Source: an uncultured Ignavibacteria bacterium
GTDB taxonomy: Bacteria > Bacteroidota > Ignavibacteria > Kapaibacteriales > Kapaibacteriaceae
DNA: 50,545 nucleotides
Direction: 5' to 3'
Assembly: GCA_937870915.1 (NCBI GenBank)
Contig: CALMZQ010000154.1
Location: 1-50,545, forward strand
Shown here: one piece after another, positions 1 through 50,545 of the stretch
Numbering within the stretch: position 1 is the first letter of the stretch
How the letters are laid out: every line of letters begins with the position of its first letter
Made by a program: the position numbers and the translations under genes
The notes under the pieces: generated by a model
The model's database searches: none
Told to the model about the DNA's origin: nothing
The model's input: only the letters and a program-made list of their open reading frames with translations

Positions 1-102
1 CGTTGCGGTGCACATCTGGGTCACGTTTTTGACGACGGACCTAAACCTACCGGACTCCGCTATTGTTTGAATAGTGCGTCCTTGCGCTTCGAAAAAAAGT
101 AG
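1..102 (+). CDS. msrB: Peptide-methionine (R)-S-oxide reductase, 3' end only
   Basis: The window opens inside this gene; 33 codons and a TAG stop are visible. The translation begins [13 protein letters not shown] and ends [11 protein letters not shown]. The [13 protein letters not shown]...GLRYC.NSASL pattern is the highly conserved C-terminal part of MsrB, which reduces methionine-R-sulfoxide in oxidised proteins. In the family the Cys of RYC is normally the catalytic residue, and here it is codon 22 of the visible part. The frame runs from base 1 without interruption. The rest of the gene, including the other zinc-binding Cys pair if present, lies outside the window, so fusion to MsrA cannot be judged. 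Confidence 0.9.
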
Positions 103-132
103 GTAGCACACCCAGCGCCTACCCTAGCGTAG

Positions 133-173
133 AAAAACGAGAGCCGTGGCACTTCGATTGAAGGCCACGGCTC
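133..173 (-). terminator. Rho-independent terminator of the efflux operon
   Basis: A perfect 10-bp stem (GAGCCGTGGC at 141-150 pairing with 164-173) closes a 13-base loop. Read on the minus strand it is followed by TCGTTTTT. It starts about 20 bases after the stop of the RND gene. It may also stop msrB on the plus strand, although the T-run there is poor. Confidence 0.8.
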
Positions 174-194
174 TGTTGTACTACGATGGTGATA

Positions 195-3100
195 TCAGTG
201 TCCGGAGACACCTTCAAGGGCATCAAGGCGGGCATTGATCATCGCACGACGTTGTTTTCTCCGTGCTCCGCGAACTTGGAACGTGGCCATGATGTAATAC
301 ATACATGGCACAACGACCAGAGTAAGGAAGGTAGAGAAGCTCAGGCCGAAGACGATGGACCATGCAAGTGGACCCCAGAAGGCAACGCTGTCTGAACCGA
401 TGTGAATGTGTGGATCACGTAGGTTGATGAGTTCCCAGAAGTCGATGTTGAGACCAACAGCGAGTGGGACCAGACCAAGGATAGTAGCACCGGCCGTAAG
501 AACCACGGGATTGAACCTGATGGCTCCACCTTCGATGATAGCGCGTTTGGTCCTCCATCCCTGCTTGCGTAGAACGTCCGTGAAGTCTACAAGCACAATA
601 CCATTTCGCACCACGATACCGGCAAGGGCAATAACGCCCACACCCGTGATCACGATAGAGAAGGTCATGCGGAAGATCACAAAGCCCAGCAGAACGCCAA
701 TCAAGCTAAAGAGCACGGTAACCATGATGAGCAAGGGCTTCGACAACGAGTTAAACTGCGTTACCATGATGAGCAAGATTAACATCGCTGCAATACCAAA
801 GGCCATTGCCAAGAAGTTTGCACTCTCGGCTTGCTCTTCCTGCGCGCCCGTGAGCTTAATCTCGTATCCGTCTTCGAGCGTAAGATTCTTGAGTGCTGCA
901 CGGATCTCTGCGTTCACTTCGTTCTCATTAAAACCTTCGAGAACATTTGAACCAAGAGTGACAACACGTTTTTGATTCTTACGGTTGATACCGGCAAAGG
1001 TGGACGAGTATTCGAGGTGAGCAATGGATGACATAGGGATCTGACGGAATTGTCCGCTGCTCATATCACGATACGTGATCGGAAGGTTCAGCAACGCATC
1101 CGCATTGCCACGCATATCTTCGCGAGCGCGCAGTTGAACGGCATATTCATCTTCGCCTGAACGGTACTTCGTTGCCTCGCTGCCATAAAGGGAATTGCGA
1201 AGAGCCATACCGACCTGGGCCGTAGAGATGCCTTCTGCATTTGCCTTCTCCCTGTCGATCACAACAGAAAGTTCCGGCTTGTTCCGTACCAGATCGCTCT
1301 TGAGTTTTTCGATTCCTTGAATCTGCAAGGAGTCAACCAAAATCCTGCGAACCCGATCTTGGATTGCGATAAGTTGGTCAAGTTCATCACCACTAATCTC
1401 AATATTGATCGGCTTCCCGGTTGGTGGGCCATTGGACTCCTTTGCTACCAGGATCTCAACACCCGGCAGATCACGCAGTTCATCACGGAATTTGCCAAGA
1501 TACTCTTGTGTGCTAGCCCCGTGCCTGTATTGAAACTCAACGAAGGCCACCGTGACCTTACCCTTGTGAGGGGTGATCGTACGATCAGGATTCTGCGGGT
1601 CACCGGCACCAAGACCTACATTGGAGATCACCGATTTTACAAGCGGATTCTTCGGACCAAGTACCTTGTTCACGCGTTGTTCAACCACGCGAACAACAGA
1701 GTCTGTCTCTGCCGCATCCGTGCCAATCGGCATCTGAACATAGACATAGGCATAGTTCGGATCCGCTTCAGGGAAGAACACAACCTTTGGGCCAGCTACA
1801 ACCATGAGGAAGATCGTCACAACAAAAAGTCCAACCATGCTCGCGATCACGAGGTATGGACGATTACCTTGGAGTACGAAACGTAGCGTCCCGCGATAGA
1901 GGTCCATTACCCATGGCAGCGTCTTTTCTTGGAACGGCTTAATCAGGCGTGGTGTAATGAATTTGCGGTTGGTGAGCCAGAACGTAAACGTGAAGATCGA
2001 CAGGAAGGCAATCCATATCTGACCACCGGTAACAGCGCCAATAGATGCAAAGCCAATGGCAGCTCCAATCGCAAAGAGCTTGCGCTTTGTCACTCGTGCA
2101 GGTTTACGATCCATGAAGTCAACGGCAAAGACCGGATTCATGATGTAGGCAACCACGAGTGATGCTGTGAGCGTAATGATCAGGGTGGCCGGGAGATAGA
2201 CCATGAACTCACCCACCAAGCCTGGCCAAAAGAGCAGCGGGAAGAACGGAGCAAGTGTGGTAAGCGTTCCGGCAACAACCGGAGCGAATACTTCTGCAGC
2301 TGCATACTTGGTTGCCGTCTTGATATCGATCTTATCCTTGGTATGCAGGCGGTGGGTGTTCTCGATAACCACAATTGCATCGTCAACAACGATACCCAGG
2401 GCTAACAAGAACCCGAACGTAACCACCACGTTGAACGTGAAGTCAAAGCCCGGCATGATAAGGAAGGCGATGAAAGATGAAAGGGGCGTTGCGAGTCCAA
2501 CAAAAAGTGCGTTCTGAACACCCATGAAGAACATGAGAACGATGGTCACCAGAATGAAGCCGATGATAATCGTATTGATCAGGTCAGCAAGATTGATCCG
2601 TGTGGCCGTGGACTGGTCATTTGTTATGGTGATCGAAACATTCTTTGGGAGCTTCGTTGCCGAATACTCCTTCACGATATGCTGAATCTGGTCAGATGCA
2701 TTGATCAGGTTTTCGCCGGCCTTCTTGAGGATGGCCAACGTAACCACATCCTTGCCGTCGAGACGGGCGAAGCTCTGTTGCTCCTTGTTTGTCTCAACCA
2801 CCGTTGCAATATCTCGTACGTATACCGTGTTGCCACGGCTACCTTTAACGATCACATTCTCGATCTGTGAAACGTCCTTGAATTCTCCAGATACCTGGAG
2901 ATTTCGGCGGACACCATCGTTGAGTACTTCGCCCCCTGAGATATTGACATTCTCATACTGGATTGCACGGGAGACATCATCAAAGGAGATACCGGCCGCC
3001 TGGAGACGGTATGGGTCGATATCAACGCGTACTTCCTTTTCCAACGACCCAATGATATCTGCACGACGAATCTCCTTGAGGGACTCAAACTTGTCCTGCA

Positions 3101-3596
3101 AGTCGTCGGCATATTGTTTCAGAACATCAAGTCCCACATTACCGGAGATATTGACGTTCATGATCGGGAATTCCGAGAAGTCAACTTCCTGGACCTGTGG
3201 TTCCTTTGTGAGCTGCGTAGGCAGGTCCGAACGTGCACGGTCTACAGCATCATTCACACGCTGTTTACCGATCACCGGGTCAATACCTGTGGTGAACTCA
3301 ACAACAACGATCGATGCATCTTGAATACTCGTGCTCGTTACCTTCTTCACATCCGCTATAGACTTAATCTGCTTTTCGAGAGGCCTCGAGATGAGGTTCT
3401 CTACGTCCACCGGGGATGTGCCGGCATTGATGGTTGTAACCAAGATCGTTGGGACAACGATATCTGGGAACTGCTCCTTTGGCAGGTTCATATAGGAGAA
3501 CACGCCAAGGATCGAAAGTATGATCGTGAGCACATAGATCGTTGTACGATTCTCTACTGCCCAAGATGTAATGGGGAATTTCTTATGGTGTTGCAT
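195..3596 (-). CDS. RND-family efflux transporter permease (AcrB-like, HAE1 type)
   Basis: This 1133-residue inner-membrane pump is the proton-driven subunit of a tripartite export system. A first membrane helix near residues 17-37 is followed by the usual N-terminal segment (LPKEQFPDIVVPTI). The large periplasmic loop is followed by several helices with LGIVVDDAIVVIENTHRL, whose Asp pair is the proton-relay signature of transmembrane helix 4 in the family. A second periplasmic loop and a second helix bundle complete the duplicated RND layout. A segment near residues 510-580 adds extra hydrophobic stretches between the two halves, which accounts for the length above the usual 1030-1050. It is the last gene of the tolC-tetR-MFP-RND operon, 9 bases after the fusion protein gene. 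The substrate cannot be inferred. Confidence 0.93.
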   Translation of the reverse strand: MQHHKKFPITSWAVENRTTIYVLTIILSILGVFSYMNLPKEQFPDIVVPTILVTTINAGTSPVDVENLISRPLEKQIKSIADVKKVTSTSIQDASIVVVEFTTGIDPVIGKQRVNDAVDRARSDLPTQLTKEPQVQEVDFSEFPIMNVNISGNVGLDVLKQYADDLQDKFESLKEIRRADIIGSLEKEVRVDIDPYRLQAAGISFDDVSRAIQYENVNISGGEVLNDGVRRNLQVSGEFKDVSQIENVIVKGSRGNTVYVRDIATVVETNKEQQSFARLDGKDVVTLAILKKAGENLINASDQIQHIVKEYSATKLPKNVSITITNDQSTATRINLADLINTIIIGFILVTIVLMFFMGVQNALFVGLATPLSSFIAFLIMPGFDFTFNVVVTFGFLLALGIVVDDAIVVIENTHRLHTKDKIDIKTATKYAAAEVFAPVVAGTLTTLAPFFPLLFWPGLVGEFMVYLPATLIITLTASLVVAYIMNPVFAVDFMDRKPARVTKRKLFAIGAAIGFASIGAVTGGQIWIAFLSIFTFTFWLTNRKFITPRLIKPFQEKTLPWVMDLYRGTLRFVLQGNRPYLVIASMVGLFVVTIFLMVVAGPKVVFFPEADPNYAYVYVQMPIGTDAAETDSVVRVVEQRVNKVLGPKNPLVKSVISNVGLGAGDPQNPDRTITPHKGKVTVAFVEFQYRHGASTQEYLGKFRDELRDLPGVEILVAKESNGPPTGKPINIEISGDELDQLIAIQDRVRRILVDSLQIQGIEKLKSDLVRNKPELSVVIDREKANAEGISTAQVGMALRNSLYGSEATKYRSGEDEYAVQLRAREDMRGNADALLNLPITYRDMSSGQFRQIPMSSIAHLEYSSTFAGINRKNQKRVVTLGSNVLEGFNENEVNAEIRAALKNLTLEDGYEIKLTGAQEEQAESANFLAMAFGIAAMLILLIMVTQFNSLSKPLLIMVTVLFSLIGVLLGFVIFRMTFSIVITGVGVIALAGIVVRNGIVLVDFTDVLRKQGWRTKRAIIEGGAIRFNPVVLTAGATILGLVPLAVGLNIDFWELINLRDPHIHIGSDSVAFWGPLAWSIVFGLSFSTFLTLVVVPCMYYIMATFQVRGARRKQRRAMINARLDALEGVSGH

Positions 3597-3605
3597 GTGC
3601 TTAGG

Positions 3606-4721
3606 TTACTTCACTGTGCGAACAATTTGACCGTCTGCAACGTCCACTGCTCCACGAACAATGACGTTCTCCCCTACTGCCAATCCGGAAACGATCTGCA
3701 CACTACCGCCTGATGTGAGGCCTGTCTTCACCTCTCGGCGGCGAGCCGTGTTCTTATCGTCTACGATGTAGAGATACGAACCAACAACATCGTGGAGTAC
3801 GGCTGTTAATGGCATCACGATAGTAGATGCGATGGTGACATCGTTGATCAACACCCGACATGTGGTGTTAGGTCGCAGGTTAGCTGGTACGGGTCGGATT
3901 GGAATCTCAACGCGGAACGTGCGGCTTACCGGATTCACAGACTTTGCCACAACATTGATCTTGGTCTTAAGCGAATCCGCGATCTCTGGGTATTGAATCG
4001 TTACCGGATCACCCGTTGTAACAGAACCAATAAATGACTCTGCAAGATCTACGACAACTCGCATGTCTGATGTGTTTACAACCGTGAGAAGGGGCATTCC
4101 TGGTGCAACGTTTTCTCCTACCTTGGCCATCACGTTGTCTGCAAACCCACTCGTGGGAGCAACCACGCGCGACATTGAGAGTTGCTCGTTGAGTGATTCT
4201 AGACGACGCTCAAGCGACTCCTTCTGATTCTTTGCAGCAAGGTATTGGACTTCGCTGCCAGCCTTTTGATCGTAGATGCGCTTCTGTTTCTCGAACATGG
4301 TTACGGCAAAGTCGAGTTGCGTCTTTATCTCATCGATTCCCTTGCGGATGATCTCTGCGTCGAGCTCAACAAGAAGTTGTCCTTTAGAGATCGCCTCACC
4401 ATTGACCACATTCACCCGAACGATCCGTCCGGCCATCTGTGGCGTGATCTGCAAGGACGAGCGTGAGTCAACCGTACCCTTCGCATCAACAACGTGAGCG
4501 AATGCTTGCATTGCTGCTGCCACGGTGGTCACCGGCTGAGCTGCAACTGGTGTGCTCTGCTTACCCAGCTTTTTCTGAAGCTCAGTGATCTTCCCTTCAA
4601 TGTTTTCTTTCTCTGTTCGGAGAGAATCAAGCTGCCTTTCGAGCGGCGTATCGGAGTCCTTGGAGCAGGCCATGGTAATAAGGCCTATAAGGACGACTGA
4701 TGAAATCGTGCGGAACGTCAT
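3606..4721 (-). CDS. Efflux RND transporter periplasmic adaptor (membrane fusion protein), lipoprotein
   Basis: 371 residues. It starts with a lipoprotein-type signal ending ..GLITMACSKDSD (Cys19; the residue at -3 is Thr, so the lipobox is imperfect). Next is a short coiled-coil (residues about 24-55, heptads rich in L, E and K), then the barrel-sandwich hybrid (GRIVRVNVVNGEAISKGQLLVELD), a longer alpha-hairpin (residues about 130-185) and a second biotinyl/lipoyl-like half (VAPTSGFADNVMAKVGENVAPGMPLLTVV). The C-terminal beta-barrel region holds VIVRGAVDVADGQIV. This is the AcrA/HlyD adaptor architecture; it bridges the RND pump and the TolC-like channel. The gene lies between tetR and the pump gene in one operon. 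Confidence 0.92.
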   Translation of the reverse strand: MTFRTISSVVLIGLITMACSKDSDTPLERQLDSLRTEKENIEGKITELQKKLGKQSTPVAAQPVTTVAAAMQAFAHVVDAKGTVDSRSSLQITPQMAGRIVRVNVVNGEAISKGQLLVELDAEIIRKGIDEIKTQLDFAVTMFEKQKRIYDQKAGSEVQYLAAKNQKESLERRLESLNEQLSMSRVVAPTSGFADNVMAKVGENVAPGMPLLTVVNTSDMRVVVDLAESFIGSVTTGDPVTIQYPEIADSLKTKINVVAKSVNPVSRTFRVEIPIRPVPANLRPNTTCRVLINDVTIASTIVMPLTAVLHDVVGSYLYIVDDKNTARRREVKTGLTSGGSVQIVSGLAVGENVIVRGAVDVADGQIVRTVK

Positions 4722-4748
4722 GGTGTTTCCTAAAACGTGGTGTTTGTG

Positions 4749-5417
4749 TTAATTCAATGTCTGGTAGGTAACAGGGGGCTCATCAGACTTCAGCCCCTTG
4801 ATCATAAGGCAGGCAATGCTGTGGAGCATGAACTCTACGTCGTGCGTCATCCATTCTGGTGGGAGCATGTTGTTTCGAAGGATCACCATCGCCCCTTTCA
4901 ATGAAACGATCAACTGCACAACGATGTCTTGGATGGGTTGATCGATGAAGAAGACCTTTTTATTTACTCCCTCCTGAACAACTGATGTGAGTAGTTCCAT
5001 CATTCGTTGATTCACAGAGCGGAAGTGACAGACTGGTTCACTCTCAGCATCCTGTTGGATCAGCGAGCGTATGTTGAACTGCGTCATCACCTGATAGAAG
5101 AACTCATTGCCCTTGGAGAAATCGTTGAACGTACCAATCGAAGCCAGGAGTTTCTTTTCAGGATCGATGTTGCTCTTCGTAACGCCTTCAAGCATTACGA
5201 TCAAGCGGTCGAAATCATCGGCTATCAACGCAATCAGAAGCTCATCGCGGTTTTTGAAGTACAGGTAGAGGGTGCCTTTTGCAAGTTCGGCCTCTTGAGC
5301 GATTCGGTCCATAGAGGTCTGTTCCAGCCCGTACTTCACAACGGCTTGTCGCGCCGATTCGAGGATATCGATCCGACGTTGTTCCTTTTCGCGTTCCTTT
5401 CGTTCTCGTACTCCCAT
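4749..5417 (-). CDS. TetR/AcrR-family transcriptional repressor of the efflux operon
   Basis: 222 residues from the ATG at 5415-5417, chosen because AAGGAG lies 6 bases upstream; a longer reading frame runs back into the tolC gene. The N-terminal helix-turn-helix spans roughly residues 15-65 and includes QTSMDRIAQEAELAKGTLY and YFKNRDEL, the standard TetR DNA-binding pattern. The C-terminal ligand-binding part is divergent, as is usual. It sits inside the operon, 10 bases after tolC and 27 before the adaptor gene. Self-control through the TGAC-N5-GTCA palindromes upstream of tolC is therefore likely but inferred. Confidence 0.92.
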   Translation of the reverse strand: MGVRERKEREKEQRRIDILESARQAVVKYGLEQTSMDRIAQEAELAKGTLYLYFKNRDELLIALIADDFDRLIVMLEGVTKSNIDPEKKLLASIGTFNDFSKGNEFFYQVMTQFNIRSLIQQDAESEPVCHFRSVNQRMMELLTSVVQEGVNKKVFFIDQPIQDIVVQLIVSLKGAMVILRNNMLPPEWMTHDVEFMLHSIACLMIKGLKSDEPPVTYQTLN

Positions 5418-5427
5418 GGTGATCTCC

Positions 5428-6762
5428 TTAACGAACCATGCGACGGTACTTTTCATCGACAAGTCCCGTTGTTCGCTCGTATTCAGCACGCGTCACGTAA
5501 TAATCCAACAGCGCGTTGATCTCATTGACTTGTGCGCGAGCCAGAGCGGTTTCTGCATCATTGATCTCCAACAAACTTCCTGTGCCCTCGGTATAGCGGA
5601 TCTTTGAGATGTCAAATCCACGCTGTGCTTGGGCAACAGTTGTCTTCTGCGCATCAATACGCAACTTGGCGGACTTGATCTGATTCACGATCGTTCTCAC
5701 CTGAAGTTTGATGAGATCGCTAACCTGCTCGTACCGTTGTTGGGCAGTCAGGTATTCAACGTTAGCTTGTTCCACCTTTGCCTGCGTGCGAAAACCATTG
5801 AAGAGATTGAGGGAAAAATTCAGTCCGACAACAGTGCTGGTGGCTGTATTCCAAGCCGAGAGCGTTTCGCTCTGACCTTGATTTTGCCACTGACCAAACG
5901 CGGCTAGCGTGGGGAAATAATCGGAGCGATAGATGTTGATAAACTCTCGCGAAACCTCTACCTGTAGGGCAAGTGCTTTGAGTTCATAATTCTCTCTGAT
6001 AGCACGAACAAGGGCTGAGTCTTCCGTCGGGGCTGCCTCGGGTTCTGCCCAACCGTCGCGGGAGAGGATGATGGTGTCCTTGAGATCGATCACCAAGAAC
6101 GTCTGAAGCGCTGCAAGTGCGTTGTATTGTCCGGCTTCAGCATCCGTTACCGTTGGCTGAATATTCGCCACAGCCACATCAGAGCGAATCTTATCGAACT
6201 CAGCAACCAGACCTTCACTAAAGAGTGCCGTGATGGTCTTTTGCGTTTCAAGGGCATTGTTCAGTGTTGCTGTTGCAACGCCTACAAATGCACGAGCGGC
6301 AAGAGCCTGGTAGTAACGTTTTTTTGTCTCTGTGACCACTTCGGCAACTACGGCATCCAGTTGTGCTTTAGCAGCATCAGAATAAATGCGGGAGGCGCCG
6401 ATGCCCGTAAACACTGCACTGTTAAACAGGACCTGCTGCAGTTGGGCGTTTACATTGTAGGCATTCGGAAGCCCGAAACGCACAGGGGTAACATTCCCCG
6501 ATTGATCCGGAAAGAAAAACACCGGCAACTGAATGTTGTAGTTATAGCCAGCGCTGATATTTAACGCAGGCAAAGCGTTGCCAATAGCTTCAGTTACCTG
6601 AGCATCCGCCTTCTGAACACCAAGCTTTGCAATAGCTACATTCTTGTTCTGGCGCAAGGCGATTTCGATCGCCTCGTCGAGGCTTAGCGGCCGTGTCGTC
6701 GCAGAGGCTATCATAGTGCCCAGCACTGCGAAGACCAGGTAAATGCTAATGCGTGCCTTCAT
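5428..6762 (-). CDS. TolC-family outer-membrane efflux channel
   Basis: 444 residues from the ATG at 6760-6762, which has AAGGGA about 8 bases upstream and opens directly on a signal peptide (MKARISIYLVFAVLGTMIASA). The longer frame adds 29 residues without a signal. Two repeated OEP halves are visible: LSLDEAIEIALRQNKNVAIAK with AVTEAIGNALPALNISAGYNY near the start, and FNIYRSDYFPTLAAFGQWQ-type sequence in the second half. Long amphipathic helices (KAQLDAVVAEVVTETKKRYYQ; QRGFDISKIRYTEGTGSLLEI) are typical of the alpha-barrel. It is the first gene of the efflux operon and provides the exit duct for the RND/adaptor pair. Confidence 0.92.
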   Translation of the reverse strand: MKARISIYLVFAVLGTMIASATTRPLSLDEAIEIALRQNKNVAIAKLGVQKADAQVTEAIGNALPALNISAGYNYNIQLPVFFFPDQSGNVTPVRFGLPNAYNVNAQLQQVLFNSAVFTGIGASRIYSDAAKAQLDAVVAEVVTETKKRYYQALAARAFVGVATATLNNALETQKTITALFSEGLVAEFDKIRSDVAVANIQPTVTDAEAGQYNALAALQTFLVIDLKDTIILSRDGWAEPEAAPTEDSALVRAIRENYELKALALQVEVSREFINIYRSDYFPTLAAFGQWQNQGQSETLSAWNTATSTVVGLNFSLNLFNGFRTQAKVEQANVEYLTAQQRYEQVSDLIKLQVRTIVNQIKSAKLRIDAQKTTVAQAQRGFDISKIRYTEGTGSLLEINDAETALARAQVNEINALLDYYVTRAEYERTTGLVDEKYRRMVR

Positions 6763-6813
6763 GGAGAGTTCCCTTTCGGTCGTCGTACGGGTATTGACGG
6801 GTAGTTGAATTTC

Positions 6814-6845
6814 TGACCAATGGTCACAAAATTGACGATTAGTCA
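6814..6845. promoter_or_regulatory. Paired TetR-type operators (TGAC-N5-GTCA)
   Basis: A perfect 13-base palindrome TGACCAATGGTCA (6814-6826) and a second copy with the same outer arms, TGACGATTAGTCA (6833-6845), lie 19 bases centre to centre. A further half-site TGGTCA is at 6859-6864. One copy touches the -7 element and spacer, and the other lies over the expected start of transcription. The arrangement fits repression by the TetR protein encoded in the operon; binding is inferred. Confidence 0.65.
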
Positions 6846-6857
6846 GCAATTAAGCAA
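6827..6857 (-). promoter_or_regulatory. Bacteroidota-type promoter of the tolC-tetR-MFP-RND operon
   Basis: On the minus strand TTG (6855-6857) is separated by 20 bases from CAATTTTG (6827-6834), a 7/8 match to the TAnnTTTG element. Transcription would begin near 6820, about 57 bases before the tolC start codon. The position relative to the two palindromes supports the call. Confidence 0.55.
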
Positions 6858-6922
6858 ATGGTCAGTTCTGGGGCGTGTGTACGTACCCGTCCAAGAATTG
6901 TTGCAAATGCCGTATCAGTTTT

Positions 6923-7450
6923 TTAGAGGAGGTCTATCAAGACCTTGGTGCCGGCATGATCCGGGATAACAACATCTGCCTCAGTTGGCAGGAATTTGCC
7001 GATAAGGGCGGTTTTTACTCCAGCTGCCCTACCAGCCTGGGCATCTGTTGTGGCATCGCCGAGGAACCAACATTGGGATGGGTCTAAATGATGCTCGGAA
7101 ATTGCTTCGAGGAGCATACCTGGAGCTGGTTTGCGACGTGGACTATGAGATTCATCGAGATCTGTGCAAACACGGATATCATCGAGCCCCCTGCCATTGA
7201 GTTTCGCGGCAAGGAGGTTTTGCATGTATTCATGCACGAATTCGAGGTCTTGCGGAGACATAAGCCCCTTACCAACACCCTGTTGGTTGCTTATCAGGAT
7301 GAGGAGGTACCCTGCCTTGCGGGCGGCCTGCAACAATGGGATGATGTCTGAGTGAAGGACGAATTCTTCGGGAGTCCGTACGTAGCCACCAATGATCCTA
7401 TGATTGATCACGCCATCTCTGTCGAGAAAGAGGGCCTTGTTTGATGTCAT
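6923..7450 (-). CDS. HAD-IIIA phosphatase, GmhB-like (D,D-heptose bisphosphate phosphatase type)
   Basis: 175 residues. HAD motif I is FLDRDGVIN (nucleophile and acid/base Asp), motif II lies in LLILISNQQGVGKG, motif III is the Lys of RRKPAPGM, and motif IV is FLGDATTDAQAG. The DRDGVIN and SNQQGVG signatures are typical of GmhB/HisB-N phosphatases. GmhB normally has a zinc-binding loop with four Cys/His ligands before the RRKP Lys. Here the loop reads VCTDLDESHSPRRKP with one Cys, so zinc binding is probably lost and the substrate may not be heptose bisphosphate. The gene starts 3 bases after the upstream secreted-protein gene, so it is probably cotranscribed with it. Confidence 0.85.
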   Translation of the reverse strand: MTSNKALFLDRDGVINHRIIGGYVRTPEEFVLHSDIIPLLQAARKAGYLLILISNQQGVGKGLMSPQDLEFVHEYMQNLLAAKLNGRGLDDIRVCTDLDESHSPRRKPAPGMLLEAISEHHLDPSQCWFLGDATTDAQAGRAAGVKTALIGKFLPTEADVVIPDHAGTKVLIDLL

Positions 7451-7453
7451 GAA

Positions 7454-8665
7454 TTATGGACGTAGGAAGGTGGACGTGCGTTCTCCTTGACGTACAAGAT
7501 AGAGTCCAGGCGTGAATCCCGTTGTTGGAATCTGTACAAGTCCGTCAATCGTGGCCGACCACACAAGTTCACCGTGAATATTGTAGATGGCCGCATCAAC
7601 AGCTACAGGACTTTGGAGGGAAATCATTTCACCCACGATATACCTAATGAACGATTCATCTGTCAAGGCTGTCTCATCGTTCGATGTTGTAGAGGCCGTG
7701 TGAAACCATCGTTGTGCCAGAGGGTCGGTTGAAAAGAAGGTGTGTATACGAGCACCTGACTTTTCTTCACCCAACGGCGAGAGGTGAAGGCCGTCCCCGG
7801 AAAAGTCATCACAATGCCAAAAGTGTCCGTCCAGTCTTGGTGTAGTGCCATCTGCCCAATTGTCTGTGCACCACATCAAAGCAGGAAGTTCTGGTGAGTC
7901 TTCGGAAAAGCGATATCCCGGCGTTCCGTTTATTTGACGTTCAATGAGGAACTTGATGGCCCATCCATTTAGATGATCACGTGGAGACAGAAGCCCCTTA
8001 CCGGCAAGAGCTGTTGCAGGATCGATGTATCCGGCGTAGGAGCGAGATGAGAAGTAGATCACCTTCAAATTTGGGTAGAAGGATCGCATTGTTGAACAGA
8101 GGGTAAACAACTGATCTGCTAGGCCTTCTGCAGCTCCGGGGAACGCCGTATCGGTATCCTGTGTGTTATCTGTTTCAACCCATGCAACCTGCACCTGTGC
8201 GTTGCTACAATGAAGTGAATCCACAACTTTTTCTGCGTTCTTCCAGTACGAGTCCGACGTCTGATTCATCTTCTGCACGCCTTGTCCGCCAACACAGGTG
8301 TTTGCAAAAACAATATTGGTGCTACGCATCGGATCTGCCATTGCAAAGGCAACGAATGCATTGAACTCCGTTCTCGGATTTGATGCGCCAACACCGATCA
8401 TAACGATCTTGCCATCTACGTGATCTACAGCTCCATCAAGCGATCGCGGTACGATTGTACTGATCGTGGACTCATACGCTGACATATTGTTAGGGGGCGG
8501 AACATTGCGCCCCTCAGGATAGAGTCCACCACGTACACCATTCCACGTGGAGTTCGTCATGTCAGATACCGACAACCGCCCTAGTGGCGGTCTGGAGCAG
8601 TCCTTCTGTGCAACCATCACCTGCATGCTTGCAAGGACAACGAGGAGGAGTTGGTAGGTTCTCAT
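7454..8665 (-). CDS. Secreted SGNH-hydrolase-like protein with T9SS sorting domain (paralogue A)
   Basis: 403 residues with a signal peptide ending near VMVAQ. The core resembles a distant SGNH/GDSL fold: a strand then GVGASN (Ser95 as possible nucleophile), a conserved CVGGQGV, and DGLHLSPLGE (Asp291, His294), the usual D-x-x-H block V. Block I lacks the classic GDS, so the family call is inferred. The C-terminal 60 residues (VDAAIYNIHGELVW...GFTPGLYLVRQG) form a type-A T9SS C-terminal domain, implying export and surface attachment through PorU/PorV. It is 43 percent or so identical by eye over long stretches to the neighbouring protein at 8724-9950 (shared FLIERQING, YIDP, ADQL). Confidence 0.7.
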   Translation of the reverse strand: MRTYQLLLVVLASMQVMVAQKDCSRPPLGRLSVSDMTNSTWNGVRGGLYPEGRNVPPPNNMSAYESTISTIVPRSLDGAVDHVDGKIVMIGVGASNPRTEFNAFVAFAMADPMRSTNIVFANTCVGGQGVQKMNQTSDSYWKNAEKVVDSLHCSNAQVQVAWVETDNTQDTDTAFPGAAEGLADQLFTLCSTMRSFYPNLKVIYFSSRSYAGYIDPATALAGKGLLSPRDHLNGWAIKFLIERQINGTPGYRFSEDSPELPALMWCTDNWADGTTPRLDGHFWHCDDFSGDGLHLSPLGEEKSGARIHTFFSTDPLAQRWFHTASTTSNDETALTDESFIRYIVGEMISLQSPVAVDAAIYNIHGELVWSATIDGLVQIPTTGFTPGLYLVRQGERTSTFLRP

Positions 8666-8723
8666 GATGTCAGAGAGAACCCGGGACTATCAATTCGGTT
8701 ACGAACGTGATGTTCGTGCTCTC

Positions 8724-9950
8724 CTATCGAACAGTAACCAATTCAGATTCTGAACCTGAACGTACTACATAGACACCCGAGGGCCACGAAGATGTGGGGA
8801 CGTCGATGTCGTTCTCTGAAGAGGAGGTTGACCACATGACCTTGCCCTGAAGGTTCATAATGGCCACATCACCGTCTGTAGATGCGATGTGAATTGCGCC
8901 GTCAGACACAACTGCGTGTACCTGTAACAAGGATTCATGATTCGCGGAGACACTCATCGGCACTGGTCTTGTATACCAGCCCATTGAGAGTTGATCCTGC
9001 GAGAATTGGAAATGAAGCGAACGACCTGCTTTTTCACTACCTGACGTTGCAAGAGAAAATCCATCGGACTCAAAATCCGTGCATTCCCAAGAGAGCCCAT
9101 CACTGTTGGCCGTTGTACCGTCTGACCACAGATACGAAGACCACACGAGTGCTGGGATCTCACTGTGTGCTCCGGTGAACGCATATCCGGCAGAGCCATT
9201 AATCTGACGTTCAATGAGAAACTTCACTGCCCATCCGTGGATATAATCACGCGGTGTTATGTGCCCCATGCCAAGACTCGTCTCCGTTGGGTCAATATAT
9301 CCCGAGTACGGTCGGCTTGATAGATGGATGAACTTCACCGAAGGGAACTTTACCTTTATCGTTTTGCACAAGTCATAAAGCTGGTCCGCAAGTTCTTGAG
9401 CTGCTCGCGGGAAGACAGTATCGGTGTTCTCCGTGTCATCTATCATCACCCAAGCAATCTGAACCTGTGATGTAGCGAAGCCCTGTGCGGCAACGGCATT
9501 TTCCACTTCTGACCAATAACCACTATTTGCCGAAGCAACGTTTTGAAGACCAAGTCCATCTTGGGCAACATTGAGAAATTGGACTGACCGATTGCAAAGT
9601 GTATCTGTGGTTGAGATTCGTTCCAAGCTACTGAAGGCAGACTTTGCATTTGAAGAGCCAATTCCCAATACAACGATCTGGCCGTTGCGAATATCCAAGG
9701 AACCGTCTGGCTTACAAGCTTGAACTGTGAGCGCGTGCTTTAGAAGGAGAAGGTCGTGATCATACGGACGATTGTTCGATCCGTTCGGGTAAAGGCCACC
9801 AAGAACACCATTCCACGGTTCATTGGTCATTTGTGTGAGGGGCACATAGCCGATGCCGACGGCATCACAAACCTTTTGCGCTCCGCTATATGTTACTCCA
9901 ACTAGGAGGACAAAGAGCACAAGACAAGAACGGCATATGTGAGATTGCAA
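8724..9950 (-). CDS. Secreted SGNH-like paralogue B lacking the presumed catalytic His, with T9SS sorting domain
   Basis: 408 residues from a TTG start at 9948-9950; no in-frame ATG precedes the signal peptide (CLVLFVLLVGVTYSGAQ) and the frame is closed by a stop upstream. It aligns end to end with the protein at 7454-8665: WNGVLGGLYP, GIGSSN (Ser100), ADQLYDLC, YSGYIDP, FLIERQING. The block V motif reads SDGFSLATSG: Asp296 is kept, but the position of His294 of the sister is Ser299. If the SGNH reading is right, this copy cannot have the usual triad. The C-terminus (VAIMNLQGKVMWSTSS...WPSGVYVVRSG) is a T9SS sorting domain. It is the first of the pair and probably follows from the uvrD transcript. 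Confidence 0.68.
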   Translation of the reverse strand: MQSHICRSCLVLFVLLVGVTYSGAQKVCDAVGIGYVPLTQMTNEPWNGVLGGLYPNGSNNRPYDHDLLLLKHALTVQACKPDGSLDIRNGQIVVLGIGSSNAKSAFSSLERISTTDTLCNRSVQFLNVAQDGLGLQNVASANSGYWSEVENAVAAQGFATSQVQIAWVMIDDTENTDTVFPRAAQELADQLYDLCKTIKVKFPSVKFIHLSSRPYSGYIDPTETSLGMGHITPRDYIHGWAVKFLIERQINGSAGYAFTGAHSEIPALVWSSYLWSDGTTANSDGLSWECTDFESDGFSLATSGSEKAGRSLHFQFSQDQLSMGWYTRPVPMSVSANHESLLQVHAVVSDGAIHIASTDGDVAIMNLQGKVMWSTSSSENDIDVPTSSWPSGVYVVRSGSESELVTVR

Positions 9951-9995
9951 ACGAGGATTCCCGTACGAAGTTTTACGACCGACAAAACTAGGGCT

Positions 9996-11999
9996 TTACT
10001 CACCGCCCTCAGTTAGGTAGTATTGCTGAATGCACTCGGCCGTTACTGTATCGAGGAATCTGCTGGGTCGACCCAAAACGTCTGAATTCTGCCACTCCAG
10101 CATCACCGCAGGATACGTGAGGTACAAACGCTCTTTAGCCCTTGTGCAGGCCACATAGAGGAGTCGTCGTTCTTCTTCGAGTGATGCTTCACTTTCTGCA
10201 CTACGTGCGGACGGGAGCCGGCCCTCATTCACCCAGATGAGAAAGACGGTATTCCACTCAAGTCCCTTAGCGGAGTGGATGGTAGAAAGGGTCACAAATT
10301 CATTTTCACCATCATCCGCGTCGATATCATCGAGCGACTCTGTTGGTGGATCAAGAGCGATGTCGGCGAGAAACTCCTCAACCGTAGTATATCTGCCCCC
10401 TATTCCAACCACCGTCTCAATATCCTTCCAGCGTTTGGGATGGTCATCATATGCCTTCTCCAATGTTGGTCTATAGGCATCGGCAATGGAACGTAATCTC
10501 TCCAACGGATCCATAATTGCGCGCACGCGGGCGAGCATCGAGGCCATGCCTGCGATTGCAGAAGCCCCTTTCCCAGTGGAACCCCATGAATGTTCGGGTC
10601 TCGATAAGGGATCTGCTTCCGTTTGCATTGCGTCGATTACTGCTTGGGCGGTTTTCTGACCGACACCCGGGAGTTGTAGGAGTACTCGATACCACGAGAT
10701 CACATCACGTGGATTTTCGGTCAAACGAACACGTGCTAGGAGGTCCTTGACATGTGCAGCCTCTGCAAAACGCAGACCACCAAACTTTCGGAAAGGAATA
10801 TTGGCCTTTCCTAGCTCGATCTCAAGGTCAAAGGAAAGAAATCCACTACGGAACAAGACGGCTATTTCTGAAAGGGGCGTCCCATTCTCACGCAACTCAA
10901 GGATCTGCTGCATCACAAACGATGATTGCTGTCGTTCATTCGTTGCAGAGATCAACATCGGCTGATCCCCTTCCTTCATTTCACTGAACAACTCCTTCTC
11001 AAACATGTTGGGTGCATCACGAAGGATACTGTTGCACACGTCCAGTATCGGCTGTGTTGATCGATAGTTATGCTCGAGGCGGATCACGGCGCAATGCTCG
11101 AACGAATCGGGAACAGCGTGAATGTTTCGTACGTCTGCACCACGAAACGAGTAGATGCTTTGTGCATCATCACCAACAACCATTACATTCCCATTGGTGC
11201 CGGCGAGACCAAGAATGATGTTGTGTTGGAGCTTGTTGGTGTCTTGATATTCATCAACCATCACGTAACGAAACTGTTTGCGGAGAATCGGACCGATCTC
11301 TTCGTGTTTCGTCATTGCTAGAAGATAGAGCAACAGATCGTCATAGTCGAACAAACCATTAGCGCGTTTGTATTCATTGTAACCCCGGAGAACTTCAGAT
11401 ATCCGTGGCGTTTCATCTACGAACTGGGAATATTCTTCATTGATCACGTCTGTGAGAGGAGTGCCTGTATTGACCGATCTGCTGTACATCGCATAGAGAG
11501 TACCCTTTTGAGGGAATCGCTTCTTGATCTTAGCAACATCAAATCTGCCTCGCACCATGTTCATCACATCTTCTGCATCAGCCTGGTCCATCACTGATGT
11601 TGCCGTGCGCCGATCCGATGAAAGATCATCTGCATCTCGACCCTGCAATCCAAATCTTCGGAGGATGGAAAATGCAAACGAGTGGAAGGTTCCACCGGCA
11701 ACACGTTCACACCGTCCGTCGAGCAAGGCCGAAGATCTGCGTAGCATCTCTGCTGCTGCTTTACGCGTAAATGTTAGAAGCAAAATCGCTGAGGGATCCA
11801 CGCCGTCCTCAACAAGGCGCGCAACTCGATACGTCAACGTCCTCGTCTTCCCCGTCCCCGCTCCAGCTAACACCAATGCCGGACCGTTTGTATGCATCAC
11901 CGCCGCGTATTGAGCAGAATTCAAAACCTGCTCATACGGAATACGGTAAACACGCCCAGTCGATGATAGCTCGGATTTCTTGAGGACCAGCTTTTTCAT
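9996..11999 (-). CDS. UvrD/Rep/PcrA-family superfamily 1 DNA helicase
   Basis: 667 residues. Q-motif-like LNSAQYAAV precedes Walker A LAGAGTGKTRTL (residues 46-52). Motif Ia is LLLTFTRKAAAEML, motif II VMVDEYQDTN, motif III VVGDDAQSIYSFRGAD, motif IV LEHNYRST, motif V VTLSTIHSAKGLEWNTVFLIWVNEGRLPS and motif VI EERRLLYVACTRAKERLYL. All core SF1A motifs are intact, so a 3'-5' ATP-driven translocase for repair or replication is expected. It is somewhat shorter than PcrA/UvrD (about 720), with a reduced C-terminal tail. No RecB-type nuclease domain is present. Confidence 0.93.
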   Translation of the reverse strand: MKKLVLKKSELSSTGRVYRIPYEQVLNSAQYAAVMHTNGPALVLAGAGTGKTRTLTYRVARLVEDGVDPSAILLLTFTRKAAAEMLRRSSALLDGRCERVAGGTFHSFAFSILRRFGLQGRDADDLSSDRRTATSVMDQADAEDVMNMVRGRFDVAKIKKRFPQKGTLYAMYSRSVNTGTPLTDVINEEYSQFVDETPRISEVLRGYNEYKRANGLFDYDDLLLYLLAMTKHEEIGPILRKQFRYVMVDEYQDTNKLQHNIILGLAGTNGNVMVVGDDAQSIYSFRGADVRNIHAVPDSFEHCAVIRLEHNYRSTQPILDVCNSILRDAPNMFEKELFSEMKEGDQPMLISATNERQQSSFVMQQILELRENGTPLSEIAVLFRSGFLSFDLEIELGKANIPFRKFGGLRFAEAAHVKDLLARVRLTENPRDVISWYRVLLQLPGVGQKTAQAVIDAMQTEADPLSRPEHSWGSTGKGASAIAGMASMLARVRAIMDPLERLRSIADAYRPTLEKAYDDHPKRWKDIETVVGIGGRYTTVEEFLADIALDPPTESLDDIDADDGENEFVTLSTIHSAKGLEWNTVFLIWVNEGRLPSARSAESEASLEEERRLLYVACTRAKERLYLTYPAVMLEWQNSDVLGRPSRFLDTVTAECIQQYYLTEGGE

Positions 12000-12062
12000 G
12001 ATGGATGGAAGTTACTATGTCAAGAACAATACATCCATCCACATTAGACGATTGCGTCGAAT

Positions 12063-12090
12063 GTAAGGGCACGGGATGCGTGCCCCTTAC
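12063..12090 (-). terminator. Hairpin after the E1 gene, possible terminator
   Basis: GTAAGGGCAC (12063-12072) pairs with GTGCCCCTTAC (12080-12090) apart from one bulged base, with a 7-base loop. It lies just past the E1 stop on the minus strand, but the following bases are not T-rich, so termination is uncertain. The right arm contains one copy of the recurring GGTAAGGGGC word. Confidence 0.4.
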
Positions 12091-12100
12091 CGTCGAAAAA

Positions 12101-14149
12101 CTAAAACGCTAACAATTCCTGCAATTCGGTTGCTACACGTTCAATTGTAGGAATCACCGCATCCATCATTCCCTTGTTATACGGAATGGGAATGTCTGGC
12201 GGTGCTAGTCGTACAACCGGCGCATCAAGGTATCGGAAACATTCAGCAGTGATGGTCGATGCGATCTCAGCTCCGAAACCACATGTTATGGTGTCTTCAT
12301 GCAGAACCATACATCTGCTTGTTCGGCGCACGGATGCCAACACAGTCTCGCGATCCCACGGTACGATGGTACGCAGGTCAATGATCTCTATGTCTTCGCC
12401 TAGGTTTTCAACGGCCGACTTAGCGCGATGTACCATTTCGCCCCATGCAACAACTGTTGCCCGTGTACCCGGACGGATGATATTGGCTACACCGAATGGC
12501 ACGAGATAGTCGGCTCCGGGATAGATACCACGTCCGGGAGCGGTGTCTTGAATGGCACGATGCTCAAGGAAAAACGTTGGATCATTTCCACGCAAAGCAG
12601 ATCGCAATAGTCCAACAGCATCTTGTGCGTTAGACGGCATAGCTACGCGCCATCCAATCGTGTGTGCAAAGATCGACTCTCCACTCACGCTATGCCATGG
12701 ATCACCCGTGCGTTTTGAAAATCCAACTGGTATACGCACCACCATTGGAGCGGCAAAGTCACCGTTCGTACGCCATCTAATGGTACCGGCATCATTGATC
12801 TGCTCAGTAGCAGGATCGAGATATTTCCGGAACTGGATTTCTGGCACAGGCACTAATCCGGCCATCGCCATCCCAACAGCCCGTCCAATGATCCCCTCTT
12901 CACTAAGAGATGTATCAAAAACACGGTCTGGACCGTGTTTGATCTGGAGGTCTACAGTAGCGCCATGGACGCCCCCTTTCACTCCAACATCTTCTCCAAA
13001 GACCACTACTCGATCGTTTAATCGGAGTTCGTTATCCAAGGTTCGTTTTACCGCTTCGATGAGGTTCACGCGCGGACCATCTTCAACTTTTTCACCACTC
13101 GATGAAGGGGGCTCAACACCATCGGCCATAAGTCCGCCGTGACGTGGAGTTGTTCCGTCATAGAACGATTTTGTAAGTGCATCGGCAGGTATTGGCTGCG
13201 GCTGCGCAAGGGCGGACTCGCACGCAGCACGTACGGCCGACTCAATCTCAGCCACGAATGCGATCCAGCCATCATTATCAAGGTACTTTTTGCGTTCGAA
13301 GAACTCCTTGAGTTTCACTACGGGATCACGCGAGAGTTCTTCGTCCTTCTGTTCTTGTGTCTTATACGACTGATTATCGGCACCGCTATGCCCACAAATG
13401 CGAGGAACTCGCACGCGAAGCAAGGCCGGGCTTTGGGACTGACGAACGTGCTCGATGGTTTTTGTGATCAGTCTATCGGCTTCTTCCGGACTCGTTCCAT
13501 CAACCTCTACGATGCGAAGATGTTTAAACGCTGCAAGGTTATCTGCAATGTTTCCACCCGGCGTTTGAAACGTGCCCGGCACACTGATACCATATTGATT
13601 GTCCTCGATGAAAAAGACCATCGGAAGTTTCACCGTTGTGGCCACATTCAGTGCAGCCCAAAATCCGTTCGTTGCTGTAGATCCGTCTCCACCCATGGCC
13701 ACGGCAATTGCGCCCTTCCATGAATCGTCCTTCAACACACGTGTATGATACGTGATTGCCTGTGCCCACCCAACGCATGGCGTGTATTGAGCGCCCACAT
13801 CTCCTGAGGCAGGAAGTACCGTTACACCGCGGGTATTGGGCAGATGATGTACAACTCCGATATCCCGTCCTCCGCTACGACTACCGCTCAGGGCCAATGG
13901 GCCGGAGAACGACTCTTCATAAGACATACCCGCAGCGATCACAAATGGTCGGGAACGATAATACACCGTTGCTCCATCGTGTCCGTGACGCAGTGACTGC
14001 CCCAAGATCACCTGGGCAAGCTCATGTCCTTTCGCCGAGAATTGATACGTCACTTTTCCGGAGGGGGCAAGTTCCGATTCCTCGATAGTGTCGATCAGGC
14101 GCGAGGCGATCACCGTGCGCGCTACGTCCATCCATTCGTTCTTGGTCAT
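12101..14149 (-). CDS. Fused alpha/beta E1 component of a 2-oxoacid dehydrogenase (branched-chain/2-oxoisovalerate type)
   Basis: 682 residues. Residues about 1-320 are the alpha part, with the thiamine-diphosphate motif GGDGSTATNGFW...DNQYGIS (about residues 153-188). Residues about 355-682 are the beta part (VFGEDVGVKGGVHGAT; DTSLSEEGIIGRAVGMAMAG; PVPEIQF; transketolase C-terminal VILHEDT-type segment). Fusion of the two subunits is common in Bacteroidota. The reaction is oxidative decarboxylation of a 2-oxoacid with transfer of the acyl group to lipoyl-E2. The exact substrate (branched-chain 2-oxoacids or pyruvate) is not settled by sequence. E2 is not in the window; lipoate attachment (lipB) and E3 (lpdA) genes occur at 47739-49782. 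Confidence 0.88.
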   Translation of the reverse strand: MTKNEWMDVARTVIASRLIDTIEESELAPSGKVTYQFSAKGHELAQVILGQSLRHGHDGATVYYRSRPFVIAAGMSYEESFSGPLALSGSRSGGRDIGVVHHLPNTRGVTVLPASGDVGAQYTPCVGWAQAITYHTRVLKDDSWKGAIAVAMGGDGSTATNGFWAALNVATTVKLPMVFFIEDNQYGISVPGTFQTPGGNIADNLAAFKHLRIVEVDGTSPEEADRLITKTIEHVRQSQSPALLRVRVPRICGHSGADNQSYKTQEQKDEELSRDPVVKLKEFFERKKYLDNDGWIAFVAEIESAVRAACESALAQPQPIPADALTKSFYDGTTPRHGGLMADGVEPPSSSGEKVEDGPRVNLIEAVKRTLDNELRLNDRVVVFGEDVGVKGGVHGATVDLQIKHGPDRVFDTSLSEEGIIGRAVGMAMAGLVPVPEIQFRKYLDPATEQINDAGTIRWRTNGDFAAPMVVRIPVGFSKRTGDPWHSVSGESIFAHTIGWRVAMPSNAQDAVGLLRSALRGNDPTFFLEHRAIQDTAPGRGIYPGADYLVPFGVANIIRPGTRATVVAWGEMVHRAKSAVENLGEDIEIIDLRTIVPWDRETVLASVRRTSRCMVLHEDTITCGFGAEIASTITAECFRYLDAPVVRLAPPDIPIPYNKGMMDAVIPTIERVATELQELLAF

Positions 14150-14179
14150 GCTTCTTTACTTGATTGCGGAAAGTGCCTG

Positions 14180-14187
14180 CAAAACTA
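14180..14187 (-). promoter_or_regulatory. -7 element of a promoter for the E1 gene
   Basis: TAGTTTTG on the minus strand is an exact match to TAnnTTTG, 30 bases before the E1 start codon. The expected -33 TTG is replaced by TTC at a suitable distance, so only half of the promoter is well supported. Confidence 0.45.
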
Positions 14188-14254
14188 CGCCGACCATGGG
14201 GTTTTGAAGGCAGAATTGAGTGTATTTTCGCCAAACACCAATTGATAGGACTTC

Positions 14255-15184
14255 ATGATGCGTATTCTACTCCTGATTGTGGTTGCTTGTGCCTCCACAT
14301 TGATTGCTTCAGCCCAACTCGGAAGCCTTGTTTCCCCGTTTGCACCAACCGATTGTCTAAGTAGCGCCAAAACGGCGGTAGGTGGTACGTCAAACAACCC
14401 TCGCCTCATTGCAATCCTAAATGCCAATGCAACAATTCCGGTCCAGTCGGACAACGTTGTTACGGGTATGGATGCTTCGAGTGGTAAAGCTCGTATCTGG
14501 TATTACCTCTTCATTGCGAGCGCGCAAGATACACTGGCAGGAGTACCGATGATCAAACTTGTCGGAGCCTGCCAAGATCCAAGCGCATTGTTTGGGAACG
14601 TAAATGTTAATATTCCCATAGAAGAGCTGCCAAAGATTCCTCTACCTTCAATTTTTGTGGAAGGGGCGTCTCTTGCCACATCTCTCGGCGGAAACAGCGA
14701 GTATCAACGATATCGCACGGCCAATCCGGACAGTCAGCCGAGTCTAACAATACTCACAAGCTCTGACATTGAAGTATTGGGCTTTCCTGCGGCTACACCA
14801 TTTTGGTTTGTAAACTGGTCAATCGTTGCGGGCAGCGGTTCGCAGCAGCCATTCAGTTGCCTAGTTCATGCTGTAACGGGGCAAACACTTTGCGGAGATC
14901 AGATCATTGCAACCGTAGCCGAAGTCAACGATCCATCGGTCTATCTAGCACCGAATCCGGTACGCGATAACGCCCTACTTAATCTCCCGCTTTCATGGAT
15001 GGGCCGCCAGGTTACAATCGAAGCCGTGAGCACGTCTGGAACTGTAATAGAACTTCTGTCGATCAACCAACTCCCAACACCAGTTACTACGATCAACAGC
15101 TCCATGCTCTCATCGGGTGCCTACACCCTGCGCGCACGCACAGCTACGGAGGTTGTTGTTCTGCCAATGTCAGTCATCCGGTAG
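14255..15184 (+). CDS. Secreted protein of unknown function with T9SS sorting domain
   Basis: 309 residues. The signal peptide (MRILLLIVVACASTLIASAQ) is followed by about 200 residues that I do not recognise, with two Cys near residues 31 and 88 and further Cys in CLVHAVTGQTLC. The last 75 residues (VYLAPNPVRDNALLNL..., ending SGAYTLRARTATEVVVLPMSVIR) are a type-A T9SS C-terminal domain with the APNPV opening. Two ATGs in a row (14255 and 14258) both fit behind AGGA at 14247. The gene is divergent from E1 and lies upstream of glyA. Confidence 0.75.
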   Translation: MMRILLLIVVACASTLIASAQLGSLVSPFAPTDCLSSAKTAVGGTSNNPRLIAILNANATIPVQSDNVVTGMDASSGKARIWYYLFIASAQDTLAGVPMIKLVGACQDPSALFGNVNVNIPIEELPKIPLPSIFVEGASLATSLGGNSEYQRYRTANPDSQPSLTILTSSDIEVLGFPAATPFWFVNWSIVAGSGSQQPFSCLVHAVTGQTLCGDQIIATVAEVNDPSVYLAPNPVRDNALLNLPLSWMGRQVTIEAVSTSGTVIELLSINQLPTPVTTINSSMLSSGAYTLRARTATEVVVLPMSVIR

Positions 15185-15218
15185 TTACTCCTACCCCGTA
15201 CAACGAATTTTGCAACCG

Positions 15219-15302
15219 GTAACTAGTACCCCGTATCTAGTACCAGGTAACTAGTACCTAGTAACTTGTAACTCGTAACTCGTAACTCGTAACTCGTAAC
15301 TC
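15219..15302 (+). repeat. Twelve tandem 7-bp units directly before glyA
   Basis: The stretch divides exactly into 12 heptamers beginning GTA: degenerate units (GTAACTA, GTACCCC, GTATCTA, GTACCAG, GTAACTA, GTACCTA, GTAACTT) followed by five perfect GTAACTC copies. It ends 8 bases before the glyA ATG and takes the place where a ribosome binding site would be. The perfect copies lie nearest the gene. Confidence 0.95.
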
Positions 15303-15310
15303 AAATCTCC

Positions 15311-16726
15311 ATGTATCCTCACGTCAAAACATCCGACCCCGAACTTTACCACGCAGTTCAGGGTGAATACGAACGCCAGCGCGACAAGATCGAGCTCATT
15401 GCGAGCGAGAACTTCACATCTTTAAGTGTGATGGAAGCCCAAGGGAGTATCCTCACCAACAAGTATGCTGAAGGGTACCCTGGCAAACGATATTATGGTG
15501 GTTGTGAATGGGTTGACGTAGCGGAAAATATCGCCATCGAGAGGCTCAAAACGCTCTTCGGTGCGGAGTATGCCAATGTGCAGCCACACTCAGGCTCCGG
15601 TGCCAACATGGCTGTTTACTTCACGTATCTCAAGCCAGGAGATACCGTGTTGGGAATGGATCTCTCACATGGAGGACACCTCACGCACGGGTCGCCAGTG
15701 AATTTCTCCGGCATGTTCTACAACTTCGTGGGATACGGACTCGATAAGGAAACAGGTCGTATCGATTACAATGTTGTAGAAGACTTGGCAAAACAACATA
15801 AACCGAAGCTCATCACTGTTGGTGCAAGTGCGTATTCTCGCGAGATTGATTTCTCGAAGTTCCGCGAGATAGCAGATAAGGTTGGGGCGTTTCTGTTTGC
15901 CGATATCGCACACCCTGCCGGTCTGATCGCAAAGGGGCGACTGATGAGCCCCGTTCCCTACTGTGATATCGTAACGTCCACAACACATAAGACGTTGCGC
16001 GGTCCGCGTGGTGGCATGATCATCATGGGTAAGAACTACGAGAACCCATTCGGCAAGGTGGCACCAAAGAGCGGTCGCACAAAGCTTATGGGTGAACTCC
16101 TAGATTCGATGGTGATGCCTGGAATTCAAGGCGGACCTCTCATGCATGTGATCGCAGCAAAGGCCGTTGCATTTGGTGAGTGTCTCACCGACACGTTCGA
16201 TGAATACACTAAACAGGTGATCCGCAATGCCGCAGCAATGGCCGATGAAATGATGAAGATGGACTATGGCGTTGTTTCGGGCGGAACCGACAATCACCTC
16301 ATGCTCATCGACCTGCGAAACAAAGGCGTCACTGGCAAACAAGCTGAGAATGCCCTGGACGCTGCCGGAATCACGTGCAACAAGAATGCTGTACCGTATG
16401 ACACCCAACCACCACTGGTAACAAGTGGCATTCGTCTAGGTACTGCTGCAATGACTAGCCGCGGAATGAATGAAGACGATATGCGACATATCGCCCGACT
16501 GATAGATCGTGTTGTGACTAATGTTGGCAACGAAGACATCTACAACGCCGTTAAGGACGATGTAAAACACTTCTGCCGTCAATTCCCTCTCTACCCAACA
16601 TTGAATAACTCTCCCGATGAACTTGGCAAACGCATTGGTGAAACGATCGACTCAGCCATCGACACCGTAGAGAACGTTATCGAAAGTGTTGTTGATGAAG
16701 TGAAGGGGGCTGTGAAGGGTTCGTAG
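15311..16726 (+). CDS. glyA: Serine hydroxymethyltransferase with C-terminal extension
   Basis: 471 residues. The pyridoxal-phosphate Lys motif [17 protein letters not shown] is present, together with [30 protein letters not shown] and [14 protein letters not shown]. The enzyme interconverts serine and glycine with tetrahydrofolate in the cytoplasm. Typical bacterial SHMTs end at about 415-430 residues with a [11 protein letters not shown]-like segment. Here about 45 further residues follow, ending in an amphipathic helix rich in V, I, D and E ([20 protein letters not shown]...). The start has no Shine-Dalgarno and abuts the heptamer repeat. The 3' part is duplicated downstream at 18943-19330. 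Confidence 0.95.
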
Positions 16727-16738
16727 ACCTAGCAAAAC

Positions 16739-18904
16739 ATGATTTCGCATCACGATACAAATCTCCTGCGTCGCATTGTACTTGTGGTTGCTGCTATGGT
16801 AGCATTCCAATGTCAGAGTGTAGGTCAATGTTTTGATCGCGTCCTTGGTTTCGACGGTTGGAATCCCGCCTATGTTCATACCACAGGAGATGATGATAGT
16901 ATTCTTGTCGCCTTGGACGGGAAGCTCGTCACACACTTTTCAACAGATAACGGGGCTACGTGGGACAGTCTCAGAGGGTATCCGCCAGACTTTTCCTTCC
17001 AAAGTCGAATACCATTCGTTCGTCCGGTTTCAGGACAACACCAGACAATCAGAATGTACTTTAGAAATGCGTTCTGGGTTTCCAGTGACTGGGGTCTCAC
17101 CTGGTCAAAGGAGCTAGATCTTGTTTGGCATGGATTGTATGACTACGTAGCAGACCCGAAGCAGTATCGTCATCCACGCGCACCAAACGTGGTTATCGTC
17201 CTACATAAGAACGATGCTACCATGCGTTCCACAGATAGTGGGAGCACCTGGAAAAGGACAATGTTCACAAAGGAGTTCCCTTGTTCTTTGATCCGCTTCG
17301 TTGGTGACGAACCCGATTCGATGATTGCTCTGGCCGGAGACTCCGTTCTAAGATCTAATGACACCGGCGCTACTTTCACATACTCTCACCCTCTTGGCAC
17401 GTTCAATAACAAACAAGTCAGGCGGATTGTGATCGACCGTTCATTTCCGTCGAGATGGCATGGTACCATCGATTTTGATGGTATCGTCATAAGTACAGAT
17501 CAAGGTAGAACATGGCAACGAAGAATGGGATCGGTTGCAAATACTGCAACGGAGATCTTGCAATCGAAGGTTGATCCTAGAGTACTGTGGGCTACTGGCG
17601 ACCAGTCAATCACTGTCTCAACTGATCACGGGGAATCTTGGGCAAATGTGGTAAATGAGGCCCGCCGATACACACTTTCGTCTTTTGCCCTGAATGGTAA
17701 CAATCTGATACACAGTCATTGCGGTGTTCTTTATGAACGCTCTCCCTACGACGGAAAATCGATCATACTCAGCAAGCAGATTGATCAGCGAGACGTAGGT
17801 GACCTTTCAATTGGTAAGGGGCGATCGATGATCGCGGAATCGTACGGACAGATCTTTGTTCGTCCCGAAGGTTCTGAGAAGTGGAAACGAGTGCTGGAGT
17901 TTGAGTTCAGAAGAGACACCGTCGTTGACAAAGTCCATGTCGTGTCAGATCCGTTCGTATCGGGTCGGTATTACGTTTTTTCTGGCAACAGATATTACTG
18001 GTCCACGGACGGCGGCGATTTATGGCAATCCGGTCAGGTACCCGATAAGATTCAACGCATTATGTTCACAGAGTCAACCAATCTCATGTTCGCCGGCCCA
18101 ATTGGATACATATCCGTTGCTCCCTCAATGGACTTTCGCCCAAACACAACCTCTATTAGCGGACTTACTACGGGCGCTGTGAGCTCCAAGAATTCACGAT
18201 ATGTACTAGCTGTCGTAGCAACTGATGTGTTTGGCTCTCAGAATTCGGGGCAATCATGGACAAAGATTGACAGGCTTCCCATCAGTATTCAAGACGTCGT
18301 AGATGACCCTGTCAGGGCAGGAGTTTTTTATGCTGACATGCAGGGTGGTTTTTTGCGTATCAATGTCCGTGACAATTCCATCACAACTACAGGCTATTCA
18401 ATGAGCCTGAATGGTGCCACATCCATAGCGATAGATTCATCCATATACGCTATGAATTCTAGCGGCAAGGTTCTCCGGCTTAACACGAATTCAATGAGCA
18501 TAGAGGTGTTTTGCGATGCATTGGAGTTCGTTACTCCTCTATCAAGGACTCGCCCTGATTTCACATCAGATGATAACGAGATCTTTGCGTGGAGTGAAGC
18601 TGGGTTACACAAGCTCACGGTGTTGCCAACGAGTGTTCTTCCAACTCCGACCTCCACGATGAAGAATTCTGCATTGTATCCAATTCCCGCCGTGAGTTTC
18701 ATCTATGTAGATGTTAGTGAGTGCCCGCTTGATCGTAGTCAGCTCGTTGCTTATGATGCACTTGGCAATCACTTCATCCTCTCTGTTCTAAATCGAGCTA
18801 CCGGTCATATTGACGTTGAATTCCTCCCACCCGGACTGTATACGATTGTGTATTCATCTGGCAGTCAGCCAAAGGCAGTTACATTCATCAAATCTCATCA
18901 TTAA
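16739..18904 (+). CDS. Secreted Asp-box (BNR) beta-propeller protein with T9SS sorting domain
   Basis: 721 residues. A signal sequence near residues 8-30 is followed by at least seven Asp-box motifs of the S-x-D-x-G-x-T-W type: STDNGATWD, SSDWGLTWS, STDSGSTWK, SNDTGATFT, STDQGRTWQ, STDHGESWA and STDGGDLWQ. This repeat marks beta-propellers of sialidase-like and sortilin-like proteins. No sialidase catalytic set (RIP, Arg triad) is seen, so binding rather than hydrolysis is likely. The last 80 residues (ALYPIPAVSFIYVDV..., PPGLYTIVYSSG) form a T9SS domain. It starts 12 bases after glyA with no Shine-Dalgarno and lies between glyA and a second glyA 3' copy, which suggests insertion. Confidence 0.8.
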   Translation: MISHHDTNLLRRIVLVVAAMVAFQCQSVGQCFDRVLGFDGWNPAYVHTTGDDDSILVALDGKLVTHFSTDNGATWDSLRGYPPDFSFQSRIPFVRPVSGQHQTIRMYFRNAFWVSSDWGLTWSKELDLVWHGLYDYVADPKQYRHPRAPNVVIVLHKNDATMRSTDSGSTWKRTMFTKEFPCSLIRFVGDEPDSMIALAGDSVLRSNDTGATFTYSHPLGTFNNKQVRRIVIDRSFPSRWHGTIDFDGIVISTDQGRTWQRRMGSVANTATEILQSKVDPRVLWATGDQSITVSTDHGESWANVVNEARRYTLSSFALNGNNLIHSHCGVLYERSPYDGKSIILSKQIDQRDVGDLSIGKGRSMIAESYGQIFVRPEGSEKWKRVLEFEFRRDTVVDKVHVVSDPFVSGRYYVFSGNRYYWSTDGGDLWQSGQVPDKIQRIMFTESTNLMFAGPIGYISVAPSMDFRPNTTSISGLTTGAVSSKNSRYVLAVVATDVFGSQNSGQSWTKIDRLPISIQDVVDDPVRAGVFYADMQGGFLRINVRDNSITTTGYSMSLNGATSIAIDSSIYAMNSSGKVLRLNTNSMSIEVFCDALEFVTPLSRTRPDFTSDDNEIFAWSEAGLHKLTVLPTSVLPTPTSTMKNSALYPIPAVSFIYVDVSECPLDRSQLVAYDALGNHFILSVLNRATGHIDVEFLPPGLYTIVYSSGSQPKAVTFIKSHH

Positions 18905-18942
18905 GACTGGTATCAGCGTTTTAGGCATATGTCAGTAGCCTA

Positions 18943-19330
18943 GCGGACCTCTCAACTACGTGATCGCTGCAAAGGCCGTTGCGTTCGGTGAGTGCCTTAC
19001 CGATTCCTTTGACGAATACAAAAAGCAGGTTATCCTTTATGCTGCAGCGATGACTAGTCGCGGAATGAATGAAGACGATATGCGTCATATCGCCCGACTG
19101 ATAGATCGTGTTGTGAGTAATGTTGGCAACGAAGACATCTACAAAGCCGTTAAAGACGATGTAAAACACTTCTGCCGTCAGTTCCCACTGTACCCATCGT
19201 TAAACAACTCAACCGATGAACTTGGCAAACGCCTTGGAGAAACGATCGATTCTGCCATCGACACCGTAGAAAACGTCATCGAAAGTGTAGTTGATGAGGT
19301 GAAGGGGGCAGTGAAGGGTTCGTAGACCTA
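18943..19330 (+). pseudogene. glyA: Truncated, internally deleted second copy of the glyA 3' end
   Basis: Homology to glyA starts at GCGGACCTCTCA (glyA 16131) and runs to six bases past the shared stop (19323-19325), with a 213-base in-frame deletion. The deletion joins the short repeats GCAGCAATG and GCTGCAATG (glyA 16232-16240 and 16445-16453) and removes about 71 residues of the C-terminal domain. No start codon with a ribosome site is present; the frame is open from 18939 and could begin at GTG 18960 (121 residues). It lacks the PLP-binding domain and cannot be an SHMT. Substitutions relative to glyA are mostly synonymous, so it could be a recent remnant of a divergent glyA or a short expressed protein. 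Confidence 0.85.
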
Positions 19331-19385
19331 CAGTTACGGCAATACTCGCATCATCAACGTAGGATGCAACGCTGCTTTGCATTTT

Positions 19386-19420
19386 AGCCCGGTCATTCAC
19401 GTAGTAATGATCGGGCTTTT
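19386..19420 (+). terminator. Rho-independent terminator after the glyA region
   Basis: AGCCCGGTCAT (19386-19396) pairs with ATGATCGGGCT (19407-19417) with one wobble and is followed by TTT. It ends only a few bases before the start codon of the next gene at 19424, so it must separate that gene from glyA transcription. Confidence 0.75.
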
Positions 19421-19423
19421 AAT

Positions 19424-22400
19424 ATGCGTACTGTTCTTTACGCGATCGCGATCGCACTCATGGCGTTCTCATCAACGGTTCATGCACAGCGCTATGATAA
19501 GCTGCGTGTTGATGCCTTTGCAACATATGTGAAATACGACTGGTCACTCGTGCAGTCAAACCCGTGTCCGGGCGATCATACGATTCGACTCCGCACAGAG
19601 CCGTTTGACCTGCAACACGTCGTTGATACAGAGTTCCCCGGCACTCATTATGTTGGTGCTGCCAAGCTCATTTCTGTGGAGTTCACGCCAGCAACGTATG
19701 AGTGCGGCGGTTGTACGTTCAATGGAAGTGCACCTGTCGTGAATGTTGGTTCAATGGCTGTCTGGGCAACGGTACACGAGAACGGCAGCATCGATATCAT
19801 GATGTGTCCGGATCAAACACTCAACGGAAATGAAGACCCAACAGAACACGGGTGGACAACAACGATCAGCGGAAAAGACTGCCCTCCGTCATCAGAAGTC
19901 ACAGAGCCGAAAGGCGTTTGGGAAGGGATCTTCTTCGGTGCACATAACCCAGGATCCGGTAGCGGAAGGACAGGCCGTGGTGACTATCTGGGATTGATGA
20001 GGTCGGTGCAGTCTTCAACGTCGAGCGACGGTCGCGACGCGTGGTCACTCAGAATTACACCAACCGCCTCTGCCTTTATGGCCGTAAAAGACGGAGAGAC
20101 AACGATTTCCATCAGTGGCAAACCGAACACTCCGAGTGTAACAGATTTCACCTCACGAACGGAATCGATCTACCTCCATGATGTATCAGCTCAAGACCTA
20201 CATGAACTAACGATAGACTGGGCCGGTTCTGATGAGAACGATCGTTCGGCATGGTTCACGATCAATGGTTTGCGCGTCAACGCGGATCTTTCAGGCAACA
20301 TCGCTTCTCACACGTTTGATGTTGGTAAGGACCTTCCCGTAGGAACCGTCACCATAGGAGGCGCGGCAGACGTTGCCGGTATTCCGGCGCGGGTAGATGC
20401 TCAGCCCCTTACCAGATATGTGGTACCGGTCCCTGAGTGGTCCGCGCCTGCTGCGGACTTCACAGCCAGTGTTCAAGGTCGGTCGGTACTCTATCGACGT
20501 ACGTTCCGCTGGCCTGATCCGAAGGTCGAAGCATTTGTTTCGATACCAACTATTGTTCCCTATGTAGGGGGCAGATGGGGACTACTGCCCACCGGACTCG
20601 AGTTTAACGTAGAGGCCAGTTCAACTGGAGAACGACGTCTGGGCACGATCGAAGGCACCGGCGGTATCGCCATCGGCAAAGATCACGAGTACCAGATCAC
20701 CGTACGAGGCTCCACAGAGGGATGGCTTACGAGCACATCGCTCGAGACAGAGGCTACGACTCAACTGACCTTCCCCGTGAAGCTCTTCCGCGATGAACGG
20801 CAGCTCACATCGCTGCTAAATGACGAAATACGTCCAATCTGCGACCTCCCCCTGATCGGTGAGGCCTGTGCCCTGCTGAATGATCTGCCTGGTGCCGGGA
20901 TTATTTCTGAGGTTCGCGGAGAACTCTCGATTAATGCACGGTTCCGCGCAGAGGGCTCATCCTTTGTGTGGAAGGATGGAAGTGGCACTGCATCCATCAC
21001 CGGAGAAGTACGCGGACTTTTAGACCTGTTCCTAGCATCCCTTTTTGTGAGAGGGGGCGGTACAGGAACACTTGCTATCGATGTACCGACTTGGACGGCT
21101 CGAGCCGGTGGCCGATTGGAGTATGAAGCGTCGGGCTCTGTCTTTGGATCGTGGTCGTTCTATGGAAGCGGACACTTTGATATCGGGACCGGGAGACCGA
21201 ACTCCGACAACGATCCGCATGGGATCGTGCTGAATCTCGAAGATTCGCTTGGTTTCCTTGCGTCGACATCTTCCATCAACGCACACCCGTCCGTCTGTGC
21301 AATAGGAACAAAGATCTTCATCGTTGCCGAGAATGAAGCATCCACAGCACTTGAGATGACAGCACTCGAGAATGGTTCACGTACATCCGTGTCGTTTGGC
21401 AACACATCCTTCCTCACGTCACCCTCCATGATCGCATTGAACAATGGAACAATGATGGTCGCTGCGATTATGGGCGATGGAACAAGACCAACTCTCGCGT
21501 CAACCAGCGAAGAGATGGCCACCTTTATGCGGACGCTCAGAGTTCAAACATGGACTCTTACAGCAGACTTGCAGATCGTGGACAGTGCTACGATCGTCGT
21601 GCCTGGTCGAGCCGTGACGTCCGTCAAATGTCTCTCTGCCGATGTCACATCATGTTTCATCGTTGCGTCCACTACAGACGGAACAACACTCACCGGCTCC
21701 TCCACGGCCCCGGCAGATATCCGTGTTTTCCGCGGTAGCACGATGGCAGATCAGACGATACTTGCCGCGGGTCTTGGCGGACTAAGTGCATGGGATGTCT
21801 CTGTTGATGCAAACGGCGTTTTCACTCTTGCTACGAGCACAGAGAAAGACGGTGATGTTCGTAATGGGTTGGACGGAGACATCACTGTCCAACGTGGATC
21901 GGTGACGGATAGCCCCCTCCCTGTTCTGGCAACCATCGCAACGACGGAGGATGATCGTGGTGTTCGTTTGCTGTCGCCAATGGTCTCTTCTACACTACCT
22001 GGCCTTTGCTGGATGCGCAACGGAGAGATCTGGGGCGTAGCAACGCCGCAGGCATCAGCGCAGAAGATCATCGATACGGACACCATCATTGGTGCAGGAT
22101 TTCTGCAGGCGGTGGTGGTTCGTGGTACATCGGGGAACATTGTGATGTGGCCATCTGGCAACGATCTTGCAGCGCTCTACATCAACGATGAAGGCCTCAC
22201 AGCGTCGCGCATTCAAAGTCTCGTCTGGTCCGATGTGGATCTGCGACCTTCGGCGGTGATGACGACAAACGGTGAACTGGCCGTTGCCACGATGCGTATT
22301 GATGCAACAACGTCAAAGGACCTACCAACACAGTCAGAGATCGTCGTTCATACCATCGACCAAGAGACGATGACCAGTGTCGACGAGACAGATCCCCGAT

Positions 22401-22621
22401 CGTCTTCGAATGCAATCATGATCGAAAGGGGCTCAACGTTCGTTCTTCCGTGGTATTCGGATGCGTTCAGCGTCTACTCGACCAATGGCGCCTATGTTGG
22501 ACAAGCGATCGCGGTATCTAGCTCAATCGAGAACGTAACGGTTTCGCTCCCGTCAGGAATAGCAAATGGCATCTACATTTTACGGAGCGGATCGATTACG
22601 AGATTGATCGCAGTTCATTGA
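19424..22621 (+). CDS. Large secreted protein of unknown function with T9SS sorting domain
   Basis: 1065 residues. The signal peptide MRTVLYAIAIALMAFSSTVHAQ is clear. The N-terminal part (residues 25-165) has a Cys-rich segment (ECGGCTFNG, MMCPDQ, KDCPPSSEV). A middle beta-rich part (about 300-600) contains a Cys pair in ICDLPLIGEACALLNDLPG and long amphipathic strands. The part at about 600-980 looks like repeated propeller blades of serine- and threonine-rich strands. The end (FSVYSTNGAYVGQAIAV...GIANGIYILRSGSITRLIAV) is a short T9SS domain. I do not recognise a catalytic family. No Shine-Dalgarno is present; the terminator T-run directly precedes the ATG. Confidence 0.72.
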   Translation: MRTVLYAIAIALMAFSSTVHAQRYDKLRVDAFATYVKYDWSLVQSNPCPGDHTIRLRTEPFDLQHVVDTEFPGTHYVGAAKLISVEFTPATYECGGCTFNGSAPVVNVGSMAVWATVHENGSIDIMMCPDQTLNGNEDPTEHGWTTTISGKDCPPSSEVTEPKGVWEGIFFGAHNPGSGSGRTGRGDYLGLMRSVQSSTSSDGRDAWSLRITPTASAFMAVKDGETTISISGKPNTPSVTDFTSRTESIYLHDVSAQDLHELTIDWAGSDENDRSAWFTINGLRVNADLSGNIASHTFDVGKDLPVGTVTIGGAADVAGIPARVDAQPLTRYVVPVPEWSAPAADFTASVQGRSVLYRRTFRWPDPKVEAFVSIPTIVPYVGGRWGLLPTGLEFNVEASSTGERRLGTIEGTGGIAIGKDHEYQITVRGSTEGWLTSTSLETEATTQLTFPVKLFRDERQLTSLLNDEIRPICDLPLIGEACALLNDLPGAGIISEVRGELSINARFRAEGSSFVWKDGSGTASITGEVRGLLDLFLASLFVRGGGTGTLAIDVPTWTARAGGRLEYEASGSVFGSWSFYGSGHFDIGTGRPNSDNDPHGIVLNLEDSLGFLASTSSINAHPSVCAIGTKIFIVAENEASTALEMTALENGSRTSVSFGNTSFLTSPSMIALNNGTMMVAAIMGDGTRPTLASTSEEMATFMRTLRVQTWTLTADLQIVDSATIVVPGRAVTSVKCLSADVTSCFIVASTTDGTTLTGSSTAPADIRVFRGSTMADQTILAAGLGGLSAWDVSVDANGVFTLATSTEKDGDVRNGLDGDITVQRGSVTDSPLPVLATIATTEDDRGVRLLSPMVSSTLPGLCWMRNGEIWGVATPQASAQKIIDTDTIIGAGFLQAVVVRGTSGNIVMWPSGNDLAALYINDEGLTASRIQSLVWSDVDLRPSAVMTTNGELAVATMRIDATTSKDLPTQSEIVVHTIDQETMTSVDETDPRSSSNAIMIERGSTFVLPWYSDAFSVYSTNGAYVGQAIAVSSSIENVTVSLPSGIANGIYILRSGSITRLIAVH

Positions 22622-22703
22622 CCACTATCTTCAAACACGTGCTGCAGAGTGAGAGATCGGAGTATCAAGCAAGATGATGGTCGACAGGTGATACTCATGT
22701 GCG

Positions 22704-23441
22704 TTACTCGAATTGTTCACCTGAATCTGCTTCGTCGATCAATTTCGAGCCCCACTGCCAGACGAATCCAATCTGTGCGAAGAGTGTGTTGATCTTCCAA
22801 TCCACATCATTGTAATCTGAGAGTCCTAGACTGGTCCCAAAAGATGGGTTCAAGAGTACGACTCCGTCTTCATCGAGAGGGATTTCGTAGCCGATCGATC
22901 CAACAGCCGAGAAGTAGGTTGAACCATCATTCAAGGAGCTACGATAGGTTGTCCCATCAGCATCAACCGTTATCGTAGCATAGTGATCAAGAAGGATAGA
23001 TGTTCGCAATCCGGCAGATACCCACAGGCCCGATACAGGAAACAACTTTGCCAAGAGGTCGAGATTCAATCCAGAGATCACAGTTACCATTTGAGTCGTG
23101 TACGTGACGTACTTGATCTGATCTCCGACGATAATTGGTACGCTTGCTGTAGCGGTTAACTCATCGGAATAGTTGGCGTTGCCGAGACGAAATCCGAGGA
23201 GAAATGCCTGTGTTACTGGCCATTCCCCACCAGCAGTGATCGTGAGTCTGTCCGATGTGGCTGAACCGAATGAACCGCAGCACAATTCAGTATTCGGTAG
23301 ATCAGAGAAATTGGCAACGTTCTCTACTCGCACTGCTCCGGCGGCGAATTCTGATCGCGCCCATCGCGTCGTTTGCGCATTGCACTCCCCGAGCCCGGCC
23401 GTGAACATCGCGACGACGACCAACAATGAAATCATTCGCAT
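22704..23441 (-). CDS. Outer-membrane beta-barrel protein
   Basis: 245 residues from the ATG at 23439-23441, which has AAAGAG 6 bases upstream; a GTG at 23447 overlapping the previous stop is an alternative. The signal peptide (ISLLVVVAMFTAGLGECNAQ) is followed by alternating beta-strands with small periplasmic turns (LTITAGGEWPVTQAFLLGFRLG; GSIGYEIPL; LNPSFGTSLGLSDY; INTLFAQIGFVWQWG). This is the pattern of small 8-stranded outer-membrane barrels. It does not end in the usual terminal aromatic but has a short acidic tail. It is translationally coupled to the T9SS cargo gene upstream (overlap or 2-base gap). Confidence 0.65.
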   Translation of the reverse strand: MRMISLLVVVAMFTAGLGECNAQTTRWARSEFAAGAVRVENVANFSDLPNTELCCGSFGSATSDRLTITAGGEWPVTQAFLLGFRLGNANYSDELTATASVPIIVGDQIKYVTYTTQMVTVISGLNLDLLAKLFPVSGLWVSAGLRTSILLDHYATITVDADGTTYRSSLNDGSTYFSAVGSIGYEIPLDEDGVVLLNPSFGTSLGLSDYNDVDWKINTLFAQIGFVWQWGSKLIDEADSGEQFE

Positions 23442-23443
23442 GA

Positions 23444-25360
23444 TCACTCTTTCGATCTAAATACGAGCGACGTTGCACGTCGCCCATTTAAGTAAACTGA
23501 TACGGTGTACACTCCGCGGGCCACTTCAGGAACGATATAGGTTGATCGTCCCGTAACCACATCGATCTGATCAGCGATCGTTGGGATGATGTTCCCTGAC
23601 ATATCTGAAACACTTATGCGATCGACTTTTGATCCGTCCAACGAACGAACGGTGATCTCATTTCCGCCCCAATTCACCGAGTACTTCAAGAGTCCATCGA
23701 GAAAATCATTGGAACGTGGATATCGAAGACACGTATCTGTGAGCGTGATCATCCCATTACTTGACTTGAAGTCGTAGGGTACTTTGTTAACGTAGACCGA
23801 CGTTGCTATGATCGCAGAGCTGGACCGTGGTCCCAGGGCAGTCGTCACAAAGACCCTCCCATTATGCACAGATTCGCCCCTACGGTGCTGGATCGGGATT
23901 CTCACCCGTCGGACTATCTCATCACTTATTCCGATGGGTGTTGGGGAGATCGGTAGAGCTAGTTTGGCGTCCCATTCAAGTTCAAGCTCTAAAACGTCAT
24001 TGTCACGGAGATCTTCCGGATCGTTAACCGTCAATGAGAATGTGAACGAGGTGTCAACTCCCAGCTTTGAACTCACTGATCCTATGGATACACCGAACGA
24101 AGAATTCGGACGCGATCCACTAATCAGTGAAAAATTACCGATGGTCTCACCGCTCACGTGCCAGGGTTCCAATCCAACTCCTATGAAGTAGAGACTTGTG
24201 GGCGTGGCGACGAAGAGGCTGTCGCTAGCGAGATCCCATCTAGCAGTCAATGCAGATTCTTTCTTGAGATTATCAATACGGCCTAAACTTTGACTACGCT
24301 TGCCTCTTGAGTGATCTGTTCTTGCAATTATCGGAGGCATCAAACCAACTTCATTGTCAGCATCGCGCATAACAGAGAAGTTGTTCCATTTTTCGTCAAT
24401 GGCCCGGAGAAGTTGCCCTTTCTTAAGATCACGAACTACGACATAATTTCTTGTTCCATACACGACTTCATAAGAAAAGAGAGTTTCATCGGCGGAGAGA
24501 AGCGGTGGAGTGGCAAATGACATTGGTGAATACTCTCCCCACTCGAGACTCATCGTGCTAACATTCACCAAAAAAAAGGAATCCTCGGTTGCAACAATAA
24601 ACTTCGAGCTGTCCGCTGTTGGGAATATTCCTAGTATCATCTTATTAAAGGTCCTCTCAACCTCAACATTCGTTCCTGTTGAATCAAGCCTCTTCAACGA
24701 TGAACCAGAAGAGAAGACCAGTTCCTTGGAATCACCAATAAATGCGTAATGGTCCATTCTTCGAATCGAATCTGACACGGCATACACCGGCTTCTCTGGG
24801 TTGCTAATGTCAAACACTTCACCGATTCCATCGCGATAGCCGTCTCGAACCCCGGAATACCGACCATCTCGTGAGATCACCACAACTTGGTTAGTATTTG
24901 CAAACGACACTTCACGCCTTGCACCACTTGCCACATCAATAACTGTTATCCCGGGGGAGTCGGCATACGTCACGAAAACGAATTTCCGATTTCTTTGTAT
25001 CACAACGAGTTCGGCAGCTTTTGATGTTCTCTGAGAGGTCAATGGAAGCACTCTCACTGTTCGCGGAGGGAAACTGTGGTACCCCGATGCCCTCATCTGA
25101 CAAGTCTCGGGGAGGTAGTCGCTGTACGTCAAGGGACCAAAAACGCTGATATCCGTCCTGGGCTTGCTGAACGACCGTCCTTTATCAATTGAAAGCTGCC
25201 AGATAAGACCACTAACATCAACATCTGGATTGATACTGACCGGAATTCCGGGTTTAGTGAAATACGAATTGCCAGCTCTTGGTACTTCGATCTCCAGACC
25301 CTGTCCAGAGGAAACGATAGTGCAGCATATAACCACACATGCGTAAATCAGTAAACTCAT
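23444..25360 (-). CDS. Secreted beta-propeller protein with T9SS sorting domain
   Basis: 638 residues from the ATG at 25358-25360; a GTG two codons earlier is also possible. The signal peptide MSLLIYACVVICCTIVSSGQ is followed by an Ig-like N-terminal part (IEVPRAGNSYFTKPGIPVSI) and a propeller-like region (residues about 110-400) with repeated units such as GITVIDVASGARREV, GEVFDISNPEKPVYAV and FFLVNVSTMSLEWG, reminiscent of YVTN/LVIVD repeats. An Ig-like segment follows. The end (VDRISVSDMSGNIIPTI...VARGVYTVSVYLNGRRATSLVF) is a T9SS C-terminal domain. Function unknown; probably surface-exposed. Confidence 0.72.
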   Translation of the reverse strand: MSLLIYACVVICCTIVSSGQGLEIEVPRAGNSYFTKPGIPVSINPDVDVSGLIWQLSIDKGRSFSKPRTDISVFGPLTYSDYLPETCQMRASGYHSFPPRTVRVLPLTSQRTSKAAELVVIQRNRKFVFVTYADSPGITVIDVASGARREVSFANTNQVVVISRDGRYSGVRDGYRDGIGEVFDISNPEKPVYAVSDSIRRMDHYAFIGDSKELVFSSGSSLKRLDSTGTNVEVERTFNKMILGIFPTADSSKFIVATEDSFFLVNVSTMSLEWGEYSPMSFATPPLLSADETLFSYEVVYGTRNYVVVRDLKKGQLLRAIDEKWNNFSVMRDADNEVGLMPPIIARTDHSRGKRSQSLGRIDNLKKESALTARWDLASDSLFVATPTSLYFIGVGLEPWHVSGETIGNFSLISGSRPNSSFGVSIGSVSSKLGVDTSFTFSLTVNDPEDLRDNDVLELELEWDAKLALPISPTPIGISDEIVRRVRIPIQHRRGESVHNGRVFVTTALGPRSSSAIIATSVYVNKVPYDFKSSNGMITLTDTCLRYPRSNDFLDGLLKYSVNWGGNEITVRSLDGSKVDRISVSDMSGNIIPTIADQIDVVTGRSTYIVPEVARGVYTVSVYLNGRRATSLVFRSKE

Positions 25361-25464
25361 AGTCACAAGCCAATATTGAATTGATCTGTAAACGAGATTC
25401 GATGCAAAAGAATCGTTTCGAAGTTACGGAATCGAACTGGAGGAGAACGTTCGGATCAACACCA

Positions 25465-26478
25465 CTACGATCTCAGTGGCTTGGGCTCGATCACGAAGTT
25501 TGAATGCACTCCGATCGACTCCTTGGGTCCACGGGATTCGATCCTCAACTGTGCAACAAACGCTATCATCGCAGCATTGTCAACACAATAGCCCAAACGA
25601 GGGGCAACAAAGGTAATGCCTCGTTGCTCTGCAGCCATGCTCATCCGCGAACGGAGTTCGGAATTAGCGCTCACTCCACCGGCAATCACCACTGCTTGTA
25701 CACCTAGTTCGTCAACGGCGCGCATTGTCTTGGACACAAGAACATCAACGATCGCTGTTTGAGTGGATGCGCATAGATCCTCTACGGGAAGTTCCGCCCC
25801 CTTCAATCGCAACTTTTCTACTTCCCTGCGAACTGCGGTCTTGAGTCCACTGAACGAGAATTGATAGCTTGATTCATTGATCAGTCCACGCGGCAGATCG
25901 AATGCTTTGGCATTGCCCGTTCGAGACAAACGATCCACATGTGGACCGCCAGGATAGCCAAGTCCGATGAGTTTTGCGATCTTATCAAAGGCTTCTCCCG
26001 CAGCATCATCCTTGGTTGACCCCATCATGGAATACTTGGATGGACCTGTTACATGGAAAATGCTGGTATGCCCTCCACTCACGACGAGACAAACACTTGG
26101 ATACGGCAGTGATGGATCTTCCAGATATCCGGAATACAGGTGTGCTTCGATGTGATGGATGGGATAAAGGGGCTTTGCATGGCGCATGGCAAGCCCCTTG
26201 GCAAAATGACATCCAACCAACAACGACCCAGCAAGTCCCGGACCGTTCGTAACGGCTATGGCGTCGATTCCATCAAGATTAATCTTGGCTTCATTAAGTG
26301 CAGCTCGAACGATAGGTGCAATGGCTTTTACGTGTTCACGCGAGGCCAGCTCAGGTACAATGCCACCATAGAGATCGTGAATGTCCTGCGAAGAGATGAT
26401 ATTACTTAACACCTCACCATCACGAACAACAGCAGCTGCCGTGTCATCACATGATGATTCAATGGCAAGGATGATCAT
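25465..26478 (-). CDS. tsaD: tRNA N6-adenosine threonylcarbamoyltransferase
   Basis: 337 residues from the ATG at 26476-26478, which overlaps the cinA stop as ATGA; the longer frame is only five residues longer. IESSCDDTAAAVV at the N-terminus, the iron-binding H-x-x-x-H of HHIEAH (His109 and His113), VVSGGHTSIF, GLGYPGGP and VIAGGVSANSELR are all present, as in the Kae1/Gcp/TsaD family. It transfers threonylcarbamoyl to A37 of ANN-decoding tRNAs together with TsaB, TsaE and TsaC, none of which is in this window. It is cotranscribed with cinA. Confidence 0.96.
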   Translation of the reverse strand: MIILAIESSCDDTAAAVVRDGEVLSNIISSQDIHDLYGGIVPELASREHVKAIAPIVRAALNEAKINLDGIDAIAVTNGPGLAGSLLVGCHFAKGLAMRHAKPLYPIHHIEAHLYSGYLEDPSLPYPSVCLVVSGGHTSIFHVTGPSKYSMMGSTKDDAAGEAFDKIAKLIGLGYPGGPHVDRLSRTGNAKAFDLPRGLINESSYQFSFSGLKTAVRREVEKLRLKGAELPVEDLCASTQTAIVDVLVSKTMRAVDELGVQAVVIAGGVSANSELRSRMSMAAEQRGITFVAPRLGYCVDNAAMIAFVAQLRIESRGPKESIGVHSNFVIEPKPLRS

Positions 26479-27716
26479 CGCACCATCTTCCACAACATGC
26501 CAAGTGCTGCTCCTACACTTCGCTCACGATTGATACGACGATTATTGCCAAAGGAGTGTTTGATAGTGCTATGATCTGTGGGGCCAACTACGGAGATCCA
26601 CACTGTGCCCACTGGTTTATCCGGGCTTCCACCATCAGGTCCGGCAACACCTGTGATGCCTATACCATAGGTAGTTCCAAACTTTTCACGGACACCCTTG
26701 GCCATTTGCAATGCTACCTCTTCGCTAACGGCACCCACGGTAGCAAGATCGACCGGAGACACGCCAAGCTCTCTGACCTTTGCCTCGTTGGTATATGTGA
26801 GCACTCCTCCATAAAACCAAACACTGCTGCCTGGTACATCAGTGAGAGCGGCACCGAGAAGACCACCCGTGCACGACTCAGCAACCGACACCGTGTGGTT
26901 TCGTTCCTTAAGATGAAGTCCTACAACCTGAGATAGAGTCTGCTCGTCATGGCCATAGACAAAACGTCCGGCTCGCTCACGCAGGATCGATGCAATCCGC
27001 ATTCGTTCTCGGTCGCGTTCATGTTGCGTAGACCCGGTGACGCCAATTCGCAGTCGTACACCCTGATAATTGGGCAAGAAGGCTAAGGTAGATGTACCAA
27101 GAAACTGCGAGGGTTCCCCAATGAGATCAGCCAACGAACTCTCTGCGATGCCCGTGGTGAGCATCGTGTGATATTGCGTATGGGGTGCCCCCTGCTGGAG
27201 AAGTTTTTCTTCGAGAAGGGGCAGAACATGGTCTGTCATGATCCCCTTCATCTCATCCGGAACCCCAGGCATTGCTACAACAATCACATCGTCTCTGTCA
27301 AAGAGAATTCCCGGTGCTGTGCCGATGGGGTTGGTGAGCATTCGAGCAGTAGCAGGAACAAGAGCTTGTCCGGCATTGCGACGAGTAACCTCTCTACCAC
27401 GTGATCTCATCCATTCATGGAGATGCGTCATCCACTCTTCAGATTCGACGAGAACGTCACTGAAATATTCAGCAAGAACGGGCTTCGTGATATCGTCGTG
27501 AGTTGGCCCCAAGCCCCCTGTCAGCAATAACACATCACATGACGTGCGTAGGCGATCCAATGTTTGGATGAGCTGCGTGGTCTCGTCAGCCACAGTACAA
27601 TGCTCAACCACATGGCAGCCAATACGAGTGACCGCGTTTGCGATCCACGCTGCATTACCATTGATGATCTGTCCGATCAGTACTTCGTCACCGATCGTTA
27701 TGAGTGCTACGTTCAT
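26475..27716 (-). CDS. cinA: CinA family protein (nicotinamide-nucleotide amidase plus N-terminal COG1058 domain)
   Basis: 413 residues from the ATG at 27714-27716; an upstream TTG would lie in the rplS terminator. The N-terminal molybdopterin-binding-like domain begins MNVALITIGDEVLIGQIINGN and carries LLTGGLGPTHDDITKPV and PGVPDEMKGIM. The C-terminal NMN amidase domain (about residues 250-413) has AESCTGGLLGAALTDVPGSS and GITGVAGPDGGSPDKPVGTV. Full-length CinA proteins join both, and the C-terminal part deamidates nicotinamide mononucleotide in pyridine nucleotide salvage. Its stop overlaps the start of tsaD. Confidence 0.94.
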   Translation of the reverse strand: MNVALITIGDEVLIGQIINGNAAWIANAVTRIGCHVVEHCTVADETTQLIQTLDRLRTSCDVLLLTGGLGPTHDDITKPVLAEYFSDVLVESEEWMTHLHEWMRSRGREVTRRNAGQALVPATARMLTNPIGTAPGILFDRDDVIVVAMPGVPDEMKGIMTDHVLPLLEEKLLQQGAPHTQYHTMLTTGIAESSLADLIGEPSQFLGTSTLAFLPNYQGVRLRIGVTGSTQHERDRERMRIASILRERAGRFVYGHDEQTLSQVVGLHLKERNHTVSVAESCTGGLLGAALTDVPGSSVWFYGGVLTYTNEAKVRELGVSPVDLATVGAVSEEVALQMAKGVREKFGTTYGIGITGVAGPDGGSPDKPVGTVWISVVGPTDHSTIKHSFGNNRRINRERSVGAALGMLWKMVR

Positions 27717-27723
27717 AGGGCTC

Positions 27724-27747
27724 AAAAAAAACGGGGCCGAAGCCCCG
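27724..27747 (-). terminator. Rho-independent terminator of rplS
   Basis: CGGGGC and GCCCCG close a tight UUCG-type tetraloop, followed on the minus strand by seven or more T. It lies six bases past the rplS stop and 8 bases before the cinA start, so cinA-tsaD depends on read-through or an internal promoter. Confidence 0.9.
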
Positions 27748-27752
27748 CTGTA

Positions 27753-28136
27753 TTACGACAGTTTTTGACGGATCTTCTTTTCGCTCATTCCGCGGAGGTA
27801 ATAAAGCTTGGCGCGGCGAACCGTTCCTTCCTTGAGAACCTGCATCGACTGGATCGTTGGGGAGTTGATCGGGAAGATCCGCTCTACACCAACGCCATTC
27901 GAGATCTTACGAACACGGAACGTTTCATTCATTCCGCTTCCACGACGAGCGATGACAACACCCTGGAAGTGCTGGATACGTTCTTTTTCACCTTCAACAA
28001 CGCGAACAGCGATCTTCACAGTATCGCCCGGACGGAAGGATGGCATTTCCGGTGATGCTTCACCGGCCTTGGATTTACGCTGCTCGAACGCTTCTGCCGA
28101 GGCAAGCGCTTCGAGATTCTTAACCTTTGGGTGCAT
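27753..28136 (-). CDS. rplS: 50S ribosomal protein L19
   Basis: 127 residues from the ATG at 28134-28136, which has GGAG about 8 bases upstream; a longer frame runs into the promoter. [60 protein letters not shown] and [20 protein letters not shown] are the hallmarks of L19, which sits at the 30S/50S interface. In many genomes rplS follows trmD and rimM; here it stands alone, with its own promoter and a strong terminator. Confidence 0.97.
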
Positions 28137-28180
28137 GTATTGTCTCCGAATGGATTTGAGTTGCGATCTGGATAGGACGG

Positions 28181-28212
28181 CAAACATACAACAAAGGGGG
28201 CATACAATGCAA
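28181..28212 (-). promoter_or_regulatory. Bacteroidota-type promoter of rplS
   Basis: Minus strand: TTG (28210-28212), 21 bases, then TATGTTTG (28181-28188), an exact TAnnTTTG element. The start of transcription would be near 28174, giving a leader of about 38 bases before the L19 ATG. Confidence 0.7.
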
Positions 28213-28216
28213 GTGT

Positions 28217-28246
28217 TTGTTAGATATGGGAGTTAGCATACGTTTG
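28217..28246 (+). promoter_or_regulatory. Bacteroidota-type promoter of the PorE-like OmpA gene
   Basis: TTG (28217-28219), 19 bases, then TACGTTTG (28239-28246), an exact TAnnTTTG element. Transcription near 28253 leaves about 23 bases before the ATG at 28276 and rules out a start at 28246. Confidence 0.72.
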
Positions 28247-28275
28247 TGGGACTTTTCGCCACAATAACACTCCAC

Positions 28276-30408
28276 ATGCGCATCTTTCTCTGCTCCATTC
28301 TCCTTGCCATAAGCTTTACCGGCAGCTCTTTTGCTCAAGTCAAACGGGAGATCCACGAGACGTTTGATTCCCAGGCACCGTACTGGTCGTGGGCAGATGA
28401 ATACTCAGATGCGAACTTGCAACGAAAATATGCCAATGGGATGTTGAACTTCCGTGTGATGGCCAAGAGCAACTATTGGACCCTTGCCTATCGCCCTATC
28501 GATGCCAGATTCGATTGGACTGCATCGCTCACGGCAACTATAGACGAAGCAGCTTCTTCTGAAGGACTCGGCGTAATGGTCGTTTCAAAGGGTAGATTCT
28601 ATATGTTCTATGTAGCCGGAGGAAGTAGATCTATCTGGGTTGGACTTTGGGAAGAAAAGACGGGCGCATGGACAACGATCAGCAAGAATGGCCCGGAGAG
28701 TGTAGGCTACCGCAACTGTGAATGCGTGAAGCCAAATGGGAAGTCCAATATTCTCTCCGTATACGGCTCAAAGGGTCGAGTACGATTTGCTGTAAATGAT
28801 AGTACAGTTGAAGACCTTGCACTCACCGGCGACCTTTCAGCACTTGCCGGATCGATCGATGCGGTTGGTATCGTGGTCTCCGGACTTATGGCAGGCCGCG
28901 TCGATCGGTTCGATGCAACGTACACAGAACGCCCCATGCCTATCGTACCCAATGCTTTCATCGGTGTTCGGAAGTCTCTCGTAAAAGAACTTGTTGGACC
29001 CGGCTCACGATACCCGGTGATATCACCAAATGGACAACATCTTTATTACATCCTCACTGACAGTGCAACATCAGACAACATCTACGTGGCTGATGCACTC
29101 ACCGATTCCACTTGGACCAAGAGCCGAAACATCGGCAACCCTCTGAACAACTCGGCACCCAACAATATCACGTCTGTTTCGCAGGATGGGAATGAGTTGT
29201 TCATATGGGGACGGTACAATGCGGACGGTTCGTCAAATGGAGGGGGCTTCTCCACTTCTCGCAGAACAAAGGATGGATGGTCCGTTCCTACGCCCATCGA
29301 GGCACCTGTGTATTCTAACAGGGCTGGTTCCCGAGAGGAGTGCCTTACGGCAGACAGATCGGTGATGCTCCTCTCCAGAGATCTGGAGGGTTCTACTCTT
29401 GGCGAAAAAGACCTCTATGTGAGTTTTCGTAATTCCGACGGATCGTACGGTCCACTCACAAATCTTGGTCGGAATGTGAACAGTCCTGGCAATGAAGGTG
29501 GCCCCTATCTAGCAGCTGATGGAAAAACGTTGTACTTCAGTTCAAGTCACGATACGTATGGCAACGACGACATCTTTGTATCAAAGAGACTTGATGACAC
29601 GTGGTTGAATTGGTCTCCACGAATGAATCTTGGTCCTACGATCAATTCTCCATCATGGGATTCCTACTTCTGTATACATCCATCCGGAAAGTATGCCTAC
29701 GTCAACTCAAGCAATGGGACGCAAGACGGCATCATGCGCGTGGACCTGCCCCAGGATGCTGCATCTCGATCTCTTCTTCCCGAGGCCATCGTAATCGTGA
29801 AGGGCCGCGTGCTCAATGCCAAGACTAAGGAGCCCCTTGGAGTAGATATTCGATACGAGGATCTGGCCACAAACACGCTTATTGGCTCTGCCGTAAGTGA
29901 ACCAAGCAACGGCGCCTACTCAGTTGTCTTAACAGGTGGCCACTCCTATGGGTTCTTCGCAGAGAAGACGGGCTTCTTTCCTGTGAGCGACAATATTGAT
30001 CTCCCGACGATCAATTCGTATCAGGTTATCGAACGAGACCTCTACCTCGAACCAATCGTTGTTGGATCGGTGATCCGATTGAACAATCTGTTCTTCGATA
30101 CCGACAAGTCGGTTCTCCGTCAGGAAAGCGGAACCGAATTGCAGCGCCTCATTGAGATGCTTTCAAGCTATCCCAACATGAAGATCTCGATCGAGGGACA
30201 TACCGACGACAGAGGAACAGACGCACATAACAACGTTCTGTCACAGGCACGTGCCGACGCTGTTCTCGCCTACCTCGGCTCAAAAGGCATACCCGCAACG
30301 CGTCTCAGCGCAAAAGGCTATGGAAAGACCCGTCCGGTGGTAAAAGGAACCAAGGATGCAGACCGCCAGAAGAATCGCCGTGTGGACTTCCGGATCACCG
30401 AGATGTAA
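28276..30408 (+). CDS. OmpA-family protein with PD40 propeller and CRD domain (PorE-like)
   Basis: 710 residues. The signal peptide MRIFLCSILLAISFTGSSFAQ starts at the ATG chosen from the promoter position. Residues about 22-210 form a beta-rich, concanavalin-like segment (DWTASLTATIDEAASSEGLGVMV). Residues about 235-490 contain PD40-type blades (YPVISPNGQHLYYI, TSVSQDGNELFI, GPYLAADGKTLYFSS, FCIHPSGKYAYV). A carboxypeptidase regulatory-like module follows (VKGRVLNAKTKEPLGVDI). The last 115 residues are an OmpA_C peptidoglycan-binding domain (LFFDTDKSVLR, IEGHTDDRGTDAHNNVLSQARADAV). The order propeller-CRD-OmpA matches T9SS PorE, which anchors the secretion machine to peptidoglycan, but the TPR region of PorE is replaced. 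The role is inferred. Confidence 0.82.
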   Translation: MRIFLCSILLAISFTGSSFAQVKREIHETFDSQAPYWSWADEYSDANLQRKYANGMLNFRVMAKSNYWTLAYRPIDARFDWTASLTATIDEAASSEGLGVMVVSKGRFYMFYVAGGSRSIWVGLWEEKTGAWTTISKNGPESVGYRNCECVKPNGKSNILSVYGSKGRVRFAVNDSTVEDLALTGDLSALAGSIDAVGIVVSGLMAGRVDRFDATYTERPMPIVPNAFIGVRKSLVKELVGPGSRYPVISPNGQHLYYILTDSATSDNIYVADALTDSTWTKSRNIGNPLNNSAPNNITSVSQDGNELFIWGRYNADGSSNGGGFSTSRRTKDGWSVPTPIEAPVYSNRAGSREECLTADRSVMLLSRDLEGSTLGEKDLYVSFRNSDGSYGPLTNLGRNVNSPGNEGGPYLAADGKTLYFSSSHDTYGNDDIFVSKRLDDTWLNWSPRMNLGPTINSPSWDSYFCIHPSGKYAYVNSSNGTQDGIMRVDLPQDAASRSLLPEAIVIVKGRVLNAKTKEPLGVDIRYEDLATNTLIGSAVSEPSNGAYSVVLTGGHSYGFFAEKTGFFPVSDNIDLPTINSYQVIERDLYLEPIVVGSVIRLNNLFFDTDKSVLRQESGTELQRLIEMLSSYPNMKISIEGHTDDRGTDAHNNVLSQARADAVLAYLGSKGIPATRLSAKGYGKTRPVVKGTKDADRQKNRRVDFRITEM

Positions 30409-30483
30409 CATGACAAACGTCAGGATAGCCACATAGGTTTTTCCGTATGTTCTCACCATTATCTTCACATATGGGAACAGGCT

Positions 30484-32616
30484 ATGAAGACCTACGATGC
30501 CCACCACATCAGAAACGTTGCCCTCCTGGGCCACGGAAGCGCCGGAAAGACCACGTTGGCCGAAGCAATGCTCTTCGAATCCAAAGAGATCTCCCGGCGC
30601 GGAACAGTAGAAGAACACACCACGGTATCTGACTATCACGAGATCGAACACGAACGAAGCTCGTCGGTCTTTGGCACCGTTATGTTCGCCGAATGGCGCG
30701 ACTATAAGATCAATATCATCGATACACCAGGCTATGTTGACTATGTTGGTGAGGTGATCGGGGCCTTGCGCGTTGTAGACACCGGCATCATGGTTCTCAG
30801 CAGCCCTAATGGTGTTGAGGTTGGAACCGAGACAATCTGGAAGTACACAAAACAATTCCAGACTCCCGTGATCTGCGTAGTGAACAAGGTTGACCACGAA
30901 CACAGCAACTTTTGGCGGACCGTTGATCAGGCTAAGGACAGATTTGGTCGGGAAGCTACTGTTGTTCAATACCCGCTTACGGAAGGTACCGGCTTCAATA
31001 CGATCATCGATGTTTTGAAAATGACCGCCTATGTCTTCTCATCCGACGGTGGAACACCAACAAAGACAGATATTCCAGATACAGAGAAGGAACGTGCAGC
31101 ACAGCTACACAACGAGCTCATCGAGATCATTGCCGAAAACGATGAAGATCTCATGGACCACTATCTCGACAAAGGTGAGCTCACCGAAGACGAGATGAGA
31201 AAGGGGCTTACCCATTCTCTCATCAAACGCGAGATCGTGCCGGTATTCTGCACAAGTGCAAAGAACAACATGGGTGCCGGACGATTAATGACGTTTATCG
31301 ACGTAGTGATCCCTGCGCCTGTGGAAATGCCACCGGTAAAGACACTCAGTGGTGTTGAGTTGCCCGCTGATCCACATGGCAAGACCTGCGCATTCGTTTT
31401 TAAATCTACGTCTGAACCAAACGTTGGCGAAATGTCTTTCTTCCGCGTCTATAGCGGAACAGTTAAACACGGAATGGACGTGGTGAACGAGCAGACCGGT
31501 GTTACGGAACGCCTCGGTCAACTCTATGTTGTGAATGGGCACAAACGACACGACGTTGAAAGCCTCGAAGCCGGAGACATCGGTGCTGTTGTAAAACTGA
31601 AGAACACACACGTTAACAACACCCTTCATGAAAAGGGTATGAACCTCGTTTTGCCCCCTATCGAATTCCCTCATCCACGCGTACGGACGTCCGTGGTCTC
31701 CAATCGCAAGGGCGAAGAAGACAAACTTGGCGTGGCCTTACATCACCTGCACGAAGAAGATCCTACGATTATTATCGAACACTCGGTTGAACTCAATCAA
31801 GTGATCCTCCATGCTCAGGGTGAGATGCATCTTCAGACGGCAAAACATCGGTTGGTGAATCGATACAAGCTCGATGTAGACTTCCAACCGGCCCGTGTTC
31901 CCTATCGCGAGACCATTCGCAAGTCCGTGGATGGCTCATACCGTCATAAAAAACAAACAGGAGGCGCAGGACAGTTCGCGGAAGTCCACATGCGCGTTGA
32001 ACCGTATCACGAAGGAATGCCCGATCCCACAGGTTTAACCATCCGCGGAACAGAGATTACAGACCTTCCATGGGGCGGTAAACTCGTCTTCCTCAATTGT
32101 ATTGTTGGTGGTGTAATTGAAGCGCGATTTCTGCCGGCCATCATGAAGGGCGTGATGGAGAAAATGACTGAGGGTCCTGTTACCGGATCGTATGTGCGCG
32201 ATGTACGTGTGAGCGTGTACGATGGCAAGATGCATGCCGTTGACTCCAACGAGGCAGCGTTTAAGACGGCCGGGCGCATGGCATTCAAAGAGGCCTTCAT
32301 CAATGCAGATCCTCAGTTGTTAGAACCCATGTACACTGTTACCGTGCTCATGCCAGAAGATCAGGTAGGCGATGTGATGAGTGATCTGCCACTACGACGT
32401 GCCGAGATCGTGGGTGTGGATGCTGATGGACACTACCAGATCCTAACGTGCCGAATGCCACTCGTTGAACTCGATCGTTATGCAACGGTGTTGCGTAGCC
32501 TCACAGCCGGACGGGCTAATTTTGATGCTGAGTTTGCAGAGTATGTGCCAGTAGCCAGTCAGATTGCCGCGAAACTCCATCAGGACTATCTAGCCCATGC
32601 CAAGGATGAAGATTAG
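30484..32616 (+). CDS. Elongation factor G-like translational GTPase (EF-G2 type)
   Basis: 710 residues. The P-loop GHGSAGKTT is at 16-24. Switch II reads DTPGYVDYVGEV, so Tyr84 stands where canonical EF-G has the catalytic His of DTPGH. G4 is NKVD (134-137). Domain II (CAFVFKSTSEPNVGEMSFFRVYSGTV), domain IV (SYRHKKQTGGAGQFAEVHMRVEP) and domain V (GDVMSDLPLRRAEIVGVDADG) are all present, so it is a full five-domain factor. Family knowledge: the second EF-G-like group of Thermus and many Bacteroidota carries the same Tyr. It is therefore a paralogue of the main fusA rather than the main factor itself. It stands alone, with the strong terminator at 32642. Confidence 0.88.
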   Translation: MKTYDAHHIRNVALLGHGSAGKTTLAEAMLFESKEISRRGTVEEHTTVSDYHEIEHERSSSVFGTVMFAEWRDYKINIIDTPGYVDYVGEVIGALRVVDTGIMVLSSPNGVEVGTETIWKYTKQFQTPVICVVNKVDHEHSNFWRTVDQAKDRFGREATVVQYPLTEGTGFNTIIDVLKMTAYVFSSDGGTPTKTDIPDTEKERAAQLHNELIEIIAENDEDLMDHYLDKGELTEDEMRKGLTHSLIKREIVPVFCTSAKNNMGAGRLMTFIDVVIPAPVEMPPVKTLSGVELPADPHGKTCAFVFKSTSEPNVGEMSFFRVYSGTVKHGMDVVNEQTGVTERLGQLYVVNGHKRHDVESLEAGDIGAVVKLKNTHVNNTLHEKGMNLVLPPIEFPHPRVRTSVVSNRKGEEDKLGVALHHLHEEDPTIIIEHSVELNQVILHAQGEMHLQTAKHRLVNRYKLDVDFQPARVPYRETIRKSVDGSYRHKKQTGGAGQFAEVHMRVEPYHEGMPDPTGLTIRGTEITDLPWGGKLVFLNCIVGGVIEARFLPAIMKGVMEKMTEGPVTGSYVRDVRVSVYDGKMHAVDSNEAAFKTAGRMAFKEAFINADPQLLEPMYTVTVLMPEDQVGDVMSDLPLRRAEIVGVDADGHYQILTCRMPLVELDRYATVLRSLTAGRANFDAEFAEYVPVASQIAAKLHQDYLAHAKDED

Positions 32617-32641
32617 GAACGTTTTGTTGGACTGAATGAAG

Positions 32642-32681
32642 AATCGCCGTGTAGCTACCGCCTCACGGCGATTTTGTTTTT
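32642..32681 (+). terminator. Terminator of the EF-G2 gene, overlapping the end of the opposite gene
   Basis: AATCGCCGTG (32642-32651) and CACGGCGATT (32664-32673) form a perfect 10-bp stem followed by TTGTTTTT. Most of it is also coding sequence on the other strand, where it specifies the last residues KNKIAVRR of the small secreted protein. Confidence 0.88.
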
Positions 32682-33383
32682 AAGTGCAATCGGAGACTGT
32701 GTTGTTTTGGAACCGTGCAGTGGCGTAAGTGTCAGTCCATCACCCATACGTTGCACGAGATAGCTCTGCGGCTTCCCTTCGGTTGATGTAAGCGTAACGG
32801 TATAGTTCTGGGCGTGGATAGACAGATCGTACGTAAACGTTTGGCCGCCCATGGTTGCGACCATTCCATTACTGAAGGTTGTCTCCTTGCCCTTTGCGTC
32901 CACCCAGGTTCCGGTCAGGACAGAAGAATTAATCATCCGCTTGAGAATAAACATAGGGTCAGGATTCTTGGACGGCAGCTTACCAAGCACAACCGGCTTG
33001 CCTTCCATGCTATCGATCTTGGTGAGCGCAATATAGGATTGGGCTCTCTCGTCAACTGAGACAATCCAGAACGGATGGTCCATCGTCCCAATTGCCCACT
33101 TCATGCCAGCATTGGGTATCGACGTTTTGAGCATCAACAACTCTTCTGTTGCCCCTAAATGCATTGCGGTTAACACCTTGCCCTCAAGCTGAGACGAATC
33201 GATGCGTATATACAGCGGTTCGTCTGCCCCCTTCGCTTGCATTGCTTGCTCAACAGAAGACGTCTTCTTCAGAATATCGAGAAAGTTCGCATGGAACCAT
33301 GTGCCATGGAACAGCCCGTAGTCCTGTGCAAAAGCAGAGGTTGTGGTGAAGATGACAAGAAGTGCAAGGACAGCAGTTTTCAT
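32655..33383 (-). CDS. Small secreted protein of unknown function
   Basis: 242 residues. The signal peptide MKTAVLALLVIFTTTSAFAQ is followed by a soluble beta-rich domain with two apparent halves: WFHANFLDILKKTSSVEQAM...LLMLKTS at about 30-100, and LTGTWVDAKGKETTFSNGMVATMGGQTFTYDL at about 155-185. The second half resembles lipocalin-like TGTW/xxF patterns, but I cannot name a family. No T9SS domain or lipobox is seen, so it is probably periplasmic. It is convergent with the EF-G2 gene and shares its terminator. Confidence 0.7.
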   Translation of the reverse strand: MKTAVLALLVIFTTTSAFAQDYGLFHGTWFHANFLDILKKTSSVEQAMQAKGADEPLYIRIDSSQLEGKVLTAMHLGATEELLMLKTSIPNAGMKWAIGTMDHPFWIVSVDERAQSYIALTKIDSMEGKPVVLGKLPSKNPDPMFILKRMINSSVLTGTWVDAKGKETTFSNGMVATMGGQTFTYDLSIHAQNYTVTLTSTEGKPQSYLVQRMGDGLTLTPLHGSKTTQSPIALKNKIAVRR

Positions 33384-33510
33384 GTTCGCAAATTACGTTA
33401 TGAGTTATGACATTGTGACGTTATGAAGGAGGAGCCACCTTGCCCTTTCGTCTCTTCACCTTGCCCCCCGACTACTCGGGGTGACGTGGCCCGTCCAGTA
33501 CAAAACGGCT

Positions 33511-33541
33511 GCGCCCCGAGAACGGGACGTTCACGGGGCGC
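33511..33541 (-). terminator. Hairpin terminator after the cohesin lipoprotein gene
   Basis: GCGCCCCG (33511-33518) pairs with CGGGGCGC (33534-33541), and after one A-A mismatch the stem continues with GAAC/GTTC. On the minus strand CAGCCGTTTTG follows. The remainder of the 33384-33566 gap shows nothing else that I recognise. Confidence 0.65.
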
Positions 33542-33566
33542 ATGTCGTGTTTATCTGACGACGACG

Positions 33567-34127
33567 CTAGGAGGGCTTTTTTACGTCGGCAGAAACCTTT
33601 GTTGGTGATTTGGCAACCGGTGGGTTGGCCACCGGGTGGGTGTAGATCTCCGCAGTAGTCAGTGTAAGTGCACTCGTTGGGTCTGCAGTTGGAGAGGAGA
33701 TGGTGAACTGCGCCACCGTTCCACTGCCAGTAACCCCAGTGAACCCCGAACTCTGTCCAAGAGCACTGATGGTGATTGTGCCATTGTCTTGATCGATGAT
33801 CTTATCTGACTCGATGATCGTGGCTCCTGATCTGCTGAGAAGGTTGTCTGACACCTCGCGAATTTTTAGACTTGAGACGTTGATCTTTGACGCATCAAAT
33901 GTTATCACAGCACGCCAAGAAACAAGTTTGTCTGCATTGCTGATCTTGAGTTTGATGGTTGCTGTTGATCCGGCTCCAAGGTAGATAGGAGCAGGATCCA
34001 GAGCCATCGTGAGTTCCGCCGGTGGTGGTGGCGGGTTCGTTGTATCGTCGCCGCTACATGAGCCAGCCACGATCACCATAACAGCGACCATGATCGTTCT
34101 AGCCAGGATAAAGAGTGTCGTTTTCAT
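33567..34127 (-). CDS. Lipoprotein with a single cohesin-like domain
   Basis: 186 residues from the ATG at 34125-34127, which has GAGGA about 7 bases upstream. The signal sequence ends in VAGSC (Cys24), and the following SGDD is acidic, as in surface-exposed Bacteroidota lipoproteins. A Pro-rich linker (NPPPPPAEL) leads to one beta-sandwich at residues about 40-155: PAPIYLGAGSTATIKLKISNADKLVSWRAVITFDASKINV, NGTITISALGQ, and GSGTVAQFTISSP. This is the pattern of cohesin modules (carrier sequence, FDAxKI, GxGxxAxxxF). It lies 34 bases downstream of the giant dockerin-bearing cargo gene, probably in one operon. Binding to that protein is inferred. Confidence 0.75.
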   Translation of the reverse strand: MKTTLFILARTIMVAVMVIVAGSCSGDDTTNPPPPPAELTMALDPAPIYLGAGSTATIKLKISNADKLVSWRAVITFDASKINVSSLKIREVSDNLLSRSGATIIESDKIIDQDNGTITISALGQSSGFTGVTGSGTVAQFTISSPTADPTSALTLTTAEIYTHPVANPPVAKSPTKVSADVKKPS

Positions 34128-34161
34128 TGTTGTCCTCACTGGATTTCGAATTGATCAATGG

Positions 34162-37100
34162 TCATCGTACAATAAGAAGGGGCACTGTAGAACGGTGACC
34201 TTCCGCATCGACGTGAACGAGGTAGGCCCCTTGAGGCAGATCCATAACGGAGAAGGATGCCTTCCCATTTCCATCACCGTCGAGTTCACATAACCATGTG
34301 GCCATGAGCCGACCGGTGATATCTGTAACAGTAGCTGTTGCCGTCCCAAAGTGTGGAGCACGTATGGTAAGTACAACAGTGCCGTTTGCCGGTGTAGGTA
34401 GAAGCGTAACCGCTTCGTTTTGCTCCGTTGCCTCAGCATAGATCACGTGAACACGACGATTCAACACATCGCGCGCATCAACGGCATGCAAGGTCAATCT
34501 CTCCGCTGCATTCACCGGACGATATCTCACGCGTAGTATGCCGCCGCTTCCGTTCACACCGTCCTGTGTCCGTGTAAGGCCTACGAGATCCGTGCGGAGT
34601 ACACCGGAACGTAGGTCCACAAAGCTGGATGGTGTTATCTGAGGTCCATCGAACAAGCCACCAATACTTACTCGGGCATTGCGCATGAGTGTAGGTTCGC
34701 CAATGACTACCATACCAAGACCGAGAAGCGTTCGTGCAGAAATCGCGTCAATTCGGAGTTCGCGTTCTCCACTCATAAGCAGGACATCTTCAACTCTGAG
34801 GGTAAGGGGCTCAGCAGGCACCATGCGGAGATCATCGATCTTTCCAAAGCCCCTTGTCCAGTTATACATCTGGGCAAAGACGATCTGATCTTCGAAGTTC
34901 ACGAGACCGTCTGGACGATATGGATAGGTTTCGATCATGAACGGTGGTGCTCCCGGAGCGTCACCAGTGATCATGGAGACCAAGTCTCCTTTGCGATCCG
35001 TCGTGTTCCAGTGTGAGACAAACACTGTGTAGTCGGGGAAATTCACGGCATTGTTGCCATCAAAGTCCCCGAGAAGGACACCTGTATGTCCGGCTGGTTT
35101 GTCGGAGTTAACCTTTTTGCCATCAACCCAGCATATGCCGCGCATATCGGATTCGTTGTTGAAGGACCACGTTGCGGGGTCACCATCGATTACATCGTAA
35201 GAACCGGGCTGAAGTGTCTGATTGATGTCAACGATCCATAAGGCATTGTCAACCGTGCCACGCTTTTCACCGCGCGGATTCCACGGTCCATAGACCTGAC
35301 CTGTTTGGGAGTTCTTGATGGTAAGTGGCTTCGGTGCTCCTCCCTTTGCATGCAACGTTTGTACACGTGTGATAACGTATGGTTCATTGATCTGGAACGT
35401 GGCCGGTTGCGCCGTGCCATTTGTAGGATCAGCATCATTGAAATTCGTGAAGACAGATCCCACGCCGGATCCAGGTCCGTTTGTGGCTGTTGCACAGACC
35501 AATTCCCCATCGCGTGTACGCGCGGCGATGTTCGCATTCACGGCATTGCGCAATTGAGCGCGTGTGATACGAACCGTTGAACGTGCCGTTGTGCTCTTTG
35601 CGCGGAAGGTAAGGTAGTACATCGGTCCGCTTCCTTGTACGCCGGCAGGGTTACCGCCAACGCGGACAACATTCAGCGTGATGCGACCATTGCCGGCATC
35701 ACTGAAGGTACTCAGGTCGCTGAGGATATCACGTGGTGGCGGACTTAGGAACTCACCTTCGCGATGGCCAACAAGCTCTACTTGGGCAGGATCGAACTCA
35801 ACGTTGATCTCGGCGCCCATAAGCCCCTTACTATCCGTGATGTTCCTGACACTTACGGCTAGAGTTGAGGTTGCATTTCCAGGAGGCAGCGTTGTTTGCT
35901 CAGCATCGATGAAGACCACAGCTTCGGAGGTATTGACCGGAGCTTTGTAGTTCTTGGAATCGGACTTCGTGACGATGGTTGTTGGCTTGTCTTTTAGAGG
36001 AGCGGTCATAACCACCTTCACATTCCTCGTGGATCCGTCTCGTTTCTGATTGGTGGTTGTATACCGCATACGATAGGCGTTTCCGAGTGTGGAAGCCGCT
36101 TCGTCGTTCGCTTCATCGAGATCATCGCCCTTGGTGTACATCCGTCCCCCGCTTCGTTCAGCGAGTGCACGTAGGGCTGGGTCGCCCTTGATATCGGTTA
36201 CGCCGAGGATGAAGACTGGAACGCCTTTTGATGCAGCATTCTGCGTTGCAAAGGCTGCAAACTGCGGATCCGTGATGCGACCGCTTGTGAGGACCACCAC
36301 GATCTTGTATTTCTCAGGCTGCAGAGCTGCTTTGTCCACAGCTTCGGTGATCGCGGACATGATCACGGCTTCCTCACCCGTTGGACCGGGCTGGAGGGCT
36401 GCTTGGATCAGTGCATTGGCATCATTTGTGAAGTCGATCTTCTGCTGCACGACATCTGCGAATTGGAAGAGTGTGATCCTCCAGTTTGGCTTCATGTTCT
36501 CGGCCATACCCTGCACAAGTGCTACCAGTTGCTGCTTTGTTGAATCAGGGATTCCCGTGCTTCCGTCAATGACGATGGCAGCGGCAGCCGGTTCATTTTC
36601 ATTGGGCTTACTTGCGGACTTCGTGTCCATGGAGAACAGTTGCTTAACACCATCTTCGAACAATTCAAAGTTCTCAAACGTGAGGTCGCCAAGCATTCCT
36701 TCCCGGGCCTGACCAACTGTTACGTTGATATCCACAACCGGAAAGTCTGTTGGGTTGCCAATTGTATTGATGTCGATGCTGCTGAGTGCAACATTGATCG
36801 AGTCGTTTCTGACTGATGCCGGACCTTCTACTACTCCGCCACCATCACATGACTTTGACGTGAATTGCGTGAGATCGCAGAGGACCAGTTCAGCCCGGTC
36901 ATCGAACATCTCAACCCACGTGACGTCGTTCTTTCCTGCCGGCTTCCTGTCGTAATACGTCCAAGGTATGTTGGTCTGCATCACCGACGTGGTCTTGGAG
37001 ACCAACACCGGACATGGCCAGTTATCGGTGACGTTGTAGACATAAGCGCCGCCACCTTGTTTCGAGGTGTGGTTGATCTTTGTTGCTGCGATCATCACCT

Positions 37101-39765
37101 TGCCGTTGGCAAAGCCGATCGAAGGCACGTACCAATATTGAACTGGATCACCGATGGACTTGGCAGTGCTAAGCACGCCATTCTTCGCTGTCAGATACGT
37201 CATCTGCGTTGCTCCGGCATCTGCGTCATTCTTGCTGGACGTGTAGACGATGTGTACGGTACCTGTAGCATCAACGGCAAGGTCAGATCCACCTACACGT
37301 GCGAGATCCGAAGCAACAGTGACACCCGTGTTCCATGGCCAGCCACGCCAATCTCTCAAGACGAGCTTGTATCTCTCAGGAGTGACAGATGTCTGTTCGG
37401 CGTAGATAAGATAGAGTGCATTATCGGGACCTGCACCGAGCACCGGAGATGTAGCACCCGATCCGAATGCGTCATCATTCGGTATTGAGGTTATGGCCGT
37501 TTCCGGTTCCCACGTAACTCCCGCATCATTTGATATGCGGTGCTTGATGTTGTAGGGAGGATCGCTCCATCCATGTGCGGCATAATACACGGCATGCAGT
37601 CTGCCTTGTGTATCAAAAGCAATGTGTGCGCCATAGTCCCAATCACCCCATCCCTGATCATGCAGATAGAATGGGGCTGACCACGTTGCACCACCATCAA
37701 CTGAACGCTTGTAGTAGCTACCTACATTGAATTGGCCTGCTACATGGAGTGTTCCGTTTGCATCAACGAGCAGCGCATTGGTATTGCTTGAATTCGGTTC
37801 AGATTCAGTCCGAACCGGTGTTGACCATGATGTGCCGTCGTTTGTGCTCTTTGTATGGTAGACATATCCAGGAGCGATCCAATATTGTGCGTGGAGTGTT
37901 CCGTTCGCTTCACGAGCCGTGGTAACTCCATTCATGGAAGTCATCAGTCCTGGATAGTAGTCACCTTCCCATGTTGGCGTTCTGGAGGCAATTGCTTTAT
38001 CACATCCTTCCCCTGGTTCGGTACCACCGCCGGTTGAGGCCGCGAATGCAACGTCTACATGATTCTCATTGTTGATCGTGATCGTAGCTGTGGACGGAAC
38101 AAACGTTGTTCCCTGACGCTTAGGAGTGATGGTAATCGTGCCATTGTTCACACCGTTAAGTGCGAAGTATCCATTGGCATCAGTAACACCCATTTTACCG
38201 TCACCAGAAACCTCCACGCCGGCAAGCCCCTTACCATTAAGCATTACTCTACCGGTGACACTGAATCCAGATCGCTTCCCTTCCCAACCACCAGACCATG
38301 CCGTACCTCCAATGCCGTAGCGCCAGTTTCCGGTGAATGATGTACAATTCTCAGACATCGTAAAGTCAATGTCGCCTGCATCGTGAGAAGGGGCATATGA
38401 CGGATACTCAGACCACAGGCCTGTGAGTTTCGTCCCAACGACTCTTCCGTTGATGCGTCCACCGTCATGGGTGTATGTACCCCACACGCTGTCGGCCACT
38501 TGCTGTAGCACCATCGTGCCCCAGTTTGTCGTCCACGTCCCAGCCCAGGTGCACGCAGATGTACCGCCACCGCCACCCCCGCCCCCTTCACCATTCCTGT
38601 AGAGGATGGTCTTGTAGTTTGAGGTTGTGCTTTGAATGTTCATGTCATCGCTCGTGCCTGTTGAGAGCACATCTACATCACCGTCGTTGTCAAGATCTGC
38701 AACGGTGGCATAGCCGTGATTCGTTGGACGTAGCACTGGTCCGGCGCTGAACGAACCACCCGTGTTCTTAAAGAACTTCGAGATTGGTCCAACGGCATCG
38801 CGATGGAAGCCCGTCACAAAGAGGTCCAGTGTGCCGTTCTTATCGTAATCTGTCCATTGCGCGTAGCAAGTTCTGTCTGCAGCTTCAATATTCGTTGCCG
38901 GTAGCTTCGCAAAGGACGTTCCACCATCATTACGATAGAGATGAGATTTTCTGTTGTCACCGGAACCGGTCCAGCCGGTCACGTAGAGATCAGCGTCTCC
39001 GTCCTTATCGTAGTCTCCCCAAGCACCCCAAGCACTACTAGCATAGCCTTCAAAGGATGCAGAGACTGCAGTAAAGTTCAATCCACCTGCATTATGGTAC
39101 AGCTTTCCGCTTAGGGAACTGCTCGATCTGCCGCAGATGAAAACGTCCATAAGACCATCTTTGTCATAGTCTCCGGCAGTTGCCATGAGGGCAGATTCAA
39201 AGCTTACGATGGCCTTAGCAAAGTTGCCACTTGAATTCGTGTAGATCACCACTTGGTCCCCGGCACCTACACCTGCAAGCAGAACGTCTAGGTCGTTGTC
39301 GTTATCGAGATCGGTCCAAAAGGCCGATGCGGCCCACGCAGACGACTCCGGCGACATAAGCGAAACGCCGATGTCTGTGAACGTGAAATTCCCGTCATTG
39401 CGAAAGATTTTTCCGAGCCCTGCGGTTGTTGTTCTACCGATTAGAAGAAGGTCCGGGTCTCCATCCTTGTCATAGTCACCAAACGAAGCCCATCCGGCAA
39501 GTGCAACGGCGGGGATTGTCGTTGGACGTTCAGTGAACGTCATGTTCCCATCGTTGCGATAGAGTTTAACGGCGAGTGTCTTTCCGTCTGCCGACGTAGA
39601 GCCGGAGAGAAATACATCAAGGTCGCCATCCTTATCGATATCTGCGGTAGCAACCATGCTCTGCCACATATTCGGCATGCCGGTTGGTACTTCTGTAAAG
39701 GGGCTCTGTGCACGTATTGAAGCGGCTGTGAGCAGGAAGGCAAGGGTAGTGATAAACCGTAACAT
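34162..39765 (-). CDS. Giant multidomain T9SS cargo: FG-GAP, sialidase-like, VWA, cohesin-like and dockerin-like modules
   Basis: 1867 residues from the ATG at 39763-39765, preceded by AGGAGGTACC. Approximate order: signal peptide 1-20; seven FG-GAP/VCBS repeats 30-365 (GDYDKDGDPDLLL, DLDNDNDLDVLL, YDKDGDADLYV), fitting one seven-bladed propeller; eight-Gly linker near 395; a WAGTW-type beta-barrel 400-498; a carboxypeptidase-regulatory-like domain 498-578; BNR/sialidase-like blades 590-955; VWA domain about 1010-1225 with the metal site reading DGSTG instead of DxSxS; cohesin-like 1280-1425; dockerin-like EF-hand pair 1560-1640 (GDFDGNNAVNFPD and PDGLVNFED); a second cohesin-like module 1650-1775; T9SS domain 1778-1867. 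The protein is exported and probably surface-attached. Its ligand is unknown. Confidence 0.85.
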   Translation of the reverse strand: MLRFITTLAFLLTAASIRAQSPFTEVPTGMPNMWQSMVATADIDKDGDLDVFLSGSTSADGKTLAVKLYRNDGNMTFTERPTTIPAVALAGWASFGDYDKDGDPDLLLIGRTTTAGLGKIFRNDGNFTFTDIGVSLMSPESSAWAASAFWTDLDNDNDLDVLLAGVGAGDQVVIYTNSSGNFAKAIVSFESALMATAGDYDKDGLMDVFICGRSSSSLSGKLYHNAGGLNFTAVSASFEGYASSAWGAWGDYDKDGDADLYVTGWTGSGDNRKSHLYRNDGGTSFAKLPATNIEAADRTCYAQWTDYDKNGTLDLFVTGFHRDAVGPISKFFKNTGGSFSAGPVLRPTNHGYATVADLDNDGDVDVLSTGTSDDMNIQSTTSNYKTILYRNGEGGGGGGGGTSACTWAGTWTTNWGTMVLQQVADSVWGTYTHDGGRINGRVVGTKLTGLWSEYPSYAPSHDAGDIDFTMSENCTSFTGNWRYGIGGTAWSGGWEGKRSGFSVTGRVMLNGKGLAGVEVSGDGKMGVTDANGYFALNGVNNGTITITPKRQGTTFVPSTATITINNENHVDVAFAASTGGGTEPGEGCDKAIASRTPTWEGDYYPGLMTSMNGVTTAREANGTLHAQYWIAPGYVYHTKSTNDGTSWSTPVRTESEPNSSNTNALLVDANGTLHVAGQFNVGSYYKRSVDGGATWSAPFYLHDQGWGDWDYGAHIAFDTQGRLHAVYYAAHGWSDPPYNIKHRISNDAGVTWEPETAITSIPNDDAFGSGATSPVLGAGPDNALYLIYAEQTSVTPERYKLVLRDWRGWPWNTGVTVASDLARVGGSDLAVDATGTVHIVYTSSKNDADAGATQMTYLTAKNGVLSTAKSIGDPVQYWYVPSIGFANGKVMIAATKINHTSKQGGGAYVYNVTDNWPCPVLVSKTTSVMQTNIPWTYYDRKPAGKNDVTWVEMFDDRAELVLCDLTQFTSKSCDGGGVVEGPASVRNDSINVALSSIDINTIGNPTDFPVVDINVTVGQAREGMLGDLTFENFELFEDGVKQLFSMDTKSASKPNENEPAAAAIVIDGSTGIPDSTKQQLVALVQGMAENMKPNWRITLFQFADVVQQKIDFTNDANALIQAALQPGPTGEEAVIMSAITEAVDKAALQPEKYKIVVVLTSGRITDPQFAAFATQNAASKGVPVFILGVTDIKGDPALRALAERSGGRMYTKGDDLDEANDEAASTLGNAYRMRYTTTNQKRDGSTRNVKVVMTAPLKDKPTTIVTKSDSKNYKAPVNTSEAVVFIDAEQTTLPPGNATSTLAVSVRNITDSKGLMGAEINVEFDPAQVELVGHREGEFLSPPPRDILSDLSTFSDAGNGRITLNVVRVGGNPAGVQGSGPMYYLTFRAKSTTARSTVRITRAQLRNAVNANIAARTRDGELVCATATNGPGSGVGSVFTNFNDADPTNGTAQPATFQINEPYVITRVQTLHAKGGAPKPLTIKNSQTGQVYGPWNPRGEKRGTVDNALWIVDINQTLQPGSYDVIDGDPATWSFNNESDMRGICWVDGKKVNSDKPAGHTGVLLGDFDGNNAVNFPDYTVFVSHWNTTDRKGDLVSMITGDAPGAPPFMIETYPYRPDGLVNFEDQIVFAQMYNWTRGFGKIDDLRMVPAEPLTLRVEDVLLMSGERELRIDAISARTLLGLGMVVIGEPTLMRNARVSIGGLFDGPQITPSSFVDLRSGVLRTDLVGLTRTQDGVNGSGGILRVRYRPVNAAERLTLHAVDARDVLNRRVHVIYAEATEQNEAVTLLPTPANGTVVLTIRAPHFGTATATVTDITGRLMATWLCELDGDGNGKASFSVMDLPQGAYLVHVDAEGHRSTVPLLIVR

Positions 39766-39781
39766 GGTACCTCCTAGACGC

Positions 39782-39840
39782 TGTGGTATTTGTACCACAA
39801 AGGTCTCGGAAGTACCATGCCGGTACTATGACGTTTGTCA
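39782..39840. promoter_or_regulatory. Three inverted repeats upstream of the giant cargo gene
   Basis: TGTGGTA-TTTG-TACCACA (39782-39799), GTACC-ATGCC-GGTAC (39812-39826) and TGAC-GTTT-GTCA (39829-39840) lie in the 100-base gap between pruA and the cargo gene. The first is close to the ribosome site and could be an mRNA hairpin; the others could be operators. No good TAnnTTTG promoter is seen here. Confidence 0.5.
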
Positions 39841-39865
39841 CAAAGTGTAGATGCCGTAGTATCGG

Positions 39866-41413
39866 CTACTTCAGCTTTGTAGCGATCGATTTTGCTTGAA
39901 GGAACAGCATGAGATAGTCATGCCCACCTGCTTTGGAGTCTGTTCCACTCATATTGAACCCACCGAATGGATGCCCCCCAACCATTGCGCCGGTACACTT
40001 TCTGTTGAGATAGAGATTGCCGCAATGGAATTCTTCGCGGGCACGAGCAATCTTCTTTGCGTTCTTTGAATAGACCGCACCAGTAAGTCCGTAGATGGTG
40101 TTGTTGGCAATAGCCATAGCATCATCAAAATTCTTGGCCTTACAGACGGCTAGGACAGGGCCGAAGATCTCTTCCTGCATAAGACGCGACGTTGGCTTGA
40201 GGTTCACGAACACGGTTGGTTCGATGAAATACCCATTGAGCCCCTTAACCTTCTTACCACCGCAGATGAGTTTGCCTTCTTTTTTGCCGATCTCGATGTA
40301 CTCAAGAATAGACTTCTCGGCGCGAGGGCTCACCACCGGTCCCATGCGCACGTCATCCTTGGGGTCTCCAATTGCGATCTTGTCAACTTCGATCTTGAGT
40401 TTGGCAACAAACTCATCGTAGACCTTTGCATCAACAATCACCCGTGAGCACGCAGAACACTTTTGGCCTTGGAATCCGAAGGCGGCTGCAACCGTGCCGG
40501 CCACTGCCGCATCTACATCGGCTTCGGAGTCTACTACGATGCCATCCTTACCACCCATTTCAGCAACAACCCGTTTGATCCAGATTTGGCCTGGAGCTGT
40601 TTTGGCTGCGAGTTCATTCACATGTAGACCAACCTCCATCGACCCGGTGAAGGAAATGAATCGTGTCTTTGGATGTCCAACTAAATAGTCACCCGCTTCT
40701 GCACCAGATGCAACGAAGTAGTTGAGCACGCCGGCCGGAAGACCAACCTCCTTCATGATGTCGGCAAACAGCCAGCCCATCATTGGTGAGTCACTCGATG
40801 GCTTAAGGACAACCGTGTTACCCGAGACGATAGCGGCTGCAGACATCCCTGCAAGAATGGCGAACGGAAAATTCCATGGTGGGATCACCACACCTACACC
40901 CAGTGGGACGTAGACGAGTTCATTCTTCTCACCCAGTTGGGGGACGATTGGTTGAGGTCCGGCTAGGCGTAGTGCATCTCGACCGTAGAACTCTAGGAAG
41001 TCGATGGCTTCGCACGTATCTGCATCTGCTTCGAGATAGTTTTTTCCAACTTCAGAGATCATCCAAGCATTGATCTCAAGTCTGCGCCTGCGCATCACAT
41101 CTGCAGCTTTGAATAGGAATTGTGCACGCTGCTTCATCGGAACGGTCTTCCATTGCTCAAAGGCTTTGAGTGCCGCCTTCATTGCCTTTTCAGCATCATC
41201 GGCTCCCGACTTCTGGAAGGTGCCAATGATCTCCTTGGGTTCTGCGGGATTGATGCTGACGGTTTTTTTTGCCGTAACAACCTTCTTACCGCCGATGATA
41301 TTCGGATATTCCTTACCGAACTTTTTACGCACTGCATCGATCGCTGCACGTTGTTTAGCTGCGATCGCAGGTTTTGAGAAATCGAGATAGACCTCGTTCT
41401 TGAACGCTTTCAT
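39866..41413 (-). CDS. pruA: L-glutamate gamma-semialdehyde (1-pyrroline-5-carboxylate) dehydrogenase
   Basis: 515 residues from the second ATG (41411-41413), placed 5 bases after GAGG; the frame upstream adds 20 unlikely residues. VIPPWNFPFAI, ISFTGSMEVG, VAEMGGKDGIVV (general-base Glu), GQKCSACSRVIV (catalytic Cys319) and EEIFGPVLAV are the ALDH signatures, and the length and KNEVYLDFSKP opening fit the 515-residue P5CDH (RocA/PruA) group. It oxidises glutamate semialdehyde to glutamate with NAD+, the second step of proline and part of arginine breakdown. No proline dehydrogenase gene is next to it. It is divergent from dedA. Confidence 0.92.
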   Translation of the reverse strand: MKAFKNEVYLDFSKPAIAAKQRAAIDAVRKKFGKEYPNIIGGKKVVTAKKTVSINPAEPKEIIGTFQKSGADDAEKAMKAALKAFEQWKTVPMKQRAQFLFKAADVMRRRRLEINAWMISEVGKNYLEADADTCEAIDFLEFYGRDALRLAGPQPIVPQLGEKNELVYVPLGVGVVIPPWNFPFAILAGMSAAAIVSGNTVVLKPSSDSPMMGWLFADIMKEVGLPAGVLNYFVASGAEAGDYLVGHPKTRFISFTGSMEVGLHVNELAAKTAPGQIWIKRVVAEMGGKDGIVVDSEADVDAAVAGTVAAAFGFQGQKCSACSRVIVDAKVYDEFVAKLKIEVDKIAIGDPKDDVRMGPVVSPRAEKSILEYIEIGKKEGKLICGGKKVKGLNGYFIEPTVFVNLKPTSRLMQEEIFGPVLAVCKAKNFDDAMAIANNTIYGLTGAVYSKNAKKIARAREEFHCGNLYLNRKCTGAMVGGHPFGGFNMSGTDSKAGGHDYLMLFLQAKSIATKLK

Positions 41414-41488
41414 CATATCCTCAAATGTGGAGATACGCAAATTACGACCCGTTCGTCGTAGGTTCGGTATCACACTGCAAATACGAGC

Positions 41489-42091
41489 ATGATAGAAACA
41501 CTTGTGACGTTTTTTCAGGGTTTGCCCCCTACCGGTGTCTTGGCCCTAACATTTGGTATTGCCTACATCGAAAATCTCTTTCCACCCTCGCCTAGCGATG
41601 TGCTTTTGGTGTTCATTGGCACCATCGTTGGCATTGGGGTTGTGGGCTTTGTACCCACCCTGGTGGCTGCAACCGCAGGATCTGTACTTGGGTTCTCAAC
41701 AGCCTATGGACTTGGCAGACGTTATGGCGATGCCATTGCAGATTCACCAATGGTACCATTTATCACTCGGGACCTTATCGTCAAGGTTGAACGCTGGTTC
41801 GATAAGTATCATGGCCTCATCATCGTAGCCAACCGTTTCCTGGCCGGAACCAGGGCCGTGATCTCCTTTGTAGCCGGTATTTCGAAGCTGCCTTTCCCTC
41901 GGACATTGGTGTATTGCGCCGTAAGTGCGGCTCTGTGGAACGCATTATTGCTAACTATCGGAGTGAATGTTGGTGAACGATGGCGGGATGTTGATCAGTA
42001 TATATCAGCCTATGGATGGGTTGTTACGGGGCTTCTTGCAATAGGTATCACCGTGTGGATCTATCGAAAAAGGAAACGGCGAACCGAGTGA
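41489..42091 (+). CDS. DedA-family membrane protein
   Basis: 200 residues with about five hydrophobic segments. IENLFPPSPSDVLLVFIG is the re-entrant E-x-x-x-P-x-P motif of the DedA/SNARE-associated family; GFSTAYGLGRRYG and ANRFLAGTRAVISFVAGISKLPFPRTLVYCAVSAALWN hold the conserved F/G/R signature. Members of this family act as undecaprenyl-phosphate or phospholipid flippase-type transporters in the inner membrane. The stop codon lies inside the loop of a hairpin (42075-42104). No clear ribosome site precedes the ATG. Confidence 0.9.
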   Translation: MIETLVTFFQGLPPTGVLALTFGIAYIENLFPPSPSDVLLVFIGTIVGIGVVGFVPTLVAATAGSVLGFSTAYGLGRRYGDAIADSPMVPFITRDLIVKVERWFDKYHGLIIVANRFLAGTRAVISFVAGISKLPFPRTLVYCAVSAALWNALLLTIGVNVGERWRDVDQYISAYGWVVTGLLAIGITVWIYRKRKRRTE

Positions 42092-42104
42092 TCGGTCCGC
42101 CGTT
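42067..42104 (-). terminator. Hairpin between dedA and porV, terminator mainly for porV
   Basis: AACGGCG-A-ACCGA and TCGGT-C-CGCCGTT (42075-42104) form a 12-bp stem with one mismatch and a GTGA loop that contains the dedA stop. On the minus strand TTCCTTTTTC follows, so it fits termination of porU-porV. A smaller stem at 42123-42138 (AGGGCT/AGCCCT) overlaps the porV stop. Confidence 0.7.
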
Positions 42105-42130
42105 GAATATGCGTATTGTGAAAGGGCTCG

Positions 42131-43201
42131 TTAGCCCTCTGTACCCCAGTCAACAAGCAACGAGAATCGCAAGGTGTTACCAAGTGGGTGATTCTGTTCT
42201 ACCGTGAGGTAGTAGCTGAAGTCAACCTTGAAAACATCATAACGAACGCCCGCACCGAGAGTGAAGTACTCACGTGCACCTGCTGCTGCCGGTTCAGTGA
42301 AATACCCGCCACGGAGAGCCACGATTCGGTCATAGATGTACTCCATACCGATACCGGTTTCGATGCCGCCAGTACCCCATGCCGTGATAAAGGATTTAGG
42401 GATTGGGTCAGAACCAAGGGAATCGCGCTTAACGAGGAGCTTCATGAAGTCCGCTGTGATCGTGAGATCATTAAACTCATCTTCAACGAGCTTAAAGGCA
42501 ATTCCCAGACGAAGGTTCGTAGGCAAAGGGTCTGACTCTTTGTCGTAGGTCATTTTGGGACCTACGTTCTGGAGGTTCACACCAAGGCGCAGCGTGTTAT
42601 CGAGATTGGCGCCGAAGATCGACAACTTTGATGGGCGCCAAAGGAAGCCAAGGTCAAAGGCACCCGAAACACCCGTTCCGGCACCCGACTGACCAACGCT
42701 TGCAGGCGCTAGGTTCGATTGAATGTACTTGATCTGAACACCGGCGCCGAGGTCCGGAGAGATCTCCGTACCGTAGGAAAGGCCGATGCTGAATTCGTTC
42801 GATCGGAATTTGCCCAAGGCCTGACCACTTTCATTCGTCTTGGTGAATTCACCAAGATTCATGAAGATGAACGTACCGGCGAGTGTACCACCGATAGCGT
42901 CAACATATTGGCCATATGACCCATATGAGTAGAAGAGGTCCGCATTGAACTGCGGAAGCCACTTCGAATAGCTCAGGGCTACCTGATTAGAGGCCTGATT
43001 AAAAGCCAGACCACCAGGGTTCCAAAACACAGCATTGATGTCATCTGCGAGGGCAGTTCCAACGTCACCCATGCCGCTAGCGCGTGCATCGGGGCTGATG
43101 AGCAGAAACGGGACCGCAGCGCCGCCTGCCTGACCGTACGATACGGCAGCAGTTAGCACAAAGGTGGTCATCAGAATTCCGCAAGAGCGGATCAGCGTCA
43201 T
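42131..43201 (-). CDS. porV: Type IX secretion system outer-membrane protein PorV (LptO)
   Basis: 356 residues with AGGAGAG 5 bases upstream of the ATG. The signal peptide MTLIRSCGILMTTFVLTAAVSYGQ is followed by AAVPFLLISPDARASGMGDVGTALADDINAVFWNPGGLAF, the strongly conserved opening of PorV/PorQ proteins, then a FadL-like beta-barrel (IGLSYGTEISPDLGAGVQIKYIQSN; FGANLDNTLRLGVNLQNVGPKMTYD) ending in LRFSLLVDWG. PorV shuttles folded cargo from the translocon to PorU. It lies 33 bases downstream of porU, the gene order seen across T9SS bacteria. Confidence 0.93.
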   Translation of the reverse strand: MTLIRSCGILMTTFVLTAAVSYGQAGGAAVPFLLISPDARASGMGDVGTALADDINAVFWNPGGLAFNQASNQVALSYSKWLPQFNADLFYSYGSYGQYVDAIGGTLAGTFIFMNLGEFTKTNESGQALGKFRSNEFSIGLSYGTEISPDLGAGVQIKYIQSNLAPASVGQSGAGTGVSGAFDLGFLWRPSKLSIFGANLDNTLRLGVNLQNVGPKMTYDKESDPLPTNLRLGIAFKLVEDEFNDLTITADFMKLLVKRDSLGSDPIPKSFITAWGTGGIETGIGMEYIYDRIVALRGGYFTEPAAAGAREYFTLGAGVRYDVFKVDFSYYLTVEQNHPLGNTLRFSLLVDWGTEG

Positions 43202-43234
43202 GTTCTCTCCTAGTCTCGCAATGAAGAAGCAAAG

Positions 43235-46200
43235 TTAGCGAATGAGGCTTAGTTTCCCACTCACGAAGCTGACGCCGCCGAATTCATCGGTCAAACGAAC
43301 TACAGCTTGATACATTCCGGTTGAGGCTGGGGAGCCAGCATTGTCCCGTCCGTCCCAGACAACATCAGCCGTTTGCATGTCGGTTATGCGCATAGGTCGC
43401 TCGGCGATCTGTCTGCCCTCAACGTCATATACAAGCAGCACTGCTTCGAATGGTCTAGGACTGGCATGCGTGAAACGTATTGTAGTACTCGATGAGAATG
43501 GGTTAGGGAAATTGCTGACGCCTTCGGCAGGAATCCCTTCGTCTGCCGTGACAATACGGAATGTAGTGGAGGCTTCGCTCACGTTGTTTAGGACGTCCCA
43601 AGCCTGAACATGCACGTTATGAAGACCATTCCCAAGACCAAAGATCTGCTTCTGAGCAGTGCCAGCACGACTGTTCGTAAGTGAGGTGGTGAAGTTCGGG
43701 GTTAAAATCTCTACGAGACCGCCAGAATTGAATGTGGCTTGAATATCGTGTCCAATGCCAACACCCGTAGTATTGATTCCTGTAGCATCCTCCAGATCAA
43801 CAATGAGGATAGGGTTAGGACGAACAATACCGCCTGCTAGGAATTTCCGAGAATCAAGATAGATAGAGATGGATGGGCCATCGGTCTCGGGGTCAATGAT
43901 GCTGGTAACTCCATCTACAATAACTCGATCGGTAACACCCATGGCAAATCGCTGATCTTCACTGGCAGCATAGCCATAAAGTCCAGCGGATTGCGATGAG
44001 AAGGAGATGTCCTTAGGAACAACGAATGTACCGGTGAACCGGCCGTTCTCAACCTTGAACGAACCTCTGCAGAGAGCCGGACCCGATTTTGTGAATGTAT
44101 TGACAGTGTTATAGATATCTGTGTCTATCACCGTAAGGGTTCGTTGAGCATCGAGAAGTGAGATGGTAACGTTACCGGTGAAAGAGCCATCTGTAGTGGA
44201 ATCCACTGAGCCAATGATATCGCCTTCCACAACTACGGTACCAAGGGCGGAGACTGTTACTTGTTGTCCGGCCTTTGTGATATCCTCGCCGTTAAGCTTT
44301 GTGAAGCGTACGCGCTGCTCTGGTATGAGTATACGCATGGTTGGATCGCCGAGAAGATGGAATTTCTCATCGTTGTTCCCATTCTTCTTTTGTTTCACAC
44401 GGAACATAGCCTCGCCGAGAGTTGGATATTGTCCGTTGACATCTCTTGTGAACAGATCCGTATAGAATTCTTCGTTCAACTCAGCGTTAGCTAGAGAGAA
44501 CACAACACGCGCTGCAGAGAACACACCGATAGCGCCTCCCGTCTCAAGCAGGATGAGCTCCTCTGCTCCAGATTGAAGTTCCGTCATATCCCAACGAGAG
44601 AAGTCACACGTGGCTGCCGTTAAGAAGAATGGCTTATTAACGTTTGACATAGCCTGAGGTGTTGTTTCGCGAGTAAAGATCTGCTCATGAGACCACACAC
44701 GCGGATTTCCGTGACCGATCCAGTTGAGGATCAAGGTGCCATTCGTGTTGATGGTAGACACCATATCCTGTGTTACTGTTGGTTTCCGCCTGCCACTTGC
44801 CACATTCTCTGTAGGATATTCTACCATATAGAGCTTGCGGATCTGAAACTCTTTGGGGATAAAACTTTCCGCTAGCGTTTCGTTCTGGTCCAGGTGTGTA
44901 GAGCGATCTGAGAGGCCATCTCCTTGTTGTCCGTCATCAGCAATGAGTGTGATACGAGTACGCCAATCGTCGAGTGAGGCGGCTCCCTCATAGTTGCGGA
45001 TTTTCTCGGTAAGTCTATCACCTACAGGGTCACTGGTTACGGGTAGTCTACCGAGTGCAAGTTCTGGTCGGTTGTCATTACCGGCTACACGCACAAAGAA
45101 GTCATCTGTGGTATAGGTAACCAAGCCATAGTCTTGATCATCAGGGTCGAGGCTCTCGTAAGGAATAATGAAATTGGTCTGCGAGGTTGAGATGTTTTTG
45201 TAATCAAAATGGCCATCTCCCCAGAACAGTACGGAAGATGGACGTGGTGACCAAGATGCATACGCCATGGCAATAAAGTCGCGAATGGCCGTTGGATCCT
45301 GCATACCATACGAGAACTGTGCATAGATCTCATCCGTTGTTACAACTGTAGCTCTTACGAGACCCTTGCTTGTTCGGTAATCTGCATACCGTTGTGCTGA
45401 TGCTTGCAATGACGGATGGGTGATAACTAAGAGATCGGCTGAGCGTGGTGTTGTGCTGAGGTTTGGGTAGGTAATGCGAGAGAGAGATGTGGAGCGAAGG
45501 TTTGAAGACGTAAAATACCTGCGAGACGTGGTGCCGATATCTTCACGAACAACAAACATGCCGCCCGTCTCGGATACATTCTCAATCAGCTGTGGCCGAG
45601 TGCGATCTGTTACGTCGAAACCAAAAAGATCACCGGAAAATCCGTTCACTGCGTACTCATGAACACCGGCGCCGTCCGCGGTCCAGAACTCAAATTCACC
45701 GTCTGCTGCCTGGAGCTGACGTGGATAGTGGATCTCGAACCAATCCAACATGCCGGATGATGCCTTGTCTGTGCATGAATACGCGATCTTCAGCACACTT
45801 CTTCCGTCAGAAGGAAGAACCTGTGCGCTGATCGTACCCTTACCGAAGGTGCTATAGGCGTCCATGTATTTGGGGACGGCCCGAACAATGCTCTGCGCCA
45901 CAAACGTTGCGTTTTCTGTGAACGTTGCCGTTCCCGATGTTGTGCCGCGATGGGCAACCACATAACGATACTCTACATTACCCGAGCGAACAAGTCCCGG
46001 AAGTAGAGTATTCACTACAATTGAACCTCCGTTTTCGATGGTGCGGCCAAACCAACGTCTGCCGGATCCCGACGAATATGGACTCTGGATTTCTTCTTCA
46101 TTAAACACCCGTCCGGTAACAATGGACGGCCGCGTTGTTGGTTCTAGCGAAGATCCGCTGCGGGCAGTGGCACGAAGTCCGTCTATACCACCATATGACA

Positions 46201-47191
46201 GGTAATACGCACTTACTGTAGAGTAGTGATTGATATAGTGCTCAACAGTAGATCCGCTCTTTGCCCAACCTGTAGTTGCTGAGGCATAGAAGATCACATC
46301 ACGAACGGAGCCATCCCCATTTGTTCGTACGATGATGGGTTGTTCGCGTAAGGTGCTGGACGCAGCTGAGTCCACGGGCTCAGGCAGTTCCATTCCGCCC
46401 CTTCCAAATACACGGATCGACCGTGCGGAGGCAGCATCTGTTGGAACACCGGCATTACGCAACTGGTCGGATGTAACGCGGTAAATCCCTTCCCTATCAA
46501 TGGTCATTCGCAACATGTTGTTGAATGATTCAATGGCCTGCACAGATTCTCCCTTGACCAAACGATCAACCGAACGAGATATCTGCCAAGGGGCTTGGGG
46601 GTTCAAAACGTCAAGTGTAGATAGCGTACGAGCTGTTCCAACACCTGATCCGCTGAACGTCAGTTCGAGGTCCACATTTCGCGTAATCGTGGTCCGAGCG
46701 TTCTCCCTCGACGCTACAACGATCGTCACCCTTGCAATGTGCCTGTCGCCGGCAATACCATCATAGGCTACAGTTACGCGCTCCGTGAGGGGGCGGGGTG
46801 CGCGAATTCGCGCGTCGGCGTCGCGTTGCTCTACGGTGAATGGTAGGCTCGACCCAAGAGTGAACGTACGCACGTCATTTCGGTTGAGTCGGAATCCATT
46901 CGGACCCGGGACGATAACATCTACGGACACGGTCCATTGTATTGTGCTGCCGTCTGCCGAGACATGAATTTGCGCGCCATCGATCACAGGACGTACTGAT
47001 TTGCCATCAGTGGCTACCACAGTGTCCCACGATCTAATCGATGGAACGTAGGTGAAGCTCAAAGCCTTGGTCGATCGGTCGCGTACAGTGAACCCCTTCG
47101 GTACGCGCGCTACCAATGTTGTTGGAACCACGATCAGTGCCAGAACAAGGAGGCAGATCATTCGGTTTACCAAACGGATGGGATGGGTCAT
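43235..47191 (-). CDS. porU: Type IX secretion system sortase PorU (C25 cysteine peptidase)
   Basis: 1318 residues from the ATG at 47189-47191 (MTHPIRLVNRM then a hydrophobic signal LLVLALIVVPTTLVA). A longer open frame exists, but it runs through the tRNA-Gly gene and its terminator. The N-terminal region (about 25-540) is the usual PorU beta-rich part. The gingipain-like C25 domain follows (LLVITHPSL, FWGDGHFDYKN, LALGRLPV, NWIGHGNPRVWSHE with His827, LTAATCDFSRWD with Cys862, HLLGDPTMRIL). The C-terminus has an Ig-like/FlgD-type domain opening NFPNPFSSSTTIRF. PorU cleaves the CTD signal of cargo and attaches it to surface lipopolysaccharide. Confidence 0.93.
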   Translation of the reverse strand: MTHPIRLVNRMICLLVLALIVVPTTLVARVPKGFTVRDRSTKALSFTYVPSIRSWDTVVATDGKSVRPVIDGAQIHVSADGSTIQWTVSVDVIVPGPNGFRLNRNDVRTFTLGSSLPFTVEQRDADARIRAPRPLTERVTVAYDGIAGDRHIARVTIVVASRENARTTITRNVDLELTFSGSGVGTARTLSTLDVLNPQAPWQISRSVDRLVKGESVQAIESFNNMLRMTIDREGIYRVTSDQLRNAGVPTDAASARSIRVFGRGGMELPEPVDSAASSTLREQPIIVRTNGDGSVRDVIFYASATTGWAKSGSTVEHYINHYSTVSAYYLSYGGIDGLRATARSGSSLEPTTRPSIVTGRVFNEEEIQSPYSSGSGRRWFGRTIENGGSIVVNTLLPGLVRSGNVEYRYVVAHRGTTSGTATFTENATFVAQSIVRAVPKYMDAYSTFGKGTISAQVLPSDGRSVLKIAYSCTDKASSGMLDWFEIHYPRQLQAADGEFEFWTADGAGVHEYAVNGFSGDLFGFDVTDRTRPQLIENVSETGGMFVVREDIGTTSRRYFTSSNLRSTSLSRITYPNLSTTPRSADLLVITHPSLQASAQRYADYRTSKGLVRATVVTTDEIYAQFSYGMQDPTAIRDFIAMAYASWSPRPSSVLFWGDGHFDYKNISTSQTNFIIPYESLDPDDQDYGLVTYTTDDFFVRVAGNDNRPELALGRLPVTSDPVGDRLTEKIRNYEGAASLDDWRTRITLIADDGQQGDGLSDRSTHLDQNETLAESFIPKEFQIRKLYMVEYPTENVASGRRKPTVTQDMVSTINTNGTLILNWIGHGNPRVWSHEQIFTRETTPQAMSNVNKPFFLTAATCDFSRWDMTELQSGAEELILLETGGAIGVFSAARVVFSLANAELNEEFYTDLFTRDVNGQYPTLGEAMFRVKQKKNGNNDEKFHLLGDPTMRILIPEQRVRFTKLNGEDITKAGQQVTVSALGTVVVEGDIIGSVDSTTDGSFTGNVTISLLDAQRTLTVIDTDIYNTVNTFTKSGPALCRGSFKVENGRFTGTFVVPKDISFSSQSAGLYGYAASEDQRFAMGVTDRVIVDGVTSIIDPETDGPSISIYLDSRKFLAGGIVRPNPILIVDLEDATGINTTGVGIGHDIQATFNSGGLVEILTPNFTTSLTNSRAGTAQKQIFGLGNGLHNVHVQAWDVLNNVSEASTTFRIVTADEGIPAEGVSNFPNPFSSSTTIRFTHASPRPFEAVLLVYDVEGRQIAERPMRITDMQTADVVWDGRDNAGSPASTGMYQAVVRLTDEFGGVSFVSGKLSLIR

Positions 47192-47302
47192 GCTTGGAAC
47201 TGAATCAGGTGTGCGAAGTACAACGATATCGGTTGCTCCAGCACTAGAGACGCTGGACCTCACATGTATTGTGTCTAATGACACGCTAAAGTTACGCGGG
47301 AT

Positions 47303-47346
47303 AAAAAAATGCCTCGCCATCAGGGGGGAATGAGATGGCAAGGCAT
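47303..47346 (-). terminator. Rho-independent terminator of the tRNA-Gly transcript
   Basis: A 13-bp stem with one wobble (47309-47321 with 47334-47346) and a 12-base loop is followed on the minus strand by seven T. It separates the tRNA from porU, whose promoter must lie between 47192 and about 47300 (a partial element TAACTTTA is at 47287-47294). Confidence 0.9.
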
Positions 47347-47380
47347 GCAGCATAAAGAGGAAGTGACGACTCGCGTCGTC

Positions 47381-47455
<75 letters not shown>

Positions 47456-47548
47456 TAAGAACAGTACAAAACTACGCCTGTGGGGTGGCATAGTCAATGC
47501 CTTTTTTGAACCGTCGTCGTAACCCCTAGTCTCTACCCATTGTTAGCA

Positions 47549-47569
47549 CTATCCACAGGGTTATCCACA
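47549..47569 (+). promoter_or_regulatory. Two DnaA-box-like sites in the tRNA-lipB gap
   Basis: TTATCCACA (47561-47569) matches the consensus DnaA box exactly and CTATCCACA (47549-47557) has one mismatch; both are on the same strand, 12 bases apart. The surrounding gap (47456-47738, 283 bases) holds no gene. No dnaA or dnaN is nearby, and only the region from 47680 is AT-rich, so an origin is not claimed. Confidence 0.45.
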
Positions 47570-47690
47570 GGGGGCTTCACCTAGCCAAAAACGTGAAAAC
47601 AGGCGTGGCTCCAAGCTTTCCCCTCGATCACACCCTACAACCCACGCCGAACGCCGTACTCATGTATCCGTTTCGACCCATTTTCTCCCT

Positions 47691-47730
47691 CTAACTATCT
47701 ACCAATCTAACATTCTAACTATCTTCTTTT
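47691..47730 (-). repeat. Degenerate 8-bp tandem repeat downstream of lipB
   Basis: The stretch divides into octamers CTAACTAT, CTACCAAT, CTAACATT, CTAACTAT and CTTCTTTT, ending eight bases before the lipB stop codon region. The same period and the CTA word recur in the terminal repeat of this window. Confidence 0.65.
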
Positions 47731-47738
47731 CCAATCTC

Positions 47739-48374
47739 TTACAGGGCTTTGCCGAAGTTCTTTCTAAAGGCCTCGATAATTCTCGTACGTAGTTCGTGCA
47801 TTTCGATCGCGCGTCGGGTTTCTGCTTCTAAGGAGGTCACTCCCTTGTCACGGATCCCGCATGGAACAATCGCATCAAACAAACCGAGGTCATTATTGAC
47901 ATTAAGGGCAAAACCGTGCGAGGTGATCCATCGGCTGCAATGAATGCCGATAGCGCAGATTTTACGGGTGCCATCAATCCACACACCGGTCAGTCCGTCC
48001 ACCCTGCCCCCTACCACCTCATACTCACTGAGAACATCAATAATACTTTGTTCGATGGTTCTCAAAAACCAATGAAGGTCTGGTTTTGTGCGAGTGAGGT
48101 TGAAGATTGGGTAGCCAACGAGCTGACCCGGGTTATGAACGGTTGCCTCTCCCCCTCTGTTAATTTTGATGACATCTACGTGTTGTTGCTTGAGCATGTC
48201 TGCATCCATCACAACACCTCCCTCCTGCGTTGTACGGCCGAGGGTGATCACCGGTGGATGTTCGCACAAGACGAGCGTATCGGGGTGGTCTGAACGCAGA
48301 ATGGCGTCGACAAGCTCTCGCTGCCGACGCCACGCTTCGTTAAAATCTATCAAGCCCCAATCTTGAATGATCAT
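47739..48374 (-). CDS. lipB: Octanoyl-[acyl-carrier-protein]:protein N-octanoyltransferase
   Basis: 211 residues from the ATG at 48372-48374; the longer frame lies within lpdA. LCEHPPVITLGR, NRGGEATVHNPGQLVGYPI, GVWIDGTRKICAIGI (Lys138) and the catalytic Cys172 of PCGI are the LipB signatures (Cys/Lys dyad). It moves octanoyl from acyl carrier protein to the lipoyl domains of E2 and GcvH. The usual LipB motif has His-Gly-Pro-Gly-Gln; here it is His-Asn-Pro-Gly-Gln. It follows lpdA by 4 bases and would be cotranscribed. Confidence 0.95.
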   Translation of the reverse strand: MIIQDWGLIDFNEAWRRQRELVDAILRSDHPDTLVLCEHPPVITLGRTTQEGGVVMDADMLKQQHVDVIKINRGGEATVHNPGQLVGYPIFNLTRTKPDLHWFLRTIEQSIIDVLSEYEVVGGRVDGLTGVWIDGTRKICAIGIHCSRWITSHGFALNVNNDLGLFDAIVPCGIRDKGVTSLEAETRRAIEMHELRTRIIEAFRKNFGKAL

Positions 48375-48378
48375 GGGA

Positions 48379-49782
48379 TCAGAGGTTGACGCACTCACCG
48401 TACGCCAATGCCGCGGATTCCATAATGGCCTCGCCAAGCGTAGGGTGTGCATGTACGGTCTTGAAGATCGATTGTCCGGTTGCACCAAGAGTACGCGCCA
48501 GACCAATCTCATTGATGAGCTCTGTTACATCCGGACCGATCATGTGGGCACCCAGTACTTCACCGTACTTGGCGTCAAAGACCAGCTTCACAAATCCTTG
48601 TGCCTTACCAATGCCGTGTGCCTTGCCGTTTGCCGTGAACGGGAACTTGCCAACCTTGACCTCATAGCCGGCTTCTTTAGCCTTCTTCTCGGTGAGACCA
48701 ATGCTAGCAACCTGCGGCTGACAATACGTACAGCCGGGGATATTCGAAAAGTCCACGCCGTCTGTGTGATGTCCGGCAATGTGTTCAGCCGCTACGATGC
48801 CCTCTGCAGAGGCTTTGTGAGCAAGCCACGGGGCTCCTGCCACGTCGCCAATTGCGTAGATGTTTGGAACATTGGTGCGGCAATACTTATCAACCGTGAT
48901 CCACCCGCGCTCAAGAGTAACACCAACATTTTCAAGGCCGATATTCTCAATGTTGCCTTGAACACCAATGGCGTTAAGTCCAAGTTCAGCGGTAAGGGTC
49001 TCCTTGGTCCCATCCTTCTTTTCGATAACAACCTCAACGCCCTTACCCTTCTTCTTTGCAGACACAACCTTAGCCTCGGTGATGATTTTCATTCCATCAC
49101 GTTCAAACGTTTTGCGGAGTTCCTTTGATACATCTTCGTCTTCTACCGGCAGAATACGATCAAGCATTTCGATCACGGTCACTTCTGTTCCGAAGGACTT
49201 ATAGAAATACGCGAACTCAATACCGATAGCACCGGCACCCATGACGATGAGCGACTTTGGAGTCTTTTGCTGAAGCATTGCTTCGGTAGACGTAAGGATG
49301 AACTCGCGGTCTACGTCGATCCCAGGGATCTGACGAGGACGTGCACCAGTTGCGATCATAATGGTCTTCACCGTCACTATGTCCGTTACGGTACCGGCTT
49401 CATCTTTTACTTCCACCGTGGTGTTGTTCTTAATCGTACCCCATCCCTTGATCAACGTCACCTTATGCTTCTTAAGAAGGAAGGAAACGCCACTGCTCAT
49501 TTTGTCGGCTACTCCACGCGAGCGAGCGATCACCTTCGGGAAGTCAACATCAATCTGCTTTAGGCCAAATCCATAGTCCTCAGCATGCTGAAGGAAGTTC
49601 ATGTATTCGGCATTCTTCAAGAGGGACTTCGATGGGATACATCCCCAATTGAGGCATACTCCACCGAGACGATCACGCTCGATACAGGCCACTTTTAGGC
49701 CCAATTGCGAGGCTCGGATGGCTGCTACGTATCCTCCGGGACCGGAGCCGATGACAACAAGATCGAACGAATGTTGGTTCAT
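48379..49782 (-). CDS. lpdA: Dihydrolipoyl dehydrogenase (E3)
   Basis: 467 residues from the ATG at 49780-49782, which places the FAD motif VVIGSGPGGYVAA at residues 9-21. The redox disulphide is GGVCLNWGCIPSK (Cys43, Cys48), the NAD-binding site MGAGAIGIEFAYFYKSFG, the second FAD motif NIYAIGDVAG and the C-terminal dimer active-site motif HAHPTLGEA. It reoxidises dihydrolipoamide of 2-oxoacid dehydrogenase and glycine cleavage complexes. It is the first gene of the lpdA-lipB operon, which serves the fused E1 at 12101-14149 functionally, though they are not linked. Confidence 0.96.
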   Translation of the reverse strand: MNQHSFDLVVIGSGPGGYVAAIRASQLGLKVACIERDRLGGVCLNWGCIPSKSLLKNAEYMNFLQHAEDYGFGLKQIDVDFPKVIARSRGVADKMSSGVSFLLKKHKVTLIKGWGTIKNNTTVEVKDEAGTVTDIVTVKTIMIATGARPRQIPGIDVDREFILTSTEAMLQQKTPKSLIVMGAGAIGIEFAYFYKSFGTEVTVIEMLDRILPVEDEDVSKELRKTFERDGMKIITEAKVVSAKKKGKGVEVVIEKKDGTKETLTAELGLNAIGVQGNIENIGLENVGVTLERGWITVDKYCRTNVPNIYAIGDVAGAPWLAHKASAEGIVAAEHIAGHHTDGVDFSNIPGCTYCQPQVASIGLTEKKAKEAGYEVKVGKFPFTANGKAHGIGKAQGFVKLVFDAKYGEVLGAHMIGPDVTELINEIGLARTLGATGQSIFKTVHAHPTLGEAIMESAALAYGECVNL

Positions 49783-49824
49783 AAGGAAAGGAAACGGTGT
49801 GATTGGTGAGAACGGTGTGAACAG

Positions 49825-49832
49825 CAAAAATA
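49825..49832 (-). promoter_or_regulatory. -7 element of a promoter for lpdA-lipB
   Basis: TATTTTTG on the minus strand matches TAnnTTTG exactly, 42 bases before the lpdA ATG. The nearest TTG is only 15 bases further upstream, so the -33 element is not convincing. Confidence 0.4.
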
Positions 49833-49970
49833 CGAGAACCTTGGCCTCAAAATGCCCCCTAAAAACAAGGATTGTATGAGGTCTGACTACGACGTATGTT
49901 CCCGACCAATGGTTCGGCCAATCCTTGCCGGACGCTGTCTCCGTTTAACTTCATTCTGGGGAGGTAATGC

Positions 49971-50393
49971 ATGAACAGAGCAACAATCATTTCCATCATC
50001 ACTGGTGGAATTGTCTATTGGGCCCTTGAGGGTTTATGGATGGGATTTGTGATGATGGATCACTATCAGGCGGCATGGGCTCCCTATGCATCAGTAATGA
50101 ACTCCATGGCGGATGGTAATCCTGCGATGTGGTTGATTACAACCATGATCACAGCTGCATTGTTGATGTGGGTCACAAAACGAGGTGAGGTATCTGTTCG
50201 CAGCACGGCAACCGTGGGTGCCATCATGCTCGCAACGTTCACGTTCATGATGGAATTCAGCATGAACATGTACTTTAAGGACTACCCTTTTATCCCCACA
50301 TCACTCATTTCCGTAGCCTGGGAATTTGTAGCAGGCGGCCTCACCGGCGCTGCAATGGGCTTCATCTACAGCAAGCTCAACAAATCCGCGTAA
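49971..50393 (+). CDS. Small integral membrane protein of unknown function
   Basis: 140 residues behind a strong ribosome site (GGGGAGG, 6-7 bases before the ATG). Four hydrophobic segments are seen: about 5-28 (ATIISIITGGIVYWALEGLWMGFVM), 50-68 (AMWLITTMITAALLMWV), 80-100 (TATVGAIMLATFTFMMEFSM) and 112-135 (LISVAWEFVAGGLTGAAMGFIY). Many Met residues and a conserved-looking WALEGLWMG motif are present. I cannot name the family with confidence; DUF1761-like proteins have a similar four-helix layout. It stands alone, with its own terminator. Confidence 0.7.
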   Translation: MNRATIISIITGGIVYWALEGLWMGFVMMDHYQAAWAPYASVMNSMADGNPAMWLITTMITAALLMWVTKRGEVSVRSTATVGAIMLATFTFMMEFSMNMYFKDYPFIPTSLISVAWEFVAGGLTGAAMGFIYSKLNKSA

Positions 50394-50420
50394 CGCTCAG
50401 ACATCATTGATCAAACGAAA

Positions 50421-50460
50421 AGAGCCCGTCCCCCACAAGGAGACGGGCTCTCTCAATTTT
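50421..50460 (+). terminator. Rho-independent terminator after the small membrane protein
   Basis: AGAGCCCGTC (50421-50430) and GACGGGCTCT (50442-50451) form a perfect 10-bp stem followed by CTCAATTTT. Confidence 0.85.
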
Positions 50461-50545
50461 CTCTAGCACTCTAGCACTCTAGCACTCTAGCACTCTAGCA
50501 CTCTAGCACTCTAGCACTCTAGCACTCTAGCACTCTAGCACTCTA
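50461..50545 (+). repeat. Perfect 8-bp tandem repeat (CTCTAGCA) running out of the window
   Basis: About 10.6 perfect copies of CTCTAGCA begin directly after the terminator T-run and continue to the last base of the window, so the true length is unknown. No interruptions are seen. Confidence 0.97.

Follow-up and report, generated by a model that had tools for sequence, protein, structure and literature searches.

Organization of the locus

The window, by which we mean the whole stretch of 50,545 nucleotides that was analyzed, stems from an uncultured lake bacterium and carries on its minus strand the gene of a giant T9SS cargo protein followed by that of a small lipoprotein (Table 1). The stop codon of the cargo and the ATG of the lipoprotein are separated by 34 nt (34128..34161), and the coordinates, strand and order given for both genes in the original prediction proved correct. 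The genes encoding PorV and PorU adjoin the pair. On the minus strand, a T4 stretch is found just past the inverted repeat that may act as terminator; the hairpin is absent from the list of our hairpin scan, which had a loop limit of 8.

Table 1. Features of the lipoprotein and cargo genes and their position in the window
Feature	Position	Strand	Basis or remark
Possible terminator, perfect 8-bp inverted repeat with 15-nt loop	33511..33541	-	read off the sequence
Lipoprotein gene	33567..34127	-	186 aa
Cohesin module of the lipoprotein, residues 37-186	33570..34019	-	structure model and partner-cohesin HMM
Signal peptide, lipobox ...VIVAGS/C, then SGDD	34059..34127	-	read by eye, without a predictor
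T9SS cargo gene	34162..39765	-	1867 aa
T9SS C-terminal sorting domain, residues 1790-1861	34183..34398	-	TIGR04183
Cohesin-like module 2, residues about 1646-1787	34405..34830	-	alignment with relatives and model
Dockerin-like EF-hand pair, 'FED' subtype, residues 1560-1645	34831..35088	-	NF041540 (below cut-off), comparison with relatives
Unnamed module of ~130 aa between cohesin 1 and dockerin, residues 1428-1558	35092..35484	-	relative in G309
Cargo cohesin module 1, residues 1283-1427	35485..35919	-	PF00963; partner-cohesin HMM
VWA module, residues 1007-1255	36001..36747	-	PF00092 E 1.6e-14; TIGR03436 E 3.3e-21, 76.1 of 81.25 bits
Sialidase-like BNR module, residues 611-838	37252..37935	-	PF13088 (BNR_2) 25.9 of 31.4 bits, under cut-off
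Carboxypeptidase-regulatory-like module, residues 502-573	38047..38262	-	PF13620 25.6 of 32.3 bits, under cut-off
FG-GAP repeats, 7 stretches	38596..39642, outer limit approximate	-	PF13517 E 2.3e-33

The reading of the cargo as a T9SS protein could be maintained, with TIGR04183 just reaching its cut-off (23.3 bits versus 23) and PF18962 staying below (20.8 of 27 bits). The FG-GAP and VWA domains that had been recognized earlier were recovered as well, but the sialidase-like domain was matched only below the cut-off. Neither an enzyme family above its Pfam cut-off, nor a cellulase domain or a glycoside hydrolase family was found in the cargo. Given its FG-GAP, BNR-like and VWA modules, the cargo would function in adhesion or matrix binding rather than in the digestion of polymers.

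The dockerin-like module was said to be flanked by two cohesin-like modules. Both modules are indeed there, but the unnamed module, a relative of which occurs in genome G309 as a standalone protein of 148 aa (L080), intervenes between the first and the dockerin. Cohesin 1 scored 23.5 bits against PF00963 in hmmscan (E 7e-5, residues 1300-1403) and 30 bits in the genome search, with a cut-off of 24.1, and 35.1 bits (E 5.5e-9) among 11,254 ORFs against an HMM of partner cohesins that was built from 14 relatives and from which the window, G003 and G339 were left out. Module 2 went undetected by the latter HMM (4.6 bits) and lies in a region of the cargo tail model with a block pLDDT of 58-85 (model residues 371-500). 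The top PDB matches of the tail model are cohesins, while a PDB sequence search with the tail gave no match.

The lipoprotein and the dockerin-like module

The lipoprotein models as a cohesin, just below the cut-off of the Pfam family. The expected match to PF00963 exists, but with 22.0 bits (E 2.1e-4) in hmmscan and 21.6 bits in the genome search it does not reach 24.1. The partner-cohesin HMM found the protein among the same ORFs with 27.6 bits (E 1.1e-6), and a PDB sequence search with the lipoprotein alone gave three matches (E 0.35-0.76), none of which is a cohesin. The proposed structure prediction resulted in an AF2 model (pLDDT 80.0, pTM 0.76) of which the cohesin 4uyp_A is the top structural match (Z 15.3, rmsd 2.4, 136 aligned residues). 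In fact, the 46 top PDB entries are all cohesins (Z 15.3 down to 11.4), directly followed by non-cohesin sandwiches (PilA pilin, Z 11.3, and BspA, 11.2). The alignments that were fed to the structure predictor included cohesins of our own choice, by which the models are biased in favour of this fold. When the lipoprotein was used as query, weak local matches were seen in G020 and G140 as well, and G003 yielded a second such match.

The surface-export signals of Bacteroidetes lipoproteins are described, in the part of the source available, as polar or positive residues followed by acidic ones within positions +2 to +6 (PMC5080379). The SGDD of the window lipoprotein has its acidic residues at +4 and +5 after the lipobox and is, by eye, near to the K-(D/E)2 and Q-A-(D/E)2 signals yet not identical. 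Two acids directly after the cysteine are missing in most of the other lipoprotein partners and the lipoprotein of G003 has one, which makes surface exposure of the lipoprotein uncertain.

The dockerin-like module of the cargo represents a divergent subtype that is marginal by curated models. The anticipated match to PF00404 (dockerin type I) was not obtained in the genome, even at an E-value of 5. NF041540 (GC type, cut-off 29) gave 16.8 bits, and 21.8 in the genome search, in both cases too low. Over the whole genome, this model and a dockerin-plus-cohesin-2 model each find one dockerin-like module. Loop 1 (DFDGNNAVNFPD) is complete, with D or N at positions 1, 3, 5 and 9 and D at 12, which we take to be the ligand positions of EF-hand loops; loop 2 (PYRPDGLVNFED) is degenerate, the ligands of positions 1 and 3 being absent. 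The dockerins of the window and G003 are 83% identical over 98 columns, the whole cargos 73%. In the tail model, the dockerin is predicted with low confidence (block pLDDT 30-61).

Distribution of the pair

The dockerin-plus-cohesin-2 model, consisting of four rows of which the G147 dockerin is one, matched 31 of the 288 genomes of the class, own genome included. It performed better than an earlier two-row tail model, which over the phylum matched 3 of 395 genomes besides the own one, among them G339 with dockerin and second cohesin. A pattern scan of genome contigs with the cargo tail gave 38 matches with one confirmed relative, a Lake Pavin record.

Within the genus, both genes are present in two genomes (the own genome, G000, and G003) and neither in the nine others (11 members searched). 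In all nine no lipoprotein, no NF041540 dockerin and no full-length cargo was found, the latter among the three candidates scored per genome. In 14 of the 20 neighbourhoods of relatives examined, the two flanking genes are direct neighbours and both cargo and lipoprotein are missing in between. The expectation that the two genes are kept together thus holds for the genus, where none of the 11 members has them split, but it is weakened by four of the 32 dockerin-positive genomes (G147, G573, G534 and G581), in which no separate partner cohesin gene was found.

In the other 28 the partner-cohesin profile, which includes rows from 13 of these same genomes, matched a separate gene; the count was read from a table and comprises 27 genomes in which a matching open frame is at most 500 aa long plus G339 (partners of 548 and 799 aa). 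Matches in any frame occur in 30 of the 32, and among the dockerin-positive genomes that have no row in the profile 15 of 19 match in a separate gene. A partner is a lipoprotein in 16 genomes, as judged from N-termini read by eye (a regular expression missed L284 and accepted the doubtful L262 and L273).

Genomic context of the dockerin genes

The gene order was analyzed at one best dockerin place in 29 of the 30 other genomes that match the model, leaving out G506, which matched only in its cohesin part. A separate cohesin gene on the same strand lies directly downstream of the dockerin gene in 12 of the 29 and within four genes in 14. This sample contains two places without a gene above the dockerin threshold (L279, L280) and one where the region ends before any downstream gene (L254). 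Four of the 12 neighbours (L263, L265, L269 and L271) were recognized by eye and then became seeds of the model that counted them; HMMs built without any of the neighbours give 8 of 29. Cohesin neighbours were seen in 3 of 105 control gene pairs, all three inside such dockerin-cohesin clusters. In four more of the 29 genomes (G596, G624, G523 and G409) the partner is directly upstream of a giant of the window type. At four second dockerin places the partner is downstream in L283 and L284, upstream in L282 and lacking in L281. The partner cohesin itself bears a T9SS tail in eight loci (L142, L256, L257, L258, L259, L273, L277 and L283).

A similar arrangement was seen in a sample that consists mostly of another dockerin type, namely the best listed PF00404 match in each of the best 60 of 119 matching genomes: a cohesin gene is downstream in 15 of the 60 and upstream in 2, the target gene being left unlabelled by our own dockerin HMM in 12. 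A set of 20 regions was not used as a sample, since the occurrence of a contig in both module lists had been part of the reason for choosing them. Profile-profile comparison with this other operon type gave low probabilities for the lipoprotein (10.2%, E 0.0031), the dockerin (3.9%, E 0.011) and the cargo tail (36.5%, E 0.00037), and we therefore relied on the nearer set of partners. The first local HMMs missed the window pair, one of them showing only the G003 lipoprotein, and weakly, for which reason models of the subtype were built. Recurrence of the lipoprotein-cohesin/dockerin pairing well outside the window genome, beside a dockerin of the same subtype, is supported.

Loop form and partner type

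Loop 1 is complete in all eight dockerins whose lipoprotein partner is encoded directly downstream, versus none of nine with other partners. Out of sample, none of six lipoprotein-cohesin loci (L315, L316, L317, L318, L319 and L282) has a long insertion in loop 1, which is complete only in L318, and both Coh-CTD partner loci (L255 and L266) have the insertion. The out-of-sample loci thus indicate that the insertion marks the partner type better than the full ligand set does. The loop insertion is also absent from the dockerins of the four genomes in which no partner gene was found, as it is from the window dockerin.

In the dockerin tree, the window and G003 fall with the lipoprotein-partnered dockerins (support 0.971). 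The cohesin tree places the window cohesin beside that of G339, a Coh-CTD partner (0.853), and joins it to the lipoprotein clade only after that (0.794). Overall, distances correlate better between dockerin and cohesin (0.775) than between dockerin and CTD (0.337). Inside the groups there is no excess (Coh-CTD, 0.527 versus 0.553) or little (lipoprotein, 0.972 versus 0.924), so the correlation mainly represents the split between the groups.

Functional interpretation

The data support the identification of the two proteins as a lipoprotein of the cohesin type and a T9SS cargo with a dockerin-like module. We consider it probable that the two genes constitute a surface-docking unit, in which the lipoprotein cohesin would tether the cargo to the outer membrane by a cohesin-dockerin bond of the non-cellulosomal kind. 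Given its T9SS signal the cargo is expected to cross the outer membrane. The lipoprotein would sit in that membrane facing outward, and binding of its cohesin to the cargo dockerin would keep the cargo at the surface. As this combination is frequently retained in distant relatives, the pair probably holds the giants at the cell surface. Known T9SS cargo is attached to the surface via its C-terminal signal in a sortase-coupled manner, and the fact that the window cargo bears such a signal of its own counts against an anchor.

The pairing had originally been interpreted as a surface scaffold. With one lipoprotein cohesin and one cargo, this term is too strong and the window pair reads as an anchor. 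Chaining via the cargo's own cohesin is possible: cohesin 1 could take a second dockerin, which would result in short cargo chains. More generally, lipoprotein cohesins might provide outer-membrane retention for T9SS giants throughout the class that holds the Kapabacteria, with the socket type (lipoprotein or CTD-anchored) matched to the loop form, an extension we put forward tentatively and with some doubt. The near-C-terminal dockerin of an exported giant would then plug into the lipoprotein socket, giving the giant a means of attachment other than the T9SS signal itself.

If true, docking would provide a second, non-covalent hold on a giant T9SS cargo, by means of a socket that is encoded by the adjacent gene. 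It would account for the ability of lineages to retain very large adhesins at their surface, and cohesin-dockerin pairs that are orthogonal to each other would become available from a new source. What is new here is the comparative evidence, drawn from sequences, for a divergent dockerin subtype with a recurrent neighbouring cohesin gene.

Binding in cis or from cargo to cargo, where the dockerin takes cohesin 1 and the lipoprotein is a side partner or unrelated, seems unlikely. The partner-cohesin profile does fit cohesin 1 better than the lipoprotein, and relatives of the other dockerin type combine cohesin-dockerin-cohesin in one polypeptide with no adjacent cohesin gene detected (L145, L146, L147, L154 and L165). 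However, a cohesin ahead of the dockerin was found, at the threshold used, in only one of the 32 window-subtype giants at the 29 loci (L277; eight are cut by the region edge), and both the separate downstream cohesin genes and the joint presence or absence of lipoprotein and cargo across the genus argue against it.

We regard it as quite improbable that sandwiches and EF-hand repeats of an ordinary, structural kind are involved that do not bind each other, and that their adjacency reflects no more than co-regulation of surface proteins. Cohesin-like modules are common in the lineage (PF00963 at E 0.01 matches 116 of 149 relatives), further large proteins of the same genome bear them with no dockerin seen, both modules of the window are marginal by curated models, and a few dockerin genomes have no partner gene found. 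Nevertheless, the position-specific enrichment over the control pairs, the downstream preference in the other dockerin type and the way in which loop form follows partner type in adjacent pairs are contrary to this explanation.

There is little to recommend the lipoprotein as a transient helper of secretion or maturation, in the periplasm or at the translocon, instead of a lasting anchor. It might face the periplasm and the PorV and PorU genes are adjacent, but relatives retain these two at the same place without the pair, and the T9SS tails on partner cohesins are hard to reconcile with a periplasmic helper. The possibility of a cellulosome was rejected, as the cargo contains no cellulase domain, the pair includes no multi-cohesin scaffoldin and a PF00404 dockerin was not found in the genome.

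Relation to known systems

In the type I/II anchoring of clostridia the cohesin is the surface anchor and the dockerin resides on the anchored protein. The lipoprotein model resembles the cohesins of this anchoring pair, whereas the window pair differs in its PF00404-negative dockerin, in a cargo devoid of cellulase domains, in having no multi-cohesin scaffoldin and in the lipoprotein that replaces the SLH anchor.

Comparison with the cellulosome-like complex of Ca. Stygibacter (Cloacimonadota) reveals a cohesin protein in a Gram-negative lineage as the common element, in that complex with a conserved C-terminal domain that serves surface attachment, as far as described in the available part of the source (PMC8542988). 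There, dockerin enzymes were inferred to dock on a multi-cohesin scaffoldin of 3,755 aa (PMC8542988), whereas in the window the giant bears the dockerin, the small gene a single cohesin and the cargo no enzyme family above cut-off. The proteins of ANME archaea and their partner SRB are likewise extracellular and non-cellulolytic, but belong to other lineages, and the parts available of both reports describe no lipoprotein anchor (PMC9012536, PMC10553843). In the corresponding part of the SRB paper a role in adhesion is proposed for the cohesin/dockerin proteins (PMC10553843), and archaeal modules are reported, in the text available, to bind strongly and specifically (PMC9012536).

The window pair is unlike the Archaeoglobus-type modules in the combination of a T9SS cargo with a lipoprotein cohesin and in the divergent dockerin. 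In Archaeoglobus fulgidus the cohesin and dockerin proteins are presumably encoded by the neighbouring genes AF2375/AF2376. The cohesin fold is the common element: the top Foldseek match of the lipoprotein model was the non-cellulosomal Archaeoglobus cohesin 2xdh (E 8.3e-8).

The gene pair and its family assignment

The window, a 50.5-kb contig from a 3.3-Mb genome, carries the arrangement described in the original prediction: the gene of a cohesin-like lipoprotein adjoins that of a giant dockerin-like T9SS protein, here called the cargo. The cargo starts with FG-GAP repeats, carboxypeptidase-regulatory-like, sialidase-like and VWA domains and a first cohesin, and continues with an unnamed module of ~130 aa, a dockerin-like EF-hand pair, a second cohesin-like module and a T9SS C-terminal domain (CTD). 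The unnamed spacer module also occurs alone in a small protein of genome G309 (locus L080; lipobox by eye), and likewise matches L081 of G476.

Features of the window, with positions in nucleotides
Feature	Position	Strand	Remarks
PorU	43235-47497	minus	named by NCBIfam; first in transcription order
PorV	42131-43201	minus	named by NCBIfam; second in transcription order
Aldehyde-dehydrogenase-like gene	between PorV and cargo	minus	name by eye
Cargo, 1867 aa	34162-39765	minus	3' of the aldehyde-dehydrogenase-like gene
Lipoprotein, 186 aa	33567-34127	minus	begins 34 nt past the cargo; last in order
1065-aa protein	19424-22621	plus	0 Pfam matches at E 0.001
640-aa protein	23444-25366	minus	0 Pfam matches at E 0.001
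Efflux genes	195-6849	minus	AcrB-type pump, HlyD-type adaptor, TetR regulator, outer-membrane channel

The family searches that had been proposed as a check bore out the cohesins in part and the dockerin not at all. The Pfam cohesin model (cut-off 24.1) matched the lipoprotein (22.0 bits) and the cargo module (23.5 bits) marginally, just below its threshold, and the PF00404 dockerin model had no match in the entire genome. The cargo cohesin module reached 30 bits in a genome-wide search, the NF041540 dockerin model scored 16.8 of the 29 bits of its cut-off on the cargo, and the T9SS tail obtained 23.3 bits from NCBIfam (cut-off 23) and 20.8 of 27 from Pfam. These marginal curated scores are lifted by predicted structure, by a dedicated partner-cohesin HMM and by the conservation of the dockerin. 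The lipoprotein model (pLDDT 80.0, pTM 0.76) found exclusively cohesins among its 46 top PDB entries (Z 15.3 to 11.4), directly followed by non-cohesin sandwiches at Z 11.3 and lower, and its top Foldseek match was a non-cellulosomal cohesin of Archaeoglobus (E 8.3e-8); the match is not blind, since the predictor's input alignment included cohesins. The model of the cargo tail was weak overall (pLDDT 56.2, pTM 0.40) and left the dockerin part unresolved; its top match was a cohesin dyad. The partner-cohesin HMM, for which 14 partner cohesins from other genomes were used and the window, its congener G003 and G339 left out, retrieved the lipoprotein (27.6 bits, E 1.1e-6) and cargo cohesin 1 (35.1 bits, E 5.5e-9) from 11,254 ORFs. 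Finally, identity to G003 is 83% for the dockerin stretch (98 columns), against 73% for the entire cargo.

Elsewhere in the same genome, three large proteins (L003, L004 and L005 on contigs C189, C183 and C13) have weak cohesin matches of 20.9, 20.4 and 15.4 bits, each directly preceding a T9SS-like tail by eye, with no dockerin seen there.

Distribution of the pair

When three candidates were scored in each of 149 genomes, the own genome included, the full-length cargo was found only in the latter and in G003. The same two genomes of the 149 contain the lipoprotein, of which the G003 copy is cut by a contig end; the remaining matches, in G020, in G140 and again in G003, were weak and local. 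The pair's flanking genes are directly adjacent, with neither pair gene between them, in 14 of the 20 fetched neighbourhoods of relatives. The nine other genus members gave no match for the lipoprotein, the partner-cohesin profile or NF041540, and at least five of them had none for a search model spanning dockerin and cohesin 2 (rows from the window, G003, G339 and G147). By these searches the two genes are jointly present or jointly absent in the 11 genus genomes, and the original prediction's counter-evidence, a relative keeping one gene without the other, was not seen there.

The dockerin-cohesin 2 model matched 31 of 288 class genomes, own included, and one place per genome was inspected in 29 of the 30 others. 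A separate cohesin gene lies directly downstream on the same strand in 12 of the 29 (gaps of -34 to 195 nt) and at most four genes off in 14, as counted with a model built partly from the counted neighbours. Earlier, independent models gave 8/29 for the directly downstream position; the four neighbours added by eye were L263, L265, L269 and L271, and Pfam cohesin, run on three of these, matched at E 0.019 (L263), 9.8e-5 (L269) and 0.078 (L271). Among control pairs, drawn from neighbours in these regions with a first gene free of such modules, the count was 3/105, all three within dockerin/cohesin clusters. The downstream gene is also present in G339, which belongs to another family of the same phylum. 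Four second places had a partner downstream (L283 in G134, L284 in G613), upstream (L282 in G409) or not at all (L281 in G413). A cohesin gene lies directly upstream in G596 and at another place in G624, G523 and G409, and one gene upstream of the giant in G558.

Counted by genome, of 32 dockerin-positive genomes 30 matched the partner profile and 28 had a separate cohesin gene, where the profile includes rows from 13 of these 28; among the 19 genomes contributing no row the proportion was 15/19. In the remaining four dockerin-positive genomes (G147, G573, G534 and G581) the profile search found no separate partner gene.

Partner types and dockerin form

The partners are of two types. The first is a Sec-signal protein with a cohesin and a T9SS tail (Coh-CTD; L142, L256, L257, L258, L259, L273, L277 and L283). 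The second is a lipoprotein with the cohesin at its C-terminus, found in 16 genomes as judged by the N-terminus. It adjoins the giant in the window, G003, G379, G508, G561, G631, G248 and G613, lies upstream of it in G596, G624, G523 and G409 and one gene off in G558, and does not adjoin it within the stretch read in G130 (~8 kb off), G501 and G538. The window lipoprotein is the smallest of the complete ones compared, with no additional domain between lipobox and cohesin. Among five lipoprotein partners from other genomes, Pfam cohesin passed L264 (25.7 bits) and failed the rest (15.6, 23.0, 13.6 and 13.7).

Second partner genes with a cohesin close to the N-terminus were seen at L258:8541-9707, L273:5370-6563 and L283:5566-6945. 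The one at L258 has two EF-hand-like repeats at its C-terminal end, with a weak match to PF00404 (16.9 bits), and looks like an adaptor with both socket and plug.

A comparison of 17 loci with an adjoining downstream partner revealed a relation between partner type and dockerin. Loop 1 of the EF-hand pair is complete in 8/8 dockerins with a lipoprotein partner, window included, versus 0/9 with other partners, where the alignment reveals an insertion in loop 1; the loci are not independent events, as window/G003, L264/L265 and L256/L257 are sisters in both the dockerin and the cohesin tree. In all but one of the 16 loci listed, ligands 1 and 3 are missing from loop 2. The insertion is absent from all six further lipoprotein loci (only one with a complete loop 1) and present at two further Coh-CTD loci, but it is also absent from the dockerins of the four genomes with no partner gene. 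In the dockerin tree the window and G003 cluster with the lipoprotein-partnered dockerins (support 0.971). The picture is less clear-cut for the cohesins, whose tree joins the window first to G339 (0.853) and next to the lipoprotein clade (0.794). Distances between dockerins correlate better with those between partner cohesins (0.775; partial 0.74) than with those between CTDs of the same polypeptide (0.337). Since this excess is gone or almost gone within the partner groups, we read plug and socket as forming two classes of pair rather than as coevolving at the level of residues.

Proposed function

The cargo would be exported by the T9SS, as its tail suggests, and held through a cohesin-dockerin bond by the lipoprotein, which would act as a surface-exposed socket in the outer membrane. 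The core of the original prediction, an anchor with its cargo, is upheld from the recurrence of the pairing and the cohesin fold; the binding itself is inferred. The SGDD past the lipobox cysteine resembles the surface-export signals reported for Bacteroidetes, which consist of polar and then acidic residues (PMC5080379); most other lipoprotein partners are without such a motif.

The scanned giants of relatives (8 + 4, some cut by region edges and two of the other dockerin type) contain beta-helix, Reelin-like, HYDIN-Ig or GLUG modules or a T9SS tail alone, and no glycoside hydrolase catalytic family was found in them at E 0.001. This module content favours a role in adhesion or in the matrix.

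Non-cellulosomal cohesins and dockerins are reported from diverse bacteria and archaea (PMC9012536), and a multi-cohesin scaffoldin bearing a CTD from Cloacimonadota (PMC8542988). The criterion of a survey published in 2024 and covering 305,693 genomes was a multi-cohesin protein together with a dockerin-bearing glycoside hydrolase (PMC11557425), for which the window pair would not qualify. For the genome of Melioribacter roseus, all cellulase genes are reported to be without dockerin or scaffoldin domains, a statement on cellulases only (PMC3534657). Among the papers listed from a largely open-access literature, no title or abstract opening describes a lipoprotein cohesin as partner of a dockerin-bearing T9SS cargo.

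A parallel dockerin system

The other dockerin type, recognised by PF00404, was sampled by rank in 60 class genomes. A cohesin gene lies directly downstream in 15/60 (15/41 of those with any close same-strand neighbour) and directly upstream in 2/60 (2/26). In the background the second gene had a cohesin in 19/387 pairs, 13 of these because it was itself a dockerin gene. The giants are T9SS proteins whose C-terminal modules run dockerin(-cohesin)-CTD, and the gene directly after them encodes one to three cohesins and, in most cases, a CTD (L143, L148, L150, L152, L153, L155, L166, L182, L187, L189, L196, L198, L212, L215, L217, L218, L219 and L220). These loci resemble a separate, parallel scaffold operon. 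Across all regions read, 27 partner genes have one to three detected cohesins and mostly a Sec-like start by eye.

Two larger assemblies were also seen. At L326 (G248:C16) a four-cohesin T9SS protein adjoins another with two cohesins and a dockerin, in a scaffoldin-like cluster, and at L197 (G203:C99) a 2140-aa frame with five detected cohesins is the second gene past a cohesin-dockerin T9SS protein.
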